Part shown: positions 1 through 64,000 of the stretch, piece by piece | How the letters are laid out: the number at the start of each line of letters is the position of its first letter | Position numbering within the stretch: position 1 is the first letter of the stretch | Notes under the pieces: model-generated | Databases searched by the model: none | The model's input: only the letters and a program-made list of their open reading frames with translations | Told to the model about the DNA's origin: nothing | Made by a program: the position numbers and the translations under genes | From: Alphaproteobacteria bacterium | Lineage (GTDB): Bacteria > Pseudomonadota > Alphaproteobacteria > Rhodobacterales > Rhodobacteraceae | Direction: 5' to 3' | NCBI GenBank assembly: GCA_030427145.1 | Contig: JAUHWT010000004.1 | Coordinates: 62,001-126,000, forward strand | DNA: 64,000 nucleotides

Positions 1-1
1 A

Positions 2-556
2 ACGACGCCATTCGATGCGGCGATGACCTCGCTCACGCCGGATGTGCAGCCGAAACCGCTTCTTCCCAGGACGGAGCCCCTGTCCCTTGCCGTTCCAGCA
101 CCGCAGCCCCTGCCGGATCAGGAGGTCATCGAAGCCGCGGCCGCACCTGCCGAGGTGACACCGTCAACGACCGCAATCCCTGCCCCACCCTCCGGAACCA
201 AAATCAGGGTTCACATCCCTGACGGCGGCTCCAGCATCGACGGCGAGGCACTGGTCGCATCGCTGACCGAGGCGGGATACGACGCGATTGGGCCCATCGA
301 GACCTCTTTCACCATCGACACAACCAATGCGCGGTTTTTCCATGAAGCGGACGGCGCGGTGGCGAATTCGCTGATTGGTGCGCTGACGGGTCAGGTTGAT
401 CCATCCGCCGTCTCGCGGGATTTTACCCATCTGGAGGCGCGTCCCTCCCAGGGCACGCTGGAACTCTGGCTGTCAGGCAAGTCCCAGGACGTGGCGGCTG
501 CGGCCGTGGATGCGGCCCGGCTTCAGGCCCTCGTCCGGTCGGCGAACGCCGAATAA
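2..556 (+). CDS. C-terminal part of a protein with LytR_C-like domain (5' truncated)
   Basis: The reading frame is open to the left edge, so the true start lies outside the window; the first internal ATG is at 23. The visible part has a proline/alanine-rich linker (about the first 60 residues) followed by a compact alpha/beta domain of about 110 residues that resembles the LytR C-terminal domain: a strand-like KIRVHIPDG segment, a helix with EAGYDAIG, then ARFFHEADG. This domain is often found at the end of envelope proteins, and a linker like this suggests an extracytoplasmic tail. The missing N-terminus would decide the function. A strong terminator follows the stop. The family assignment rests on motif resemblance only. 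Confidence 0.6.
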   Translation, partial: TTPFDAAMTSLTPDVQPKPLLPRTEPLSLAVPAPQPLPDQEVIEAAAAPAEVTPSTTAIPAPPSGTKIRVHIPDGGSSIDGEALVASLTEAGYDAIGPIETSFTIDTTNARFFHEADGAVANSLIGALTGQVDPSAVSRDFTHLEARPSQGTLELWLSGKSQDVAAAAVDAARLQALVRSANAE

Positions 557-609
557 CACAAGGTTTAACGCCTGCCGGGGGTTCACGACCGACTCCCCGG
601 CACTTTCCT

Positions 610-635
610 GCGGCCCCTTTGCGGGCCGCTTTTTT
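610..635 (+). terminator. Rho-independent terminator after the LytR_C-like gene
   Basis: A 7-bp GC-only stem (GCGGCCC / GGGCCGC) with a 6-nt loop is followed by a run of six T. It lies 54 bp after the stop codon at 556 and separates that gene from mce. Confidence 0.85.
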
Positions 636-671
636 GTGAAGGTGAATTGACCCGGTTCGGCATGTGTAAAG

Positions 672-700
672 TTGCCTCCGTCACCAAACGGACATATAGC
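672..700 (+). promoter_or_regulatory. candidate sigma-70 promoter for mce
   Basis: TTGCCT and TATAGC are separated by 17 bp. The start codon of mce is at 733, giving a short leader of roughly 25 nt. It lies just downstream of a strong terminator, so a new promoter is expected here. It is assigned by eye only. Confidence 0.4.
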
Positions 701-732
701 CGCTGAAACGCAGCAGATATGGAACAGCAAAC

Positions 733-1137
733 ATGATCGGCCGTCTAAACCATGTTGCCATCGCAGTCCCCGATCTCGAGGCTGCCATGCAGTCCTACAG
801 TTCAATGCTTGGCGCAAATGTCGGCGCACCACAGGATGAACCGGATCACGGGGTAACGGTGGTGTTCATTGAACTGCCGAACACCAAAATCGAACTGCTG
901 TACCCGCTTGGTGAGAACTCCCCGATCGGGAAGTTTTTGGATAAAAACAAAAACGGCGGCATTCATCACGTCTGTTACGAGGTCGATGACATCATTGCCT
1001 CGCGGGATCATCTCGTCTCAACCGGCGCCCGCATTCTCGGCACTGGAGAGCCGAAAATCGGCGCTCACGGCAAACCGGTTCTGTTCCTGCATCCGGCGGA
1101 CTTCAACGGATCCCTGATTGAACTGGAACAGGCATGA
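733..1137 (+). CDS. mce: methylmalonyl-CoA epimerase
   Basis: Interconverts (R)- and (S)-methylmalonyl-CoA in the cytoplasmic propionyl-CoA to succinyl-CoA route. The 134-residue protein is a vicinal-oxygen-chelate fold of two beta-alpha-beta3 modules. The expected metal ligands are visible: His7 in LNHVAIAV, His78/79 in GIHHVCYEV and Glu130 in LIELEQ. Length and motifs match the family. A weak GGAAC-type ribosome site precedes ATG 733. It overlaps the next gene by 4 bp (ATGA). The mce-DUF1467 pairing is familiar from Alphaproteobacteria. Confidence 0.95.
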   Translation: MIGRLNHVAIAVPDLEAAMQSYSSMLGANVGAPQDEPDHGVTVVFIELPNTKIELLYPLGENSPIGKFLDKNKNGGIHHVCYEVDDIIASRDHLVSTGARILGTGEPKIGAHGKPVLFLHPADFNGSLIELEQA

Positions 1138-1397
1138 CCATCACATCTGCCATCGTACTCTATTCCGTGCTCTGGTTTCTTGGGCTGCTCGTCGCACTGC
1201 CCATCGGAGTACGTACGCAGGGTGAAAGCAACGACGTGGTACCGGGAACGCCCGCCTCAGCGCCGGTTAATCCCCGCATTGCGAAAAAGATGATCTGGGT
1301 GACCGGGATCGCTGCCGTTTTGTGGGCGGTGATCTTCTCGGTCATTCAGTGGGGCGGCATCACCATCGAGGATCTCGACTTCTTCAACCGCATGTAG
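1134..1397 (+). CDS. DUF1467 family small membrane protein
   Basis: An 87-residue protein with two hydrophobic helices (about residues 5-25 and 52-72) separated by a polar loop containing GVRTQGE, which is characteristic of DUF1467. It is translationally coupled to mce through a 4-bp ATGA overlap. Its function is unknown; the partnership with mce recurs in alphaproteobacterial genomes as I know them. It is an inner-membrane protein by prediction. It ends 8 bp from the convergent small gene on the minus strand. Confidence 0.85.
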   Translation: MTITSAIVLYSVLWFLGLLVALPIGVRTQGESNDVVPGTPASAPVNPRIAKKMIWVTGIAAVLWAVIFSVIQWGGITIEDLDFFNRM

Positions 1398-1405
1398 CGA
1401 CCGGA

Positions 1406-1600
1406 TCAGTCGGGATCTTTGGGCCGCCAGGTGATGAAGAGTTTCCAGGTGGCCAGAGCGGCGATGCCCAGGAAAACCGCGCCCCAGACCGCATTGCCAT
1501 GCCAGAATTCAAACAGGGCCCAGAGGGCGCTAAACCCGACAATAACAATCCGCACCCAAAGCGGGCGGTAGGCGGGGTGATCCGCATCAATGATTTTCAC
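1406..1600 (-). CDS. small two-helix membrane protein, DUF3329-like
   Basis: A 64-residue protein beginning MKIIDADHPAYRPLWVR, followed by two hydrophobic helices (about 16-34 and 38-56) and a short charged tail. Small Rhodobacterales proteins with this opening carry the DUF3329 label, which I assign from memory. It is read in the same direction as efp just upstream (stop of efp to come at 1618, 17 bp away), so the two probably share a transcript. No function is known. Confidence 0.6.
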   Translation of the reverse strand: MKIIDADHPAYRPLWVRIVIVGFSALWALFEFWHGNAVWGAVFLGIAALATWKLFITWRPKDPD

Positions 1601-1617
1601 AGGTCACCCCCGTTGTT

Positions 1618-2181
1618 TCAGGCACGTTCCACGTATTCCATGGTCTCGGTGGAGACGATGATGGCCTCACCTTCGGACACGAAGGGCGGGATCATGACGC
1701 GCACGCCGTTGTCGAGAACAGCGGGTTTGAAGCTGTTGGCGGCAGTCTGACCTTTCACGGCCGGTTCGGTTTCGGCCACGGTTACGGTCACCTTGTCGGG
1801 AAGCTGCGCGTTCAGGGCCTCGTCCTCATGGTATTCGATTTTGATGGTCATACCGTCCTGCAGGAACGGGCGGCGGTCACCAAGGATGTCTGCGGGCAGT
1901 TCGATCTGCTCGAATGTCTCGGCGTCCATGAAGACGAGCATTCCGTCGCTTTCATAGAGGAACTGCTGGTCCTTCTGCTCAAGACGAACCTTCTCGACCT
2001 TGTCCGCGGAACGGAACCGCTCGTTGAGTTTGGAGCCGTTGCGCAGGTTCTTCATCTCGACCTGGGCGAAAGCGCCACCTTTGCCGGGTTTCACGTGATT
2101 GACCTTCACGGCAGCCCACAGGCCGCCGTCATGTTCCAGAATGTTGCCCGGACGAATTTCGTTGCCGTTTATTTTTGCCAT
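1618..2181 (-). CDS. efp: elongation factor P
   Basis: Relieves ribosome stalling at polyproline stretches. The 187-residue protein starts [13 protein letters not shown], the normal N-terminus of the Rhodobacterales form; the open frame runs further upstream but that extension matches nothing and is rejected. The KOW-like domain I carries Lys34 in PGKGGAF, the position modified in lysine-type EF-P. It is followed by the two OB domains with the family signature in [18 protein letters not shown]. The ribosome site is weak. It is transcribed divergently from the Na/Pi transporter. Confidence 0.95.
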
Positions 2182-2377
2182 CGGGGTAATCAATCCATCT
2201 CTGATGTGCCGTTTGCGCAGCCTATACGGCCTGTCGGGCAGCCTGACAAGCCACACGGCTGTCATCGCGCCGTCACGGGAACGATACACCGGACCGTTAC
2301 CGTACACCCCGCGTCCGCAGGACAGGGCATGCGGCCCGCGTTCCGCGGTCCGGCGTTGTATCGGCGGGGATATTTTC

Positions 2378-3541
2378 ATGACATATACAGTTACCGAACC
2401 GGAGAGCCCGACGGCCTCCTCAAACGGCGCGCAATGGTTTGTCGTGCTCGGGCTCGTTTACCTGCTGCTCGTTGCGGTGGGTATGATCGGCACCGGCTTC
2501 AAGGCCGCGGCAGGCGATCAGGCGAAGGACCTCTTCGCCTTTGCCAGCAACCCGGTGACCGGCGTCATTGTGGGCACCGTGGCCACCGCGCTTATCCAGT
2601 CATCGAGCACGGTGACCTCAATCATTGTTGGTCTGGTCGCGGGTGGCCTGCCGGTCGAAATTGCCATTCCAATGGTGATGGGGGCCAATATGGGCACGAC
2701 GATCACCAACACCATCGTCAGCCTGGGCCACGTTCGTCAGGGTGAGGAATTCCGCCGGGCATTCGCCGCCGCAACGGTGCATGACTTCTTTAATCTGTTC
2801 AGCATTTTCATCTTCCTCCCGCTCGAAATCATGTTCGGATTCCTGGAGAAGATCGGGCAGACCCTGGCTGGAATTCTGGTTGGCGGCGACTCAATGGCCG
2901 TCGGAGGATTCAACTTCATCAAACCGTTGGTCAAACCTCCGGTCAATCTTCTGAAGGACGTGTTCCACGGTATGGGCGCCAATGACGTGGTGACGGGCGT
3001 TCTCTTCATCATTCTGGGGATCGCGCTGATTTTTGTGGTGATCACCTTTATCGGCAAACTGCTCAAGGTACTGATGGTCGGTCGCGCAAAGGCGATTTTG
3101 CACGCGGCGGTTGGGCGGGGGCCGGTCTCCGGGATCTTTTCAGGGACCGCAATTACCGTGCTGGTTCAGTCCTCCTCGACCACAACCAGCCTTGTTGTGC
3201 CGCTGGCCGGTAGCGGTGTGTTCAGTCTGAAGCAGATTTATCCCTTCACGCTGGGCGCCAATATCGGCACCTGTATCACGGCGCTCCTCGCGGCAACGGC
3301 AGTCGATGGGGGAAACGCGGTCTTTGTGCTGCAGATCGCGTTGGTGCACCTCAGCTACAACGTCATTGGTGTTCTCGTGATCTACGGGCTGCCGTTTACG
3401 CGAAACATTCCCATCCGCGCGGCGGAATGGCTGGCGGACCTTGCGGTGAAAAACAAGGTCTACGTCGCGGCCTACATTGGAACGGTATTCTTTATCCTCC
3501 CCCTGGTTCTGATTGGCATCAGTCAGATCATGGGCTGGTGA
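2378..3541 (+). CDS. Na/Pi cotransporter family protein
   Basis: Sodium-coupled phosphate transport across the inner membrane, by homology to the SLC34/NptA family. The 387-residue protein shows the diagnostic inverted duplication: QSSSTVTS and [10 protein letters not shown] in the first half, QSSSTTTS and [10 protein letters not shown] in the second. About eight hydrophobic segments are visible. ATG 2378 is preceded by a GGGGA site; an in-frame extension upstream crosses the efp promoter region and is not credible. Two small genes follow closely at 3560 and 3808, so it probably heads a three-gene operon. There is no PhoU-like tail in this protein. Confidence 0.9.
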
Positions 3542-3559
3542 AGCGAAAGGATCATGGAC

Positions 3560-3811
3560 ATGGATGAAGTGAAAAACCGCCGTGAAGCCCTCGAGGAGAA
3601 AATCGAGGACCTTGAGCAGACGCTTGCCGGCCTGAAGGCGCAGTTGCGGGCGGAATCGGAACGCGAACAGCACGAAGCCATTGACCGCCTCGAGATGTAC
3701 CTGGGCGATCTCGACAAAAAGAACTCCAATCTTCAGGACTTCTGGAAAATGCTCCGGAGCGACATCGGGGAGCTTTTCGGCCTCTCCGGAGACAGGGGGA
3801 AAAACCAATGA
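3560..3811 (+). CDS. small coiled-coil protein downstream of Na/Pi transporter
   Basis: An 83-residue, highly charged, almost entirely helical protein with heptad-like spacing (about residues 5-60) and no membrane segment or signal peptide. ATG 3560 is preferred over 3554 because the AAAGG site then lies 9 nt upstream. It overlaps the following gene by 4 bp, which suggests coupled translation. I do not recognise a family. Its position suggests a soluble partner of the transporter or of the next, exported protein, but nothing in the sequence proves this. Confidence 0.6.
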   Translation: MDEVKNRREALEEKIEDLEQTLAGLKAQLRAESEREQHEAIDRLEMYLGDLDKKNSNLQDFWKMLRSDIGELFGLSGDRGKNQ

Positions 3812-4380
3812 AACGGTACGTGAAAACAGGTCTGGTCCCTGCCCTGCTCCTCGTCTCCACCACGTCCGGTTTCGCAGGCGTTGAGGAAACGGTTGCGCTT
3901 ACGGATGTTCCGGCAATTGTGATGGAAGCGGCCAAAGCCAATCTGGTCGGGTTGCGGGTTGTTAGCGACGCGCCGGTGCCGCTGGAGGACGAGAGCCTGA
4001 TGGATGACAATCTTTCCGTCACCTATGAGGCGCTCGGCGATGTCAAAATCACTGGTGCGAATACCGAGACCGAGGATGATGGCAGTGTCGTCTACGAAAT
4101 TCAGGGCACCGTCGACAGTGGTCGCAGGATCGAAATTGATATTGATCCCGACGCCAACGTGGTTGAAATCGAGATTGAGTTTTTTGAGGAGGATGTGCCG
4201 GGGGCCGTACTGAAATCGGTGGAGGCGAAAATGCCGGACTTCGTGCCGGAGTTCATTGAGGCCAGCCATTCCGACAGCCTGCAGGTCATTGGCTATGAGT
4301 TTGCCGGAAAAATCGGCGGCAGCCCGATGGATATCGAGGTATCAGCCGACGGGCGGGACATCACCGTCGCGGACGACTGA
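3808..4380 (+). CDS. exported acidic protein with PepSY-like repeats
   Basis: A 190-residue protein with a clear Sec signal peptide (positively charged start, hydrophobic core, cleavage near FAG at residue 24). The mature part is strongly acidic and looks like two PepSY-like units: one around DVPAIVMEAAKANLVG, the other around VPGAVLKSVEAKMPDF. It is expected in the periplasm. It overlaps the preceding coiled-coil gene by 4 bp and follows the Na/Pi transporter, so the three are probably one transcription unit. Function is unknown; PepSY-type domains are often inhibitory or binding modules. Confidence 0.65.
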   Translation: MKRYVKTGLVPALLLVSTTSGFAGVEETVALTDVPAIVMEAAKANLVGLRVVSDAPVPLEDESLMDDNLSVTYEALGDVKITGANTETEDDGSVVYEIQGTVDSGRRIEIDIDPDANVVEIEIEFFEEDVPGAVLKSVEAKMPDFVPEFIEASHSDSLQVIGYEFAGKIGGSPMDIEVSADGRDITVADD

Positions 4381-4423
4381 TATCAAAAAGGCGAAAACCC
4401 GCCCCTCGTGATCCCTCGGGGCA

Positions 4424-4451
4424 TTGACACCCCGAACAATCCCACTATAAG
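4424..4451 (+). promoter_or_regulatory. sigma-70 promoter of rpsD
   Basis: A perfect TTGACA (4424-4429) is followed after 16 bp by TATAAG (4446-4451). Transcription should begin near 4457, giving a leader of about 120 nt before rpsD. Confidence 0.7.
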
Positions 4452-4459
4452 CCGCGTCT

Positions 4460-4486
4460 CCGCCGTCCCATTAGGGCGGCGGTTTT
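4460..4486 (+). other. terminator-like hairpin in the rpsD leader
   Basis: CCGCCG-t-CCC pairs with GGG-CGGCGG around an ATTA loop, with one bulged base, and is followed directly by TTTT. It would form at the very 5' end of the rpsD transcript. It could be an attenuator or a 5' stabilising hairpin; the sequence cannot tell which. Confidence 0.5.
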
Positions 4487-4580
4487 CTGTGGTGTTTGTG
4501 GCCTTCGAAAGAGGGAGCCTGTCGGTCGGGAATGAGCCCGGCAAAGGAAAACACCGTACTGTTGTTAAAGGAATGGACCC

Positions 4581-5201
4581 GTGACCAAGCGTACGTCCTC
4601 GAAATACAAACTTGATCGCCGTATGGGCGAAAACATCTGGGGTCGCCCGAAAAGCCCCGTAAACCGCCGTGAGTACGGCCCTGGCCAGCACGGACAGCGC
4701 CGCAAGGGCAAACTGTCCGACTTCGGTATCCAGCTGCGCGCCAAGCAGAAGCTGAAAGGCTACTACGGCGACCTGACCGAAAAACAGTTCCGCCGCATCT
4801 ATGGCGACGCCGTTCGTATGCGCGGTGACACCTCCGAGCTTCTGATCGGCCTGCTTGAGCGCCGTCTCGATGCGGTTGTTTACCGCTCGAAATTCGTACC
4901 GACCGTTTTCGCCGCCCGTCAGTTCGTGAACCATGGTCACGTTCTGGTAAACGGCAAGCGCGTCAACATCCCCTCCTACCGCGTGAAGGAAGGCGACGTT
5001 GTTCAGGTCCGGGAAAAATCCCGTCAGCTGGCCATCGTCATGGAAGCAACGGCAAGCGCCGAGCGCGACCTGCCCGAGTACCTGAATGTCGACCACTCCA
5101 AAATGACCGCCGAACTGGTTCGCACCCCCGCGCTGAGCGACGTGCCCTACCCGGTCATGATGGAACCGAACCTGGTCGTGGAATTCTACGCGAAGAACTG
5201 A
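4581..5201 (+). CDS. rpsD: 30S ribosomal protein S4
   Basis: A primary 16S rRNA-binding protein of the small subunit. The 206-residue product starts at GTG 4581, 8 nt after AAAGGA. The N-terminal S4 domain contains the conserved [15 protein letters not shown] and [10 protein letters not shown] segments, and the S4 RNA-binding domain lies around residues 97-160 ([23 protein letters not shown]). The sequence is of the Rhodobacterales type. It is a single-gene unit with its own promoter and terminator; S4 autoregulates translation in other bacteria, which makes the leader hairpin of interest. Confidence 0.98.
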
Positions 5202-5226
5202 TCTTCGCCGTTCCGACTTACGAAGA

Positions 5227-5256
5227 AGCCCCCGCATTGCGCCGGGGGCTTTTTTT
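5227..5256 (+). terminator. Rho-independent terminator of rpsD
   Basis: An 8-bp stem AGCCCCCG / CGGGGGCT is followed by seven T, 25 bp after the rpsD stop. It also lies beyond the 3' end of the convergent glpD. Confidence 0.9.
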
Positions 5257-5327
5257 ATTTTCAGCAGTCATTCTCGGCAGTACAGACGCAAAAGCAAAGT
5301 GCTTTCGCGCTTTGGCGACTGTTTCGG

Positions 5328-6890
5328 TCAGCTGGCTTTCATCCAGGCGTCGAGTGCGGCAATGCCTTCGGGCGTCATGCGCAGGCCGAGGCGTGAACGC
5401 CGCCATACGACGTCCTCAGCCGTCCGCGCATATTCACGCTCCATCAGCCAACGGATTTCGGCGCCGGTCAGATCGGCCTCAAATTTGGGGCCAAGATCGT
5501 CAACCGTTTGCGCGTCACCCAGAATGTCCCGGGTTTCGGTCCCGTAGGCCCGTACCAGCCGTTTGGCCCAGCGGTCACTGAGGAACGGATACCGGCCCAT
5601 GAGATCAGCGATCAACTGCGCGACGCCATCCACTGGAAAATCACCACCGGGCAGGGCAACGCCGGCGGTCCAGTCGCCCTTCATGGCGGAGAAATAGGGC
5701 TCGAGTTTCGCGAGTGAGTTTTCCGCGAGTTTCCGATACGTCGTAATTTTGCCGCCAAATACGTTGAGCAGCGGCATCGCCCCACCCTCGTCATGGACCT
5801 TCAGAACGTATTCCCGCGTCGCCGCCGTGGCCGAAGCCGCGCCATCATCGTAGAGAGGGCGCACCCCGGAATATTTCCAGACCACATCCTCCATCCGCAC
5901 CGGTTTCTCGAAATATTCGGAGGCAAAGTTGCAGAGGTATTCCGCTTCCTCATCGGTGCAGACCGGTCTGGCCGAAGGGTCGGGATGATCCGCGTCGGTG
6001 GTGCCGATCAGGGTGAAATCGGTTTCGTATGGAATGGCGAAGATGATGCGCCCGTCCGTCCCCTGAAAGAAATAGCTCTTGTCGTGATCGAACAGGCGTT
6101 TCGTCACGATGTGACTGCCCCGGACCAGCCGGATATTGGCGGAAGTGCTTGTGTCCTCCACATGCTCGATCACATCCATCACCCACGGACCACCAGCGTT
6201 CACCAGTGCGCGGGCCTGATGCGATGTTTCCGCACCGGAGGCGTCCTGCGTCGTGATCTGCCAAACGCCTTCCTCGCGCCTGGCGCTGGTCACTTTGGTA
6301 CGGGTCAGGATCTCCGCGCCCCGGTTCTCCGCATCACGCGCATTCAGAACCACGAGCCGCGAGTCCTCGACCCAGCAGTCGGAGTACTCAAAGGCTTTCG
6401 CGAACCGGTGCTGAAGCGGCTTGCCCACCGGATCTTTCGTCAGATCAATTGTGGACGTCCCAGGCAGAATGTCGCGACGGCCCAGGTTGTCATAGAGAAA
6501 CAGACCAAACCGGATCAGCCAGCCAGGCCGCCGCCCCTTCATCCAGGGCATGAACAGGTTGAGAAGTTTTGAGGTCGGCGTATCCCCCTCGAACCGCATG
6601 TCCTTGTGATAGGGCAGCACGAAACGCATCGGCCAGCTGATATGCGGCATGGCGCGCAGCAGGGTTTCGCGTTCGACGAGGGCCTTGCGTACAAGGCCAA
6701 TCTCAAAGAACTCCAGGTAGCGCAGCCCACCGTGAAAGAGCTTGGTCGAGGCGGACGATGTGGCCGACGCGAGATCGTTCATCTCCGCGAGCTTTACGGA
6801 CAGCCCGCGTCCCGCCGCGTCGCGGGCAATGCCGCAGCCATTGATACCACCGCCTATGACAAAGACGTCGACGACCGTTCCGTTCTCCAT
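5328..6890 (-). CDS. glpD: aerobic glycerol-3-phosphate dehydrogenase
   Basis: FAD-dependent oxidation of sn-glycerol 3-phosphate to dihydroxyacetone phosphate at the inner membrane. The 520-residue protein has an N-terminal dinucleotide-binding motif (VIGGGINGCGIARD), the family segment TSSASTKLFHGGLRYLE, and a C-terminal domain with ETRDILGDA and TAEDVVWRRSR. Length is normal for GlpD. It stands alone here, without glpK or glpF. A cluster of TTCGTA half-sites lies upstream and suggests control by a GlpR-type repressor, which is not encoded in the window. Confidence 0.95.
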   Translation of the reverse strand: MENGTVVDVFVIGGGINGCGIARDAAGRGLSVKLAEMNDLASATSSASTKLFHGGLRYLEFFEIGLVRKALVERETLLRAMPHISWPMRFVLPYHKDMRFEGDTPTSKLLNLFMPWMKGRRPGWLIRFGLFLYDNLGRRDILPGTSTIDLTKDPVGKPLQHRFAKAFEYSDCWVEDSRLVVLNARDAENRGAEILTRTKVTSARREEGVWQITTQDASGAETSHQARALVNAGGPWVMDVIEHVEDTSTSANIRLVRGSHIVTKRLFDHDKSYFFQGTDGRIIFAIPYETDFTLIGTTDADHPDPSARPVCTDEEAEYLCNFASEYFEKPVRMEDVVWKYSGVRPLYDDGAASATAATREYVLKVHDEGGAMPLLNVFGGKITTYRKLAENSLAKLEPYFSAMKGDWTAGVALPGGDFPVDGVAQLIADLMGRYPFLSDRWAKRLVRAYGTETRDILGDAQTVDDLGPKFEADLTGAEIRWLMEREYARTAEDVVWRRSRLGLRMTPEGIAALDAWMKAS

Positions 6891-6934
6891 GAGCGCGTTG
6901 ACCCGTTGTTCTTTGCGTTTCCATCCACTGCTTC

Positions 6935-6990
6935 TACGAACATCGCGGAGGGGTTTGAGTCAAACGAATTTTCGTAATTGTTCGTATTTT
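6935..6990 (-). promoter_or_regulatory. GlpR-like operator cluster upstream of glpD
   Basis: TTCGTA occurs at 6971-6976 and again exactly 10 bp later at 6981-6986, with an inverted copy (TACGAA) at 6935-6940 and AACGAA at 6963-6968. DeoR-family GlpR repressors recognise TTCG-rich repeats of this kind. The region is AT-rich compared with its surroundings and lies within 110 bp of the glpD start. Confidence 0.45.
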
Positions 6991-7053
6991 TGCCGTTTTT
7001 ATTCGCATTGGCACCCAAGGGGCCACAAGGGCCCACCAACCGAACGCCGAAAC

Positions 7054-8346
7054 CTAGCCCGTAACAAGGCCATCGCCTGCCTGGGCCAGCCCACGCGTGA
7101 TGCTGCCACTGGTCGGACAGAGCGGGATCAGACAGGCCTGCACCGCATGGTAGATGTCCGGCTTTCCTACGAAAACACGCTCGGTCGGTAGCAGGTTGTC
7201 ATCGAGCGCCGGGAACCAGCCGCCGTTTTTTCGGTCGATCAGGTGGGTGTCGGTAAAACTCCAGATGCGCCGGTACCAGGTCTCGAACCCCTCGTCCGGG
7301 AACACCTGTCCCAAAACGGCTGCGGCGGCAATGCCCTCGCAGCAAGGCCACCAGAACCGGTCGCTCTGGTCAGGCGCGTTGTTCCAGTCGAGCGTGTAAT
7401 AGAAGCCGCCCGTTTGAGCGTCCCATCCCTGAACGCACGCATTGTGGAACAGGTTGCGCGCGGCCTCCGGCATCCAGTCGGTTTTGCGGCCCTCAAGTTC
7501 CCACAACTGGATCAGAAGACGACTCCATTCGAGCGCGTGACCCGGCGTGGTGCCGGAGGGACGGAACACGGGGTCGCCCGCATAGTGCAGATCAACGTTC
7601 CAGTTCGCATCGAAATGTTCGGCCACCCGCCAGTCCACCGCCCGGGCATTGCGGTTGATGATGAGGTCGGCGATGCGGCCCGCGCGGTTCAGGTACTCTC
7701 CGTCCCCAGTTGCCTCATAGGCGGCCATCAACGCCTCGGTCAGGTGCATATTAGAGTTCTGCCCGCGGTAGTCGCTGATCGCCGCCCAGTCCTGGGCGTA
7801 TTCCTCGGTGGTCGCTCCAACAGCATCATCCCAAAAACGGTCATCCAGTACGGTGCTGACATCCTCCAGCAGGCGGTCCGCGTCGGGATGCCCAACAACC
7901 TTTGCCGACGCGCTGGCCAGGAGAACAAAAGCATGCCCATAGGCCTGCTTGGTGCTGTTGCTGATCCCGTCCTCGGAAATGCCCCAGACATAGCCGCCAT
8001 TGTCGCTGTCGCGGTGTCCCTTCCAGAGAAAATCCATACCCTGATCAATCAGGCGGTCAGCCCCCGGCCGGCCCAGAAGATGCGCAATGGCAAAACAGTG
8101 AACCATGCGCGTGGTGACGTGCAGTTGCCGCACGTCCTCATGCCCCTGCGTTTCCGCGAGTGGTCGCCCGGCGGTATCGAGATCGTAAAAACCGCCGCGG
8201 GGATTTATGGACGTGTACTGAAAAAAATCGAACAGGTCCCCCGCCTGCCCGAGCAGCCAGAGCCGATGTGCAACCAGCTTTAGAAATTCCGGTTTCGTGT
8301 TGCCTGCCCAACTGGAATTGTCGGCCGCTGCCTGGTTCGACGTCAT
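7054..8346 (-). CDS. AGE family epimerase/isomerase
   Basis: A 430-residue (alpha/alpha)6-barrel protein of the N-acylglucosamine 2-epimerase family, probably a cytoplasmic aldose-ketose isomerase or epimerase of the YihS/mannose-isomerase type. Family marks include TTRMVHCFAIAH (residues 78-89), the catalytic-type His201 in NMHLTEA and His270 in PGHALEW. The third histidine usually found in an H-G-x-W motif is replaced: the segment reads NGGWF near residue 374, which makes the exact reaction uncertain. ATG 8346 follows a GGGGCGGG site; the upstream extension is rejected. It is divergent from an SMP-30 gene, suggesting a shared sugar route. Confidence 0.8.
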   Translation of the reverse strand: MTSNQAAADNSSWAGNTKPEFLKLVAHRLWLLGQAGDLFDFFQYTSINPRGGFYDLDTAGRPLAETQGHEDVRQLHVTTRMVHCFAIAHLLGRPGADRLIDQGMDFLWKGHRDSDNGGYVWGISEDGISNSTKQAYGHAFVLLASASAKVVGHPDADRLLEDVSTVLDDRFWDDAVGATTEEYAQDWAAISDYRGQNSNMHLTEALMAAYEATGDGEYLNRAGRIADLIINRNARAVDWRVAEHFDANWNVDLHYAGDPVFRPSGTTPGHALEWSRLLIQLWELEGRKTDWMPEAARNLFHNACVQGWDAQTGGFYYTLDWNNAPDQSDRFWWPCCEGIAAAAVLGQVFPDEGFETWYRRIWSFTDTHLIDRKNGGWFPALDDNLLPTERVFVGKPDIYHAVQACLIPLCPTSGSITRGLAQAGDGLVTG

Positions 8347-8449
8347 GTGCCCGCCCCTGAAAATATGCCTTTGCCGATTTGTTTCAGGGCATGCAGGCAA
8401 GCGCAAGCCCGGCATAGGACTTCGCGGGATATCGCGGCTCCCATCCTTC

Positions 8450-8483
8450 TTAGCGGTTGCGCCCCAGGTTGCGCCACCGCTAA
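8450..8483. repeat. nested inverted and direct repeat between AGE and SMP-30 genes
   Basis: The 8-bp arms TTAGCGGT (8450-8457) and ACCGCTAA (8476-8483) enclose two copies of GGTTGCGCC (8455-8463 and 8467-8475). It sits 38 bp before the SMP-30 start, in the only gap between the divergent genes. It is a candidate operator; no regulator gene is adjacent. Confidence 0.45.
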
Positions 8484-8520
8484 AGATTCCGCAAACAAAA
8501 CACCCAGGGCGGACACCAAA

Positions 8521-9399
8521 ATGAGCCAACGGATCGAGGCGAAACTCCTCGTCGACTGCAAAAACCATCTCGGCGAGGGCATTCAATGGAGCGCGGAGCG
8601 GCAGCGGGTTTACTGGCCGGATATCTTCGGCAATGTGCTTCAGTCCTGCGACGAGAATGGCGGGGCGATTGAAAGCCTGGAACTCGAGACCGGACTGACG
8701 GCTTTTGGCTTCACCCGAACCGGACGGGCAATTGCGTCTTTCGTGGACGGGATCTGCTGGCTCGACATGGAGACCGGCGAACGTGAAATGCTCTATCCAT
8801 TCCAGCCCGACAACCCCAAAACCCGTCTGAATGATGGAGGACTGGACCGTCAGGGTCGTTTCCTCGTCGGGGGAATGGACGAAGTCGACACGACGGCAAT
8901 TGCGCCCATGCTGTCCGTGACGCCGGAGGGCGTGCGCGCAATTATGCAGGGTATTGCAATCTCAAACTCACTCGCTTTTTCGCCCGATGGCAAAACGATG
9001 TATTTCACCGATACACCGACCAAAAAAATCATCGCCTACAGCTATGATACGGAAACCGGAACCCCATCGGAGCCCCGTCTTTTCACGAAACTTTCCGAAG
9101 GAGACGGCGGCCCGGATGGGTCGACGGTCGATGCGGAAGGCAGGCTGTGGAATGCAAGGTTCGGCGGCAGCGCGGTACAGCGCTACCTGCCGGATGGAAC
9201 ACCGGACATTCGCGTTGACCTGCCAGTGCCAAATGTCACCTGTTGCGCCATTGGTGGCCGAAACATGAACAGGCTGTTCATCACCACTGCCCGCGCCGGC
9301 ATGTCCGATGAGGCGCTCAATGCCTGTCCCACTGCGGGAGGGCTTTTTGTAGCGGATATACCGGTCAAGGGTCTGGAGGTCGGGTTTTACGCGGATTGA
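8521..9399 (+). CDS. SMP-30/gluconolactonase family protein
   Basis: A 292-residue six-bladed beta-propeller lactonase of the SMP-30/Gluconolactonase/LRE-like family, expected to hydrolyse an aldonolactone in the cytoplasm. Metal-site marks are present: Glu19 in LGEG near the N-terminus, an Asn in SNSLAFSPDG and an Asp in GGPDGSTVD. ATG 8521 has AGGGCGG 11 nt upstream; the longer frame through the intergenic repeat is rejected. It is divergent from the AGE-family gene, and the two probably act on related sugars. The true substrate cannot be read from the sequence. Confidence 0.85.
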   Translation: MSQRIEAKLLVDCKNHLGEGIQWSAERQRVYWPDIFGNVLQSCDENGGAIESLELETGLTAFGFTRTGRAIASFVDGICWLDMETGEREMLYPFQPDNPKTRLNDGGLDRQGRFLVGGMDEVDTTAIAPMLSVTPEGVRAIMQGIAISNSLAFSPDGKTMYFTDTPTKKIIAYSYDTETGTPSEPRLFTKLSEGDGGPDGSTVDAEGRLWNARFGGSAVQRYLPDGTPDIRVDLPVPNVTCCAIGGRNMNRLFITTARAGMSDEALNACPTAGGLFVADIPVKGLEVGFYAD

Positions 9400-9610
9400 G
9401 ATCCATCGGTCCTCGTTTGCCGGGATGACCAAACTCTTCATCAATGACCTACCAGTCCCCGGCCCCGCCGCGGGCTGATCGGACTGTCCCCCCTCGACTT
9501 TTCCATCGCGCTCTACGCGATCACTTTTTCGCGCAGCCTCGCCTTTCCGGGGTCATTTGGCTTGCCAGCAAGGCGTCGAGAACATAACAGGAACAAAAAG
9601 GATTTCCCTA

Positions 9611-10837
9611 ATGGCTCGACGCTCGCTAAAGGAAAAACTCGCGATCCTGTCTGACGCGGCCAAGTACGACGCCTCCTGCGCCTCTTCAGGCGGGGAACGG
9701 AGGGACTCGCGCGATGGGAAGGGGCTCGGGTCGTCTGGTGGCTCAGGTATCTGTCACGCCTATGCGCCGGATGGCCGCTGCATCAGTCTGCTGAAAATTC
9801 TAATGACGAATTTCTGCATCTATGACTGCGCCTATTGCGTGAACCGGGTGTCGAGTCAGGTTGAGCGTGCCCGGTTTTCAGTTGAGGAGGTCGTGTCCCT
9901 CACGGTGGAGTTCTACCGCCGCAACTACATTGAGGGACTTTTTCTGTCGTCGGGGATTATCCGGTCCCCGGATGACACGATGGCGGACATGGTTAGGATT
10001 GCCCGAACCCTGCGTGAACAGGAGAACTTTCGCGGATACATTCATCTGAAAACCATTCCCGATGCCGCGCCCGAACTGATCGACGAGGCCGGGAAATGGG
10101 CGGACCGGCTTTCGATCAACGTGGAGATGCCGACGGAAACGGCCCTCGCAAAGCTCGCTCCAGAGAAGGACGCGAAGGGAATACGAAAGACCATGGCCGA
10201 GGTGCGCCTGCGACGGGAAGCGTCGCGCGAAAAGACCTACCGCGGCAAGCGAAAGGCCAGGTTCGCGCCCGCAGGCCAATCCACGCAGGTCATAGTCGGG
10301 GCCGATGGCGCCGATGACCGGGCAATCCTTTCGCAGTCATCGAACCTCTACGCCAATTATGCGCTGTCTCGCGTGTATTACTCCGCGTTTTCACCGATCC
10401 CGGACTCATCGAAGGCCCTGCCCCTGATCCGTCCGCCGCTCATGCGCGAGCATCGGCTGTATCAGGCGGACTGGCTTTTGCGGTTTTACGGGTTCGAGGT
10501 GGGAGAGATCGCATCCGACGGCATGCTTGATCTCGATATTAACCCCAAGCTGGCCTGGGCGCTGGCAAATCGGGCGCAGTTTCCGGTCGATGTGAACCGC
10601 GCGCCGAAGGAAATGCTTCTGCGCGTGCCGGGGTTTGGGACCAAAAGCGTGCAGCGTTTGATCGCCGCGCGGCGACACCGGACGCTGCGCTACGAGGACC
10701 TCAAGGCCATGGGCGCGGTGATGAAGCATGCCGCACCGTTTATCACGGCCGGAGGATGGTCACCGCGGGGCCTGACCGATGCCGCTTCGCTGCGCGACCG
10801 GTTTGCACCGCCACCGCAACAGTTGAGCCTTTTCTGA
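9611..10837 (+). CDS. putative DNA modification/repair radical SAM protein
   Basis: A 408-residue protein whose radical SAM cluster motif is Cys69-x3-Cys73-x2-Cys76 (FCIYDCAYC), followed by LSSGIIRSPDDT and a TIM-barrel-like core. The C-terminal region (about 330-370) carries a helix-hairpin-helix motif (LLRVPGFGTKSVQRL), consistent with DNA binding. ATG 9611 follows AAGGAT; the longer frame from 9557 has no site. The stop overlaps the start of the UdgX gene by one base, so translation is coupled. The family occurs next to UdgX-type glycosylases in many proteobacteria; its chemistry is not established, to my knowledge. Confidence 0.85.
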   Translation: MARRSLKEKLAILSDAAKYDASCASSGGERRDSRDGKGLGSSGGSGICHAYAPDGRCISLLKILMTNFCIYDCAYCVNRVSSQVERARFSVEEVVSLTVEFYRRNYIEGLFLSSGIIRSPDDTMADMVRIARTLREQENFRGYIHLKTIPDAAPELIDEAGKWADRLSINVEMPTETALAKLAPEKDAKGIRKTMAEVRLRREASREKTYRGKRKARFAPAGQSTQVIVGADGADDRAILSQSSNLYANYALSRVYYSAFSPIPDSSKALPLIRPPLMREHRLYQADWLLRFYGFEVGEIASDGMLDLDINPKLAWALANRAQFPVDVNRAPKEMLLRVPGFGTKSVQRLIAARRHRTLRYEDLKAMGAVMKHAAPFITAGGWSPRGLTDAASLRDRFAPPPQQLSLF

Positions 10838-12276
10838 TGCGACAGGTCGTGTTGCCCGTGATTGGAACGGTTGCGGCATGGCGGCGCGAGGCCCGAGCCC
10901 TTGCCGCCGCCGGAGTTTCTCCGGAACAGGTTGCGTGGTGCGTCGGTGAGGGGGAACACGATCTCTTTGCCCAAAACCCGGTTTCAACCGGGATTCCCCG
11001 CGAAATTCGGCTGTCAAAAGCCGCGTTGCAAACCATCGACAGCGCGCTGTGTCATTCCGATCCGGAACGCTTTGCACGGGCATATGCGACAGTCCTGCGT
11101 CTGTCGAATGGTAACGTGCGGTGGGGCGACCGAAGTGATCAGGCGATCCGCAGAATTCTCGCCGATGCCAAGGCGGTTGGTCGTGACATCCACAAAATGC
11201 ATGCGTTTGTCCGGTTTCGGGAACTGCCAGCCGATGGACCCAGGCGTGCCTTTGCCGCCTGGTTTGAACCCGAACATCCCATAGTGGAGGCAGCGACGCC
11301 ATTTTTTGCAAAACGCTTTGGCGATATGGACTGGGTCATCACCACCCCGACGGTCACCGCGACATTTCTGGACGGCAAACTGAGCTTCAGCCAAACACGT
11401 GCCCACGACCGTCCTCCGGAAGACGCGACCGAAGATCTCTGGCGGACATATTATGCGAGCATCTTCAATCCAGCCCGGCTGATGGTGTCCGCGATGCAGT
11501 CGGAGATGCCGAAAAAATACTGGAAGAACCTGCCGGAGGCCCGCCTGATCCCAGACCTGATCCGTAAGGCGCCGCGCAGGGCGGTGGAAATGCGGGACGC
11601 CATGCCGACCGACCCACCGGCACGTCGTGCGGCGGTCGCCCGTTCAATGCTGGAGCGCGAGGTCTCTGCGCCCGAGGCCGGTTCCCTGGACGAACTCCGC
11701 GAGGCGGCAGCGGGCTGTACAGGCTGCCCCCTGCACGGACCGGCCACGCAGACTGTTTTTGGCGAAGGGCCGGTTGATGCACCATTGATGATTGTCGGCG
11801 AGCAGCCGGGCGATCAGGAGGACCTGGCCGGGCGGCCGTTTGTGGGGCCGGCAGGTCAGGAGTTTGACATGGCGGCGCAGGCGGCCGGTCTTGACCGGTC
11901 CCTCATCTACGTCACCAACGCGGTCAAACATTTCAAGTTCGTGCCAAGAGGCAAACGACGAATCCACCAGCGGCCAAACGTGAGCGAAATTGAGCACTGC
12001 CGGTGGTGGCTGAACCTTGAGCGGAGGTTGATCCAGCCGCAACTCATCGTCGCGATGGGGGCCTCCGCCTGCGCGTCGCTCACGGGCTCCGGTACCGGTA
12101 TCCTCAAACGACGCGGAAGTGTGGAACCCGGACCGGAGGGCACTCCGGTCCTCGTGACACTGCATCCGTCACACATCCTTCGGCTGCCAGACGATTTGGC
12201 CAAGGCCCGCGCACGTGCGGACCTTCAGGCCGATCTTGAGCGAGCCAGATCCCTGATGGAAGCCGCAGCGGCCTGA
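10837..12276 (+). CDS. udgX: DUF4130-UdgX fusion, covalent-type uracil-DNA glycosylase
   Basis: A 479-residue fusion: an N-terminal DUF4130 domain (about residues 85-250) and a C-terminal family-4-like uracil-DNA glycosylase domain (about 285-475). The second has GEQPGDQED at 321-329, NAVKHFKF at 361-368, the KRRIH loop at 373-377 and HPSH at 443-446. In characterised UdgX the histidine of KRRIH forms a covalent bond with the abasic site after uracil removal, so this protein should trap itself on DNA. Iron-sulfur ligands are suggested by Cys294, Cys297 and Cys388. It is coupled to the radical SAM gene by a TGATG junction. Confidence 0.93.
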   Translation: MRQVVLPVIGTVAAWRREARALAAAGVSPEQVAWCVGEGEHDLFAQNPVSTGIPREIRLSKAALQTIDSALCHSDPERFARAYATVLRLSNGNVRWGDRSDQAIRRILADAKAVGRDIHKMHAFVRFRELPADGPRRAFAAWFEPEHPIVEAATPFFAKRFGDMDWVITTPTVTATFLDGKLSFSQTRAHDRPPEDATEDLWRTYYASIFNPARLMVSAMQSEMPKKYWKNLPEARLIPDLIRKAPRRAVEMRDAMPTDPPARRAAVARSMLEREVSAPEAGSLDELREAAAGCTGCPLHGPATQTVFGEGPVDAPLMIVGEQPGDQEDLAGRPFVGPAGQEFDMAAQAAGLDRSLIYVTNAVKHFKFVPRGKRRIHQRPNVSEIEHCRWWLNLERRLIQPQLIVAMGASACASLTGSGTGILKRRGSVEPGPEGTPVLVTLHPSHILRLPDDLAKARARADLQADLERARSLMEAAAA

Positions 12277-12279
12277 TCC

Positions 12280-13227
12280 TCAGGATTGGACTTGCCGGCC
12301 GGAACGGTCCAGGGCCTCCGCCGCGAAATCCAGCTTCTGCCGCACGACCTCCGTCACCACAAAGGGATAGGCATCCTCCATACCCATGGAGCGGTTCAGG
12401 TGATTCACCGCAAGACCGATGTCCATTGCGGCGGCCAGATTATCGGGTGGCGTTTCATTCGTGAAGCCCAGCGCCTGCGCGCTGTCCAAAAGATCAGTCA
12501 GGTGCATGACATGTGCGGCCGTTTCGGCCCAGTCCTCATGGGGATGCGCGGATGCGTAGTGGCTGATATGCGCGTCGCGCCAGCCGCCATCATCCTCCGC
12601 GGCGTAGTGCCGTTTGAGTGCCCCTCCATAGTCCTCCCGTTCGTCTCCAAACATGACGCGGAAGGCGACCTCGAAGCCCTCATTCTCGGCAGCAAGCCGC
12701 AGAAAGAGGAAATGCGCGATCTCGTGGCGGAAATGGCCGATCATCGTGCGGTACGGTTCTTCCATCCGCTCGCGACGCGCGACAATTTCGGCTGGATCAG
12801 CCTCGGACACGTTGATCGTAATCAGCCCGTCCGCATGTCCCATCACGGTTCTGGCCGGGCCATCCCGCGTGGTCTCTGACAGGAGTTTGAAAACCGGCCG
12901 ATCCCCGGCATCGTTCCTGCCGAACCAGCCAAGCGCAACCAGGTTCGCGATAACCCAGCGTTTGGCTGCCTCCGCCCGCGTCCAAAGCTCAGCATTGCCG
13001 TCGACAGCCATGTCAGGATGGGTGCGCGTCATGGAGCAGGACCGGCAAAACCCGCTGTCGCCGTCTGCTGTCCAGTTGCAGCCAATGGCATCACGGTTAG
13101 TGCAGGGCGTAAATTCGGAGACCATCGCGTCGGCATCCGGGTCGTATCCGACCATCAGGCCACAGGTGCAGGTACAGTTGTTGAACCAAACCCGGTTCCG
13201 ACATTTGGGGCAGTGATAGACGCGCAT
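12280..13227 (-). CDS. zinc-binding metallopeptidase family protein (COG4307-like)
   Basis: A 315-residue protein with an N-terminal zinc-ribbon region (Cys6, Cys9, Cys18/20/22, then Cys42, Cys50, Cys61 and Cys64) and a central HExxH motif at 168-172 (HEIAH). Downstream DWAETAAHV probably supplies the remaining metal ligand. This layout fits the putative zinc-binding metallopeptidase family formerly called DUF2248/COG4307. There is no signal peptide, so it is cytoplasmic by prediction. It is convergent with udgX (3-bp gap), so I do not infer a joint function. Substrate is unknown. Confidence 0.85.
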   Translation of the reverse strand: MRVYHCPKCRNRVWFNNCTCTCGLMVGYDPDADAMVSEFTPCTNRDAIGCNWTADGDSGFCRSCSMTRTHPDMAVDGNAELWTRAEAAKRWVIANLVALGWFGRNDAGDRPVFKLLSETTRDGPARTVMGHADGLITINVSEADPAEIVARRERMEEPYRTMIGHFRHEIAHFLFLRLAAENEGFEVAFRVMFGDEREDYGGALKRHYAAEDDGGWRDAHISHYASAHPHEDWAETAAHVMHLTDLLDSAQALGFTNETPPDNLAAAMDIGLAVNHLNRSMGMEDAYPFVVTEVVRQKLDFAAEALDRSGRQVQS

Positions 13228-13270
13228 CGGTCAACCTTCAAAAAAATGTGCGCGGTCGGCGCACCATCAC

Positions 13271-13306
13271 AAAATCCCGCTGGCGGTCAATGGGACACCG
13301 CGGGAT
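13271..13306 (-). terminator. possible terminator after the catalase gene
   Basis: On the minus strand ATCCCGC and GCGGGAT (7-bp arms) enclose a 19-nt loop, with inner ACC/GGT pairing, and are followed by TTTTG. It lies 75 bp past the catalase stop. The long loop and short T run make it a weak call. Confidence 0.4.
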
Positions 13307-13381
13307 GTTCACCATCCTCTGGGTTTCAGAGAAAGCACGGCGAAGGCTGATTGCCTCCGCCGCACTGCTTCAGTTTCGCGT

Positions 13382-14914
13382 TTATTTTGCGGGTTCCTCG
13401 ACCCTCGTTTTCTCAGCCGACGCCATGCCGGGCTGCTCGGATTTTCCGCCCAGCTTGTCACGAACTCCCTGCTCGATGCGGCCGCCAGTGTCGCTGTCAA
13501 TGTTGCGCCAGTATTCGAAAGCGCGCTGAAGCACCCGCTCGCTGACGCCATCGGTCAAATGCCCAACGACATTGTTCACGAGGCGCTCACGCGCGGCATC
13601 ATCCATCACGTCGCGCACAAGGATACCCGCCTGTGTCCAGTCGTCGTCATCCTGGCGCAGTTCGTAGGCCGCGCGTACCATGTCGCCGTCCGCGTGCCAC
13701 AGACCCGCCTCGCGACCCGGATCGGGTTGCGGCGAGGGGCCGCCGTATGAATTGGGCGCATAAACCGGGTCGGACACCTTCTCCACCCGCATTGCGCCAT
13801 CCTTGCTGTAGGAATGGACCGGGGCCTTTGGCTTGTTCACTGGGATCTGTTTGTAGTTCACGCCCAACCGCGCACGATGGGCATCCGAGTAGGAAAACCC
13901 GCGCGCCAGCAGCATTTTGTCCGGCGAAAGACCGATGCCCGGAACCATGTTGTTCGGCTCAAACGCCGCCTGCTCGATCTCCGTGTGAAAATCGGTGGGG
14001 TTACGGTCCAGCACGAGCTTGCCGACTTCCATCAGGGGGTAGTCGTCATGCGGCCATACCTTGGTCAAATCAAACGGATTGATCCGGTATGTTTTGGCAT
14101 CCTCATAGGGCATGATCTGCCATTTGAGGGTCCAGCTCGGGAAGTTGCCTTCCGCAATCGACGAAAACAGATCGCGGCGGTGATAATCACCATCAGCGCC
14201 GGCCAGCCTGTCCGCCTCGTCCTGGCTCAGAAAGGCGTTGCCGTCGCCCTGATCCGTGTGGAAGTGGAACTTGACCCAGAACATCTCATCATTGGCGTTG
14301 ACCAGGGAATAGGTGTGGCTGGAATAGCCATTCATTTCGCGCCACGTACGCGGGATGCCCCGGTCCCCCATCAGGTAAGCCACCTGATGCGCGCTCTCCG
14401 GGCTGAGCGTCCAAAAATCCCACTGCATGTCATGGTCGCGCATGTCGTTATCGGCGCGACGTTTTTGACTGCGAATGAAGTTCTGGAATTTCATCGGGTC
14501 GCGGATGAAAAAGACAGGCGTGTTGTTTCCGACCATGTCGAAATTGCCGTCGTCTGTGTACATTTTCACCGAAAATCCGCGCGGATCGCGCCATGTGTCC
14601 GGGCTGCCGCGCTCTCCGGCGACTGTAGAAAACCGGACCACGGTGTCCGTCTTCGCGCCCGGTTGGAAAACCTTGGCCTTGGTGTATTTACTCACGTCTG
14701 CCGTGACTTCGAAATGTCCGAAAGCCCCGCCACCTTTGGCATGCGGTTGACGCTCGGGGATCCGCTCACGGTTGAAGTTCGCCATCTGCTCGAGCAGATA
14801 GTGATCGTGCAGCACAATCGGCCCGTCGCGGCCTACCGTCAACGAATGCTCGTCGCTGCTGACCCGGATACCGGCATCGGTTGTGGTGGGTGGAACGGAT
14901 TTGTCGTGCGTCAT
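13382..14914 (-). CDS. katA: monofunctional heme catalase (small-subunit type)
   Basis: Dismutates hydrogen peroxide in the cytoplasm. The 510-residue protein shows the distal histidine region (His58 in ERQPHAKG), Asn131 in [10 protein letters not shown] and the proximal heme ligand Tyr342 in [14 protein letters not shown]. Length and the KYTKAKVF segment fit small-subunit catalases. ATG 14914 is chosen over the ATG six codons earlier because AGGGAG lies 8 nt before it. No regulator such as OxyR is adjacent. A GGAAC-N16-CGTT promoter candidate lies 36 bp upstream. Confidence 0.95.
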
Positions 14915-14950
14915 GGAAACAGCTCCCTGCAAATTAGCGGCTGTACCGGT

Positions 14951-14975
14951 AACGACGTGCGGGACTAAAGGTTCC
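14951..14975 (-). promoter_or_regulatory. candidate ECF-sigma promoter of the catalase gene
   Basis: On the minus strand GGAAC (14971-14975) and CGTT (14951-14954) are separated by exactly 16 bp, the form of alphaproteobacterial EcfG/ECF promoters. The -10 lies 36 bp before the catalase start. Many Rhodobacterales lack EcfG, so another ECF factor could be responsible. Confidence 0.4.
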
Positions 14976-15026
14976 GACAGAACTTGATTTCCGCGTGGGA
15001 ACCCTACCCGGCTGACTAAATTGACG

Positions 15027-16220
15027 TCATGCGTGACAGGAAGGCTCAGAAGGACGAGCTGTTTTATATGTCAAAACGAACTCGACATGTCCGAGCGCTT
15101 CGGACCTGGTCCGCGCGCCCCGGCCCAGTGCGACGATACTGCCGTAAATTTCGTCGCCCACCTCGTCGAGCGTTGCGCCTCCCCGCGGGATGCGCCCGGC
15201 ATTGACATCCATGTCATCAGCCATCCGGTCATGGGTTTCGGGATTGGCGCAGACCTTGATCACTGGCGAGATGGCCGACCCCACAACCGAACCGCGCCCG
15301 GTGACGAAAATGACGGCATGTGCACCGCAGGCAATCAACTCAATGATTTCGGCAGTATCGTTGATGTTCGGAAACCCAAATTTCGGGTCGCCGTCCGGGA
15401 CCACATCCAACAGATAGAGCCCCTTACCTGGCGGCCGCTGCGCCGGTCTGACAATGCCGGATATCGGGCTGGAGCCGGACTTGGCATAGGCACCCAGCGA
15501 CTTCTCCTCGATGGTCGACAGCCCACCAAGCGCATTGCCGTTGGAGAAAGAGCCGTAGCCCATCCGCGCATAATACCGCGCCGCCTTTTCTACGGTAGCA
15601 ATGATTGCGGGTCGCAGCGCCGGGTCGCTGACCCGGTCGGCCATCACGTGTTCGCAGCCGATCAGCTCACCCGTTTCCTCGAACATGCAGGTCGCGCCCT
15701 CGGCAACGAACCTGTCGAACGCGCGGCCTGCCGCCGGGTTTCCCGTCAGACCGGAGGTGGCATCGGACCCACCGCAGATCGTGCCGATGACAAGCTCCGA
15801 CACATCCATCGGGACCTTCGGTGCGGAGCGGAGGGTATCCACCTGATCCTCCACCCAGGCACGGCCCTCCTCAAGGGCGGCAAGCTTGCCACCGATTGCC
15901 TGTATGGTAATGAGGTTCACGGGGCGCCCCGAGGCGCTTATAACGTCTTCCAACTGCTGTTTGCGGAAGTTTTCGCACCCCAGCGACACCAACTGAACCG
16001 CCCCCACGTTTGGATGGGTGCAGAGCGCCTCCATCATCTCCTGGCCGTAATCCGACGGAAAACAGCCGGAGAACCCGATCACCTGCACGTCGCTCTCGTC
16101 AAAGGGCTTTGCGATTTTGGAGCAGACGTGATGCGCGCATTCCACCAGATAGGCCACAAGTACGACGTTGCGGATGCCCTTGCGCCCGTCGGCGCGGAGC
16201 CAACCGGTCATGGCAGTCAT
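15027..16220 (-). CDS. UxaA family dehydratase, large (C-terminal) subunit
   Basis: A 397-residue protein equivalent to the C-terminal domain of altronate dehydratase UxaA (COG2721). Family marks include [46 protein letters not shown] and [19 protein letters not shown]. It acts with the separate small subunit encoded immediately upstream (4-bp overlap). Candidate reactions are dehydration of a hexonate such as altronate, or, as in the related SuyAB enzyme, elimination of sulfite from sulfolactate. The neighbouring sugar transporter and dehydrogenases favour a sugar acid. The divergent promoter region suggests co-regulation with the transporter at 16665. Confidence 0.85.
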
Positions 16221-16531
16221 GCGTTCGTCCCCTCAATATCCTCAATGACAGTATACCGGCTGGTCAGGTTGTGCAGATGCACGTGATCCCCGGCAGAAAT
16301 GGCACTGGATGCGAAGCCAATGGGTGCGCCATATTTCAGGACGTCACAGCCTTCCGCTATGTCCACCAAAGCCAGCTTGTGACCCAGGCCCATATCCCGC
16401 GGCACCGTAATGGACCGACCGACTACGTCTATTATCTCGCCCTGAGCCAGCGGGCGGATCGCTACAACGATGTTGTCGGACGGATGCAGGTGCAGCAGAC
16501 CGGACACTTCCCCCGCGGATTGAACTGTCAT
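16217..16531 (-). CDS. UxaA family dehydratase, small (SAF domain) subunit
   Basis: A 104-residue SAF-domain protein matching the N-terminal part of UxaA or the SuyA subunit: VAIRPLAQGE, GLGHKLALVDI, VLKYGAPIG and GDHVHLHNL. The start at 16531 is chosen because GGGAG lies 6 nt before it; the ATG two codons earlier would touch the ribosome site. It overlaps the large subunit by 4 bp. The split into two polypeptides, as in SuyAB and many UxaA-family enzymes, contrasts with fused E. coli UxaA. Confidence 0.85.
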   Translation of the reverse strand: MTVQSAGEVSGLLHLHPSDNIVVAIRPLAQGEIIDVVGRSITVPRDMGLGHKLALVDIAEGCDVLKYGAPIGFASSAISAGDHVHLHNLTSRYTVIEDIEGTNA

Positions 16532-16551
16532 GATCATCTCCCTATCCTAAT

Positions 16552-16611
16552 GTGTTAAATGCACAAAAAACCTTTGACAACCAGTGAATATGTTCTTTAA
16601 GCATTTAAAAC
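16552..16611. promoter_or_regulatory. 20-bp inverted repeat over the divergent UxaA / sugar ABC promoter
   Basis: The arm at 16552-16571 and the reverse complement of 16592-16611 agree at 16 of 20 positions, sharing TTAAATGC. Between them lies TTGACA (16574-16579); TTTAAG 16 bp later overlaps the right arm. This is the layout of a repressor site on a promoter. The GntR-type regulator at 21987 is the nearest candidate ligand. Confidence 0.6.
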
Positions 16612-16664
16612 AAACAACGATGCCCGCGAAACCCGGGTACAGCACATGGGGAGGACGACCCGAA

Positions 16665-17438
16665 ATGGCGGCACAGCCGGTATTGGAGGCGCGTGGGATA
16701 TCGAAACATTACGGGGGCATTGTTGCGCTCGATAATGTGGATCTGACGCTTGAGGAAGGTGAGGTTCTCGCGGTTGTCGGCGACAATGGCGCGGGAAAGT
16801 CCACCCTGATCAAGGCGCTCACCGGGGCCATTCCCCGCACCAGCGGAACCATCCGGTTTGACGGCAAAGAGGCCCATATTGAAACCCCCACGGATGCAAA
16901 GGCCGCGGGTATCGAGACGGTTTATCAGGACCTCGCGCTCGTGAATGAGATCCCCATCACCCAGAATGTCTTCCTGGGGCGGGAGATCGTGCGGGATGAC
17001 TGGCTGGGGCGCTTATTTGGCGTACTGGACTTTAAAAAGATGGACCGCGAAATCCGCGATCTGTTCGCCAAACTGGATATCCGCATCACTGACATCTACC
17101 GGGATGCACAGGCCTTCTCCGGTGGACAGCGTCAGGCGGTGGCTCTTTCCAAAACCGTGATGTTTGGCAAGCGGGTTGCCATTCTCGACGAGCCAACCGC
17201 AGCACTCGGCGTGCGTGAGAGCCAGATGGCGATGGATCTTGTCCGTTCGCTCAAGGATCACGGGCTGTCGGTCATCATGATCACCCACAACATGCAGCAC
17301 GTGCTGAACTACTGCGACCGTGTGATGGTTCTCCGCCTCGGGAAACTTACCGCCGTGCGCAAGGTCAGCGACGTGGACGGCGACACTCTTGTCGGCCTGA
17401 TCACCGGCACGATTGAAGGAGACGTCAGGGATGAGTGA
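16665..17438 (+). CDS. CUT2 sugar ABC transporter ATP-binding protein (FrcA-like)
   Basis: A 257-residue single-domain ATPase for a ribose/fructose-type importer. It has Walker A GDNGAGKST, a Q-loop (VYQDLA), signature FSGGQRQ, Walker B VAILDEPTAALG and the switch histidine in ITHN. Most CUT2 ATPases are two-domain proteins of about 500 residues; the half-size form is typical of FrcBCA-like systems. ATG 16665 follows GGGGAGGA; the upstream in-frame ATG at 16584 lies inside the operator and is rejected. It overlaps the permease gene by 8 bp. Confidence 0.92.
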   Translation: MAAQPVLEARGISKHYGGIVALDNVDLTLEEGEVLAVVGDNGAGKSTLIKALTGAIPRTSGTIRFDGKEAHIETPTDAKAAGIETVYQDLALVNEIPITQNVFLGREIVRDDWLGRLFGVLDFKKMDREIRDLFAKLDIRITDIYRDAQAFSGGQRQAVALSKTVMFGKRVAILDEPTAALGVRESQMAMDLVRSLKDHGLSVIMITHNMQHVLNYCDRVMVLRLGKLTAVRKVSDVDGDTLVGLITGTIEGDVRDE

Positions 17439-18420
17439 CACGCAAAACAGTTCCACCGCGGTGTCAAATCCCGGCGCGACGTCCCGGACATTTGAGCGGA
17501 TCACACATGAGTTCATGCATATCTGGCAGGTCATTGCGGCGCTGGTGCTGATATACCTCGTATTTTTCGTGCTCTCCCCGCCCTTCCGCAGTTTTGACAC
17601 GATGCTGTCAATCTTCGGTCAGGCGTCCATACTTGCGGTGCTGGCCTGTGGCACCACGGTCGTATTGATCTCGGGCGGACTGGATCTCTCCGTTGGTTCA
17701 ATCTTTGCCGTGGTTGGGGTTTCCGTCGGCATCCTGCTGTCCGAGGTTGATCTGCCCGTCTGGCTTGCCGTGCTTGGTGGGCTCGGGATCGGTGCGGGTC
17801 TTGGTGCACTCAACGGCATTGTGCAGGTGGCCACCGGGGTGCCCGCGTTTATCGTCACGCTCGGGGGGCTGACGGCCTACAAGGGACTTGCGGAAATTCT
17901 GGCCAGCGGGCGGGATCTCTCGCGGTTTCCCGATGCCTTTCAGGTCATTGGTTCCGGCTACATCGTACCAATGGCGATCATGTTCGCTGCCGCTATCCTG
18001 ACCGGCCTCTTCCTGACCAAAACGCGCCTCGGTATCCGGGCTTTTGCAATCGGTGGCAACGAGGACGTGGCACGTCTCGCCGGTGTCCCGGTCAAACGCA
18101 GCCGGATTTACTACTACATGGTCGGCGGTGCTCTCGCGGCCCTGGCGGCCATCATGGAGGTCGCGAAGCTGAACTTCGCGATGCCGGCGCGCGGTCAGAG
18201 CTATGAGCTGTTTGCCATCGCTGCGGTCGTGATTGGTGGCACCAGCCTGTTTGGTGGGCGCGGCGGTGTGGGCAAAACCCTGATCGGGATGCTCATTATG
18301 CAGACCATCACGGTCGGCCTGTCCTACATGGGTGTGGGCACCTCCTATCAGCGCATAGCGATCGGAATAATCATTATTGTCGCCGTCTACTGGGACGTCT
18401 GGCGCAGATCCACGCGGTAA
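17431..18420 (+). CDS. CUT2 sugar ABC transporter permease (FrcC-like)
   Basis: A 329-residue inner-membrane protein with eight to ten hydrophobic helices and the CUT2 permease marks SGGLDLSVGS, IVTLGGLTAYKG, AIGGNEDVARLAGV and AAVVIGGTSLFGG. ATG 17431 overlaps the end of the ATPase gene, with CAGGG as ribosome site. It forms the translocation channel with the ATPase at 16665 and receives substrate from the binding protein at 18478. The substrate is probably a monosaccharide or sugar acid, given the dehydratase and dehydrogenases around it. Confidence 0.92.
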   Translation: MSDTQNSSTAVSNPGATSRTFERITHEFMHIWQVIAALVLIYLVFFVLSPPFRSFDTMLSIFGQASILAVLACGTTVVLISGGLDLSVGSIFAVVGVSVGILLSEVDLPVWLAVLGGLGIGAGLGALNGIVQVATGVPAFIVTLGGLTAYKGLAEILASGRDLSRFPDAFQVIGSGYIVPMAIMFAAAILTGLFLTKTRLGIRAFAIGGNEDVARLAGVPVKRSRIYYYMVGGALAALAAIMEVAKLNFAMPARGQSYELFAIAAVVIGGTSLFGGRGGVGKTLIGMLIMQTITVGLSYMGVGTSYQRIAIGIIIIVAVYWDVWRRSTR

Positions 18421-18477
18421 TTCCGCCGCGAAGGACAAGCCCTGTCAAAGGGCACAAATCCAAGGGAGACTTTGAAA

Positions 18478-19389
18478 ATGACACTGACAAAAATTAAAAC
18501 CATGCTGACGGCGACGGCCATGACGCTGGCCGCGACTACCGCAAGCTTCGCGCAGGATCTGCAAATCGCCTATACAGGCTTTTCCACGGATAACACGTTT
18601 TGGATCGGCGTGGCGGAAGCGGCTGCGGCGGAGGCAGAACGTCAGGGGGTTGAGTTCATCGACATGACCGCCTCCTCCCCGGACTCGGCCGCACAAAAGG
18701 ACGCCGTTGACCGGGCGGTGGATATGGGCGTTGACGGCATCATAATCGGCTCCGTCGACAACCGTGCCTTTGACGCCTCGCTCGATGCGGCAGCGGAAAA
18801 GGGGATCCCGGTGGTGGCCGTGGATACCGGCATCGATCATGAGCACGTGTCGAGCCTGGTTCAGACCGACAACCTGGCGGCTGCGGGCATCGCCGGTGAG
18901 TTCATTGTCGAACAGATTGATGAGGGCAAAGTCCTCATTCTCGGCGGCTCGGCCGGGCATCAGACCGGCAACGCCCGCCGCGACGGGGTTCTCAATGCAG
19001 CCGAGCAAGCCGGGCATGAGGTGATTTTCCAGATTTGCGACTGGCAGGACGCCTGCGCTTTCGAGACCACGACAAATTTCCTTCAGTCCGATCCGGAAAT
19101 TAAGGCGATCTTCTCCGCCTGGGATCCGGGTGCGCTTGCTGCGGTTTCCGCGGCCAAGGCTCTTGGAAAGCTCGATGACCTCGTCATTGTCGGCTTCGAC
19201 GGCAACCCCGCCAACCTCGTTGCAATCGCGGAGGGCGAGCAGACCGCCACGATCAAGCAGGACAACACCCGCATGGGAATTGAATCCGTCCAGAACCTCG
19301 TGAACATCATCAATGGCGAGGACGCACCCGCCATGGTTCCGATCGACGGCATTCTCATCACGTCCGAAAACGTGGCTGAGTTCCAGTAA
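18478..19389 (+). CDS. sugar ABC transporter substrate-binding protein (CUT2)
   Basis: A 303-residue periplasmic binding protein of the ribose/galactose type. A Sec signal peptide ends near ASFAQD (residue 23). The mature protein starts LQIAYTGFSTDNTFW and contains VDGIIIGSVDN, VVAVDTGIDHEH and LVIVGFDGNPANL, typical of this periplasmic fold. ATG 18478 is 9 nt after GGGAG; an in-frame TTG two codons earlier is too close to that site. A strong hairpin follows the stop, and the operon continues into the dehydrogenase at 19465. Confidence 0.92.
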   Translation: MTLTKIKTMLTATAMTLAATTASFAQDLQIAYTGFSTDNTFWIGVAEAAAAEAERQGVEFIDMTASSPDSAAQKDAVDRAVDMGVDGIIIGSVDNRAFDASLDAAAEKGIPVVAVDTGIDHEHVSSLVQTDNLAAAGIAGEFIVEQIDEGKVLILGGSAGHQTGNARRDGVLNAAEQAGHEVIFQICDWQDACAFETTTNFLQSDPEIKAIFSAWDPGALAAVSAAKALGKLDDLVIVGFDGNPANLVAIAEGEQTATIKQDNTRMGIESVQNLVNIINGEDAPAMVPIDGILITSENVAEFQ

Positions 19390-19415
19390 CCAGCCGATGC
19401 TCCGGCCAATCATCT

Positions 19416-19439
19416 GGTGGGCGCGCCTCTGCGCCCACC
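19416..19439 (+). other. intercistronic hairpin after the binding-protein gene
   Basis: A perfect 9-bp stem GGTGGGCGC / GCGCCCACC with a 6-nt loop and no T run. Such hairpins behind binding-protein genes usually protect that part of the mRNA and raise its level over the downstream genes. Confidence 0.6.
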
Positions 19440-19464
19440 TCCCCGCCCCGAGGAAAGCCCAGAA

Positions 19465-20493
19465 ATGAAATCACTCGTCATTGACAAGATCGGTCACACA
19501 GCCTTTTGCGACGTCCCTACCCCGGAACCCGGGCCGGGTGAGGTTTTGGTCAGCGTTCACCACGTCGGCCTTTGCGGCAGCGATCTGAGCACGTTCAATG
19601 GCGCGAACCCGCTGGTGGAACTACCCCGCATTCCCGGACATGAGATCGGCGGCGTTATTCTTGAGACCGGGCCGAATGTGCCCGGTCATCTTTCACCCGG
19701 TTCCCGCGTCGTCGTGGTGCCATACACCACCTGCGGCACCTGCCCTGCTTGTCGGCGCGGTCGGGCAAATGCCTGCCAGTTCAACCAGACGCTGGGCGTG
19801 CAGCGCGATGGCGGGCTGTGCGACCGTATTGTCCTGCCTGCGGACAGGCTGATCGTGAATGACACCCTGCCCGTCCACCACCTTGCTCTGGTGGAGCCGC
19901 TTTCGGTCGGATTTCATGCGGTGTCCCGCGGACAGGTGAGCTCCGATGATACGGTTCTGGTGCTCGGTGGCGGCATGATCGGTGTTGGCGCAATCCTCGG
20001 CGCACAGGCCCGTGGCGCGCGGGTCATTGTCAGCGAGATATCCACGGCCAAAGCTGAAACGCTCCGCAAACTGGGGGCCGAGGCGATCGTCAATCCGCTT
20101 GAGACCGATCTGGAAAAAGCTGTGGCGGAATTGACAGATGGTCGCGGTGCCGACGTGATCATTGAGGCCGCCGGTGTTGCGCAGACCTTCCGTCTCGCCG
20201 TGGACCTTGCCCCATTCACCGGCCGGATCGTCTATATCGGATACGCCAAGGGTGAGGTTGCTTACGAAACCCGTTTCTTCAACCTCAAGGAACTGGATAT
20301 ACGGGGGTCCCGCAACGCCGTCCGCGAGGATTTCGACGCCGTCATTGATTTTCTGGAAAAGCACGCGGACATGGCCGATCCACTGATCTCGAAGACGTTT
20401 CTGTGGGAAGAGGCCACCTCCGCACTCGACTACTGGGTCGCGCACCGGGACGAGACCTTCAAGATCATAATCGACTTTGGAAAGGACGCCTGA
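19465..20493 (+). CDS. zinc-dependent alcohol dehydrogenase (L-galactonate/sorbitol DH-like)
   Basis: A 342-residue medium-chain dehydrogenase. Catalytic zinc ligands are seen in GLCGSDLS, GHEIGG and EPLSVGFH. The structural zinc lobe is intact (CGTCPACRRGRANAC), and the nucleotide fold is VLVLGGGMIGVGA. It probably oxidises a polyol or aldonate with NAD(P), as L-galactonate 5-dehydrogenase or sorbitol dehydrogenase do. ATG 19465 follows GAGGAAAG. The SDR gene begins directly after its stop codon, so both should act on successive intermediates of the transported sugar. Confidence 0.85.
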   Translation: MKSLVIDKIGHTAFCDVPTPEPGPGEVLVSVHHVGLCGSDLSTFNGANPLVELPRIPGHEIGGVILETGPNVPGHLSPGSRVVVVPYTTCGTCPACRRGRANACQFNQTLGVQRDGGLCDRIVLPADRLIVNDTLPVHHLALVEPLSVGFHAVSRGQVSSDDTVLVLGGGMIGVGAILGAQARGARVIVSEISTAKAETLRKLGAEAIVNPLETDLEKAVAELTDGRGADVIIEAAGVAQTFRLAVDLAPFTGRIVYIGYAKGEVAYETRFFNLKELDIRGSRNAVREDFDAVIDFLEKHADMADPLISKTFLWEEATSALDYWVAHRDETFKIIIDFGKDA

Positions 20494-21270
20494 ATGTCTC
20501 CCGACCTTTTGGCGAAAACCTATGGGCTGTCAGGACAGACAGCCCTCGTCACCGGCGGCGGGACGGGCCTCGGAAAAGCCATTGCGAAATGCCTGGCGGC
20601 AAGCGGAGCCGAGGTCATCATTGCGGGACGGCGCGCGGACGTTTTGGAAGCTGCCGCCGCGGAGATCAGCCAAGGCTGCGCGACCGCCGTCATGGATATC
20701 ACCGACCTGCCGGTAATCGCCAGTGTGGAGGCCGACATTGCTGACAAATTCGGACCCATCGACATTTTGGTCAACAATGCCGGCAACACGCTGAAAAAAC
20801 CTTTTGAGGACTCCGACATGGCGGATTTTGATCAGGTTTTCGACGTGCATGTCCGTGGCGCGCTGGAGCTGACCCGCCATGTCATCAAACGCATGCTGAC
20901 GGAGGAGCGACCGGGGTCGATTTCCTTTATTTCGTCGATGACCGCCTATATCGGCCAGCCCATGGTTCATGGCTACACCATCTCAAAAACCGCCATAAAC
21001 GGGGTTGTGCGCGGCCTGTCCGCGGAATTTGCAGCGCGCGGCATCCGGGTCAATGGCGTGGCGCCAGGCTGGATCGACACGGATCTCTACCGCAAGGCAA
21101 CGAAGGGTGATGTTCCGCGTCAGCAGAAAATCCTGAACCGCATTCCGATGCAAAAACTTGGCGAGCCCGAGGACATCGGCTGGGCCTGCGCGTTTCTGTC
21201 GTCGCCCGCGGCAAAGTACATCAACGGCCAGGTCATCCTCGTTGATGGCGGTGGCGCAACAGGATTTTGA
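20494..21270 (+). CDS. SDR family oxidoreductase, gluconate 5-dehydrogenase-like
   Basis: A 258-residue classical short-chain dehydrogenase: cofactor motif TGGGTGLGKA, NNAG, catalytic serine in SFISSM and Tyr-x3-Lys in GYTISKTA, with the C-terminal ILVDGGGATGF. The overall form resembles gluconate/idonate 5-dehydrogenases, so reduction or oxidation of a keto-aldonate is likely. The start codon abuts the stop of the alcohol dehydrogenase (TGA then ATG) and the RraA-family gene follows after 3 bp. Confidence 0.88.
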   Translation: MSPDLLAKTYGLSGQTALVTGGGTGLGKAIAKCLAASGAEVIIAGRRADVLEAAAAEISQGCATAVMDITDLPVIASVEADIADKFGPIDILVNNAGNTLKKPFEDSDMADFDQVFDVHVRGALELTRHVIKRMLTEERPGSISFISSMTAYIGQPMVHGYTISKTAINGVVRGLSAEFAARGIRVNGVAPGWIDTDLYRKATKGDVPRQQKILNRIPMQKLGEPEDIGWACAFLSSPAAKYINGQVILVDGGGATGF

Positions 21271-21273
21271 GAT

Positions 21274-21945
21274 ATGGATGAAACGGACCTGTTCAAACGT
21301 ATTCGCGAGGAACTCTTCACTGCCGTGATCGGCGACGTGCTCGACGTTATGGGGCACCGGCTGCAGTTTCTTCCGCCGGGTGTTGTCCCCCTCCAGCCGG
21401 AGATCCGTATCGTCGGACGGGCCATGCCGGTTCACGAGGTGGCATGGCCGGAAGGCACGGGTGACGGGCCGCTGACCAATCAGCCGTTCGGCATCATGTT
21501 TCAGGCGCTGGATGATTTGAAGCGCAACGAAATCTATGTCGCATCAGGTTCATCCCTGAATTTCGCTCTGTGGGGCGGTCTGATGTCAACGCGGGCCCGG
21601 CACCTGAATGCGGCGGGGGCCATTCTCGATGGCTTTGTTCGTGACACCGCCGAGATCCGGGAGCTTGGCTTCCCGGTCTTCTCCCGGGGCGTCTACGCGC
21701 AGGACCAGGGAGTGCGCGGCAAGGTGGTCGATTTCCGTACGCCCATTACGATTGGCGATGTCCGGATCAACGACGGCGACCTGATCGTGGCCGATGGTGA
21801 GGGCGTGCTGGTCATCCCGCGCGAGGCGGAGGAGGAAGCCATTGCCGCCGCTTTCGAAAAAGCGGCAACAGAGAATAAAGTGGCCTTAGCCATCCGCAAT
21901 GGAATGAGCAGCCAGGAAGCGTTCGCGACCTTCGGCGTCATGTGA
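21274..21945 (+). CDS. RraA family protein (HMG aldolase/oxaloacetate decarboxylase-like)
   Basis: A 223-residue protein of the RraA/class II HMG-aldolase family. The motif GFVRDTAEIRELGFPVF carries the conserved Arg-Asp pair used for pyruvate-enolate chemistry, and WGGLMSTRARHLNAAGAILDG is a family segment. In sugar-acid operons such proteins can be aldolases or decarboxylases releasing pyruvate. Its place after two dehydrogenases fits a final cleavage step, which is inference. Its stop overlaps the frame upstream of the regulator gene. Confidence 0.85.
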   Translation: MDETDLFKRIREELFTAVIGDVLDVMGHRLQFLPPGVVPLQPEIRIVGRAMPVHEVAWPEGTGDGPLTNQPFGIMFQALDDLKRNEIYVASGSSLNFALWGGLMSTRARHLNAAGAILDGFVRDTAEIRELGFPVFSRGVYAQDQGVRGKVVDFRTPITIGDVRINDGDLIVADGEGVLVIPREAEEEAIAAAFEKAATENKVALAIRNGMSSQEAFATFGVM

Positions 21946-21986
21946 TCCGGGCGGAATACCCGCCCGGTAGCACCAGGAAACACCCC

Positions 21987-22880
21987 ATGTCCCGCGACAA
22001 CAGCACATTCAAGGAAAGCTACAACCAGGTGCTGGACGTTGTTCGCGATACGGGTATTTCGGAAACACTCCCGACCGAGAACTCTCTGTCCGAAAGCCTT
22101 GGGGTAAGCCGAACAACCGTAAGGGCCATTCTCACCGGTCTTGACGACGCCGGAATCATCCGGTGGGAAGGCCGTCAAAAACAGGTGCTGCGCTGGCCGA
22201 CCCAAGCGGATTACTACGGCAAGTCAGAGACGGCTTCCGCGACGGAAAAGGTTTCAACGCAGTTCATGGAATACGTTCTGAACAGCGATCTTGCCCCTGG
22301 GACCGCGCTCCACGAGTCGGACCTTAAAAAGAAGTTTGATGTCAGCTCCTCGGTCGTCCGGGAATTTCTCATCAGGTTTTCCCGCTTTGGCCTGATCACC
22401 AAGGAACGCAACCGATCCTGGGTTCTGCGTGGATTCACGCGCGATTTCGCCGAGGAACTTTTTGAGGTTCGGGAAATGTTTGAACTCCGGGCCTTTCGGA
22501 ACCTGCTGCGACAGGGGAATGAGTCGCCCGCGCAAAACGCATTAACCGCACTTGCCCCCCAGCATGAAAGTATTTTGGCCAATATTGACCGGGATTACCT
22601 TGCCTTTCCCCGGCTCGACGAACGTTTCCACCGGACACTGATCGAGACCTGTGACAACCGGTTCATGACCGATTTTTTTGAGGTTGTCGCGATGGTCTTT
22701 CACTACCACTACAGCTGGAACCGGATTGACGAAAAAGAGCGCAACCTGGCCGCAACGCTCGAACACCTGGCGGTCATTCGTGCGCTTGAGGCCGGCGACG
22801 GCGAACTGGCGGAGGAAGCCTTTCGTGGCCACCTCCGCAATGCGAAAAAGACCATGACCGCTTCCGCGCTTTGGGACTGA
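21987..22880 (+). CDS. GntR/FCD transcriptional regulator with two winged helices
   Basis: A 297-residue regulator. Residues about 12-70 form one GntR-like winged helix (LPTENSLSESLGVSRTTVRA), residues about 88-150 a second (LAPGTALHESDLKKKFDVSS then VVREFL), and about 155-290 an FCD-type helical ligand domain (LFEVREMFELRAF, FHRTLIETCDNRF, HLAVIRALEAGD). Two DNA-binding modules in one chain are unusual for this family. The start at 21987 follows AGGAAA. It ends the operon that begins at 16665 and is the natural candidate to bind the repeat at 16552-16611. Confidence 0.85.
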   Translation: MSRDNSTFKESYNQVLDVVRDTGISETLPTENSLSESLGVSRTTVRAILTGLDDAGIIRWEGRQKQVLRWPTQADYYGKSETASATEKVSTQFMEYVLNSDLAPGTALHESDLKKKFDVSSSVVREFLIRFSRFGLITKERNRSWVLRGFTRDFAEELFEVREMFELRAFRNLLRQGNESPAQNALTALAPQHESILANIDRDYLAFPRLDERFHRTLIETCDNRFMTDFFEVVAMVFHYHYSWNRIDEKERNLAATLEHLAVIRALEAGDGELAEEAFRGHLRNAKKTMTASALWD

Positions 22881-22905
22881 CCATCACGCGGATCTGTCGA
22901 CTTTT

Positions 22906-23673
22906 CTAACGTCCCATCCAGCCGCCATCGACCACGAGGATTTCGCCATTAACATAGTCGGACGCGGATGAGGCCAGGAACACGGCCGGACCGGCAAAGT
23001 CTTCAGGCCTGCCCCATCGCCCGGCCGGGATCCGTTCCAGGATGGATTTCGACCGGTCAGGATCCTCCCGCAATGCCTGGGTGTTGTCCGTGGCGATGTA
23101 ACCGGGTGCGATCGCGTTAACGTTGACACCCTTTCCGGCCCACTCATTTGCCAGGGCCTTGGTCAGTTGCCCGATACCCCCTTTTGAAGCGGCGTATCCC
23201 GGCACGGTGATGCCGCCCTGAAACGTCAGCAGCGACGCGGTGAAGATGATCTTTCCGCGCCCCCTCTCAACCATGCCGCGGCCGATCTCGCGTGAGAGAA
23301 TGAACTGTGCGGAGAGGTTGACCTCAATGACCTCGTCCCACCAGTCCTCCGGATGTTCGGCAGCCGGCTTGCGTTTGATTGTGCCCGCATTGTTGATGAG
23401 AATATCCGGGGCGACACCATCGGCTTCCAGTTGGGCCGCAAAGTTTTTTACCGCTTCACGATCCGAGAAGTCGCACTGATAAGGGGTGAACGTACGCCCC
23501 AGTGCGGTCACGGCCTGCTCCACCTCCGAGTTCGGTTCAAGTGTGACACTGACCCCGACGATATCGGCACCGGCCTGTGCGAGCGCTTCGGCCATTCCCC
23601 GGCCAATACCCCGTTTAGCCCCCGTCACGACCGCGGTTTGACCTGTCAGATCGAAAGACTGGAGGACGTTCAT
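22906..23673 (-). CDS. kduD: SDR family oxidoreductase, KduD-like (2-keto-3-deoxygluconate 5-dehydrogenase type)
   Basis: A 255-residue short-chain dehydrogenase very like KduD: TGAKRGIGRGMAEAL, INNAGTIKRKPA, FQGGITVPGYAASKGG (Tyr-x3-Lys), NAIAPGYIATDNT, LERIPAGRWGRPED and VVDGGWMGR. KduD interconverts 2,5-diketo-3-deoxygluconate and 2-keto-3-deoxygluconate in uronate breakdown. It is the last gene of the seven-gene minus-strand operon led by the binding protein at 29345 and overlaps the dehydrogenase before it by 4 bp. The exact substrate may differ, since many sugar-acid SDRs share these marks. Confidence 0.8.
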   Translation of the reverse strand: MNVLQSFDLTGQTAVVTGAKRGIGRGMAEALAQAGADIVGVSVTLEPNSEVEQAVTALGRTFTPYQCDFSDREAVKNFAAQLEADGVAPDILINNAGTIKRKPAAEHPEDWWDEVIEVNLSAQFILSREIGRGMVERGRGKIIFTASLLTFQGGITVPGYAASKGGIGQLTKALANEWAGKGVNVNAIAPGYIATDNTQALREDPDRSKSILERIPAGRWGRPEDFAGPAVFLASSASDYVNGEILVVDGGWMGR

Positions 23674-24704
23674 GCCGGTTCCCCGACCTTGATCAGGCTT
23701 TTGAGCGCGGTGGGACTGGCATCCAGTGCCTCGAAAGCGGCCTGAATATTCCCAAGCGGGCTGACATCCGTGATGACGGTCTCCGCATCAATCGCGCCGT
23801 TGGCGACGAGGGCTATGGCTTTTTCATAATCCTCGGGCTCGTACACGCGCGCGCCGATCAGCTTCAGCTCGCGCCAGAAGAACTGGAACATGTCCACTGT
23901 CGGTTTAGTCGCGTGGATTGCCACCATGCAGATGCGCCCCCGTGTAGCGGCTACGGCGGTCATTGCGTCAACACCTGGCTGCGTGCCCGAGACCTCAAAC
24001 ACGACATCCGCACCCTTCCCACCGGTGCGCCCATCGATTTCCGCCTTCAGATCCTGTTCCATCGGGTTGACCGTGTCGAAGCCCAGCGCCTTCGCAATTT
24101 TCAGACGGTGCGGGTTTACCTCGGAAATCACAACCTTGCCGCCCGTATCGAGCGCAACCATCGCCACGAGAATACCGATCGGACCGCCTCCGATGACGAC
24201 GACATCCTCACCTTCGGCAAGCTCCGACATGCGAACATCGTGACAGGCAACCGCCACCGGTTCGATCAGGGCGGCATGGTCGAGACGGAGGCCTTCGGGC
24301 AACGCGTGCAGTGTAAAGGCAGGCACGTTCCAAAGTTCCTGAAATGCGCCGTCGGTATCCAGGCCAATGAATTTCAGGTTGTGGCTGATATGGTGATAAC
24401 CTGCCTCGGTCGCCGGATTGGGAGCACCGGGATCAAGAGGACGAACCACGACGGCGTCGCCCTCTGACGAGCCTTCGACACCTTCACCAACGGCGGCGAC
24501 CTTGCCGGACATTTCGTGACCGAGAATGCGCTCAAAACCGACCCGTGCATCCATATTGCCGTGGTAGGCATGCAGGTCCGTACCGCAGATGCCGCAATAG
24601 GCCACCCTGATCTGCACTTCGCCTGCAGCAGGTGGACGGACCTCCGTCTCTTTGACCTCAAACGTTTTGTTTCCGCGATAATATGCGGCGGTGATGGTGC
24701 TCAT
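23670..24704 (-). CDS. zinc-binding alcohol dehydrogenase (butanediol/sorbitol DH-like), no structural zinc
   Basis: A 344-residue medium-chain dehydrogenase with catalytic zinc ligands in [17 protein letters not shown] and EPVAVACHD, and the nucleotide fold [14 protein letters not shown]. The structural zinc lobe with four cysteines is absent: that stretch reads [15 protein letters not shown]. It is coupled to the genes on both sides by 4-bp overlaps, between an enolase-superfamily dehydratase and a KduD-like SDR, so it probably oxidises a polyol, aldonate or keto-deoxy acid in the same path. Confidence 0.85.
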
Positions 24705-25801
24705 CCGTGCATTCCCTCATGTGCTGTTTTCAGTTTGTCCCAGTCGAATTCGACGCCAACCCCGGGCGTATCCGGCGCGACCGCCATGTGATCCTCGATC
24801 ACCAGTGGGCGCCGCGTGTATTCATCGATTGGGAAGGAATGGACCTCGATCCAACCCGGGTTGCTCTGTGCGGACACAAGACTGACATGCAGCTCCTGCA
24901 TCCCATGACTGCAGACCGGAATACCGTGTTTATGGCTCAGTTCCGCGACCTGAAGCCAACCAGTGATGCCGCCGCAGTTGCTTGCATCCGGCTGGACGAA
25001 AGCAAGGCGGGAGTCGGCGAACGCGTATTCGAACTCGTGGATCGTGTGCAGGTTCTCACCCATCGCCAGAGGCACGCCGGTCGCCTGTGCTATGCGACCA
25101 TATCCCCGGTAATCATCCGGAATTGTGGGCTCCTCGAACCAGGTAATGTCAAACTCCTGGAACGCCTTCGCCGCCTCAATCGCCCCGTCGACGCTCATGG
25201 AGTAGTTGGCATCGACCATAAAAGCGATATCCGGTCCGATCAGATCTCGGACCGCCCGGGCGCGTTCAACGTCTTCCGCAAGCGTGGGCTGTCCCACCTT
25301 GATTTTCACGCCATTGAACCCACGCGCCAAATATCCCCGAACATTGTCGAGCAGCTTGGGCAGGGGGAAGTTCAGGTCAATGCCGCCGGCATAGGCCCGG
25401 CATCTGGATGAGGCGCCCCCTGCCATTTTCCAAAGCGGCTGGCCGGTGCGTTTTCCGCGCAGGTCCCAAAGCGCAATGTCCACGGCGGAAATGGCAAAGG
25501 ACGCGATCCCTCCCCTTGCCACGTAATGAACATGCCACTGCATGGCGTCGTAGAGCGCCTCGACATCCTCGGTATCGCGCCCCGTCAGAAACGGGGCCAG
25601 ATCATGTTCGATCATTGCCACCACAGCGCGCCCCCCGCGCCCACCGGTATAGGTGTACCCCGTGCCTTCGCTCCCGTCCTCCAGCGTGACGGTTGCGGTG
25701 ATCAGTTCGAAATGGGTGTGGTCACCGTGCTTTGCATCGCTCAGAACCTCGGCGAGCGGCACGTCAAACAGTCGCACCTCGACATTTGTAATCCGTGTCA
25801 T
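24701..25801 (-). CDS. mandelate racemase/muconate lactonizing enzyme family protein (sugar-acid dehydratase or racemase)
   Basis: A 366-residue enolase-superfamily enzyme. It has the mandelate-racemase pattern in full: Lys166-x-Lys168 (VKIKVG), metal ligands Asp197 (DANYS), Glu223 (FEEP) and Glu249 (MGEN), and the Asp272/His299 dyad (QPDAS, CSHGM). Such enzymes abstract a proton alpha to a carboxylate, usually to dehydrate an aldonate or aldarate. ATG 25801 follows GGGAG; the longer frame runs into the permease gene and is rejected. It overlaps the permease stop by 4 bp. Confidence 0.88.
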
Positions 25802-26793
25802 TGGGTTACTCCCTTGGCCCGGCTGGCCAGTTGACTTTGCAGCAGGATCACGACGAACAGGAAACCGCCCCTTATCACCATCTGCCAATAGGCACTCAGG
25901 CTGATCACGCCCCGGCCGTTTTCGAAATTAAGAATGTTAAATACCAGACCAAGCAGCAGTGCGCCCGCCACCGTCGCGCCGACGGTTCCCATGCCACCGG
26001 TCAGCAGCGTGCCACCGACGACGACCGAGGCAATCGCGGACAGTTCCCAGCCGACCCCTTCAAGGGGCTGACCCGCGCCGAAACCGGAGGCCAGGAATAC
26101 GCCAGCCAGGCCGCCGCAACCGCCGCTCAGGGCATACACAAATACCTTCGCGCGGTTGACGTTCAGTCCCATCATTGTGGATGCGTCCTCTCCGCCGCCA
26201 ACGGCAAGAACCGTTCGGCCGAGCGACGTGCGTTCAAGAACAACCCACAGGGCGATGACAACGAAGGCCGTGATCACGATGGTCCAGGGCAATAGGCCAA
26301 ACGCATTCTCCATGCCCAGTTTTGTGAAGTTCGACGTCCAGTCGATGGAAATCGTCTGTGCGCCGGAAATCACGAGTGCGCCGCCCTTCGCCCCCAGCAT
26401 TGTCGCGAGGGTTGCTATGAAAGGCGGAATGCGCATGGCCACGACAAAAATCGCGTTGAGACAGCCAATCGCAAGCCCCGCCAGAACCGCTCCGGGCAAT
26501 GCCACCTCAATGCCAAAGGGTGACAGATAGGCCGCAATCACGGATGTGAATGCCGCAACCGAACCGACCGAGAGGTCAATGCCACCGGTCAGAATTACAA
26601 AACACATGCCAACGGAAATCACGATGAACATCGCGTTGTAGTTCAGGAATGACGAGATGTTGTAGGCGCTTCCGAAGTTCTCATAGCGCAGCAATCCGAA
26701 AAGGATCATCGCGACGAGAGCCACCCAGACGCCGAAGGAATGGCCGCCGCCCTGAAGAAACCGGCGCAAATCGAATGAGTTGGTATCAAGCAT
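25798..26793 (-). CDS. CUT2 sugar ABC transporter permease (YjfF-like)
   Basis: A 331-residue inner-membrane permease with the CUT2 marks [41 protein letters not shown] and [18 protein letters not shown]. It is the second permease of the system, as YjfF is in the E. coli YtfQ-YtfR-YtfT-YjfF galactofuranose importer. Three bases separate it from the other permease upstream, and it overlaps the dehydratase gene downstream, tying transport to catabolism. Confidence 0.9.
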
Positions 26794-26796
26794 GGC

Positions 26797-27768
26797 TTAC
26801 TCCTTGCGCGCCTGCTGCAGATAGACGGCGGCAATGATGATCCCGGCCTTGGCGATGAGCGCGACCTCATCGGCGATACCGTTTGCCAGCAGGGTGTATT
26901 TGACCAGCTGGATGATCACCGCGCCGAGGATGGCGCCAAAAATTGGCGCCCGTCCGCCCTGAAGCAGGGTTCCACCGACAACGGCGGCCGCAATGGCGTC
27001 GAGTTCCATCAGATTGCCGATACGGGCCGCGTCCGAGGCCGAGTTGATCGCGACAACAATAAGCCCGGCGAGGCCCGACAGTCCTGCACAGATGACGTAA
27101 GCGCCGATCTTGACCCGGTGAACCGGGATACCGGACAGACGCGCAGCGCGTTCATTGCCGCCCACAGCCAACAGCTGACGGCCAAAAATGGAGCGCGTCA
27201 CGACCCAGTAGAGGATGAGCGCAATGAGCAGAACCAGCCACCCCTGAAACGGAAGACCGAGCACGCGCCCGGTTCCCAGGTAGCTGAAGGACGGGTTGGT
27301 GAAGGTCTGGAGGTTTCCGTTGGTCAAAACCTGCGCCAGACCGCGACCGGAAATAAAGAAAATCAACGTCGCGACGATGGGCTGAACATTCAGAAAACTG
27401 ACCAGCACACCATTGAATATCCCGCAGCACAGGGCCACGAATACGGGCACGACAATTGACGCGGTCAGCCCAAGTGTCGGATTGGCCGCAGCAAAGTCCG
27501 ACAGGAAAATCAGCGGCGCGAGGGCCCCGGACAGGGCCATGATCGCCCCCACACTGAGGTCGATACCGCCCGTCGCAATTACCAGTGTCATGCCCATGGC
27601 CACAATGGCGATTGTTGCGACCTGGCTGATGTTCACAAACAGTGTCTGTGCCTGAAGAAAATTCGGCGTCACCAGCAGATTGAACAGCAGGATTACCGCA
27701 AGCGCCAGCAACGCGCCGTGGCGCGACGGATCGAACCGTTCGCGCATTATTGCAACCGTTGCGCTCAC
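26797..27768 (-). CDS. CUT2 sugar ABC transporter permease (YtfT-like)
   Basis: A 323-residue permease starting with GTG at 27768, overlapping the ATPase stop (GTGA). Marks: [50 protein letters not shown] and LDAIAAAVVGGTLLQGGRAP. It forms a heterodimeric channel with the permease at 25798. The end of the protein resembles YtfT, supporting a galactofuranose- or pentofuranose-type system. Confidence 0.9.
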   Translation of the reverse strand: MSATVAIMRERFDPSRHGALLALAVILLFNLLVTPNFLQAQTLFVNISQVATIAIVAMGMTLVIATGGIDLSVGAIMALSGALAPLIFLSDFAAANPTLGLTASIVVPVFVALCCGIFNGVLVSFLNVQPIVATLIFFISGRGLAQVLTNGNLQTFTNPSFSYLGTGRVLGLPFQGWLVLLIALILYWVVTRSIFGRQLLAVGGNERAARLSGIPVHRVKIGAYVICAGLSGLAGLIVVAINSASDAARIGNLMELDAIAAAVVGGTLLQGGRAPIFGAILGAVIIQLVKYTLLANGIADEVALIAKAGIIIAAVYLQQARKE

Positions 27769-29285
27769 GCGACGCTCCTCTCATGATGGTGTGCAATAGC
27801 GTTGATCAACGCGCCCTCGGTGATGCCGGGGTTTTGCAACTCGCTCACGGAGCGGCCTTCCTGCAGCACCACGATCCTGTCGGCACCCTCCACAAGTTCC
27901 TCAAACTCGGAACTGATGAGCAGGACAGCCAGACCATCAGCGACCTGTTTGCGGATGATCGACTGGATCTCGAATTTTGCGCCAACATCGACACCACGCG
28001 TCGGCTCATCGAGGATCAGTATCTCCGGTTCAAGCGCAAGCCAGCGGGCCAGCAGAACCTTCTGCTGATTGCCGCCTGAGAGTTCCCGAATGGGCTGTTC
28101 CATTCCGGAGGTCTTGATTTGCAGCGCGTCGATGTAATGCGCGACAAGCTCGCGCTCCCTCTCCCGGTCGACCGCACCCATCCGCTTCAGTCGTGGCAGC
28201 ATGGCGAGAGTGATGTTCTCGCGTACGGACATGTGGGGAATGATCCCGTCGGCTTTCCGGTCCTCGGTCAGAAAACCCATACCCAGCGCGATGGCCTGCG
28301 CCGGTGTGTCGAGCGCGGCACCCGAATGGTGACGCACCCGCCCCTCGCTGACCGCGTCGAGGCCGAATACGGCACGGGCTGCTTCGGTCCGGCCTGAACC
28401 GAGCAGTCCACCAAGCCCGACGATCTCGCGTTTGCGGATGTTGAACGAAGTCCCGCGCAGACCGGTTTTGCTACGCAGCCCTTCGGCCTCAAGCAGAACC
28501 TCACCCGGATTGCCGTGCCCTCCGGACAAAGCAGTCAGGCCAGCAGCCTGAATTTCACTGGCATCGCGGCCCAGCATTTCAGAGACCAGCCCCAGCTTGG
28601 TGGTTTCCGCAACCACATGTGTCGCCACGGTTTGGCCGTCCCGCATGATCGTGACGCGGTCGCAGATTTGATAGAGTTCATCGAGGAAGTGGGAAATGTA
28701 GAGCACCGCAACGCCGGAATCCCGAAGGTTTCTGACCACTGAAAACAGCGTTTCGATCTCCTGATCGTCCAAGGAAGACGTGGCTTCGTCCATGATGACC
28801 AGTTTCGCGTCGAGCGAAACCGCCCGGGCGATGGCGACAAGCTGTTGGATGGCGGTGGAATAGCTGCCCAGCTGACGGGTAACATCCACATCGACCCCAA
28901 ACCGGGCGAGGATCTCGCGCGTCCGGGCGTGGGCGGCCTTCCAGTCGATCAGCCCAAATCGAGTGCGCGGCTCGTATCCCATGACAACATTTTCCGTCAC
29001 GCTGCGCAGGGGAACGAGGCTCAACTCCTGGTAGATTGTCGCGATGCCGGCATCCTGCGCCTCGCGGGGAGTGCTGACCGCCAACGGCTTTCCGTCTTTC
29101 CGGACGTCACCCGCGTCACGCCGATACACACCGGTCAGGATTTTGATTAGCGTGGATTTGCCCGCACCATTCTGTCCGATGATCGCGTGGACCTCTCCCG
29201 GCCGGATCGCGAGGCTTGCGTCCTTAAGGGCGATGATCCCGGCAAAGGACTTCCCGATGCCCGTCATCTGGATGAAGTCAGTCAT
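27765..29285 (-). CDS. CUT2 sugar ABC transporter ATP-binding protein, two-domain (YtfR-like)
   Basis: A 506-residue ATPase with two nucleotide-binding domains. The first has Walker A GQNGAGKST, a degenerate signature (YSTAIQQLV) and Walker B VIMDEATSSLD. The second has a non-canonical Walker A region (GLLGSGRTE), signature LSGGNQQKV and ILILDEPTRGVD. This asymmetry is normal in CUT2 ATPases such as RbsA and YtfR. It follows the binding-protein gene after a gap holding a hairpin. Confidence 0.93.
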   Translation of the reverse strand: MTDFIQMTGIGKSFAGIIALKDASLAIRPGEVHAIIGQNGAGKSTLIKILTGVYRRDAGDVRKDGKPLAVSTPREAQDAGIATIYQELSLVPLRSVTENVVMGYEPRTRFGLIDWKAAHARTREILARFGVDVDVTRQLGSYSTAIQQLVAIARAVSLDAKLVIMDEATSSLDDQEIETLFSVVRNLRDSGVAVLYISHFLDELYQICDRVTIMRDGQTVATHVVAETTKLGLVSEMLGRDASEIQAAGLTALSGGHGNPGEVLLEAEGLRSKTGLRGTSFNIRKREIVGLGGLLGSGRTEAARAVFGLDAVSEGRVRHHSGAALDTPAQAIALGMGFLTEDRKADGIIPHMSVRENITLAMLPRLKRMGAVDRERERELVAHYIDALQIKTSGMEQPIRELSGGNQQKVLLARWLALEPEILILDEPTRGVDVGAKFEIQSIIRKQVADGLAVLLISSEFEELVEGADRIVVLQEGRSVSELQNPGITEGALINAIAHHHERSVA

Positions 29286-29310
29286 GTGGTATCCGATCGT
29301 GAGGTGTGCC

Positions 29311-29333
29311 GGAAGATGCGCCGCGCACCCTCC
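29311..29333 (-). other. intercistronic hairpin after the YtfQ-like gene
   Basis: On the minus strand GGAGGGTGCG pairs with CGCATCTTCC around a 3-nt CGG loop (10 pairs, two of them G-U). It lies between the binding-protein stop and the ATPase start and has no T run, as expected of an mRNA-stabilising element. Confidence 0.55.
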
Positions 29334-29344
29334 GGCCGGAAGCC

Positions 29345-30319
29345 TCAGTAGGCTTCGTCGATGTGGTCAGCGGCATTTTCCTGGGTGAAAATGCGGTCCT
29401 CGACCTGTACCCAGCCGGGAATTTCCTCACCGGCGGCATATTTGTTCATCACCTCACAGGCGAGCGGACCAAAGAACGGCGAGCTTTCGACCGTGACGCC
29501 CATCTTGCCGTCGATAATGGCCTGAAGCGCGTCCCGCGTGCCGTCGATTGACACAATCGTCACGTCCTCGCCCGGCTTGCGACCGGCAAGTTCAAGCGCC
29601 TGGATGGCACCAATCGCCATCTCGTCATTGTGGGCGTAAACGACGTTCACGTCAGGATGCGCCTGCAGCAGGGTCTCCATGACCTGACGGCCAAGATCGC
29701 GGGCGAAATCGCCGGTCTGGCTGGCCACGATTTCGAAGCGATCATCCTCGGCAATACGGTCGTCGAAGCCTTTCTTGCGGTCATTGGCCGGCGACGATCC
29801 CGTAGTGCCCTCAAGCTCAACGATTACGCCTTTTTCGCCCTCGAAATTCTCGATCAGCCATTCCGCCGCGCGTTTGCCCTGATCAATGAAATCAGACCCC
29901 AGGAAGGCGACAAAATGTTCGCCCGCTTTGGCGACATTCGGATCAACCGAACGGTCGACCAGGAAGGTGGGGATACCGGCGGCCTTGGCTTTCATCACGG
30001 CCGGGATGAGCGGCTTCTCCTCACGCGGGGGCAGGAACAGGACATCGATGCCCTGCGCAATCATGGAATCCACGTCCGCCACCTGCTTTGCGGCCGAACC
30101 GGCTGCATCCGTGGCGATCAGATCCCAGTTGCAGGATTCCGCGGTGTCATGGAACGACTTGGTCTCGGCAATGCGCCAGGGGTTGTTGGATTCCATCTGG
30201 GCGAAGCCGACCTTGTAGCGGTCTTTCTGGGCCAGTGGTGGCGTGTCCGCCACAGCGATGCCCGCGCTGAGCGCGACCAGTCCTGACAGGGCGGTGCCCA
30301 GTACGAAACGTCTTCTCAT
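29345..30319 (-). CDS. sugar ABC transporter substrate-binding protein (YtfQ-like, galactofuranose type)
   Basis: A 324-residue periplasmic binding protein with a signal peptide ending near GIAVADT. It closely resembles E. coli YtfQ: VGFAQMESNNPWRIAETKS, FLPPREEKPLIP, FLVDRSVD, VELEGTTGSSPANDRKKGF, ASQTGDFARDLG, VYAHNDEMAIGAIQAL and IVSIDGTRDA. YtfQ binds galactofuranose, so a furanose sugar is a fair guess. ATG 30319 is chosen because GGGAGGG lies 6 nt upstream. It heads a seven-gene minus-strand operon ending at 22906. Confidence 0.92.
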   Translation of the reverse strand: MRRRFVLGTALSGLVALSAGIAVADTPPLAQKDRYKVGFAQMESNNPWRIAETKSFHDTAESCNWDLIATDAAGSAAKQVADVDSMIAQGIDVLFLPPREEKPLIPAVMKAKAAGIPTFLVDRSVDPNVAKAGEHFVAFLGSDFIDQGKRAAEWLIENFEGEKGVIVELEGTTGSSPANDRKKGFDDRIAEDDRFEIVASQTGDFARDLGRQVMETLLQAHPDVNVVYAHNDEMAIGAIQALELAGRKPGEDVTIVSIDGTRDALQAIIDGKMGVTVESSPFFGPLACEVMNKYAAGEEIPGWVQVEDRIFTQENAADHIDEAY

Positions 30320-30425
30320 GTATTTCCCTCCCAAGGTGCGCGGCCTTTCTTCACCGACCGCAGGGACCGGGCGGGGCCCGGCTGGTGTAAGGGCCCGCCT
30401 GAGCGGAAACCCGTTTAAACATCCT

Positions 30426-30467
30426 TAGTCACACGAACAATGCTTCCGCGTCATTTTGGTACGACTA
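30426..30467. promoter_or_regulatory. two FadR/FCD-type operator candidates
   Basis: TAGTCACACGA (30426-30436) and TGGTACGACTA (30457-30467) both fit the pattern TnGTnnnACnA described for FadR-subfamily GntR regulators. They lie between the divergent binding-protein operon and the GMC gene. The GntR/FCD regulator at 32231, second gene of the plus-strand unit, is the likely ligand. Confidence 0.45.
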
Positions 30468-30506
30468 AACATGGCAGAAGATCATCTTAAAAATCGAATA
30501 CGTCAA

Positions 30507-30578
30507 CTGAAAATTTCAGGTATTGCGAAATTTTCCTGCGCATGCCCTAATCTCTGAAATTTTTGGTATGCTCAAAAA
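30507..30578 (+). promoter_or_regulatory. AT-rich palindromes in front of the GMC oxidoreductase
   Basis: CTGAAA-a-TTTCAG forms a 13-bp inverted repeat at 30507-30519, and TTTTTG-N7-CAAAAA another at 30560-30578. The second ends at the ribosome site of the GMC gene. TGAAATTTT at 30555 partly repeats the first element. They may be operator or promoter elements; no clear -35/-10 pair stands out. Confidence 0.4.
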
Positions 30579-30588
30579 GGAGTTTGCC

Positions 30589-32205
30589 GTGGAGGAATTC
30601 GACCACATTGTCATCGGCGGCGGAGCTGCCGGCTGCGTGGCCGCCGGGCGGCTCGCATCCGACGGAAACGCGCGTGTGTTGTTGCTGGAGGCGGGTTATT
30701 CCAACCGGCACCCCCTGCTCGACATGCCGCCTGGTATCTTCAAAATGATCAACGGCACCCGTTTCATGCGGTATCACCGGACAGTGCCGCAGCCTCATCT
30801 GGATGGGCGCGTGCATGACATTCCGCAGGGACACGTGCTTGGGGGCGGCTCCTCCGTGAACGCCCAGGTGTACATGCGGGGGCGGCCCTCGGATTACGAC
30901 ACCTGGAATGAAATACTCTACGGTTCCAACGATCCGGTGGACTGGAGCTGGAACGCGGTACTGCCCCATTTCCGAAGGATGGAGGGCAACAACCGCCTTC
31001 TGGACGAACGCCACGGTGCGGACGGCCCCCTGCTCGTCTCCGACCCCGGCCACATAGACGGCCTGTCCCGGCTGTTCGTTCAGGCGGTACAGGGCCTCGG
31101 CCTGCCCTACACGCACGACTTCAACGGTCAGAGGCAAAACGGAGTTGGTTTTTACCAGTTCATGAACCGCAACGGGCGCCGGTCCTCCGCAGCTTATGCC
31201 TATGTAACGCCGCAGGAAAACAACTCCAACCTGACGGTCCGCCTTCAGTCCGAGGTTTCACGGATAGACATCGAAAACGGTCGCGCAGTGGGCGTCACAT
31301 ATCGCGACAAATCGGGCGAACATCATGTGCGATGCGCTGGTGAAATTATCCTGTCTGCCGGCTCCCTGATTACACCGAAACTTCTGATGCTGTCCGGCAT
31401 CGGCCCTGCGGATTACCTTCGTAAAAACGGACTGGAATGTATTGCCGACCTTCCCGGCGTGGGCCAGAACCTCGTTGACCACCCGGAGGTGCCGATCACC
31501 GCGCGGGTCAATGGACGCCTCGGGTACTACGGACAGGGAGATGGCTGGCGCATGCTGCGCAACGGACTTCAGTTCAAACTGTTTGGGTCGGGCCCTGTGA
31601 CATCGGCAGGTGTCGAGGCGGGCGCATTTGTCAATTCATCCGATCCGGACGGTGAGCCGACGATCCAGGCGTTTTGCGTGCCTATCGTTTATGTTGACCG
31701 CGACACCCGTGACCTCGTGGAGGACGGCCATGGCCTGACCGTCACAACGGTCGTGGTGAAACCCCGGTCACGCGGCGAGGTGCGTCTTGCCTCCGCTGAC
31801 CCGGCCGACATGCCACTTGTCTCCCCCAACCTGCTGCGGGACCCGGCGGACATGGACGCCATGATCGCGGGACAACGCTATTTCCTGCGTGCGTTCGATC
31901 AGTCGCCGCTGGCTGACAAAATCGACCGAGTGATGCTACCAGCGCCCGATCAGCGCGATGACGAGGCTCTGCGGGCGTATTGCAGACGGTTTGTGAAAAC
32001 CAACTACCACCCGGCCGGCACCGCCCGAATGGGGCGTGACGGCGATCCCATGGCCGTTCTGGATCCCCGAATGCGGGTGCGCGGAATAGAGGGGTTGCGT
32101 GTGTGTGACCTGTCGGCGATGCCCGACATAAACGCCGGAAACACACAGGCCCCGGCGATGATGCTCGGAGACAGGTGCGCTGACTTTGTTATGAATATAC
32201 TGTAA
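30589..32205 (+). CDS. GMC family FAD oxidoreductase (choline dehydrogenase-like)
   Basis: A 538-residue flavoprotein: FAD motif HIVIGGGAAGCVAAGRL at the N-terminus, HVLGGGSSVNAQVYMRG, SAGSLITPKLLMLSGIGP, and the C-terminal catalytic region NYHPAGTARMG with DINAGNTQAPAMM. It should oxidise an alcohol or sugar hydroxyl using FAD. The start is taken as GTG 30589 because AAGGAG lies 6 nt upstream; upstream ATGs lie within palindromic regulatory DNA. It is followed by a GntR regulator and divergent from the YtfQ-like operon, so it probably belongs to the same sugar path. Confidence 0.9.
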   Translation: MEEFDHIVIGGGAAGCVAAGRLASDGNARVLLLEAGYSNRHPLLDMPPGIFKMINGTRFMRYHRTVPQPHLDGRVHDIPQGHVLGGGSSVNAQVYMRGRPSDYDTWNEILYGSNDPVDWSWNAVLPHFRRMEGNNRLLDERHGADGPLLVSDPGHIDGLSRLFVQAVQGLGLPYTHDFNGQRQNGVGFYQFMNRNGRRSSAAYAYVTPQENNSNLTVRLQSEVSRIDIENGRAVGVTYRDKSGEHHVRCAGEIILSAGSLITPKLLMLSGIGPADYLRKNGLECIADLPGVGQNLVDHPEVPITARVNGRLGYYGQGDGWRMLRNGLQFKLFGSGPVTSAGVEAGAFVNSSDPDGEPTIQAFCVPIVYVDRDTRDLVEDGHGLTVTTVVVKPRSRGEVRLASADPADMPLVSPNLLRDPADMDAMIAGQRYFLRAFDQSPLADKIDRVMLPAPDQRDDEALRAYCRRFVKTNYHPAGTARMGRDGDPMAVLDPRMRVRGIEGLRVCDLSAMPDINAGNTQAPAMMLGDRCADFVMNIL

Positions 32206-32230
32206 GGCCCAGCCGCAAACGGAGACCTTA

Positions 32231-32947
32231 ATGCAGGACATCAACGAAAGCCGATCGGGACGCGCCGCAGACACCGTTGTGCGCCAGCTTTCACAGAAAA
32301 TCCAGTCCGGGGAATATTCGGATGGAACGCCGCTGCCCCCCGAACGCCTGTTGATGGAGGAATTCGGCATCAGCCGTACCGTGGTGCGTGAAGCTGTCCA
32401 GAGCCTGTCCAAGCAGGGCCTCCTTGAGGCCCGCCCGCGCCACCGCCCTATCGTACGCAAACCCGGATATGACGCTGCAATCTCAGCAATGGAATCCGTG
32501 GTCAGTCACCTGCTGAACAATTCCGGCGGGGTCAAAAACCTGTTCGATACCCGCATCCTGGTCGAATCCGCGCTTGTCCGCCAGGCGGCACAACAGGCAC
32601 AGCGCGACGACATAGCGGCCCTTAAATCGGCCCTCGAAGCGAACAAGGCCGCGGTTGATGACAGCGAACGGTTCTATCTCACCGACCGGGCGTTTCACGC
32701 CCTGCTCTATGAAATCCCGCAGAACCCCGTCCTGCCCGCATTGCATCGGGCCTACGTGACGTGGCTCGCGCCCCAATGGTCACGGATGCCGCGACTGCCG
32801 GAACGCAACCGGGCGAACTATGAGGCGCATGTGGCAATTTTCGATGGCATTTTGATGCGCGACCCGGACGCGGCCGAAACCGCGCTGCGCTGCCATCTTG
32901 ACCAGGCCTGGGAGCAGGTCTGCGAAACCTTTGGCGATGGCCTTTGA
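32231..32947 (+). CDS. GntR/FCD (FadR-type) transcriptional regulator
   Basis: A 238-residue regulator. N-terminal winged helix: LPPERLLMEEFGISRTVVRE. C-terminal FCD domain: LFDTRILVESALVRQAA, FHALLYEIPQNPVLP, HVAIFDGILMRDPDAAE. It lies 25 bp after the GMC gene and ends 10 bp from the convergent regulator at 32958. It probably controls the divergent promoters at 30320-30588, responding to a sugar acid as other FCD proteins such as UxuR and LldR do with carboxylates. Confidence 0.9.
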   Translation: MQDINESRSGRAADTVVRQLSQKIQSGEYSDGTPLPPERLLMEEFGISRTVVREAVQSLSKQGLLEARPRHRPIVRKPGYDAAISAMESVVSHLLNNSGGVKNLFDTRILVESALVRQAAQQAQRDDIAALKSALEANKAAVDDSERFYLTDRAFHALLYEIPQNPVLPALHRAYVTWLAPQWSRMPRLPERNRANYEAHVAIFDGILMRDPDAAETALRCHLDQAWEQVCETFGDGL

Positions 32948-32957
32948 AGCGTGGGGA

Positions 32958-33629
32958 TTACGGCCTGCTGGCGTTCGACACGCCCAGCGCCCGGATCTGC
33001 TGCGACATCTGCACGAACGATCCGTCAACATGCTTGCGGATGACGGTATCCGCCTTGGCTGCATCGTTGGCCTTAAGCGCGGCGACCAACTGATCATGTT
33101 CGTCCATGATGGCCTCATAACGGGCCGGAGAAATACGCAGCCGCGCAGCCTGAACATTTAGAGCGGTTCGCAAATTGCGCCAAATCTCCGCAGCGGTCTG
33201 GTTGTAGTGTCCCCTGCAGAAAATCGCGTGGAACTGAAAATCAAGCTTTCGGAAGGTGCGCTGTTCGCCATGCGGCAGTTCGCGTATTCTCGCCTGTACC
33301 TGTTCCAGTTCATCGAGCAGTTCGGGCGGCGCGTAATCCGCAAACCAGTTCACGAAATAGGGTTCCAGCATCTGCAGAACCTCAAAGATGTTCTGTATCG
33401 AGCCGGCATCCGTGGGACGGATCGTGGCACCACGGTTTGGGTGTATTTCGACAAACCCCTCGCCCTGCATCCGCCGCAGCACCTCGCGCACCGGACTAGT
33501 GCTCGTGCCATAGCGCTCCGCAATTTCCGAGACCTTCAGCCTCTGCCCACCGGCCAGACGACCGTCATAGATCTCATCCAGAATCGCGTCATACAGCGGA
33601 ACCTCCGCAGGGTCGTCACCAGTTTTCAT
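32958..33629 (-). CDS. GntR/FCD transcriptional regulator
   Basis: A 223-residue regulator with a GntR winged helix (LAGGQRLKVSEIAERYGTST then SPVREVLRRM) and an FCD domain (FEVLQMLEPYFVNW, FQFHAIFCRGHYN, HDQLVAALKANDA). ATG 33629 is preferred to the in-frame ATG 14 codons earlier because the protein then begins at the normal place relative to the winged helix; the ribosome site is weak for both. It lies 75 bp behind the last transporter gene of the sulfatase operon on the same strand, so it could be co-transcribed and bind the large palindrome at 42639-42680. Confidence 0.88.
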   Translation of the reverse strand: MKTGDDPAEVPLYDAILDEIYDGRLAGGQRLKVSEIAERYGTSTSPVREVLRRMQGEGFVEIHPNRGATIRPTDAGSIQNIFEVLQMLEPYFVNWFADYAPPELLDELEQVQARIRELPHGEQRTFRKLDFQFHAIFCRGHYNQTAAEIWRNLRTALNVQAARLRISPARYEAIMDEHDQLVAALKANDAAKADTVIRKHVDGSFVQMSQQIRALGVSNASRP

Positions 33630-33704
33630 CAACAATCTACCCGAAATTTTCCCGTCACAGTAACGCCGCATACCGGCATCCGCCAGTGCGCGACGGAACC
33701 GGGG

Positions 33705-34691
33705 TCAGATCTCCCCGGCAAAATGACACAGCACATCAGCACCATTGATATTTCTCACCGGCGGCCGTGAAGCCCGGCAAAGATCCGTGGCATGGGGACA
33801 GGGTGTCGAGAAACGGCAACCTTTGGGCGGCACACCCACATCGACCGGCTCCGCTTTCCCGGTCTTGCGCCCCCGCCGACGCAGATCCGCGACCGGCACC
33901 GCCTCAAGCAGAGCGCGCGTGTAGGGATGCTGCGGCGCGTTGAAGAGTGTGGCGGTATCGGCCACCTCAACAAACTGACCCCGGTACATCACCGCCACCC
34001 GGTCGCAGATATGCTCGACAACCGCCAGATCGTGGGCGATGAACAGAAAGGTCAACGCAAACTCTTCCTGGAGATCCTGCAACAGATTGAGCGTCTGCGC
34101 CTGGATCGACACGTCGAGCGCCGAAACGGCCTCATCCGCCACCACCAGTTCCGGTTGGGTCGACAGCGCCCGCGCGATGCCAAGCCTTTGCCGCTGACCG
34201 CCAGAGAAGGCGTTGGGGTAACGGTGCATGAATTCGCGGCGCAACCCTACACTCTCCAGCAGGGCACCGACACGTTCGCTCAATGCACGACCCTTTAGAC
34301 CTTCAGTCTTCTGCAACGCCTGTCCCACAACATCGATCACCCGCAAACGCGGATTGAGCGAAGCCTGCGGATCCTGAAAGATCATACGCACCTTGCGCCA
34401 GATCTGCCGCATCTGATCAATCGGTGCCGTCGCAAGTTCGACGTCGCTACCGTCCCTCGGCAGGAATTTGATGGACCCCTCACTCGGGTCCACCACCCGC
34501 AGAATGCACCGGCCAAGCGTGGTCTTGCCACTGCCGGATTCACCGACGATGCCAAACGTCTCGCCACGTTTCACATCGAAAGACACCGCATCCACCGCGA
34601 CAAACCCCTTTTGGGGCCTGGAAAACCAGCCGCCGTCGCTACCGCCAAACGTCATGGTCAGGTCACGGACCTCGAGAATGGCTTCAGACAT
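33705..34691 (-). CDS. Opp/Dpp-type ABC transporter ATP-binding protein (DppF-like)
   Basis: A 328-residue ATPase: Walker [25 protein letters not shown], signature [15 protein letters not shown], Walker [12 protein letters not shown], and the C-terminal oligopeptide-type cysteine region ([15 protein letters not shown]). It pairs with the DppD-like ATPase whose gene overlaps its start by 8 bp. In this operon the system most probably carries an oligosaccharide, not a peptide, as some family-5 binding-protein systems do. Confidence 0.92.
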
Positions 34692-35724
34692 CCGCGGTCA
34701 CCTCCTTTTCGTGCAGGAAACAGGCAACCTGCCCGTCACCCTGCGGTTTCAGTTGCGGTTCGCGCAGGTCGCAGATGCCCGGCATGAAATGGTCACACCG
34801 TGTCCGGAAGGTGCAGCCAGACGGACGCGCCAGAGGATGGGGCACCATGCCACGGATGGCGGGCAGCCGGTTCCGGCCCGTTACGCCAATACGCGGAACG
34901 GAATCGAGCAGAGCCCGCGTGTAGGGGTGGCGCGGGTTTTCGAACAGTCCATAGACATCGGATTTTTCGACAATCTTGCCCATGTACATGACCGCCACAT
35001 CGTCAGCCACTTCCGCAACCACCCCCAGATCGTGAGTAATGAGCATGACCGCCATTTTGAACTCGTCCTTCAGTTCAGCAATCAGGTCGAGGATCTGCGC
35101 CTGCGTGGTCACGTCGAGCGCTGTGGTCGGTTCATCGGCAATCAGCAGTCGTGGCTGGCAACTGAGCGCCATGGCAATCATCGCCCGCTGCCGCATTCCA
35201 CCGGACAGTTCAAACGGATAGGACTCAAACCGCTCCGCTGGACGCGGAATGCCAACCCGCGCCAGCATGTCGATGGCCTCCTCGCGCGCCTCCGCCTTGG
35301 TCACGTCCCGGTGCAACCGGATGGTTTCCGTGATCTGGCGTCCGATCTTTTGGATCGGACCGAGCGAGGACATCGGTTCCTGAAAGATCATGGCGATGTC
35401 GCTGCCCCGGATCGACCGCAACTCGCGGGACCCAGGCCTTGCCTTGGCAAGGTCAACCGTCCGCCCATCGGCCGCGTGGTAGAGGATGGAGCCGCCGGTA
35501 ATCCGCCCCGGGGCGTCAACGATCCGCAGGATCGAGCGTGCCATGATCGACTTGCCACAGCCCGACTCGCCAAGCAGACACAGCGTCCGGTTGGGCAGGA
35601 CATCCAGATCAACACCCTCGACCGCCCGGACCAGACCGTCATCGGTGAAGAAGTGGGTCCTGAGCCCCTGGATTTCGACAAGAGGTTTGGTCTGCGTATC
35701 AGTGGGCATAGGGATCTGCGGCAT
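34684..35724 (-). CDS. Opp/Dpp-type ABC transporter ATP-binding protein (DppD-like)
   Basis: A 346-residue ATPase: Walker [25 protein letters not shown], signature [15 protein letters not shown], Walker [12 protein letters not shown], and a C-terminal cysteine region ([16 protein letters not shown]). The start may be at 35724, with AGGAG 12 nt upstream and a 26-bp overlap with the permease, or at 35709. It works with the DppF-like ATPase at 33705. In the paralogous system at 57345 the two ATPases are fused. Confidence 0.9.
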
Positions 35725-36844
35725 CGCGTAGGCCGTCTCCTAGAAAGTTGAGGGCAAGCACGGTGATCACGATGACCGAGCCCGGAGCGATAAGAAGCCA
35801 GGGCGCCTCAATGATCGTACGAATGTTCTGCGCTTCCTTCAGCAGCGTGCCCCAGGACACGATCGGCGGCTGCAGACCTATGCCGAGAAACGAGAGCGAC
35901 GTTTCCGCGAGGATCATCAACGGCACCGCCAGCGTGAGCGACGCAATGATGTGGCTGGCAAAACTGGGCACCAGGTGTTTACGGATCACTTCCCAGTCGG
36001 ACAGACCGTCAAGCCGCGCCGCCACTACAAAATCCTCGTGCCGTAGCGAGAGGAACTTGCCGCGCACCTCTCGGGCAAGCGTCGTCCAACCGATCATCGA
36101 CACAATTAGTGTGACCACGAAATAGGTTCGCAGAGGCGGCCAGTCGAGCGGGATCGCCGCCGCCAGCCCCATCCAAAGCGGGATCGTGGGGATCGACCGA
36201 AGAAACTCGATCAGACGCTGGATCGCATTGTCCACCCATCCCCCATAGTACCCGGACAGCCCGCCAAGACTGACCCCGACAATCAGGGACACCGCCACAC
36301 CGACCAGACCAATCGACATGGAAATCCGGGTTCCCATGATGATCCGGCTCAGGATGTCCCTCCCCAACCGGTCGGCCCCGAAGAAATACACCGTCTGGTC
36401 CGGATCCTTTGGCCCAAAGAAATGCCGGTCGGTCGGGATCAGCCAGAGCAGTTTGTACTCATACCCCTTCACGAAGAAACCCAATGGAATGGTCTTTTCC
36501 GGGTCCGGCACAAAATGTCGCCGCATCGCCTCCCGGTCGACCTCCATCTTCAGTCCGTAGGAATGCAGCTGGAACCTGCTGTTTCCGTCCTCATCCTGGG
36601 TAAGGAAGTGAATACCCTGCGGCGGCGCGAATGGCGCCCGCGTGTTGGTTTTCAGGTAGTCCGCCGGTGCAAGGAATTCACCGAACAGCGCGACGAGGTA
36701 AACGAACCCCACGATAAAGAGGCTGAAATAGGCGACACGGTGCCGGCGGAACTGGCGCCACATAAGCGCCCAGGGGCCCAGCAGGGCCGGTGTTTTCACC
36801 GACTCGGCGGCCTGTACTTCGGTTGCTGAATCGATGGCGGTCAT
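35699..36844 (-). CDS. Opp/Dpp-type ABC transporter permease (DppC-like) with long periplasmic insert
   Basis: A 381-residue permease. After the first helix (about residues 34-54) comes an extracytoplasmic insert of roughly 90 residues before [15 protein letters not shown]. Ordinary DppC proteins have a much shorter loop here. The permease loop motif is in [19 protein letters not shown], and the end reads [16 protein letters not shown] 36844 overlaps the upstream permease stop; the longer open frame is rejected. The same insert is present in the paralogue at 59026. Confidence 0.9.
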
Positions 36845-37824
36845 TGGTAACGTATCCTCGGGTCGACCCAGGCCAACAGCACGTCCGATAGAAGCGTACC
36901 GATTACCGTGAGCAGGCTGACAATCAGAATGAGCGAACCGGCCAGGTACATGTCCTGCACCAGAAGGGCCCGCAGCAGAAGTGGCCCGGTGGTCGGCAGG
37001 TTCATGACCACTGCCACGATGATCTCGCCCGACACGAGCGTTGGCAAAATCCATCCGATTGTCGAAATGAAGGGGTTGAGCGCGACACGCACCGGATACC
37101 GCATCAGAAGCTGGAACTCCGACATGCCCTTGGCGCGCGCCGTGACGACGTAAGGCCGGTACAGTTCATCCAGAAGGTTGGCACGCATGATGCGGATCAG
37201 CGCCGCCGCACCGGATGTTCCAACCACGAATACCGGCATCCATATGTGTTGCAGCAGATTGACGAATTTGCCCCACGACCAGGGCTGTTCCAGGTATTCG
37301 GGACTGACGAGGCCGCCGACCGACTGACCAAAATACTTGAAGGCCACATACATCATCACCAGCGCCAGAAGAAAATTCGGCACCGCAAGACCAACGAAGC
37401 CAAAAAACGTGGCGACGTAATCCCCTACGGAATACTTGCGGACGGCCGAGTAGATCCCTATGGGCAGGGCCACGGCCCAGATGAAGCCTAAGGTCAGCAG
37501 CGAGATTGCGAAGGTCCATCCAAGCCGGTCCCAGATGACATCCGTGACCGGAAGGTTTTTCTCAAAGGAGATACCAAAGTCACCTTCCAGCAAAATCCCC
37601 GTCATCCATTTCCAGTACTGCAGGTACATTGGCTGACCCAGCCCGTACTGTTCGCGCAACTGTTCAACAACGGCTGTGTTGTCGACGCCCGCCTCACCCA
37701 TTTCAGCCGCAAGACTGTCGAGATAGTCCCCAGGCGGAAGCTGGATAATGATGAAGGTCACGATGGAGACCAGGAAGACCGTCGGGATCATGTAGAGAAC
37801 CCTTCGGAAGATGAAGCCACCCAT
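36841..37824 (-). CDS. Opp/Dpp-type ABC transporter permease (DppB-like)
   Basis: A 327-residue permease with about six helices. It starts MGGFIFRRVLYMIPTVFLV, contains IQLPPGDYLDSL, the conserved loop RIMRANLLDELYRPYVVTAR with AKGMS, and ends [18 protein letters not shown] precedes the ATG. It forms the channel with the DppC-like protein at 35699 and follows the binding-protein gene after a gap with a hairpin. Confidence 0.92.
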   Translation of the reverse strand: MGGFIFRRVLYMIPTVFLVSIVTFIIIQLPPGDYLDSLAAEMGEAGVDNTAVVEQLREQYGLGQPMYLQYWKWMTGILLEGDFGISFEKNLPVTDVIWDRLGWTFAISLLTLGFIWAVALPIGIYSAVRKYSVGDYVATFFGFVGLAVPNFLLALVMMYVAFKYFGQSVGGLVSPEYLEQPWSWGKFVNLLQHIWMPVFVVGTSGAAALIRIMRANLLDELYRPYVVTARAKGMSEFQLLMRYPVRVALNPFISTIGWILPTLVSGEIIVAVVMNLPTTGPLLLRALLVQDMYLAGSLILIVSLLTVIGTLLSDVLLAWVDPRIRYQ

Positions 37825-37855
37825 GGCCGCTCCTTTCCAATGTCGTCAAAAAGAC

Positions 37856-37889
37856 GGGTCGACCGGCGGGAGGAAACCGGCCGACCCGG
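37856..37889 (-). other. intercistronic hairpin after the Opp-type binding-protein gene
   Basis: Arms 37856-37867 and 37878-37889 pair as CGGGTCG-CCGG with one mismatch around a 10-nt loop. The structure lies between the binding-protein stop and the permease start and lacks a T run, which fits a stabilising or partial-stop element. Confidence 0.55.
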
Positions 37890-37903
37890 TGGCGTACTTC
37901 AGC

Positions 37904-39823
37904 TCACGGCAGGTTGGCGCCGCCCTCGAAGTACATCTGCGCGGTGTAGGGCGCAGGGAACCACAGCTGTCCCGCAATCGGCAGAGGATCGGGCACGTTT
38001 CTTACGTTGTTGCGGGCGATGCCGAACACTGGGTCGTTCTGCACCATTCCGATTGTAAAGAACTCGTCCGCCGCCATGTCGAGAACCTCGATCATCAGAT
38101 CGCGCTGCTCTTCCGGCGTGGCCGCGGCACGGACCTGTTTGTAGGTCTCGAAGATATCCTTCACACCCTGCGGCGGTTCTTCTCCTGTCGAGGGATCAAC
38201 ACCCCAGGCCGCCCACTCACGCGCCCAGGAAACCGAATTCGAGATGGTCGGAACGTAGCAGATTGGTGTGGTGTAGGCGTCCGCCTGACCACCGGAACAG
38301 TTCCACAGATAGGCATCGAAGTCATTCGAAGTGTGGAGCTCGATAAGACGCGAACGGTCGGTCGAGCGGATCTGGAAGTCGAGGCCAACATCACGCGCGT
38401 AACCCGCGATCAGTTCCATCGCATCCGGATACTGCAGTCCAAAAACGTCGGCGACCAGGAAGATCAGCGAGAACCGCTCACCATCCGGACCGATCCGGAA
38501 CCCTTCGGCGTCCTTTTCAGGCAGCACCTTGTCGAGATACTCATTGGCCAGATCAACATCGTATTCAGTGTACTGCTTGGCGTACTCTTCCTTATAAAGC
38601 TCCGTTCCCTCACGGGGAGCCGTCTGCGCCGCGTCGCCCGCGCCGAAATACAGCAGGTCAATAACTTCCTGACGGTTCATGGCATGGCTTACACCGATGC
38701 GGAAATCCTTGTTATTGATGACCTCGCGCTTCGTGGGATCGGTGTGATTGAGGTTCATCATCAGGATCATAATATTCGCGGGAAGATCGCCCACATCGAA
38801 GAAACGGTATTGCCCGCGCTCCATGTTGTCCGTCAGCGAAGCCTTGTTCGACGGCCGGCCAAGGTGGCGCAGCATATAGTCGATCTCACCATTGAAGGCC
38901 TTAAGAAGGATGGTCTCCACATCCTCGACCTGATCATAGGTAATACGGTCCATATAGGGCAGCTGCTGGCCCTCGCTGTCGACCTTGTAGTAGTACGGGT
39001 TGCGTTCCGCGACGACACGATCGGTCGCACCATAGGCATTGGTCAGGTGCCACGCATGGAGCGTCGGGCGGTCCGGGTTCTGCCAGAACAGCGGCGTGTC
39101 CATCGGCCCGGCCTTCAGGTTGAACAGCTGCACCCAGTCACCGGCAGCCGGTTCGGCTTCCACCAGCGCCTGAACATCGTCGTTGTATTTGGGCATAAAT
39201 TGGCTGAGGTAGTGTTTCGGATAGGCCGTGGCGTGGTAGCCAAAACCATAGGCCAGCGCCTGAAGGAACAGTCCGTTGGGCGCTCCAAAATCGAACTCCA
39301 CCGTTACATCATCTATCTTCGTGATTTTCACGGGACCGGCCGGGCCGATGAACGTGGAATCCTTGTTCGGTGTCAGCTGTGGATCCGAGAAAATATCCTC
39401 GTACCAGAAGATAATGTCGTCAGCTCCAAACGGTGCGCCGTCGGACCACTTCATCCCTTCACGCAGATGGAACGTGAACTTTGATGCGTCCTCGGAAACA
39501 TCCCATGATTTGGCGATGTTCGGCCGTACCTCCGACCAGTCCGGGGACCAGCGAACCATATTGTCACTGCCAATGGTACGAACCATGTTATGCTGATCGC
39601 CGCCACCAAGAATGGCCCGGCGCAGGGTGCCGCCGTATTCACCGGGCCCCTCAATCACGTCCATCACCAGCGGCTCCGACGGGAGTCGCTCGTCAACCGG
39701 CGGCAGGTCTCCAGCCGCAACCTTCTCCGCCAGTTCCGGAGCCTCCTCATAGGCCAGGCCCTGCCCCGCCGCCATTATGGCCAGCGCTCCCGCAAGCGCC
39801 GTTCCTGTCAGCCATTTGTTCAT
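37904..39823 (-). CDS. ABC transporter substrate-binding protein, family 5 (Opp/Dpp type)
   Basis: A 639-residue exported binding protein. Signal peptide about residues 1-24 (ending GLAYEEA). Family-5 marks: YGGTLRRAILGG, FTFHLREGMKWSDGAPF, RNPYYYKVDSEGQQLPYMD and FRIGVSHAMNRQEVIDLL. It is longer than typical peptide-binding members (about 530), like those found in sugar operons. ATG 39823 follows GGAGGAGG; the very long upstream frame crosses the dehydratase gene and is a shadow. A close paralogue is encoded at 61281. Confidence 0.92.
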   Translation of the reverse strand: MNKWLTGTALAGALAIMAAGQGLAYEEAPELAEKVAAGDLPPVDERLPSEPLVMDVIEGPGEYGGTLRRAILGGGDQHNMVRTIGSDNMVRWSPDWSEVRPNIAKSWDVSEDASKFTFHLREGMKWSDGAPFGADDIIFWYEDIFSDPQLTPNKDSTFIGPAGPVKITKIDDVTVEFDFGAPNGLFLQALAYGFGYHATAYPKHYLSQFMPKYNDDVQALVEAEPAAGDWVQLFNLKAGPMDTPLFWQNPDRPTLHAWHLTNAYGATDRVVAERNPYYYKVDSEGQQLPYMDRITYDQVEDVETILLKAFNGEIDYMLRHLGRPSNKASLTDNMERGQYRFFDVGDLPANIMILMMNLNHTDPTKREVINNKDFRIGVSHAMNRQEVIDLLYFGAGDAAQTAPREGTELYKEEYAKQYTEYDVDLANEYLDKVLPEKDAEGFRIGPDGERFSLIFLVADVFGLQYPDAMELIAGYARDVGLDFQIRSTDRSRLIELHTSNDFDAYLWNCSGGQADAYTTPICYVPTISNSVSWAREWAAWGVDPSTGEEPPQGVKDIFETYKQVRAAATPEEQRDLMIEVLDMAADEFFTIGMVQNDPVFGIARNNVRNVPDPLPIAGQLWFPAPYTAQMYFEGGANLP

Positions 39824-39851
39824 TTGCGTTTTCCTCCTCCGTTGAATTTGG

Positions 39852-41006
39852 TCACCAGTTGGTGACAGAGCCGTCCGGCCGCCAAAGATGTGGCGGTTCG
39901 ACATGGGTGGGTTGGCTTGCCCGGATTTTTTCCTCGTTGACCTCAACTCCGAGACCCGGCCGGTCCGGCACTTTGTAGGTGATGCCATCGAGCGGGATCT
40001 GAACCGGAAACAGTTCGGGGTCGTGGAAACCCAGGTCCTCGGTCGGCCCCTGCCGGGTCTCCGCCCAGCTGAAATTCGGGGCCGCCGCGGCCATGTGAAT
40101 CGTGGCCGCGGTACAGACCGGGCCAAGCGGGTTATGGGGCATCAGGTCGATGTAATGGCGCTCACACCACCCGGCGACTTTCATCGCCTCGGTAAAGCCG
40201 CCGATGTTGCAGATATCGACGCGCATGTACTGCGTCAGGCCCTGCTCAATATAGGGCGCCGCCTGCCACTTCGAGGCAAACTCCTCACCGACCGCGAAGG
40301 GAATATTGGTCATCGAACGCAGTGTGCGATAGGCCTCGGGCGTCTCGCAGCGGATCGGCTCCTCCAGGAAGTCCAGGGTTCCCGCGGGCAGCCGGTTACA
40401 GAAATCCGCCGTCTCGGCCAGCGACAGGCGATGGTGCAGATCAATGCCGAGACAAAGATCCGGTCCGAACTCCTCGCGCACAGCAATCAGCTCCCTGGCA
40501 GCCTGATTGAGGTTTTTCCGCGGGTCAAAGACCCCATCGCCTTTGAAATCGCCAGTGTAAATGCGAAGGCAATCCCATCCGTGGCCAACCAGGACCCGCG
40601 CCTTGGCAAGCAACTCATCCAGATCATTGGACTGTGCGCTTGGAAATGTCGGGATCTCATCGCGATGCTTTCCGCCAAGCAACTGATAGACCGGCACCCC
40701 GAGGCGTTTGCCGAGAATGTCGTAGAGCGCAATATCGATTGCCGACATGGCCGCCGTCAGAACGCGGCCACCCTCAAAGTACTGGCTGCGGTAGCTTTCC
40801 TGCCAGATGCGTCCAATCTGGTTGGAATCCCTGCCGACCAGGAAGGCCGCGAAATGCCGAATGGTTGCGGCAACGGACTCCTCGCGCGCGGACAGCCCGG
40901 ATTCACCCCAGCCAATGAGTCCGTCCTCGGTCGTGACCTTGACCAGAAGCTGATTGCGAATGCCAACCCGGGCCAGAAGCGGTTCGATGGATGCAATTTT
41001 CGTCAT
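39852..41006 (-). CDS. galactonate dehydratase-like enzyme of the enolase superfamily
   Basis: A 384-residue enzyme with the active-site layout of D-galactonate dehydratase: Asp189-x-His191 (DLHHR), Glu215 (FLEEP), Glu241 (VGEEF) and His291 in the segment PHNPLGP. It should remove water from a C6 aldonate, giving a 2-keto-3-deoxy acid. A GAAAGG site precedes ATG 41006. It lies 13 bp after the sulfatase and 28 bp before the binding-protein gene, all on the minus strand. The true substrate may be any of several aldonates. Confidence 0.88.
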   Translation of the reverse strand: MTKIASIEPLLARVGIRNQLLVKVTTEDGLIGWGESGLSAREESVAATIRHFAAFLVGRDSNQIGRIWQESYRSQYFEGGRVLTAAMSAIDIALYDILGKRLGVPVYQLLGGKHRDEIPTFPSAQSNDLDELLAKARVLVGHGWDCLRIYTGDFKGDGVFDPRKNLNQAARELIAVREEFGPDLCLGIDLHHRLSLAETADFCNRLPAGTLDFLEEPIRCETPEAYRTLRSMTNIPFAVGEEFASKWQAAPYIEQGLTQYMRVDICNIGGFTEAMKVAGWCERHYIDLMPHNPLGPVCTAATIHMAAAAPNFSWAETRQGPTEDLGFHDPELFPVQIPLDGITYKVPDRPGLGVEVNEEKIRASQPTHVEPPHLWRPDGSVTNW

Positions 41007-41019
41007 GTAATAGGGCCTT

Positions 41020-42540
41020 TCAGTGCCAGCCGACGCGGGGCGCCGCCGGGATCATTCCGGGACGCTCCACCGCAATTGTGGAGATCAGACGATCCCGCAC
41101 GGATGCGGCACCGACGGTGTCCCAAAGGTTTTTCATCTCGAAGGGATCGTTGATGAGGTCGTACAGTTCACCCGCACCGCTCGTCAGATCAACGGACAGA
41201 CGGTGGGTACGCGACCTGACGGTTCGCAGGTCGAGATCAACGCCGCTGCGCTCTGCGTCGACCTCCCATTCGTTATGGGCCACATCACGTTCCGCACCGC
41301 CCAGGACGTCGAGAAGCGACAAACCGTCGTCATCAGATGCGTTAATCCCGCAAAGCTCCGCGACCGTCGCGCGCAAATCGAGCGTCGATACCGGCGCGTC
41401 AAACCGTCCCTGGGCAATGCCGGGCCCGGCCATGACAAGCGGCACGCGCAACAACCCGTCGTAGAGCATCGGTCCCTTAAGAAGCAGACCGTGATCCCCC
41501 AGCCACTCGCCATGGTCGGACGTGAAGATGACGATTGTGTTTTCCAGCCGACCGGATGCCTCCAGGTGGTCAAGGATGCGTCCAATCTGATGATCGATTG
41601 CAGCGATCATCCCATAATAAACCGCAATCGCATCGCGCAGATCCGCGTCGCCCAGCGCATCGTCATTACCCCAGTAAGGCTGATCTTCCGCATGGTTGCG
41701 TTTCTGCGTGCGGCGGACCGGGCTTTCGAGGAATGCCCGATGCCACCAGGGCCGCCTGTCCAGATCCATCTCCCGGTGCAGCGGCAGATCGACCTCGGCC
41801 GGGTCGTACATTGAGGCCCAGGGCGAGGCGGCAAGGAACGGCGGATGTGGATCCGGGAACGAAATCCAGGACATCAGCGGCCTGTCGCCGCGGGTCTCCA
41901 GCATTTCAACCGCACGGTCGCCAACCCAGGAGGTGGACATCCACTCGTCCTCCAGCGCCGAGCGCCAGACCTGTTTGTGGCTGGTCAGCGGCGGGACGGC
42001 CTCTTTGGCGCGCGCCCACCGCGCTCCGCCCTGACCATCCTGATCGAGAAAATGCTCGTAGTGGAGTGTGTTCGGCCGATCTTTCCACCCGCAGTGATGA
42101 TGTGGCCGCAACGTCAGCGCCACGTTCTCAAACCCCATATAGGGACCGGTCCAGCTTTCGTCGAACCGCGCCACGGAGCCGTAGCATTCGGGAAAACCGG
42201 TCGGGGAAAAGGTCTCGTGCGTCGAGAAATGCGCCTTGCCGATGAAACCCGTGTCGTATCCCGCACGGGAAAAAAGCCCGCCCAGCCCCTCCTCCGCCAG
42301 ATCCGGGTCCAGATTGCGACCGTTGTCGCGTACGCCATGACTGTAAGGGAGCTTGCCTGTGAGAATTGAGGCCCTCGCGGCCTGGCACATGGGATGGGGG
42401 GTTATACAGGTGTCGAAACGGGCACCGCGGGAGGCGATCCGGTCAATGTTCGGCGTCCTCACCAATCGTCCCGCACCGCCAATACAGTCTCCGCGCTGCT
42501 GATCCGTGGTGATCAGAAGGATATCCGGTGCACCGCTCAC
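41020..42540 (-). CDS. sulfatase (arylsulfatase A family), cytoplasmic by prediction
   Basis: A 506-residue sulfatase. N-terminal metal site ILLITTDQQRGD, activation motif Cys52-Gln-Ala-Ala-Arg (fits C-x-P/A-x-R, cysteine type, requiring conversion to formylglycine), later FTSDHGEWLGDHG. There is no signal peptide, so sulfate-ester cleavage should occur in the cytoplasm. The start is GTG 42540, overlapping the stop of a 21-codon leader frame. No formylglycine-generating enzyme is encoded in the window. It is first in the operon with a dehydratase and an Opp-type importer, suggesting that a sulfated sugar is imported. Confidence 0.92.
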   Translation of the reverse strand: MSGAPDILLITTDQQRGDCIGGAGRLVRTPNIDRIASRGARFDTCITPHPMCQAARASILTGKLPYSHGVRDNGRNLDPDLAEEGLGGLFSRAGYDTGFIGKAHFSTHETFSPTGFPECYGSVARFDESWTGPYMGFENVALTLRPHHHCGWKDRPNTLHYEHFLDQDGQGGARWARAKEAVPPLTSHKQVWRSALEDEWMSTSWVGDRAVEMLETRGDRPLMSWISFPDPHPPFLAASPWASMYDPAEVDLPLHREMDLDRRPWWHRAFLESPVRRTQKRNHAEDQPYWGNDDALGDADLRDAIAVYYGMIAAIDHQIGRILDHLEASGRLENTIVIFTSDHGEWLGDHGLLLKGPMLYDGLLRVPLVMAGPGIAQGRFDAPVSTLDLRATVAELCGINASDDDGLSLLDVLGGAERDVAHNEWEVDAERSGVDLDLRTVRSRTHRLSVDLTSGAGELYDLINDPFEMKNLWDTVGAASVRDRLISTIAVERPGMIPAAPRVGWH

Positions 42541-42602
42541 GCCTGCACCCGGCAGCAGACAAACCTCTTCCGTGCGGCCGAAGCCGCTGAAATGCCGAGC
42601 AT
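42537..42602 (-). CDS. possible 21-codon leader peptide upstream of the sulfatase
   Basis: ATG 42602 is preceded by a strong GGGAGGAG site. The frame encodes MLGISAASAARKRFVCCRVQA and its TGA overlaps the sulfatase start (GTGA). The sulfatase start itself lacks a good ribosome site, so translation is probably coupled through this short frame. No known leader family is recognised. Confidence 0.45.
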   Translation of the reverse strand: MLGISAASAARKRFVCCRVQA

Positions 42603-42638
42603 TTCTCCTCCCTTCATTTGATTCTTTCTCAATTGTTA

Positions 42639-42680
42639 GATCAAAGGAAAAAAATAGTCGACTATTTTTTTGTTTTGATC
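42639..42680. promoter_or_regulatory. 42-bp near-perfect palindrome upstream of the sulfatase operon
   Basis: The inner 24 bp (42648-42671) form a perfect palindrome centred on TAGTCGACTA with seven A on one side and seven T on the other. Outside it, after two unmatched base pairs, GATCAAA (42639-42645) pairs with TTTGATC (42674-42680). The core fits the TnGT-ACnA form of GntR/FCD operators. The A and T tracts would also make a bidirectional terminator possible. Confidence 0.6.
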
Positions 42681-42882
42681 GTCTTAATTAAAATTTTTCA
42701 CAGTCAATCTGGCCCGACCATCGATAGTATCGAACCAAGTATCTGAAATGTCGTGGTAATTTTGGAACATGTCAGCCGGGGGCCGCGAGTTCGCTCGCAC
42801 CAGCAGCCGCATGAGCCGTTTATACGGCAACCGTCACCGCGCCCGGCCCAAGCTTCGGGCAGCATATGTGCCGCAGGAAAAA
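42681..42882. other. AT-rich intergenic stretch between lactonase and sulfatase operons
   Basis: No gene is visible here. The left part is AT-rich (TTAATTAAAATTTTT) and should contain the sulfatase promoter on the minus strand. TCGATA-g-TATCGA forms a 13-bp inverted repeat at 42721-42733. The right part, after about 42770, is GC-rich and is the 3' flank of the lactonase gene; no clear terminator was found in it. Confidence 0.4.
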
Positions 42883-43794
42883 TTACTGAATTCGGTACAG
42901 CCGCCGTGCCGTATCGGAGAACACCGACCGAACCACAGCCCTCGTTTGCCCGGAGAAAACAGAAGTCAGCTGTTTGAACTGTTCACCCACGGGGCAATTT
43001 ACAGTCTCAACCGGCAGGTTCGATCCATAGAGCACCCGGTCAGGGCCGATAAAGTTCAGCAAATGTGCGATGTAAGGAGCAATGACGGAAGAACGCCACT
43101 TCCGGTCCACGGTCCAGAGCCCCGAGAGCTTGACGTAGACATTCTCCACATCTGCCAAGGCCTTGATACCGTCCAGCCAATTGCGGGCGTTTCCGGGCCG
43201 ACCCGGCTCCAGCGTCGCGAAATGGTTGATCACAAGTTTCAAGGCGGGATGGTCGATTGCCAGAGCCCGCACCTCGGAAAGCTGTTCAGGAACGACAACA
43301 AATTCCAGACAGAGTTGGTTGTCCTCCAGGGTTTTCAGCACACTGCGAAACCCGGGATCGGAAAGGACTTCAGGCCGGTCCGCCACGCGCCACCGGCCCT
43401 CGGCATCCCACGCAACCGGTGTCCGGACGCCGCGCAGGGCCGGAACGCGCAGATGACGTGCGATTTGGGCTCTGGCATCCGTGCAGCAGAGATCAACCTC
43501 CGCAACAATTGCCGATGGCCACCCGTCCCTCTCCGCCAGTTCCTGCAGCCAAAGCGTTTCCTCCACCGGGTCAGCAGCGCCGCAATTGGCCTGAACGTGG
43601 ACACTTGCCGCCAGGGGCAGGTCCCGAAATGTTGCAAGGTAATCAGCCGGCAGGAAATCCCGGCTGATCGACGCCTTATCGCCAAACCGCGCCGGTGGAG
43701 CATCTGGCGCAAGCCAGCGATATGGAAAGCGGCTCAGATCCCAGAAGTGATGGTGTCCATCAACCAGATCAATTCCGTCAAGCCACTCCACCAT
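42883..43794 (-). CDS. amidohydrolase family protein, COG3618 sugar lactonase-like
   Basis: A 303-residue TIM-barrel metal hydrolase. The N-terminal motif DGHHHFWDLSRFPYRWL is characteristic of the COG3618 family that includes L-fuconolactonase and L-rhamnono-lactonase; later marks are VHVQANCG, LEFVVVP, LVINHFA, VYVKLSG and VLYGSNLPV. It should open an aldonolactone. ATG 43794 lies 2 bp after the SDR stop; the longer open frame would overlap the SDR gene by 70 bp and is rejected. It is the last gene of the LacI-led minus-strand operon. Confidence 0.85.
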   Translation of the reverse strand: MVEWLDGIDLVDGHHHFWDLSRFPYRWLAPDAPPARFGDKASISRDFLPADYLATFRDLPLAASVHVQANCGAADPVEETLWLQELAERDGWPSAIVAEVDLCCTDARAQIARHLRVPALRGVRTPVAWDAEGRWRVADRPEVLSDPGFRSVLKTLEDNQLCLEFVVVPEQLSEVRALAIDHPALKLVINHFATLEPGRPGNARNWLDGIKALADVENVYVKLSGLWTVDRKWRSSVIAPYIAHLLNFIGPDRVLYGSNLPVETVNCPVGEQFKQLTSVFSGQTRAVVRSVFSDTARRLYRIQ

Positions 43795-43796
43795 GC

Positions 43797-44537
43797 TCAG
43801 TACGTCGCGCGTCCACCTGAGAGATCGAACACCGAACCTGTCGTAAAGCTGTTTTCTATCGAACACAGCCAGACGATCATTGCCGCCGCCTCATCAAGCT
43901 CCAGAAAACGGCCCCGCGGAATTTTGGAAAGCATGTAGTCTATGTGTTCCTGTTTCATCTGGTCGAATATGCGCGTCCGGGCCGCGGCGGGCGTCACACA
44001 GTTCACGGCTATGTCCTGACCCGCGAGTTCCTTGCCCAGGGATTTGGTCAATCCGATCACGCCCGCTTTCGACGCGGAATACGCGCTGGCGTTGGGATTG
44101 CCCTCCTTGCCGGCAACGGACGCAATGTTGACGATACGCCCATAACCCTGACTGGTCATTGCCGGCACCACGGCACGGTTGACGTGGAATGTGCCGAGAA
44201 GATTGATCTCCGTGATCGTCCGGAATTCCTCCACCGGATAATCGGCCAACGGCATGTTGGAGCCTGCAATGCCCGCGGAATTCACGAGGATATCGGCGCG
44301 TCCGGTCTGCTCAAGCGTGTACGCCATTGCCTTCTCGACGCTGTCGTAATCCGAAATGTCGACCTCGCACGCAAAAGCACTCCCATCGATCTCCGTTGCG
44401 GCCTCCCTCGCCAGTTCCGCGTCACGATCCCAGATGGCGAGCCTTGCTCCAGCCTCCGCGAGCCGATTTGCGACGGCACGGCCAATACCCTGGGCACCGC
44501 CTGTTACAATTGCGGTCTGATTGCTGAAGTCTGTCAT
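43797..44537 (-). CDS. SDR family oxidoreductase (keto-deoxy-rhamnonate/fuconate dehydrogenase-like)
   Basis: A 246-residue classical SDR: TGGAQGIGRAVANRL, Asp38 as NAD-preferring acidic residue (IWDRDA), VNSAG, NIASVAGKEGNPNASAYSAS (Tyr-x3-Lys) and FDLSGGRATY at the end. The segment after the catalytic serine resembles enzymes that oxidise C4 of 2-keto-3-deoxy-L-rhamnonate or L-fuconate, but an L-sugar 1-dehydrogenase role is equally possible. Coupled by overlap to the Gfo/Idh gene and followed at once by a lactonase gene. Confidence 0.85.
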   Translation of the reverse strand: MTDFSNQTAIVTGGAQGIGRAVANRLAEAGARLAIWDRDAELAREAATEIDGSAFACEVDISDYDSVEKAMAYTLEQTGRADILVNSAGIAGSNMPLADYPVEEFRTITEINLLGTFHVNRAVVPAMTSQGYGRIVNIASVAGKEGNPNASAYSASKAGVIGLTKSLGKELAGQDIAVNCVTPAAARTRIFDQMKQEHIDYMLSKIPRGRFLELDEAAAMIVWLCSIENSFTTGSVFDLSGGRATY

Positions 44538-45607
44538 TCTGCGGCTGCTTTCTGCTTTAAATTAATCAACTGTTCCTGTCCGTTCGCTTTGCCTGAGGCG
44601 ACAATGGCGTGAAGCGTTTCCACCGCCCTGGCCCCAACCTCCCCCGGGCTTTCATTGCAGCCGTGACCCAGCGCGAGATCAACCAACCGAGCTGCAGGTG
44701 CCTCGCAACTGTATTTCCAGGCCCCTTCCGGGACATCGGCCACCCGCGTTTCGCCATCGGGGAGTTTGAGCACCAGGCGCTCCGTCTCAATATCGAGAAG
44801 CACCGAACCCCGGCTGCCGTAGATGCGCAGATCGACCTCAAAGCCATGGCCGTTGGGGACACCGCAACTGCCGGAAAACACCCCGGTTGCCCCACCCTCA
44901 AAACGGACCGCAGCTGCGTCGTGCAGATCAATGGAACTCGGCGCGTCAAACAACATCGCCCGAACGGAGGCACAGCGTAGATCCGTGAGCCAGTAAAGAA
45001 TGCCCAGCGCATGCGACAGCTGCCCATAGGCATAACCTCCCCCCTGGTCAGGCGCTTCCCATGTGCTGCGTTCCGGCTGAATGGCGATGTGCCCCCAGTT
45101 TGAAAGCGTACCGCCAGAGAAAATGCTTCGGGTGAAGGACGCCATGTGACAGACCACGTGCTCAATATCACCGATCTCGGCGATCATTTCCCGCATTTCA
45201 TCGAGGCCCGGCTTGTAGTTCCAGCCATAGGCCACCAGCAGTTCACGGCCGCATGCTTTCGCCAACTCCACCAGATCCCAGGCTTCACCGGGGTCGAGGC
45301 ACATCGGTTTTTCCACCAGGACGTGACAGCCCTTCTGAAGGAAAGCGCGGGCCTGTTCGTAGTGGAGGTTATGCGGCGACGAGATAACCGCCACATCAAT
45401 GTCCCTGTCCAAAATCTCGCGCCAGTTCTCGGTCGCAAATACAAATCCGAACTCATCGGCAATGAGATCGAGCTCATCGCGCCCAAGGCGACAAACGGAG
45501 TCGAGGACAACGTCGCTCCGTGCCGCAAGAACCGGGATGTGCATGCGGTAGGCGAAATGACCGGCACCGATGATTGCGGCCCGCACGGGTCCAATTTTTG
45601 AAGTCAT
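44534..45607 (-). CDS. Gfo/Idh/MocA family oxidoreductase
   Basis: A 357-residue NAD(P)-dependent sugar oxidoreductase: Rossmann start AAIIGAGHFAYRMHIP, the conserved EKP motif (VLVEKPMCLDP) and a C-terminal substrate domain with GGGYAYGQLSHALGILYWL. Such enzymes oxidise sugars or inositols at C1 or a ring carbon, often giving a lactone. It sits between the LacI regulator and the SDR with 4-bp overlaps on both sides, and a lactonase is encoded next, so it is a candidate for the first oxidation step. Confidence 0.9.
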   Translation of the reverse strand: MTSKIGPVRAAIIGAGHFAYRMHIPVLAARSDVVLDSVCRLGRDELDLIADEFGFVFATENWREILDRDIDVAVISSPHNLHYEQARAFLQKGCHVLVEKPMCLDPGEAWDLVELAKACGRELLVAYGWNYKPGLDEMREMIAEIGDIEHVVCHMASFTRSIFSGGTLSNWGHIAIQPERSTWEAPDQGGGYAYGQLSHALGILYWLTDLRCASVRAMLFDAPSSIDLHDAAAVRFEGGATGVFSGSCGVPNGHGFEVDLRIYGSRGSVLLDIETERLVLKLPDGETRVADVPEGAWKYSCEAPAARLVDLALGHGCNESPGEVGARAVETLHAIVASGKANGQEQLINLKQKAAAE

Positions 45608-46623
45608 GTACTTTCCCTGATTTGCAGGTGATAGCCGATGTCCTGGGTCACGGGCTCATTCGCGCCACCCTCAAGCCGCTCCATCACGAGGTTTGCCGAA
45701 CACTCACCAATGGCCCGCCCCCTGATCTGAACGGTTGTCATAGGCACCGGAAGAAGCGCGGAAAGGCTGAGATCACCGAAACCGGCAATGGCCAGTTCAT
45801 CGGGCACCCTGACCCCGTTGGAAATGCACCAAAGCATGGCGCCATGGGCAGGCAGTTCCGCGAGAAAGAAGAGCGCGTCCGGCCTGCGTTTGCGTGCAAA
45901 CAGACTCTTAACAAGGGAAAGCCCACCCTCTATGGTTGCCGGGTTGTCAAACTCAACGATCGTATCCTCGTCGACGCTGCGGCCTGCCCCACGCATGGCG
46001 TCCACAAAGCCGCGCCGTCGATCCTCCGCCTGGTCGTTGTTGACTGACGAGCCGCCGACCATGACAATTTCCCTGTAGCCGCGCTCAATCAGATAGCGGG
46101 TCATCTCGACAGCGGCGCCGTAGTTGTCAAAACCCACCGCGCTATCGATCGCGTTGTCCCGAAGGTTCCAGGCCTCAACCACCGGGCCGGAAAAACTGTC
46201 GAGCAGTTTACGGGCGGTCTGTGTGTGGGAGAAACCCGTCACGATGATCGCGTCGGCCTGGCGGGCGATGAAGGTCCGAATCGCCTCTTCCTCCTTTTTC
46301 GGAGACCAGTCGCTGACGGCGAGGAGCATCTGCTGCTTCCTCGGCTCCAGTACATGGCTGACCCCCTGCGCAAAATCCGCAAACAGGGAACTGGCAAGAA
46401 TGGGCACGACCACCCCGATCATGTCGGATCGCTGCGACACGAGGGAACGGGCCGTCAGGTTCGGGATGTAGCCGATTTCCTCAATCGTGCTCTGAATCCT
46501 TGCGCGCGTATCCGCGTGGACGGTCTCCGGCTGACGCAGGGCACGCGACACGGTAATCAACGAAAGCCCGGAGGCTTTTGAGACGTCCTTGAGCGTCACC
46601 TTTTTCCTGTCACCTTGCGCCAT
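45604..46623 (-). CDS. LacI family transcriptional regulator
   Basis: A 339-residue regulator with the LacI helix-turn-helix (VTLKDVSKASGLSLITVSRA), the hinge helix region PNLTARSLVSQRS, and a periplasmic-binding-like ligand domain (IGVVVPILASSLF, VGFDNYGAAVEMTRYL, IAGFGDLSLSALL). It is divergent from the CUT1 transporter operon, and a pair of near-identical inverted sites lies between them. It most probably represses both units until a sugar or sugar-acid inducer is present. It is also first in its own catabolic operon. Confidence 0.94.
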   Translation of the reverse strand: MAQGDRKKVTLKDVSKASGLSLITVSRALRQPETVHADTRARIQSTIEEIGYIPNLTARSLVSQRSDMIGVVVPILASSLFADFAQGVSHVLEPRKQQMLLAVSDWSPKKEEEAIRTFIARQADAIIVTGFSHTQTARKLLDSFSGPVVEAWNLRDNAIDSAVGFDNYGAAVEMTRYLIERGYREIVMVGGSSVNNDQAEDRRRGFVDAMRGAGRSVDEDTIVEFDNPATIEGGLSLVKSLFARKRRPDALFFLAELPAHGAMLWCISNGVRVPDELAIAGFGDLSLSALLPVPMTTVQIRGRAIGECSANLVMERLEGGANEPVTQDIGYHLQIREST

Positions 46624-46713
46624 TCACGGCCTCCCTGTCGGCATTTTGCCCAGCATCATCCGGTCGAAACTGCGTGAGAATTTCGACAAAGGCAATGCGG
46701 TAAAATTACCGTT

Positions 46714-46770
46714 GACATACGAGTATCATTGCCAATAACGTCCGTCAATATGGAATGATACTCGAATGTC
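46714..46770. promoter_or_regulatory. paired LacI-type operators in the divergent promoter region
   Basis: GACATACGAGTATCATT (46714-46730) and the reverse complement of 46754-46770 (GACATTCGAGTATCATT) agree at 16 of 17 positions. Site centres are 40 bp apart. Each site contains a near-palindromic ATACGAGTAT core, and the left one overlaps a TTGACA box (46712-46717) reading towards the transporter. A matching ATGACA lies at the right site on the other strand. Confidence 0.75.
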
Positions 46771-46826
46771 ATCGCAGCTCAGCGCAAAACGCAGATCATC
46801 GACGACAACAAAACCGGGAGGATACA

Positions 46827-48143
46827 ATGTCGAATTCCATCAACCGCCGCAGCTTTCTAAAAACCACAAGCGCAATGGGCGCGGCCTCACTTCTGCCGGC
46901 TGGACAGGCTCTCGCCGCCAGCGGAGAAATCTCTGTCTGGAAATTCGGTGGAACACCTCAGGAGGTTGAGGTCTGGGCCCAGCGCAATGACGCGTTTTCC
47001 GCCGCGAATGGCGACGTCAGCCTGAACTACTCCTACTTCAACGGTCAGATCCGCCGACAAAAAATCCTCGCGGGCTTCCAGACCAACCGCCTCGCAGACG
47101 TCGTGATCGCCTTCGGTCAGGACATCCCGGAATTTGCCGGTTTCGGCATGATCCAGCCGCTAGACGATATTGCCGGCGACCGAATGGCCGGTTGGAAGGA
47201 CCGCATAGTCCCGGAAGTATTTGAATCCGGCATGCACGACGGGAAACTCTACGCCCTGCCGACCTATGTCGACATGGCGAGTTTCCTTGCCATCAATCTC
47301 GACGCTCTCGAGGAAGCGGGCTTTGACCGGCCGCCCGAGACGTGGGAGGAGGTTCGCGAATATGCAAAAGCGATGACCAAACCGGACCGCCCCGGTATCG
47401 CCTTCCCGGCCACGACCGCACCTGTTGACATCAACATCTTCGAAGGCATTGCCTATGCCAATGGCGGTCGCATTTTCGATGAGGAGTCCGGCAAGGTCAC
47501 CCTCAACGACCCCGGCGTCGTCGACGCGCTACAGTTCTACGTCAACCTTATCGAAGACGGCTCCACCCCCGCGGCAACATCCCTGACCGAAACCTTCTTC
47601 CGCGACACGGCACAGCTTTTCGGCCAGGGGCGTTCGGCCATGTGGATCGGCCTGTCCTGGCTCAATACACCCTGGGGCGTGAACGAGGGCATCCGCTGGA
47701 CCGGCGTGCCCATGCCACGGCCGACGGCACCCTCCGGCAGTTTTGAGCCTGTTAATGCCATCATGGACGGAACGGCAATGCTCATGGTTTCGTCGCGTTC
47801 GTCCAATCCGGAAGCCGCCATTGAGTATCTCGATTTCTGGTCCCAGAACGAACAGCTCGAAATCTGGGGTGGCCAGCCTGAAATTGCCCGTATCCCGGCT
47901 GGCAAGGCGGCGTGGGACAATGCCGAGTTGAAAGAGGCGTGGCCCAACTGGGTAAATGCCTATGACGCCGGAACCCTGTTCGAGGGTGGCGCTCCAATGC
48001 CGCGCTTCATCGGTGTATCAGCCATCGAATCCGCCCTTGGCACAGCGATCCAGCAGGCGGTTCTGGGACAGAAAACGCCGCAGGCCGCACTGGATGAGGC
48101 AACCGCTGCCGCACAGGGCCAGATTGACCTGATCCGCGGTTAA
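46827..48143 (+). CDS. CUT1 sugar ABC transporter substrate-binding protein (Tat-exported)
   Basis: A 438-residue family-1 binding protein. The N-terminus has a twin-arginine signal (NRRSFLKTT) and a cleavage region near ALAASGE. The mature part contains ISVWKFGGTPQEVE, LADVVIAFGQDIPEF, YALPTYVDMASFLAINLD and AAIEYLDFWSQNEQ, typical of MalE/UgpB-like proteins. ATG 46827 follows GGGAGG; the earlier frame from 46755 runs through the operator region. It heads a nine-gene plus-strand operon. Confidence 0.92.
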   Translation: MSNSINRRSFLKTTSAMGAASLLPAGQALAASGEISVWKFGGTPQEVEVWAQRNDAFSAANGDVSLNYSYFNGQIRRQKILAGFQTNRLADVVIAFGQDIPEFAGFGMIQPLDDIAGDRMAGWKDRIVPEVFESGMHDGKLYALPTYVDMASFLAINLDALEEAGFDRPPETWEEVREYAKAMTKPDRPGIAFPATTAPVDINIFEGIAYANGGRIFDEESGKVTLNDPGVVDALQFYVNLIEDGSTPAATSLTETFFRDTAQLFGQGRSAMWIGLSWLNTPWGVNEGIRWTGVPMPRPTAPSGSFEPVNAIMDGTAMLMVSSRSSNPEAAIEYLDFWSQNEQLEIWGGQPEIARIPAGKAAWDNAELKEAWPNWVNAYDAGTLFEGGAPMPRFIGVSAIESALGTAIQQAVLGQKTPQAALDEATAAAQGQIDLIRG

Positions 48144-48185
48144 GCTCCGACAAACTCAACGACTGAAAACAAGGAGGGCCTGACG

Positions 48186-49070
48186 GTGCTTAAAAGCGAT
48201 CGTATTCTGGCGTACGCCCTGATTTTGCCCGTGGTGGCCGCCGTCCTGGCGTTTGTCGTCGGGCCCACTTACAACGTGGCCACCCTCAGCCTCACCCAGG
48301 TGGTCATGGGAATGGAGCGTGGCTTCGGCACGCTCTCAAACTTCGAGGCTCTCGCCGCCGATCCGGTGTTCGGTCTGGTTCTGAAGAACACGGCCATCTG
48401 GATCCTCGGGGGCACATTCCTGTGCGTTACCGTCGGTCTGGGCGTCGGCACTTTCCTCGCAATCGACTCCCGCATGACCGGCTGGCTGCGTGCGCTGATA
48501 CTTCTGCCATGGGTTCTGCCCGATGTGGTCACGGCCATGGCATGGAAATGGATGCTGCACGGACAGGTCGGCATCATCGGACAAACCCTGCAATCCTGGG
48601 GTTTCAGCGAGGGTGCGATATCCTTCATGGGCGATCCGAATCTCGTCATGTGGACGCTCGTGGTTGTGCTGATCTGGCGGAAAATGCCGCTGGTAGCACT
48701 CATCCTCTGTGCCGCAATCCGGTCCGTCCCCGATGACCAGATCGAGGCCGCGCGTATGGATGGAGCAAACGCCTTTGAGCGGTTCCGTTTCGTCACCCTG
48801 CCCAATATCGCGTTCTCGCTGACCGCCGTCACCGTGATCTCGATGATCTGGATCACGGCCGAATTCGCCCTTCCCTGGATCATGACAGGCGGCGGTCCAG
48901 CCAATGCCAGCCAGATCATGGCGACCTACATCTACCAGCAGAGTTTTGAGTTCTTCAACTGGGGTGTCGCGTCGGCCATGTCGGTCATCAACCTGGTCAT
49001 GCTGGCTTCGATTGTCGCCCTTTACCTCTACATCAACCGCCGTTCCTGGTCATCGGAGGGCTCGAAATGA
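48186..49070 (+). CDS. CUT1 sugar ABC transporter permease (MalF/UgpA-like)
   Basis: A 294-residue permease with six hydrophobic helices and the CUT1 loop EAARMDGANAFERFRFVTLPN. It starts at GTG 48186, 6 nt after a strong AAGGAGGG. There is no large MalF-type periplasmic loop. It pairs with the permease at 49067, whose start overlaps its stop by 4 bp. Confidence 0.92.
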   Translation: MLKSDRILAYALILPVVAAVLAFVVGPTYNVATLSLTQVVMGMERGFGTLSNFEALAADPVFGLVLKNTAIWILGGTFLCVTVGLGVGTFLAIDSRMTGWLRALILLPWVLPDVVTAMAWKWMLHGQVGIIGQTLQSWGFSEGAISFMGDPNLVMWTLVVVLIWRKMPLVALILCAAIRSVPDDQIEAARMDGANAFERFRFVTLPNIAFSLTAVTVISMIWITAEFALPWIMTGGGPANASQIMATYIYQQSFEFFNWGVASAMSVINLVMLASIVALYLYINRRSWSSEGSK

Positions 49071-49924
49071 ACGAACAGCCCCGTACCCTCTACTGGATCA
49101 TGCTGAGCCTGATCGGCATTGTAATCTCGATCTACGTCCTGTTCCCGGTGTTCTGGCTTTTCCTTGCGTCTTTCAAGACACAGGCTGAACTCGCGCAGCT
49201 GCCGATCTCCTTCTGGCCGGCATCCCCGACGCTCGATGCCTACAAGGCGCTGTTCTCTCCCACCCATCAGAAGGGACAGCTTCTCGACTGGCCGCAGCTG
49301 ATTGGAAACAGCTTCTTCATCGCGATCAGCTCCACTGTGATCGTTCTGTTCTTCGGCACTCTTGCCGGCTATTCCTTCGCACGGCTGAACTTCCCCGGCC
49401 GCGACCTCATACTGGGTGGCCTTCTGATAAGCCGCATGTTCCAGGGCGCGGCGCTGTTACTGCCGACATACAGACTGATGTCGATGATCGGACTTCAGGA
49501 CAGCCTGATCGGTCTGGTGCTCCTCTACTCCGCCTTCGGCCTGCCATTCGCCACCTGGATCATTGCATCGTCCCTGCGCGAAATTCCCAAGGAACTTGAG
49601 GAAAGCGCGATGATCGACGGCGCAAGCCGGCTGCAGAGTATGGTCCTGGTGGTGCTTCCCCTGGCCACTCCTGCGCTGATCACCGCCGCGATGTGGCACT
49701 TCGTCGGTGCATGGTCGGAATTCGCCTTCGCCTCAATCCTTCTGGAGTCGAACGAGAACAAGACCGTGACCATCGGCCTCGCCAGCTTCGTCGAACTTTT
49801 CACGCTGGAGTTCCAGTATGTTGGAGCGGCCGCAACCATCGTCGCCCTGCCGATCATGCTGGTGTTCTTCTTCGGCCAACGCTACTTCACACGCGGCCTT
49901 CTGGCCGGGGCGGTGAAGGGATGA
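49067..49924 (+). CDS. CUT1 sugar ABC transporter permease (MalG/UgpE-like)
   Basis: A 285-residue permease with six helices, FPVFWLFLASFKT near the start and the CUT1 loop EESAMIDGASRLQSMVLVVL. It overlaps the dehydratase gene that follows by 4 bp; an enzyme gene inserted between permease and ATPase genes underlines the link between uptake and breakdown. Confidence 0.92.
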   Translation: MNEQPRTLYWIMLSLIGIVISIYVLFPVFWLFLASFKTQAELAQLPISFWPASPTLDAYKALFSPTHQKGQLLDWPQLIGNSFFIAISSTVIVLFFGTLAGYSFARLNFPGRDLILGGLLISRMFQGAALLLPTYRLMSMIGLQDSLIGLVLLYSAFGLPFATWIIASSLREIPKELEESAMIDGASRLQSMVLVVLPLATPALITAAMWHFVGAWSEFAFASILLESNENKTVTIGLASFVELFTLEFQYVGAAATIVALPIMLVFFFGQRYFTRGLLAGAVKG

Positions 49925-51075
49925 GGATTACATCCATTACCGCACGCGCCGTCGATTGCGGCTTCAACAGTCAAAAGCTGCAAACCAGTCGCGTCGCCTC
50001 CCCCATGTCCCGCTTCCCCCGTTTCGCTGAACAGCGGGCAAGCTGGATGTGGCCCACCAAAAAGGTCTTCGTTCGGGTGACCGGCGAGGACGGGAGCACC
50101 GGCTGGGGCTGCACCAACGGTGGCGAGATCGTCGAGATGATCATCAATTCCCACCTGGCACGGCTGGCGAAGGGTGAGAGCGTCGATGATCTGCCATCCC
50201 TGAATGAGATGATGGCTGCCTCGCTTCTCCCCAACGATCGCTCCGGCTTTGCCATGATGGCCGTTGCGGGTGCCGATATTGCCCTTTGGGACTTAACGGC
50301 CAGGGCACGGAACAAGCCCCTGGTCGACCTTCTCGGTGGCGCGGGGGTAGACAGCCTCCCGGTCTACATGACCACCCCGCGTCCCGAGGCCTTTGTCGCC
50401 GGCCCCTGGCGCGGCCTGAAAGCCGCCGCCCCCTACGGCCCGGAATCCGGCGAAGAGGGGCTGAAAGAAAACGTCGCCCTGATGCGCCGGTTTGCCAAGG
50501 CTGCAGGCCCGGACGTGCCCATCATGATCGACGCGTTCCTCGCATGGGACGCGGATTACACTCTGCGCTTCGCCGAGGCCTGCGCGGACATGCCACTCGC
50601 ATGGATTGAGGATCCAATCCCACCCCAGGATATCGAAGGGCTGGAAAAAATCCGGCAGGGCATGGACCCGGAAATCGAACTGGCGCTTGGCAACTTTGCG
50701 TTCTCTTACGCCGATTGTAAGGATCTGCTCCGGTCCGGTCTGGTAGGATACCTGCAACCGGACGTGGCCTGGGCGGGCGGCATATCGGAAACGCTGCGCA
50801 TCCTCGATCTCGCAAAAGCCGCCGAAGTCCCGGTGATCCTGCATAACACCTGCGAACAACCCTGGGCATTGGCTCTGGCCGCGTCACGGCAAACCGATGC
50901 GCTCGTCGAATGCGTCGACCGCGGCGAAACGTCACCGCTTTACACGCTGATGGGCGCGCGCCCCGGTTTTACCGAGGGCCATGCAGCCGTGCCAAGCGAC
51001 TCAACCGGTAACCAGCCGCCGGAATACGTGCTGGAGAGGTTCGCCGCCGACGCCTTCAACAACAGGAAAGGATAG
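49921..51075 (+). CDS. L-rhamnonate dehydratase-like enolase-superfamily protein with altered metal site
   Basis: A 384-residue protein with recognisable similarity to L-rhamnonate dehydratase: ASPMSRFPRFAEQR near residue 27, GLKAAAPYGPESGEEGLKEN and LQPDVAWAGGISE. Metal ligands Asp204 and Glu230 and the Asp281/His308 dyad are kept. The third ligand is not: where the family has GEHHG, this protein has GNFAF, so Asn258 replaces Glu and Phe259 replaces His. It may be a dehydratase with a changed metal site, another reaction, or an inactive form. ATG 49921 overlaps the permease stop; earlier starts are rejected. Confidence 0.82.
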   Translation: MRITSITARAVDCGFNSQKLQTSRVASPMSRFPRFAEQRASWMWPTKKVFVRVTGEDGSTGWGCTNGGEIVEMIINSHLARLAKGESVDDLPSLNEMMAASLLPNDRSGFAMMAVAGADIALWDLTARARNKPLVDLLGGAGVDSLPVYMTTPRPEAFVAGPWRGLKAAAPYGPESGEEGLKENVALMRRFAKAAGPDVPIMIDAFLAWDADYTLRFAEACADMPLAWIEDPIPPQDIEGLEKIRQGMDPEIELALGNFAFSYADCKDLLRSGLVGYLQPDVAWAGGISETLRILDLAKAAEVPVILHNTCEQPWALALAASRQTDALVECVDRGETSPLYTLMGARPGFTEGHAAVPSDSTGNQPPEYVLERFAADAFNNRKG

Positions 51076-51078
51076 ACC

Positions 51079-52146
51079 ATGGGATCTGTCGCACTCAAAA
51101 ACATCCGCAAATCCTATGGCGCCGTAGAGGTCCTGCACGGAATTGATCTCGACATTCAGGACGGAGAATTCACCGTTCTCGTCGGTCCCTCCGGCTGTGG
51201 AAAGTCAACGCTGCTGCGCTCGATTGCGGGCCTGGAGACCATCAGCAATGGCGACATCGCCATCGATGGCACCGTGATCAATTCACTGGTCCCAAAGGAC
51301 AGGGACATCGCCATGGTGTTCCAGAACTATGCCCTCTACCCGCACATGAGCGTGGCCAAAAACATGGGCTTCTCCCTACGCCTCGCAAAGGAACCGCAGG
51401 ACCGGATAGACAGCAAGGTCCGCGCCGCCGCGGAAATCCTTGATTTGACCGCCCTGCTCGACCGCTACCCGCGCCAGCTTTCCGGCGGCCAGCGCCAGCG
51501 CGTGGCCATGGGCCGCGCCATCGTGCGCGACCCCAAGGTGTTCCTGTTTGACGAGCCACTGTCCAACCTCGACGCAAAGCTGCGCGTACAGATGCGTTCG
51601 GAGATCAAGGAACTGCATCAACGGCTGAAGACCACCACGATCTATGTCACCCACGATCAGATTGAGGCCATGACAATGGCGGACAGGATCGTGGTCATGC
51701 GCGGCGGACATGTTGAGCAGATCGGCACACCCCTAGAACTCTACGACAACCCCGCCAGCGTCTTCGTGGCCGGCTTCATTGGCTCACCGGCCATGAACTT
51801 CCTGCCCGCGCGGAACAGTGATGGCAGCCTTCAGGTCGGCAAAGGCGAAAACCTTGGACCGTCTCCCGTCAGCCTTCGGAACGGAAGAGAGGTCATCGTG
51901 GGCTTCCGCCCCGAGGATATCCGGCTCTCCGACGGCGGCCTCCCCGCCAAGGTTGCACTGATTGAACCGACCGGAGCGGAAACCCAACTGACCCTGCGCA
52001 CAACCGAAGGTAACGGGGTGATCATGACCACCCGCGAACGCATCGCACACTCCGTCGGGGACGCCGTGCATGTGGCCGTCACACCAGGCAAACTGCACTG
52101 CTTTGACACCGAAACCGAACTCAGCCTGACCGGGTCCGTGCAATGA
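51079..52146 (+). CDS. CUT1 sugar ABC transporter ATP-binding protein (UgpC/MalK/MsmK-like)
   Basis: A 355-residue ATPase: Walker A GPSGCGKST, IAMVFQNYALYPHMSV, signature LSGGQRQRVAMGRAI, Walker B FLFDEPLSNLDAKL, switch THDQIEAMTM, and a C-terminal TOBE/regulatory region (VIVGFRPEDIRLSDGG). It energises the permease pair at 48186 and 49067. It overlaps the next dehydratase gene by 4 bp. Confidence 0.95.
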   Translation: MGSVALKNIRKSYGAVEVLHGIDLDIQDGEFTVLVGPSGCGKSTLLRSIAGLETISNGDIAIDGTVINSLVPKDRDIAMVFQNYALYPHMSVAKNMGFSLRLAKEPQDRIDSKVRAAAEILDLTALLDRYPRQLSGGQRQRVAMGRAIVRDPKVFLFDEPLSNLDAKLRVQMRSEIKELHQRLKTTTIYVTHDQIEAMTMADRIVVMRGGHVEQIGTPLELYDNPASVFVAGFIGSPAMNFLPARNSDGSLQVGKGENLGPSPVSLRNGREVIVGFRPEDIRLSDGGLPAKVALIEPTGAETQLTLRTTEGNGVIMTTRERIAHSVGDAVHVAVTPGKLHCFDTETELSLTGSVQ

Positions 52147-53306
52147 GGATAACGGATGTCAGGGTAATCCGTTTCCGGACCCATGCCGACCGTTGGGACA
52201 TCGGCCATGCCCGTCTCAAACCCAACGCCGAAGTCCACCAGACGGTGACTTGCATCGATACTGACGAGGGTCTGACCGGGTATTTCTTCGGCGGCGGCAA
52301 ACACGGGGACCAGGACGGCATGACACCCGATGAGCAGCGTCTCATCGAGGGTCAGGTGCGCAACATGATCCTCGGCGCGGACCCGTTTGACCGGGAACTG
52401 ATCTGGAAGTGGATGTGGGTCCGAAACATACCCGAGGTGGCGCAGAGCGTCATCGACTGTGCGCTATGGGATCTGGCCGGACGCGCAGCGGATCTGCCGG
52501 TCTACAAACTGATGGGCAGCGCGCGGGACAGGGTCCCGGCCTATGCCTCCACCTACCCCAACATCGGCCAGCCTGAGGTCTATGCGACACACGCGCTCGC
52601 CTGCAAGGCGGAAGGCTACAGGGCCTACAAGATCCACCCACACTACTTCTGGAATCCGGAGACCGGCCTGCCCACGAACGGCCGCCCGTCAAACATCCGT
52701 GCTGATATCGAAACCGTCAATCTGGTGCGCGAGGCCGTCGGGTCGGACATGGTGCTGATGTACGACGTCTGGGGTACGTACCACACCATTGAGGAAACCA
52801 TAAAGGTCGGACGGGAGCTCGAAAAACTCGACTTCTACTGGTTTGAGCACCCCATGCCGGAATACCGGGTCGAAAGCTACCGACGCCTGTGCCGCGAACT
52901 TTCGATCCCCGTTCTTGCACCCGAAATCGCCGCAGGCGGGGTTTTCACCCGCGCGGAGTGGATCCTTCAGGGCGCCTCCGACATGAGCCGCATGGATATC
53001 CGTCGCGGCGGTGTCACCGGATGCAGAAAAACCGCCGTGGTCTGCGAAGCCTTCGGCCAGCGGTGCGAGATCCACATGGCGGGCTGGGGCAACCTTCAGG
53101 TGATGGGCGCGACCTCAGAGGACACCAGCGAATGGTACGAAAAAGGCCTACTCGCCCCTGGTGTCAATTACGACGCGCCACACCCCTACCTGAAGCACAA
53201 TTGCGACCCGATGGACGCCGAAGGGTACGTCGCCCTGCCCAAGGCACCGGGTCTCGGATACGAGCCCATCTGGGACTATATCGACGAAAACAGGATCGCG
53301 GCATGA
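52143..53306 (+). CDS. enolase-superfamily sugar-acid dehydratase (mandelate racemase/MLE family)
   Basis: A 387-residue enzyme with a complete active site: Lys163-x-His165 (YKIHPHY), metal ligands Asp208 (MYDVW), Glu235 (FEHP) and Glu261 (APEIA), and the Asp285/His311 pair (MDIRRGG, EIHMAG). This is likely the working dehydratase of the operon, acting on an aldonate made by the divergent dehydrogenase and lactonase. The subgroup is not one I can name, and its substrate is open. It is coupled to the mutarotase gene by a 4-bp overlap. Confidence 0.85.
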   Translation: MRITDVRVIRFRTHADRWDIGHARLKPNAEVHQTVTCIDTDEGLTGYFFGGGKHGDQDGMTPDEQRLIEGQVRNMILGADPFDRELIWKWMWVRNIPEVAQSVIDCALWDLAGRAADLPVYKLMGSARDRVPAYASTYPNIGQPEVYATHALACKAEGYRAYKIHPHYFWNPETGLPTNGRPSNIRADIETVNLVREAVGSDMVLMYDVWGTYHTIEETIKVGRELEKLDFYWFEHPMPEYRVESYRRLCRELSIPVLAPEIAAGGVFTRAEWILQGASDMSRMDIRRGGVTGCRKTAVVCEAFGQRCEIHMAGWGNLQVMGATSEDTSEWYEKGLLAPGVNYDAPHPYLKHNCDPMDAEGYVALPKAPGLGYEPIWDYIDENRIAA

Positions 53307-53644
53307 CGCTTTACCGTCGTGTCTGGACGATGGAACTGCGGGAGGGTGCCGAGGCCGAATATGACGCGGCCCACGCTAACATCTGGCCCGACCTGACCGC
53401 GCAGATGACCCAAAACGGCATCGTCCGGTTTTTCCTCTATCGCGCCGGAACCACCGTCTTTGCCTTCCAGGAACGCAACCGCCCCTTCCCTGCATCAAAC
53501 TATTCCCCGCCCTCGGGCCTGACCGCAAGATGGTGGCGCAAAATGGCTCCGCTGATGTGCACCGAAGGACCGGAAGCGCGCCCAATCCACCACGATCTGC
53601 GCGAGGTTTTCGCGTTGGATGTTACCACGGAGAAAACGACATGA
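53303..53644 (+). CDS. rhaM: L-rhamnose mutarotase
   Basis: A 113-residue protein of the RhaM family, which interconverts alpha and beta anomers of L-rhamnose (and sometimes other sugars). The marks are the MTLYRRVWTMELREGAE start, Tyr20 and His24 in EYDAAHANIWPDL, and ARWWRKMAPLM. Length is standard. Its overlap with both neighbours (4 bp each) ties it to the dehydratase and aldolase. Its presence is the best single clue to the sugar handled by this operon. Confidence 0.9.
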   Translation: MTLYRRVWTMELREGAEAEYDAAHANIWPDLTAQMTQNGIVRFFLYRAGTTVFAFQERNRPFPASNYSPPSGLTARWWRKMAPLMCTEGPEARPIHHDLREVFALDVTTEKTT

Positions 53645-54549
53645 CTGGCATCACGGGTATCGTTCCCATCTTGCTGACTCCGTTTCGCCAGGACCTGACG
53701 ATTGACCACGACAGCCTGAAGCGTGAAATTGACGCCACCCTTGCAACCGGTGTGCACGGCATCGGTATCGCGATCGGCAGTGAGATATTCAAACTGACCC
53801 GCGACGAACGGCGCGAGATGCTGCGCGTTACCGTCGAGCATGTTCAGGACCGCGTACCGGTGATTATGAACACCTCCGCTCCGGGAACCGCACCGGCCGT
53901 GGAGCTGGCCCGTGACGCCGCTGCCGCCGGTGCATCCCGGTTGATGATCTGGCCGCCGGATTTCTTCGCTCTCGGCCCCGGCCCGGTCATCGCGCATCTG
54001 TCGCGCATTGCCGATGCCTCGCAGCTGCCGATCATTCTCCAGGATGTCCCGCAGGCGCCCATTTCACCCGCCCTGGCTCTTCGCATTGCCGAGGCCGTGC
54101 CGCTGGTCGACACGATCAAGGTCGAAACCAACCCAACCGTGGCTCAGGTCGGCACTATGGTCGGCGCGGTCGGGGACAGGCTGACCGTTCTGGGTGGTGC
54201 AGGCGGCGGCACGCTGGTGGAGGAATACCGGCGCGGCGCCCGTGGCACCATGCCCTTCGCCAGTCAGGCCGATGAATTCATGCGGGCCTGGCGGGCACTT
54301 GAGGCGGGCCAGGATGAAGAGGCCGCCGAAATAATCGAGACCGAAATACTGCCGGTCAGTCGCCTGGGCTTCCAGTCGGGCGACATGTTCTATCACGTCC
54401 ACAAGGCGCTGCTGCACCAGGCAGGCATCTTCACCAGTGCGAGGGTACGCCCTCCGACCGCGATACCTGATGAAATCACGGAACAGGAGCTGACACGCCT
54501 GCTCGACCGGACCAAACCGAAATCGACGAAGGAAAAAACAACCGCATGA
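53641..54549 (+). CDS. dihydrodipicolinate synthase family aldolase
   Basis: A 302-residue class I aldolase of the DapA/NanA family. The Schiff-base lysine is Lys160 in DTIKVETNP, and GIGIAIGSEIFKLTRDER is the usual N-terminal segment. The catalytic tyrosine of the YNVP motif is replaced (LQDVP, Gln134). It probably cleaves a 2-keto-3-deoxy acid to pyruvate and an aldehyde, giving a second exit beside the FAH hydrolase. It overlaps both neighbouring genes by 4 bp. Confidence 0.87.
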   Translation: MTGITGIVPILLTPFRQDLTIDHDSLKREIDATLATGVHGIGIAIGSEIFKLTRDERREMLRVTVEHVQDRVPVIMNTSAPGTAPAVELARDAAAAGASRLMIWPPDFFALGPGPVIAHLSRIADASQLPIILQDVPQAPISPALALRIAEAVPLVDTIKVETNPTVAQVGTMVGAVGDRLTVLGGAGGGTLVEEYRRGARGTMPFASQADEFMRAWRALEAGQDEEAAEIIETEILPVSRLGFQSGDMFYHVHKALLHQAGIFTSARVRPPTAIPDEITEQELTRLLDRTKPKSTKEKTTA

Positions 54550-55388
54550 AACTTCTCCGCGTCGGCCCCGAAGGCCAGGAACGCCCCGCCCTGCTGGACG
54601 AAAATGAAACGTTGCGCGACCTGTCATCCGTCGTGCCGGACATTGCCGGCGACACTCTGACGCCTGAAGGGATCGACCGGCTGCGCGCCGTGGACCCTAT
54701 CAGCTTGCCGAAGATTACCGGTTCCCCCAGAATTGGCCCCTGCGTCGGCTCGGTCGGAAAATTCATCTGCATCGGACTGAACTATGCCGACCACGCCCAG
54801 GAAAGCGGTATGGAGGTTCCCAAGGAACCCGTAATCTTTATGAAAGCAACGTCGTCGATCTGCGGTCCCAATGACGATGTCGTTCTGCCCGAAGGGGCCG
54901 ACAAGGGTGACTGGGAAGTTGAACTCGGCGTCGTGATCGGCAAACCGGCCAAGAACGTCGCAGAGGCCGACGCGCTTGAGCATGTTGCGGGATACTGCGT
55001 CGTCAACGATGTCTCCGAACGCGCTTTCCAACTGGAACATGGTGGACAGTGGGTTAAGGGAAAATCCGCGGACACTTTCGGTCCAATTGGCCCGTGGCTC
55101 GTGACCCGTGACGAGGTTGGGGATCCCGCCGACCTCGACATGTGGCTCGAACTGAACGGCCGCCGGGTTCAGGACGGATCAACCAGGACGATGATTTTCG
55201 GTGTGGCCCATGTGGTGTCCTACCTGTCCCGGTACATGTCCTTGCAACCCGGCGACATTATTTCCACCGGCACACCCCCGGGCGTCGGCCTTGGCATGTC
55301 ACCGCCACAATTCCTGAAAACCGGCGACGAAATGCGCCTGTCCATCCAGGGAATGGGCGAACAGCACCAGGCCGTTCGGCAGGGCTGA
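54546..55388 (+). CDS. fumarylacetoacetate hydrolase family protein, 2,4-diketo-3-deoxy-L-rhamnonate hydrolase-like
   Basis: A 280-residue FAH-fold hydrolase: CIGLNYADHAQESGMEVP, the metal motif DWEVELGVVIGKPAK, NDVSERAFQ, KSADTFGPIGPWLV and STGTPPGVGLGM. Members in deoxysugar operons (LRA6 in Sphingomonas) split 2,4-diketo-3-deoxy-L-rhamnonate into pyruvate and lactate. The surrounding mutarotase, dehydratases and SDR support that role. It is the last gene of the plus-strand operon and is followed by a terminator. Confidence 0.88.
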   Translation: MKLLRVGPEGQERPALLDENETLRDLSSVVPDIAGDTLTPEGIDRLRAVDPISLPKITGSPRIGPCVGSVGKFICIGLNYADHAQESGMEVPKEPVIFMKATSSICGPNDDVVLPEGADKGDWEVELGVVIGKPAKNVAEADALEHVAGYCVVNDVSERAFQLEHGGQWVKGKSADTFGPIGPWLVTRDEVGDPADLDMWLELNGRRVQDGSTRTMIFGVAHVVSYLSRYMSLQPGDIISTGTPPGVGLGMSPPQFLKTGDEMRLSIQGMGEQHQAVRQG

Positions 55389-55412
55389 AATCCGCAATCA
55401 TCCTAAGAGGCG

Positions 55413-55443
55413 AAGGGGCCGGCGCGTTAACGCCGACCCCTTT
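55413..55443. terminator. terminator between the rhamnose-type operon and the DUF2264 gene
   Basis: AAGGGG-CCGGCG and CGCCG-A-CCCCTT form an approximately 11-bp stem with one mismatch and a 6-nt loop, ending in TTT. It lies between convergent genes and can serve both strands. Confidence 0.7.
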
Positions 55444-55467
55444 GCTTTATCAACCCGTGGAATCGGG

Positions 55468-57345
55468 TCAGGACTGGTCCAGATCCCAAACCCTGATCAC
55501 GACACCACCGTTCCGCATGGCGTCCAGGTCATCCATGGACGGCATTCCGCCGACGGGTTCGGACACCGGGTCTCCCCCGTTTCGACCCGCATAAACCCAT
55601 GCGCCCAGGCTCCACTCTCCCGGCTCCAAATCGACCGTCAACTGAGGCACCCAGGTCCGGGGATGCATAACATTCGTATTCGGCTCGGGGCTCACAACCC
55701 GCGGCAAACGATGCGTTTGGCCGGGCAAAGGCGCCGCCACGTCAACGACGCAACTCGTGTCACGCGCGGTCACGATCCGCGCCAGCCTGTCGGTAACCTC
55801 AGGCTCCAAAGCAGGCCCAGGGGTCGGATCATCGCGGCAAACCGCAAAGCCACCCTCAACCGTCTGGACACGCCGCGCGGTGCGAATACGGTGCAACCGC
55901 AGGTGCCAGGGCGGCCGGGCGAGGAGCCAGGTTTCCACCTCGACCTCCGACATGGGGGACCAGGCCGAATAGATCCAGTCCTCCCCGATCCGGGCCATAC
56001 TCTCCCGACAGCGCACCATGGCCAGTTCGCCATCTTCCGAGAAAGCCAGCATGTTGTCGAAGGGACCGTTTCCGAAGGCGCGACCTTCCGTTTCCACGCT
56101 GAATCCATACCGGGTGGAATAGGCAAACTTGTTGTACTTTTCCGCCGTTCGGCCAAAGGTCGGTGACTGCTGACCGCCTGCCAGAACCGTAACATCGCCC
56201 TGGGTCTCGTACTTCACCATTCCAGGCTCAGGCAGGCTCACCACCCGCGGACGCGGTTGCGGAGCCGCCTCATCCGCCGCCCAGAACGGGTGATCCTCGG
56301 GCAGCGCGAGCGGCGCAAATGCCTTCATCGCCCAGTATGGCGACCCCGGCGAATTGTAGCGCTCGGCCATGTTCAGTTGCGGATAGCCATATCCGATGGT
56401 GAGCACTCCGCGCGGATCAACAATGGGCCGCTCCGACCACCATCGCAAATTCCGCGCCCAAAGCCCCCGTATCTCGCCCCAGGGCAGTGCCTCCTCCCCC
56501 GCAAGGGCCAGCGTCCCCCAGAAACCGGCATGGGCAAACCGGTACGTCAGCGAACGCCCGTAAGGCAACGCTGACCCGTCCGCCCCGTACCAGTGTGCGA
56601 TCTGCGGCGCGAAAAAGCGGGCGCGCTCCCGAAACCGGTCCCGTCGGGCCGCATCAGCCTCCGGCCCGTATTGCGCATAGATCAGACCATAAAAATGCAT
56701 CGCGAAGGGGATGTAGTGATCCGCCTGACGCTGACTGCCATCGCGGTACCAGCCGTTGCCCATGGCCCAGCTCTCAAGCCGGTCGAGATTGCCCTCAATA
56801 ATCGACAGGTCGTGCTCAACACCGACCCGGGTCAGCCCAAGGGATACAAGCACATGAAAGAAATTCCAGTTATTCGGCGCAGGCGTCTGTTGCAGTGAGT
56901 TCAGCAGCCAGTCGCGGAGGCAGTCGCGCCCACGGTCCGTCATACCGTCCCAAAAAACTTCCGGCGCCAGAGCCAGCGCGTAGCCGATAGCCGCGCTCTC
57001 GACCATCCGTTGATCCCGGTTGGTCACTGGCCCCCAGTATTCCGGATGGTCCGGATCGGACCCGTGTTGTAACCCCTCAACAAACTTCCCGATGCCCTCA
57101 AAGCTCCCGCCACCGGCCAACAGCGGCGCAAGCCCCCAAAAAGGCCGAACCAGGCCCTCGAGATCGGCCGCTGAAATATGAAAATGCGCACCGGTTGCAC
57201 CGAGTGTGACGCGGGCACAGCCCGTAGACATGGCACCGAGCAAAGGACGGCACAGATCACTCACCGCCCTTTGAGCGTCAGCCCGGGTCGCAAACGGGTT
57301 TCCGGCCAGAGGATTGTTTGTTTTCGAAACGGGAAGATGCTGCAT
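55468..57345 (-). CDS. DUF2264 domain-containing protein, probable glycoside hydrolase
   Basis: A 625-residue protein with no signal peptide. The N-terminal two thirds are helical with repeated aromatic motifs fitting an (alpha/alpha)6 barrel (FWGLAPLLAGGGSFEGI, ADHYIPFAMHFYGLIYA, YRFAHAGFWGTLAL); the last third is beta-rich. This is the DUF2264 family; from memory some members are beta-glucuronidases placed in GH154. The ATG shares one base with the ATPase stop, so it is translated with the transporter. It probably acts in the cytoplasm on the imported oligosaccharide. The activity is not proven by sequence. Confidence 0.82.
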   Translation of the reverse strand: MQHLPVSKTNNPLAGNPFATRADAQRAVSDLCRPLLGAMSTGCARVTLGATGAHFHISAADLEGLVRPFWGLAPLLAGGGSFEGIGKFVEGLQHGSDPDHPEYWGPVTNRDQRMVESAAIGYALALAPEVFWDGMTDRGRDCLRDWLLNSLQQTPAPNNWNFFHVLVSLGLTRVGVEHDLSIIEGNLDRLESWAMGNGWYRDGSQRQADHYIPFAMHFYGLIYAQYGPEADAARRDRFRERARFFAPQIAHWYGADGSALPYGRSLTYRFAHAGFWGTLALAGEEALPWGEIRGLWARNLRWWSERPIVDPRGVLTIGYGYPQLNMAERYNSPGSPYWAMKAFAPLALPEDHPFWAADEAAPQPRPRVVSLPEPGMVKYETQGDVTVLAGGQQSPTFGRTAEKYNKFAYSTRYGFSVETEGRAFGNGPFDNMLAFSEDGELAMVRCRESMARIGEDWIYSAWSPMSEVEVETWLLARPPWHLRLHRIRTARRVQTVEGGFAVCRDDPTPGPALEPEVTDRLARIVTARDTSCVVDVAAPLPGQTHRLPRVVSPEPNTNVMHPRTWVPQLTVDLEPGEWSLGAWVYAGRNGGDPVSEPVGGMPSMDDLDAMRNGGVVIRVWDLDQS

Positions 57346-59015
57346 CAGGCCACCAGATGTCGTTTGCGTGGATCGGGAATGGGAACTGCGGAGATCAGCC
57401 GTTGGGTATAGGGCTCCTGCGGGCTGTCGCAGATCTGGATTGCGGTGCCGGTCTCGACCACGCTGCCCTTGTGCATCACGGCCACCCGGTCACAAAAATA
57501 TCGAACGACCCCAATGTCATGGGCGATAAACAGGATCGCGAGATCAAGTTCATCCCGAAGCGTGAGAAGCAGATCGAGGATCTGCGCCCGAATTGAACCA
57601 TCCAGCGCAGAGGTCGCCTCATCGGCAATAATCACGCGGGGATCGAGAGCAATGGCGCGTGCAATACCGATCCGCTGACGCTGCCCGCCGGAGAAGGCAT
57701 GCGGATACCGCTCCATGGCTGAGGCCGGCAGTCCCACACGTTCCAACAGCGCACCAACCCGCTTCTTCAGTTCCGCACCCTTGAGCAGACCGTTCACCAG
57801 TAGCGGTTCACCAATGATCTGTTCCACGGTCATGCGCGGATTGAGCGAGCCATAAGGGTCCTGGAAAATCATGCGCATCTCGCGATACACCTGACCGTCC
57901 CGGAAACCCGACTTATGGGTCAGGTCCTTAACCGCGCCGTCACGGGTATGGTAGACCGCGTCGCCTTCCTGCGGCTGGAAACGCCCCATGAGCACCCGCG
58001 CCAGCGTGGTCTTGCCCGACCCGGATTCCCCAACAATGCCAAGGATCTCGCCCCGGCGCAGTTCGATCGAAACATCGTTCAGGGCACGCACTCCGCCCGT
58101 TGCCCCTTTTCGGATCTTTTTCTTCGTTGGAAAGGTCAGGGAAAGACCGCTTGTCTCGATCAACACCTCATCCGACCCGGCTCCGTTCCGGCCGTGCGGC
58201 GCCTCATCGAGGCCCATCGAGGCCTTCAAAAGTTTCTTCGTGTAAGCATGTTGAGGCGCGTGAAACACCGTATCCACCGGACCGGTCTCGACCACGGACC
58301 CGTGGAGCATCACAACAACCTGGTCGGCAATCTCCGCCACCACGCCCATATCGTGGGTGATGAACATAACCGCCATATCGCGGCTTTCCTGAAGGCCTTT
58401 CAGAAGTTTGAGGATCTCGGCCTGGGTCGTCACATCAAGGGCAGTGGTCGGCTCATCCGCAATCAGAATGTCCGGCTCACAGCCAAGCGCCATCGCAATC
58501 ATCGCACGCTGTCGCATACCGCCCGAATACTCAAACGGATACCGGTCAATGGCCTCCTCCGGATTGGCAATGTGCACTGCCCGCAGGGCGTCAATGGCCT
58601 TCTCCCGGGCCTCCGCCGCAGTCACATCCTGGTGCAGCAGGATCGCCTCGATTATCTGCTGCCCAATGGTGTGCACCGGACTGAGCGACGACATCGGCTC
58701 CTGAAAAATCATCGCGATGCGCGCACCGCGCACGGCACGGATATCCGCCCCGTCCGGATCGAGACCGGACAACTCAATCCTCTGCCCGGCGGCAACATCC
58801 ACCAGGTTGATGGCCCCCGACTTGATGACCGCCGGCTCGACGATGTTCAAAACCGCGCGCGCCGTCACCGACTTACCGGAGCCGGATTCGCCCACGAAAC
58901 AGGTGGTTTCCCCCAGCTTCAGATCGAAACCGACATCCGAAATGGCCGTCGTCTCTCCCTTGCGGTGCGGAAACGCCACCGTCAGGCCGCGAACTTCGAG
59001 TACCGTATCACTCAT
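57345..59015 (-). CDS. Opp/Dpp-type ABC transporter ATP-binding protein, fused DppD-DppF
   Basis: A 556-residue protein with two complete ATPase domains. The first has [37 protein letters not shown] and [11 protein letters not shown]. The second has [39 protein letters not shown] and IIADEATSALD. They correspond to the separate ATPases at 34684 and 33705. The cysteine-rich tails of those proteins are missing. ATG 59015 follows GAGGAGA; an earlier in-frame start overlaps the permease and is rejected. Confidence 0.93.
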   Translation of the reverse strand: MSDTVLEVRGLTVAFPHRKGETTAISDVGFDLKLGETTCFVGESGSGKSVTARAVLNIVEPAVIKSGAINLVDVAAGQRIELSGLDPDGADIRAVRGARIAMIFQEPMSSLSPVHTIGQQIIEAILLHQDVTAAEAREKAIDALRAVHIANPEEAIDRYPFEYSGGMRQRAMIAMALGCEPDILIADEPTTALDVTTQAEILKLLKGLQESRDMAVMFITHDMGVVAEIADQVVVMLHGSVVETGPVDTVFHAPQHAYTKKLLKASMGLDEAPHGRNGAGSDEVLIETSGLSLTFPTKKKIRKGATGGVRALNDVSIELRRGEILGIVGESGSGKTTLARVLMGRFQPQEGDAVYHTRDGAVKDLTHKSGFRDGQVYREMRMIFQDPYGSLNPRMTVEQIIGEPLLVNGLLKGAELKKRVGALLERVGLPASAMERYPHAFSGGQRQRIGIARAIALDPRVIIADEATSALDGSIRAQILDLLLTLRDELDLAILFIAHDIGVVRYFCDRVAVMHKGSVVETGTAIQICDSPQEPYTQRLISAVPIPDPRKRHLVA

Positions 59016-59025
59016 GGCAGTCTCC

Positions 59026-60216
59026 TCACTTCGCGTAGGGATCGGCGGCATCGCGCAGCCCGTCACCGATGAAATTCATCGCCAGTACCGAGATCACAAT
59101 CGCAGCCCCGGGCAACAGCAGCCAGGGCGCGGTAGCCAGCGTCCGGATGTTCTGCGCTTCCTGAAGCAGCACACCCCAGGAAATCACCGGAGCCTGAAGC
59201 CCCAGCCCGAGGAAGGACAGCGCCGTTTCCGCGAGGATCATCGCCGGCACCGCGAGGGAGGCAGCCGTAATGATGTGGCTCGTAAAGGCCGGGACCATGT
59301 GGCGGACAATCACCCGAAAATGCGAGCAACCGTCGTAGCGCGCTGCAGCGACATAATCCTCACCATTGAGCGCCAGGAAACGACCCCGCACCACGCGGGC
59401 AAGCTCGGTCCATCCAAGGAAGGACAGGATCAGGGTGATGGCAAAATACGTCTGGAGCGGTGACCAGTCCGACGGCATGGCCGCGGCCAAACCCATCCAG
59501 AGGGGTATTGTGGGAAGGGATCGCAGAAATTCAATCGCCCTCTGCGTTGCCGCATCAAACCAGCCGCCGAAATACCCCGCCGCGCCGCCAATAATGACGC
59601 CCAGCACAAGGCTCATGACCACACCGACAAGACCCACCGAGAGGGAAATCTGCGTGCCATAAACCAGCCGCGAGAACATATCCCGGCCCAGACGGTCCGC
59701 TCCAAACAGATAAAACGGATCACGGGACCGTTCCGGTGCGAGCAGATGGATGTCCGTCGGGATCAACCCGAACAGTTTGTATTCCCAGCCCCGTTTGAAG
59801 AAGCTCAGATAGATCTTCTTTTCCTCGTCGATAACAAAGGTCCGGCGCAGCGCCTCGGGCTCAATTTCGACTGAATACCCGTATACATACGGCCGGAAAG
59901 ACCACCCGTCCTGGGACCGGTCAATGAAGTGCAGCGCCTGTGGCGGCGCGTAGGTGTAACGCGCCTTGACGTCGCCGGGATCATTCGGAGCAACAAACCC
60001 GGCGAAGAGTGCCACCAGAACAAATGCGCCGAGCACCCAAAGGCTGACAACCGCGAGGCGGTGCCGCGCGAACCGGCGGCGAATAAGCTGCCATTGGCTT
60101 TCCGTGCCGTGACTGTGGTCTATCCGGGGATCGGCCTCGAAAGCCGGCACGTCGGGAGTATCCTGAACGTCACCGATCCGGCCGTCCGGTGAATTTGCGG
60201 GGGTCGTCAGGGGCAT
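59026..60216 (-). CDS. Opp/Dpp-type ABC transporter permease (DppC-like) with long periplasmic insert
   Basis: A 396-residue permease. After the first helix (about 50-70) there is a long extracytoplasmic insert before [15 protein letters not shown], as in its paralogue at 35699. EVRGKF of the paralogue is VVRGRF here, and the protein ends [13 protein letters not shown]. The ATG at 60216 shares a base with the upstream permease stop (TGATG), with GGGAG 7 nt before it. Confidence 0.9.
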   Translation of the reverse strand: MPLTTPANSPDGRIGDVQDTPDVPAFEADPRIDHSHGTESQWQLIRRRFARHRLAVVSLWVLGAFVLVALFAGFVAPNDPGDVKARYTYAPPQALHFIDRSQDGWSFRPYVYGYSVEIEPEALRRTFVIDEEKKIYLSFFKRGWEYKLFGLIPTDIHLLAPERSRDPFYLFGADRLGRDMFSRLVYGTQISLSVGLVGVVMSLVLGVIIGGAAGYFGGWFDAATQRAIEFLRSLPTIPLWMGLAAAMPSDWSPLQTYFAITLILSFLGWTELARVVRGRFLALNGEDYVAAARYDGCSHFRVIVRHMVPAFTSHIITAASLAVPAMILAETALSFLGLGLQAPVISWGVLLQEAQNIRTLATAPWLLLPGAAIVISVLAMNFIGDGLRDAADPYAK

Positions 60217-61214
60217 CACGTGGCTCCCACCATGCCGAGCCGGATACGCGGATCAATCCAGGCCAGCAGAAGATCTGAAATCAGGGTGCCTACGAGCGTC
60301 AGCAGTCCCATGAACATGATGAGCGCGCCCGCCAGGTACATGTCTTGGCTCAGAAGCGCGCGGAGCAGGATCGGCGACAGGGTCGGCAGATTGAGAACGA
60401 TAGCGGTCACAAAAGACGATGAAATCACCGTGGGCAGCACCCATCCGATGGTTGAAACGAGAGGGTTCATCGCCACCCGCACCGGGTACCGCCAGATAAG
60501 CCGCCGCCTCGGCAGGCCCTTGGCTCGCGCGGTCAGAACATAAGGCTTGTTCAGCTCGTCCAGCAGGTTGGCCCGCAAAACACGAACCAGCTGCGCCGCA
60601 CCGGCCGTTGAGATCACAAGGATCGGGGCCCAGACATGACTGGCAAAATCAAGGAACCGGTCAATCGACCAGCGCGCATTCATGTATTCCGGCGAAAACA
60701 GGCCCGTGATCGTCACGCCGAACCAGTTGTAGCAGATGTACATCAGCACGAGCGCAAACAGAAAATTCGGCAGGGCAAGTCCCAGGAACCCGAAAATCGT
60801 CGCGAAATAGTCCCCCATGGAATACTGATTGACTGCGGAATAGATGCCGATGGGTATCGAGACCGCCCACATCACCACCACTGCGGTCAGTTCAACGGCG
60901 AGGGAAATTCCGATCCGTTGCGAGAAAATCTCGGAAACCGGAAGCTGCATCTCGAAACTGTATCCGAAGTTGCCCCTCAGAATTTCAGAGATCCATGCCC
61001 AGTACTGAACCAGCACCGGTGAATCCAGCTTGTAGCGGTCCCGCAGCGCGTTGATCGTTTCCTGATCCACGCTCTCCCCCGCCGCCGAAAGGCTGGCGAT
61101 GTAGGACGTGACAAAATCTCCAGGTGGCAGCTGGATCACGATGAAGACCACAACCGACAACGCGAGCAGTGTCAGAATCATCGTCATCAGCCTGCGGCTC
61201 AGATAGCTCAGCAT
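60216..61214 (-). CDS. Opp/Dpp-type ABC transporter permease (DppB-like)
   Basis: A 332-residue permease with about six helices: IQLPPGDFVTSYIASL, the loop RVLRANLLDELNKPYVLTAR with AKGLP, and LLAWIDPRIRLG near the end. ATG 61214 follows GGGAGG at 7 nt; the earlier in-frame start lies in the hairpin region and is rejected. It is a clear paralogue of the protein at 36841. Confidence 0.92.
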   Translation of the reverse strand: MLSYLSRRLMTMILTLLALSVVVFIVIQLPPGDFVTSYIASLSAAGESVDQETINALRDRYKLDSPVLVQYWAWISEILRGNFGYSFEMQLPVSEIFSQRIGISLAVELTAVVVMWAVSIPIGIYSAVNQYSMGDYFATIFGFLGLALPNFLFALVLMYICYNWFGVTITGLFSPEYMNARWSIDRFLDFASHVWAPILVISTAGAAQLVRVLRANLLDELNKPYVLTARAKGLPRRRLIWRYPVRVAMNPLVSTIGWVLPTVISSSFVTAIVLNLPTLSPILLRALLSQDMYLAGALIMFMGLLTLVGTLISDLLLAWIDPRIRLGMVGAT

Positions 61215-61247
61215 GATTTTTCCTCCCCCTGCGGAAGACGCGGGATT

Positions 61248-61270
61248 GGGCACGCCCGACTGGCGCGCCC
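61248..61270 (-). other. intercistronic hairpin after the second Opp-type binding-protein gene
   Basis: GGGC-a-CGCC (61248-61256) pairs with GGCG-c-GCCC (61262-61270) around a 5-nt loop, with one mismatch. It lies in the gap between binding-protein stop and permease start and has no T run. Confidence 0.55.
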
Positions 61271-61280
61271 TGAACACGCC

Positions 61281-63170
61281 CTACTTTTTGTAGTAGAGTT
61301 GCGCGGTTTCCATCGGCCCTGGCTGCGGGTACATCCAGGTATAGATCTGGCCGTCCGGCACGTTGCCCAGGTTCTCGTTGGCAACGATGTAGCCATCCGC
61401 CGGAAGAACCGTACCCATCACGTAGAACTGCTCTGCCGCAATATCGAGGATCTCACCAAACAGCTCTTCCTGTTTCTCCCGGTCGGGCGTCGCGATCAGT
61501 TCGACATAGAGGTCCATCTGTTCCCTGACCTCCGCCGGCGGCTCCTCGGCAAGCGTGCTGCCACCTTTCATGAACCACTGCGCCCATTTCTCGGCAAAGG
61601 CGGATTCGAGGTTGAAGGGGAAATAGTACCGCGGGTCGAGCAGCGCATCGGCAAGCCCACCGTCACCCCACCAGACATGCATGTCGTGGGTGTTGTTTTG
61701 GATGCGCTCGTAAACGAGGCTGCGCTCGGCGTTACGGGCGTCCAGATCGATCCCAATCTCTTTCCAGTGCTCGACGATCAGCTGGGCAATGTCATTGAAC
61801 TCAACCTGATCGGATGGCGAAAACAGCTGAATGCGGATCGGTTCCCCATCGAAACCGAGGCGAATGCCGTCAGAGTTGCGCTCCGTGAGTCCAAGTCCGT
61901 CAAGCAGCTCGTTGGCCCTGTCCGGGTCGTATTCCGTGAACTGGGTCGCCAGTTCCTCATTGTAGAAGCGTGAGCTGGGACGCGGCGCCGCCTGATACGG
62001 CTCTCCCTGACCCGCGAAGACAACGTCAATAATCTCCTCGCGATCCATCGCCAGCGACAATGCGACGCGGAAATCCTTTTCATTGTAAAGCTTGCGTTTT
62101 TCCGGATCGTCGTGGGTCAGGTTCAGCTGGAAAATCGCGTGGTTCATTCGCGCGTCAGTAGTCGCTTTAAGCGTATAGCCACCGCTGTCCTGCCCGTCAT
62201 AAATAACCGGTTTGTTGGTCACCGTCGCGAAATGCCGGTTGGAGAAATCAACTTCGCCATTCACGACCTTCAGAACGATGTCCTCGACATTTTCGGTCTG
62301 AACCATCTGCACCTTGTCGATATAGGGAAGCTGCTGACCCTCGGTATCGACCTTGAAGAAATACGGGTTCCGCTCAAATTCGATCAGCTGGTTCAGGCCG
62401 TCATAAGGCGTGACCTGCCTCCAGGCAAAGAGCAGCGGCCGGTCCTCATCCACGAAGTTGAAAAAACAGCTCTGTTCAATCGCCTGCGACCAGCCGTCAA
62501 AACCCGCATCCTGCGCGGCCTGGTTGGCATCCGGGTTCACATCAGGGAAGTATTTCCCGCAGTAGTGCTTCGCCGCATTGACAATGAACTGCCCCTCAAC
62601 CGTTGCCAGACGCTCCAGGAAAAGACCATTGGGATCTGAAAGGGTAACCTTAAACGTCAGCGGATCGATGACCTCGCCGCTGATCTTCTCCCATTCGAAA
62701 CCGCCCGGCTTGCGACCGGCGTAGGCCGGGCTTGTCATGATATCGAGTGCGAATTTGAGGTCCTCGGCAGTAAACGGTTCTCCGTCCGACCATTTGTGCC
62801 CCTCGCGCAGGTGGAACGTGAACTCGGTCGCATCCTCATTCACCTCAAACTTTTCCGCCACATTCGGAACGACCTTGGTCCACTCATAATCGTAGGCCAC
62901 CAGCGGCTGATAACCCACCGTGCGGCGGATCCATCCCGTGTCATAGGTCCCCTTGAGAGCCGAGCGCCAGACACCACCATAGGTCCCCACAGACTCTATC
63001 GGCGTCAGGACCATCGGGTTGTCCGGCACACGCTCCGCAAGCGGCGGCAGGTTGCCCGCATCGACCTCAGCCTGCAGGGCCGGTGCCTGGGTATAGTCCT
63101 GCCCCAGGGCCGGGCCGGCCAGCGCCGCAAGCGCCGTCAGCGATATGGTCGTGAAATGGGTTCTCAGCAT
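61281..63170 (-). CDS. ABC transporter substrate-binding protein, family 5 (Opp/Dpp type)
   Basis: A 629-residue exported protein with a Sec signal ending near PALGQDY (residue 23). Family-5 marks: YGGVWRSALKG, FTFHLREGHKWSDGEPF, RNPYFFKVDTEGQQLPYID and FRVALSLAMDREEIIDVV. These match the paralogue at 37904 almost word for word, so both belong to one long-form subfamily that seems linked to carbohydrate operons. GGGAGG lies 8 nt before the ATG. It follows an isomerase gene after 36 bp. Confidence 0.92.
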   Translation of the reverse strand: MLRTHFTTISLTALAALAGPALGQDYTQAPALQAEVDAGNLPPLAERVPDNPMVLTPIESVGTYGGVWRSALKGTYDTGWIRRTVGYQPLVAYDYEWTKVVPNVAEKFEVNEDATEFTFHLREGHKWSDGEPFTAEDLKFALDIMTSPAYAGRKPGGFEWEKISGEVIDPLTFKVTLSDPNGLFLERLATVEGQFIVNAAKHYCGKYFPDVNPDANQAAQDAGFDGWSQAIEQSCFFNFVDEDRPLLFAWRQVTPYDGLNQLIEFERNPYFFKVDTEGQQLPYIDKVQMVQTENVEDIVLKVVNGEVDFSNRHFATVTNKPVIYDGQDSGGYTLKATTDARMNHAIFQLNLTHDDPEKRKLYNEKDFRVALSLAMDREEIIDVVFAGQGEPYQAAPRPSSRFYNEELATQFTEYDPDRANELLDGLGLTERNSDGIRLGFDGEPIRIQLFSPSDQVEFNDIAQLIVEHWKEIGIDLDARNAERSLVYERIQNNTHDMHVWWGDGGLADALLDPRYYFPFNLESAFAEKWAQWFMKGGSTLAEEPPAEVREQMDLYVELIATPDREKQEELFGEILDIAAEQFYVMGTVLPADGYIVANENLGNVPDGQIYTWMYPQPGPMETAQLYYKK

Positions 63171-63206
63171 TCGTCGTTCCTCCCGTGGGTTGCTGTATTT
63201 TTCGTT

Positions 63207-63992
63207 TCAGTCCCCGTCGGCGCCGCAAAGCGCGTGCAGGTCCTGAATGTCTGCGCGGTAGTTTTCCTCCGCATCGTCCCGCACGAATTCCAGAAACGCG
63301 CTGCGCGGATGCGGCCAGGGCCCGGCTGGTGTCCAGGCTTCAAACAGGGCGCGCCAGTCCTCCATCCCCTCGGACATCGGTCGGCGCTGCTGGCCCTGAT
63401 CGGTCATGATCCAGTAAAAGACGTGCAGATCCCCCAGCCAGGGCTGCAAAATCCGCATCTCCTCCAGCCAGCGTGCCCGCCCCCTCCCCGGGACCGGCTG
63501 CCAGTAGCTAAAAAGATTTGGATGATCGGCGGCGCGCATCAGATCACGCGCGTCCTCCGCCTCCTCCGTCAGGGTATTGCGGTGGTATTCGACACTGACC
63601 GTGATCTCCTGATCCGCGGCCATGCGGGCCATCCGGGCGAGATCCGCAGCGGTCTGCACAAAACCCGCCTCCCCGGCCTGTTCCCGGGTTTGCTCTCCCG
63701 CCCAGACCCTGATGTTGCCCGCGCCCAGTTTCGCCGCCGTATCAAGAACGGTCCCAAACGCTTCCATGCAGCCCGGCGTTCCCGCCCGCACGTAAGACCC
63801 GTATGAAACCGGAGCCACACCCCGCGTCTCACACATCTCACGAACCAGGGTCGCCAGTTCAAAGTCACCGGGCGGCACATGCCGATCCCCGCCCCATTCG
63901 ATAACCTGCACGCCGGTATCCGCAGCCAGGTCAATCAGCGTGGCCGGAGACAGCTCCCGAAACGTGACGGAACAAAGCCCGGTCCGGATCAT
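63207..63992 (-). CDS. sugar phosphate isomerase/epimerase (AP endonuclease 2-like TIM barrel)
   Basis: A 261-residue TIM-barrel protein of the xylose-isomerase-like/AP_endonuc_2 superfamily: GLCSVTFRELSP start, VIEWGGDRHVPPGD, NIRVWAGEQ, ITVSVEYHRNTLTEEA, FSYWQPVPGRG and LGDLHVFYWI. The Glu in VEYH and the His in DLHVF are probable metal ligands. The start at 63992 is eight bases from the window edge, so an upstream start cannot be excluded, although the N-terminus looks complete. It seems to be an early gene of the second Opp-type operon, perhaps isomerising the released sugar. Confidence 0.82.
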   Translation of the reverse strand: MIRTGLCSVTFRELSPATLIDLAADTGVQVIEWGGDRHVPPGDFELATLVREMCETRGVAPVSYGSYVRAGTPGCMEAFGTVLDTAAKLGAGNIRVWAGEQTREQAGEAGFVQTAADLARMARMAADQEITVSVEYHRNTLTEEAEDARDLMRAADHPNLFSYWQPVPGRGRARWLEEMRILQPWLGDLHVFYWIMTDQGQQRRPMSEGMEDWRALFEAWTPAGPWPHPRSAFLEFVRDDAEENYRADIQDLHALCGADGD

Positions 63993-64000
63993 GCCACGCG

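Follow-up and report, generated by a model that had tools for sequence, protein, structure and literature searches.

A conserved divergent gene block, mostly of Rhodobacterales, with a predicted phosphate-free oxidative route for a rhamnose-type 6-deoxyhexose

Gene content, conservation and promoter region

The window analyzed here, a stretch of 64,000 nucleotides from a Rhodobacteraceae genome, contains a divergent block of 13 genes on two strands (Table 1). The original prediction had placed this block at 42883-55388; the coordinates are right and every gene that it named is present. All ten proteins scanned with NCBIfam and Pfam models belong to the families named there, and the two permeases and the ATPase, which lay outside the scan, were assigned from the annotation of a copy in Jannaschia. 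The SBP scored 109 bits with SBP_bac_1 and 25 bits with TAT_signal. Gene starts of MRa and RhaM were set in this analysis, and those of the lactonase and SBP were corrected by sequence reading, probably to 43794 and 46827. Eight gene junctions overlap by 4 nt.

Table 1. Features of the block and its direct neighbors in the window.
Feature	Position	Strand	Basis
COG3618-type amidohydrolase, putative aldonolactonase (Lac)	42883..43794	-	Pfam Amidohydro_2
SDR dehydrogenase, putative 2-keto-3-deoxy-L-rhamnonate 4-dehydrogenase (LRA5-like)	43797..44537	-	identity to rhmD-adjacent SDRs
Gfo/Idh/MocA oxidoreductase, putative sugar 1-dehydrogenase	44534..45607	-	Pfam GFO_IDH_MocA
LacI-family regulator	45604..46623	-	NCBIfam/Pfam
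Putative operator 1, 20-bp palindrome, includes TTGACA at 46712-46717	46711..46730	.	conserved palindrome
Putative operator 2, second 20-bp palindrome, 43-bp spacing to operator 1	46754..46773	.	conserved palindrome
CUT1-type solute-binding protein (SBP), Tat-type signal	46827..48143	+	Pfam SBP_bac_1, TAT_signal
CUT1 permease, MalF-like	48186..49070	+	sugar ABC permease annotation in Jannaschia copy
CUT1 permease, MalG-like	49067..49924	+	annotation in Jannaschia copy
MRa, enolase superfamily, L-rhamnonate-dehydratase-like	49921..51075	+	PRK15440, 3fxg matches
CUT1 ATPase, UgpC/MalK-like	51079..52146	+	annotation in Jannaschia copy
MRb, enolase superfamily	52143..53306	+	best PDB 1rvk/4hcd
RhaM-family mutarotase	53303..53644	+	Pfam rhaM
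DHDPS-superfamily enzyme; Q134, K160-x-E162, no Tyr at aldolase position	53641..54549	+	alignment
FAH-family hydrolase, putative 2,4-diketo-3-deoxy-L-rhamnonate hydrolase (LRA6-like)	54546..55388	+	NF053535, 8gsr matches
Sulfatase downstream of Lac, membership uncertain	41020..42540	-	Pfam Sulfatase 148 bits
DUF2264 protein, putative uronate dehydratase	55468..57345	-	Pfam 412 bits

The block is common to a number of mostly marine bacteria. Most carriers agree with its assignment to Rhodobacterales, but two bins bear the name Granulosicoccus. The comparison covers 21 distinct loci, with L044 excluded for its 98.6% identity to L055. The plus-strand order SBP-MalF-MalG-MRa-MalK-MRb-RhaM-DHDPS is kept at all of them, each with a putative dehydratase gene between the permease and ATPase genes, so that the placing of enzymes among transporter genes, called distinctive in the original prediction, is both distinctive and conserved. 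All 13 genes occur in the window's order at 12 loci, which argues that the arrangement is not due to chance; the nine others match it on the plus strand as far as DHDPS and vary elsewhere. Lac and Gfo/Idh genes are present at 21 loci, SDR at 18 and FAH at 14. No FAH gene was seen in the seven blocks L059, L060, L061, L065, L066, L070 and L071, where the lactonase-side flanks are short, and three of these (L059, L061, L066) also have no visible SDR. One genome whose block has no visible FAH gene (G391) encodes an FAH protein of 64% identity elsewhere. In L068 and L069 the FAH gene has moved to the minus strand, L059 has a second LacI, LacI is displaced in L061, and in L065 and L066 a sulfatase is inserted within the minus-strand operon. 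One copy of the block is carried by a 52-kb Jannaschia plasmid, and the cassette is probably mobile.

The proposal of a single LacI promoter region was borne out by a conserved pair of palindromes between the divergent operons. The pair with its 43-bp spacing is present in 20 of 20 aligned promoter regions and was located by scan in L061, giving 21 of 21. The window's genome contains no such palindromic site elsewhere at up to 2 mismatches. The site pattern was not enriched (a reversed control matched 4 and 4 times, versus 2 and 2), and within the window its matches at 3 mismatches were at chance level. Because the genome has no further LacI site, the neighboring genes are not visibly part of the LacI regulon, and no site was found for the DUF2264 neighbor. 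Binding of LacI to the two palindromes would repress both divergent operons until an inducer is present, and this two-site promoter offers a ready reporter for identifying the true inducer.

Enzymes of the predicted oxidative route

The lactonase scored 115 bits with Amidohydro_2; its best NCBIfam model is L-fucono-1,5-lactonase (101 bits, cut-off 400) and its best PDB match is 4dlf at 53 bits. Where this tested fuconolactonase has the Asp of a GSD motif, Lac has Asn (GSN), as does the solved relative 6uvz. Identity to a COG3618-type protein of Sphingobium is 29%. The Gfo/Idh protein scored 81 bits with GFO_IDH_MocA and just 64 bits with its best PDB match. The mutarotase is by sequence a member of the RhaM family, with 60.9 bits against a Pfam cut-off of 23.4, but it remains below the NCBIfam cut-off for L-rhamnose mutarotase (46.6 versus 99.6 bits).

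Among solved proteins, FAH is closest to L-2,4-diketo-3-deoxyrhamnonate hydrolase (8gsr, 317 bits), followed by an aromatic-pathway enzyme at 205 bits; with NF053535 it scored 418.7 bits, under the cut-off of 500. For proteins encoded next to rhmD, identity to FAH and SDR is 68% and 64% in Ketogulonicigenium, versus 56% and 54% in Sphingobium. These are very broad families in which HpcE/HpaG relatives score well, and both proteins could in principle serve the breakdown of aromatic compounds or some other unrelated pathway, the block then not being a sugar route. We consider this highly improbable in view of the two FAH scores just given and of an operon shared with a CUT1 importer, RhaM and two sugar-acid-dehydratase homologs. 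The firm clustering of FAH and SDR with aromatic pathways, which the original prediction had set against itself, was not found.

The role of the SDR is less clear. It is the only one of the ten scanned proteins above any NCBIfam cut-off, that of the broad 'glucose 1-dehydrogenase' subfamily (221 versus 215), and could therefore be a 1-dehydrogenase. In a comparison with Sphingobium RAC03, using LRA labels assigned by position, it is 31% identical to the SDR in the LRA1 position and 54% to that in the LRA5 position, so that the block's single SDR does not match an SDR-type L-rhamnose 1-dehydrogenase. Its resemblance to rhmD-adjacent SDRs, annotated rather than assayed sequences, is accompanied by nearer relatives elsewhere: the closest plasmid-borne ones are not next to rhmD, the one of 77% adjoining inositol genes and the one of 69% an unnamed enolase-family gene. 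Either the Gfo/Idh protein or the SDR may be the 1-dehydrogenase.

MRa scored 195 bits with PRK15440 (cut-off 393) and 173 bits with the 'rhamnonate dehydratase' 3fxg, versus 73 bits with the L-fuconate dehydratase 2hne, and is 30-32% identical to rhmD. In all 21 aligned MRa sequences GNF replaces the GEH motif found in 2oz3 and 3fxg, so that the Glu-His pair of the solved L-rhamnonate dehydratase is lacking. By score, identity and motif MRa falls short of an rhmD/RhaD enzyme, yet nothing else in the window's genome matches rhmD better, and no rhmD ortholog was found in block or genome.

The block probably serves to take up a rhamnose-like sugar and to oxidize it without phosphate. The sugar would be imported by the CUT1 system, its anomers balanced by RhaM, C1 oxidized by the Gfo/Idh protein and the lactone opened by the COG3618 protein. 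An enolase-superfamily dehydratase (MRa, MRb or both) would produce the 2-keto-3-deoxy acid, after which the SDR would oxidize C4 and FAH split the diketo acid to pyruvate and L-lactate. The proposed oxidative 6-deoxyhexose route is supported as far as its non-phosphorylating type and possible end in pyruvate and lactate are concerned, given the likeness of FAH and SDR to rhmD partners. To call it a full version of the known route is too strong, since MRa lacks the two L-rhamnonate dehydratase residues, the 1-dehydrogenase is uncertain, Lac has Asn for Asp and no FAH gene was seen in a third of the blocks.

MRb and the DHDPS-superfamily protein

MRb ranks with the best-conserved proteins encoded by the block, with 79-93% identity to those of 20 other blocks and K163, D208, E235, E261, D285 and H311 invariant in 12 aligned sequences. 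In a family search its orthologs were at least 68% identical and all remaining matches at most 45%, and relatives of 56-75% were found in other orders and phyla. Its nearest solved relative, also of the enolase superfamily, is 1rvk/4hcd (240 bits over nearly the full length), which we take to be the Agrobacterium galactarate dehydratase III, Atu4196, an enzyme that presumably works with a DHDPS-family partner. L-Fuconate dehydratase was absent among the 60 listed of 135 structure matches.

The DHDPS protein had been proposed to provide an aldolase exit. DHDPS-type aldolases have a catalytic Tyr before the Schiff-base Lys; this position is Gln in all 48 aligned sequences, and the protein resembles a dehydratase more than it does an aldolase. 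Its best match in sequence and fold is L-2-keto-3-deoxyarabonate dehydratase (KdaD), whose Gln and K-x-E are kept in 48 of 48. The second Glu of KdaD is not kept: at the site of E201 of CnKdaD, the C5 base (PMC13398020), the aligned proteins have Gly (43), Ala (2), Asn (2) or Asp (1), so that the L-KDA dehydratase residue set is incomplete in each.

MRb and the DHDPS protein may form a second branch or exit. Because the pair occurs without the rest of the cassette in other phyla, this branch is perhaps older than the cassette. No assigned function for the pair was found; if the reading of the block is right, the cassette offers a testable setting for it. A bolder proposal, which we hold to be rather unlikely, is a new two-enzyme branch extending from Roseobacteraceae to Chloroflexota, in which MRb would convert a 6-deoxyhexonate to the 2-keto-3-deoxy acid and the DHDPS protein would remove the C4 hydroxyl without chain cleavage, giving 2,5-dioxohexanoate. 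This would place a Route-II-type deoxyhexose exit beside Route III in one operon, whereas Route II has been called specific to pentoses (PMC11199699).

Sugar substrate and comparison with known systems

A separate phosphorylative rhamnose operon, absent from the original prediction, is present in the window's genome. Such genes lie near five of the 21 blocks (L007, L062, L070/L146, L063/L140, L067/L142), with 16 bp between FAH and RhaK in Jannaschia. RhaEW was found in 7 of 8 block genomes and in 96 of 386 others (one-sided Fisher p 4.5e-4, shared ancestry ignored). Together with the likeness of FAH and SDR to rhmD partners, this association makes a rhamnose-type sugar the best-supported substrate.

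The same kind of route could serve another sugar, such as L-fucose, L-galactose, L-lyxose or L-arabinose, a possibility that we regard as realistic but doubtful. The SDR and FAH may also accept 2-keto-3-deoxypentonates, as a related Herbaspirillum pair does (PMC6336799), and the fucono-lactonase model of Lac, the low RhaM score, the KdaD-like DHDPS protein, the existing rhamnose route and the SDR relatives away from rhmD agree with this. However, the linkage to phosphorylative rhamnose operons, both in position and in genome content, the SDR and FAH pairs beside annotated rhmD and the preference of MRa for 3fxg over 2hne argue against it. A tentative further argument against it is that FucF types 1-4 carry Arg at position 148 (PMC11199699); three residues before its catalytic Tyr the window's SDR has Ala, where Arg is found in two SDRs that we judged FucF-like by reading and that served to place this position.

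The neighboring genes may point to a more specific source. In ulvan, a major polysaccharide of algae, rhamnose is a main sugar (PMC8511951), and the cassette might serve rhamnose from sulfated, uronate-linked ulvan-like oligosaccharides, prepared intracellularly by the flanking sulfatase, the DUF2264 uronate dehydratase and Opp-type importers. In agreement with this, a sulfatase adjoins the lactonase in the window and lies inside the operon in L065 and L066; in other phyla, 4 of 23 loci have one at most 12 kb from MRb. In the window, L053 and L071 the block is directly followed by a DUF2264 gene, and in G372 (L143) such a gene is about 17 kb away; the solved relatives of its product (9o4u, 91 bits; 9nwf, 88 bits) are beta-D-glucuronate dehydratases. 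L142 and the Jannaschia plasmid encode KduI and a DUF4962 protein close to the block. On the other hand, sulfatases were seen at just 3 of 21 blocks, the window's genome has 13 sulfatase matches, the neighbors are not visibly under LacI control, and the DUF2264 family, linked with chondroitin in another case (PMC12269599), is not ulvan-specific. We consider the ulvan connection unlikely.

The reading of the block as a cassette for a rhamnose-type sugar is supported by the plus-strand order, the palindromes, the likeness to rhmD partners, the RhaEW association and the RhaM score above the Pfam cut-off. Against it stand the possible 1-dehydrogenase role of the SDR, the residue changes in MRa and Lac, the FAH and SDR gaps, the existing phosphorylative operon and the unenriched site pattern. 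On balance we lean towards a self-contained cassette, mostly of Rhodobacterales, that oxidizes L-rhamnose or a close derivative without phosphate. Some roseobacters would then have two rhamnose-type routes, the usual kinase route and an oxidative one carried by a cassette with its own switch.

The block combines known types of enzyme in a new way, with two putative dehydratases, two possible exits and a predicted chemistry. With the Sphingomonas-type LRA pathway (Route III) it would share the roles of amidohydrolase-type lactonase, SDR 4-dehydrogenase and FAH hydrolase, the latter two 54-68% identical to rhmD-adjacent proteins, and pyruvate and lactate are expected in both. It differs in having a Gfo/Idh protein for the SDR 1-dehydrogenase (unless the block's SDR takes this role), no rhmD ortholog, a CUT1 importer for RhaT, the additional MRb, DHDPS and RhaM proteins, and LacI with a double site. 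The non-phosphorylating L-fucose pathway FucMABCFGH (PMC11199699) likewise combines a mutarotase, COG3618 lactonase, enolase-superfamily dehydratase, DHDPS member, SDR and FAH, but the Arg shared by all four L-KDFDH types is apparently absent from the block's SDR, the DHDPS protein lacks the usual aldolase Tyr, and the block has no close L-fuconate dehydratase relative. In marine SAR202 bacteria, parallel non-phosphorylative fucose/rhamnose pathways combine paralogs of COG3618, COG4948, COG1028 and COG0329 (PMC10444878), the same COG set as in the block. The SAR202 authors found no kinase-dependent routes (PMC10444878), whereas 7 of 8 block genomes have kinase-type rhamnose genes.

Arrangement, distribution and regulation of the block

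The original prediction was right about the gene list and its position: the block is filled by 13 genes and lies on a 270-kb contig, the whole genome measuring 4.54 Mb. The minus strand carries LacI, a Gfo/Idh dehydrogenase, an SDR and a COG3618-type amidohydrolase; the plus strand carries a CUT1-type binding protein, two permeases, a first enolase-superfamily protein (MRa), the ATPase, a second one (MRb), and RhaM-, DHDPS- and FAH-family proteins. Ten proteins were assigned by family scans, and the permeases and ATPase were named from the annotation of Jannaschia. At eight junctions in the block neighbouring genes share 4 nt, a pattern known from translational coupling.

Coordinates of the block and of related features (contig coordinates for loci outside the window)
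Feature	Location	Strand	Content
Block	42883-55388	both	13 genes
MRb	52143-53306	+	enolase superfamily
Palindrome 1	46711-46730		20 bp, divergent region
Palindrome 2	46754-46773		20 bp, divergent region
Sulfatase run	33705-42540	-	sulfatase, third enolase-superfamily protein (MRc), Opp-type importer; directly downstream of block lactonase
DUF2264 operon	55468-63170	-	DUF2264 protein, Opp-type importer
UxaA-like genes	15027-16537	-	two-part sugar-acid dehydratase beside ribose-type transporter (names by eye)
L149, window's genome	G000:C21, 2138-12860		phosphorylative rhamnose operon
L009, window's genome	G000:C14, 7988-10454		SDR-FAH pair
L008, window's genome	G000:C37, 9092-10692		SDR-FAH pair
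L052	G324:C12, 9582-13859		second, divergent MRb-RhaM-DHDPS-lactonase-Gfo set, Opp-type importer

The 52-kb plasmid of Jannaschia sp. M317 holds all 13 genes in identical order. A search with MRb in 394 genomes of the family gave matches at E <= 1e-30 in 42 genomes, with orthologues at least 68% identical and all remaining matches at 45% or less; eight of the 394 carry the block, the window's own included (G000, G345, G333, G025, G204, G372, G324 and G391). From named genomes the best 80 of 97 MRb relatives were taken, of which 19 (L053-L071) represent the block. Six of these coincide with blocks of the family genomes and were counted once, and L044, the copy of G333, was left out, being 98.6% identical to L055 over 13.9 kb, so that with the window and Jannaschia there are 21 distinct blocks.

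All 21 keep the order binding protein-MalF-MalG-MRa-MalK-MRb-RhaM-DHDPS together with the lactonase and Gfo/Idh genes. The SDR is present in 18 and the FAH in 14, absences that may be partly apparent because flanks on the lactonase side are short, and 12 reproduce the full set of 13 genes as ordered in the window. L068 and L069 encode FAH on the minus strand, and L065 and L066 contain an inserted sulfatase gene. In G391 no FAH accompanies the block; its genome has a 64% relative at another site. Carriers are mostly named Rhodobacterales, cultured examples being Shimia biformata and Oceanicola granulosus. Two bins named Granulosicoccus, a gammaproteobacterium (L059 and L061, MRb 88-89% identical), have the block without SDR and FAH and with LacI extra or, in L061, displaced; the cause is either misbinning or movement of the block across class boundaries. 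The block is a set of ordinary enzyme families in a new and strongly conserved arrangement, which is probably mobile. Among the matches listed from open papers, none dealt with the block or with an oxidative rhamnose cluster of Rhodobacterales.

The two palindromes of the divergent region (consensus AATGATATACGTATATCATT) keep a constant spacing of 43 bp in each of the 20 promoter regions aligned, and a scan also found the pair in L061 and L044. Because of this conservation and constant spacing they are regarded as putative operators. With up to two mismatches the core pattern occurs genome-wide only at the two block sites (2 forward and 2 reverse hits, same sites), which is no enrichment over a reversed control (4 and 4); at three mismatches the count in the window is at chance level. 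With no other genomic site at up to two mismatches, LacI appears to act on this locus alone. TTGACA inside operator 1 could be a -35 box; a promoter scan gave no sigma-70 match at the two palindromes and no excess over shuffles.

Substrate and enzymes of the predicted oxidative route

Phosphorylative rhamnose genes lie close to five of the 21 blocks, wider flanks being available for only five other block genomes. They are found 16 bp from the FAH gene in Jannaschia, about 0.1 kb from the lactonase gene in Shimia biformata (L063/L140), about 9 kb away in G372 (L067/L142), and near the block in L062 and Pseudorhodobacter E13 (L070/L146). RhaEW, a kinase-route marker, occurs in 103 of the 394 genomes and in seven of the eight with the block (G025 is the exception), giving a one-sided Fisher p of 4.5e-4 if shared ancestry is ignored. 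On its contig 21 the window's genome has a phosphorylative operon of its own, whose isomerase differs from RhaI of Jannaschia. This association points to rhamnose as the substrate, and equally to a block that supplements the kinase route and might serve a derivative. The predicted oxidative 6-deoxyhexose route stands in outline, as a best guess; its completeness and its sugar are tentative.

For the exit enzymes, an aromatic pathway had been named as the outcome that would speak against the prediction. The best solved relative of FAH is L-2,4-diketo-3-deoxyrhamnonate hydrolase (317 bits), followed by an aromatic-pathway enzyme at 205. Plasmids of Ketogulonicigenium robustum (rhmD-SDR-FAH) and Sphingobium sp. 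RAC03 (rhmD-FAH-SDR-amidohydrolase-RhaT) place both enzymes beside an L-rhamnonate dehydratase gene, rhmD by annotation, with identities to the block of 68% and 56% for FAH and 64% and 54% for SDR, respectively. On these scores and identities the aromatic assignment was rejected. A firm reading of the SDR as an rhmD partner is weakened because nearer plasmid SDRs sit in other contexts: the one in Qingshengfaniella (77%) adjoins inositol genes, that in Cereibacter (69%) an unnamed enolase-family gene. A Loktanella plasmid SDR (65%) lies next to an IlvD-type dehydratase, and the block SDR scores above threshold on a broad 'glucose 1-dehydrogenase' model. The SDR-FAH pair alone does not prove a deoxyhexose substrate, since a related Herbaspirillum pair also acts on 2-keto-3-deoxypentonates, according to PMC6336799.

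An L-fucose pathway is disfavoured as the primary reading. PMC11199699 describes Arg at position 148 in all four types of L-fucose-pathway dehydrogenase. In our alignment the window SDR lacks Arg where two SDRs that we read as FucF-like carry it. The window's genome has two further SDR-FAH pairs; the one on contig 14 comprises an SDR 60% identical to that of the block and a second, FucF-like SDR, and adjoins a CUT1-type importer and an enolase-like gene.

For the entry steps, Gfo/Idh is a candidate 1-dehydrogenase and has only weak solved relatives. The amidohydrolase reaches 101 bits on an L-fucono-lactonase model (cut-off 400) and has Asn at the Asp of 4dlf in every readable block copy (three are unreadable), while RhaM scores 46.6 on the rhamnose model (cut-off 99.6). 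MRa is RhaD-like and the best rhmD match in the window's genome (32%; none better was found), yet all 21 aligned copies carry Asn-Phe in place of the Glu-His seen in 2oz3 and 3fxg. MRa keeps two further ligand positions as well as the Asp-His dyad.

Neighbouring sugar-acid genes

Sulfatase and uronate-dehydratase neighbours accompany few blocks and have no such operator; they would fit ulvan-like material. One regulon joining the sulfatase and DUF2264 operons to the block is unsupported, no further operator being found in the genome at up to two mismatches. MRc is galactonate/mannonate-dehydratase-like, under cut-offs. The window sulfatase has no signal peptide by eye, so desulfation may be cytoplasmic. 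Solved relatives of the DUF2264 protein belong to the former GH154 and act as beta-D-glucuronate dehydratases; equating it with the ulvan dehydratase P29_PDnc was wrong, the two being unrelated in sequence (PMC12269599). In L053 and L071, too, the block is followed by DUF2264 and the binding protein of its importer. KduI, a DUF4962 protein and a TRAP importer are further encoded on the Jannaschia plasmid (NZ_CP081158.1, L148/L007), which suggests that a single replicon serves the use of both uronate and rhamnose. With the UxaA-like genes beside a ribose-type transporter, the window has the look of a sugar-acid island.

The MRb and DHDPS-family pair

A DHDPS gene lies within 3.5 kb of MRb in all 19 named blocks, in 13 of 19 other alphaproteobacterial loci, in 15 of the 23 from other phyla and in none of 19 mycobacterial loci, some loci being truncated by contig ends. 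RhaM lies within that distance in 11 of the 19 other alphaproteobacterial loci. The mycobacterial loci (within L106-L132) hold an MRb relative of 56-58% identity, often with an SDR upstream, in species outside the tuberculosis complex by name. G324 carries the divergent set L052 besides a full block. In MRb, 12 of 12 aligned sequences share a strand bearing K-x-H, acidic residues at three positions and an Asp-His pair, with roles assigned by analogy.

The DHDPS protein had been predicted as a possible aldolase exit. Its predicted structure (pLDDT 88) retrieves L-2-keto-3-deoxyarabonate (L-KDA) dehydratase, KdaD, in rows 1-9 of a fold search (TM 0.85-0.87), but aldolase folds score about as high, so TM-scores hardly separate the family. 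An ordinary aldolase is disfavoured by the residues of 48 aligned homologues, such as Gln for Tyr. We read the protein as a dehydratase-like enzyme or, less probably, an aldolase. It differs from KdaD in that the Glu of the C5 base is found in 0 of 48 (Gly in 43, Ala in 2, Asn in 2, Asp in 1), and resembles it in having Gln at the usual Tyr position together with K-x-E in all 48.
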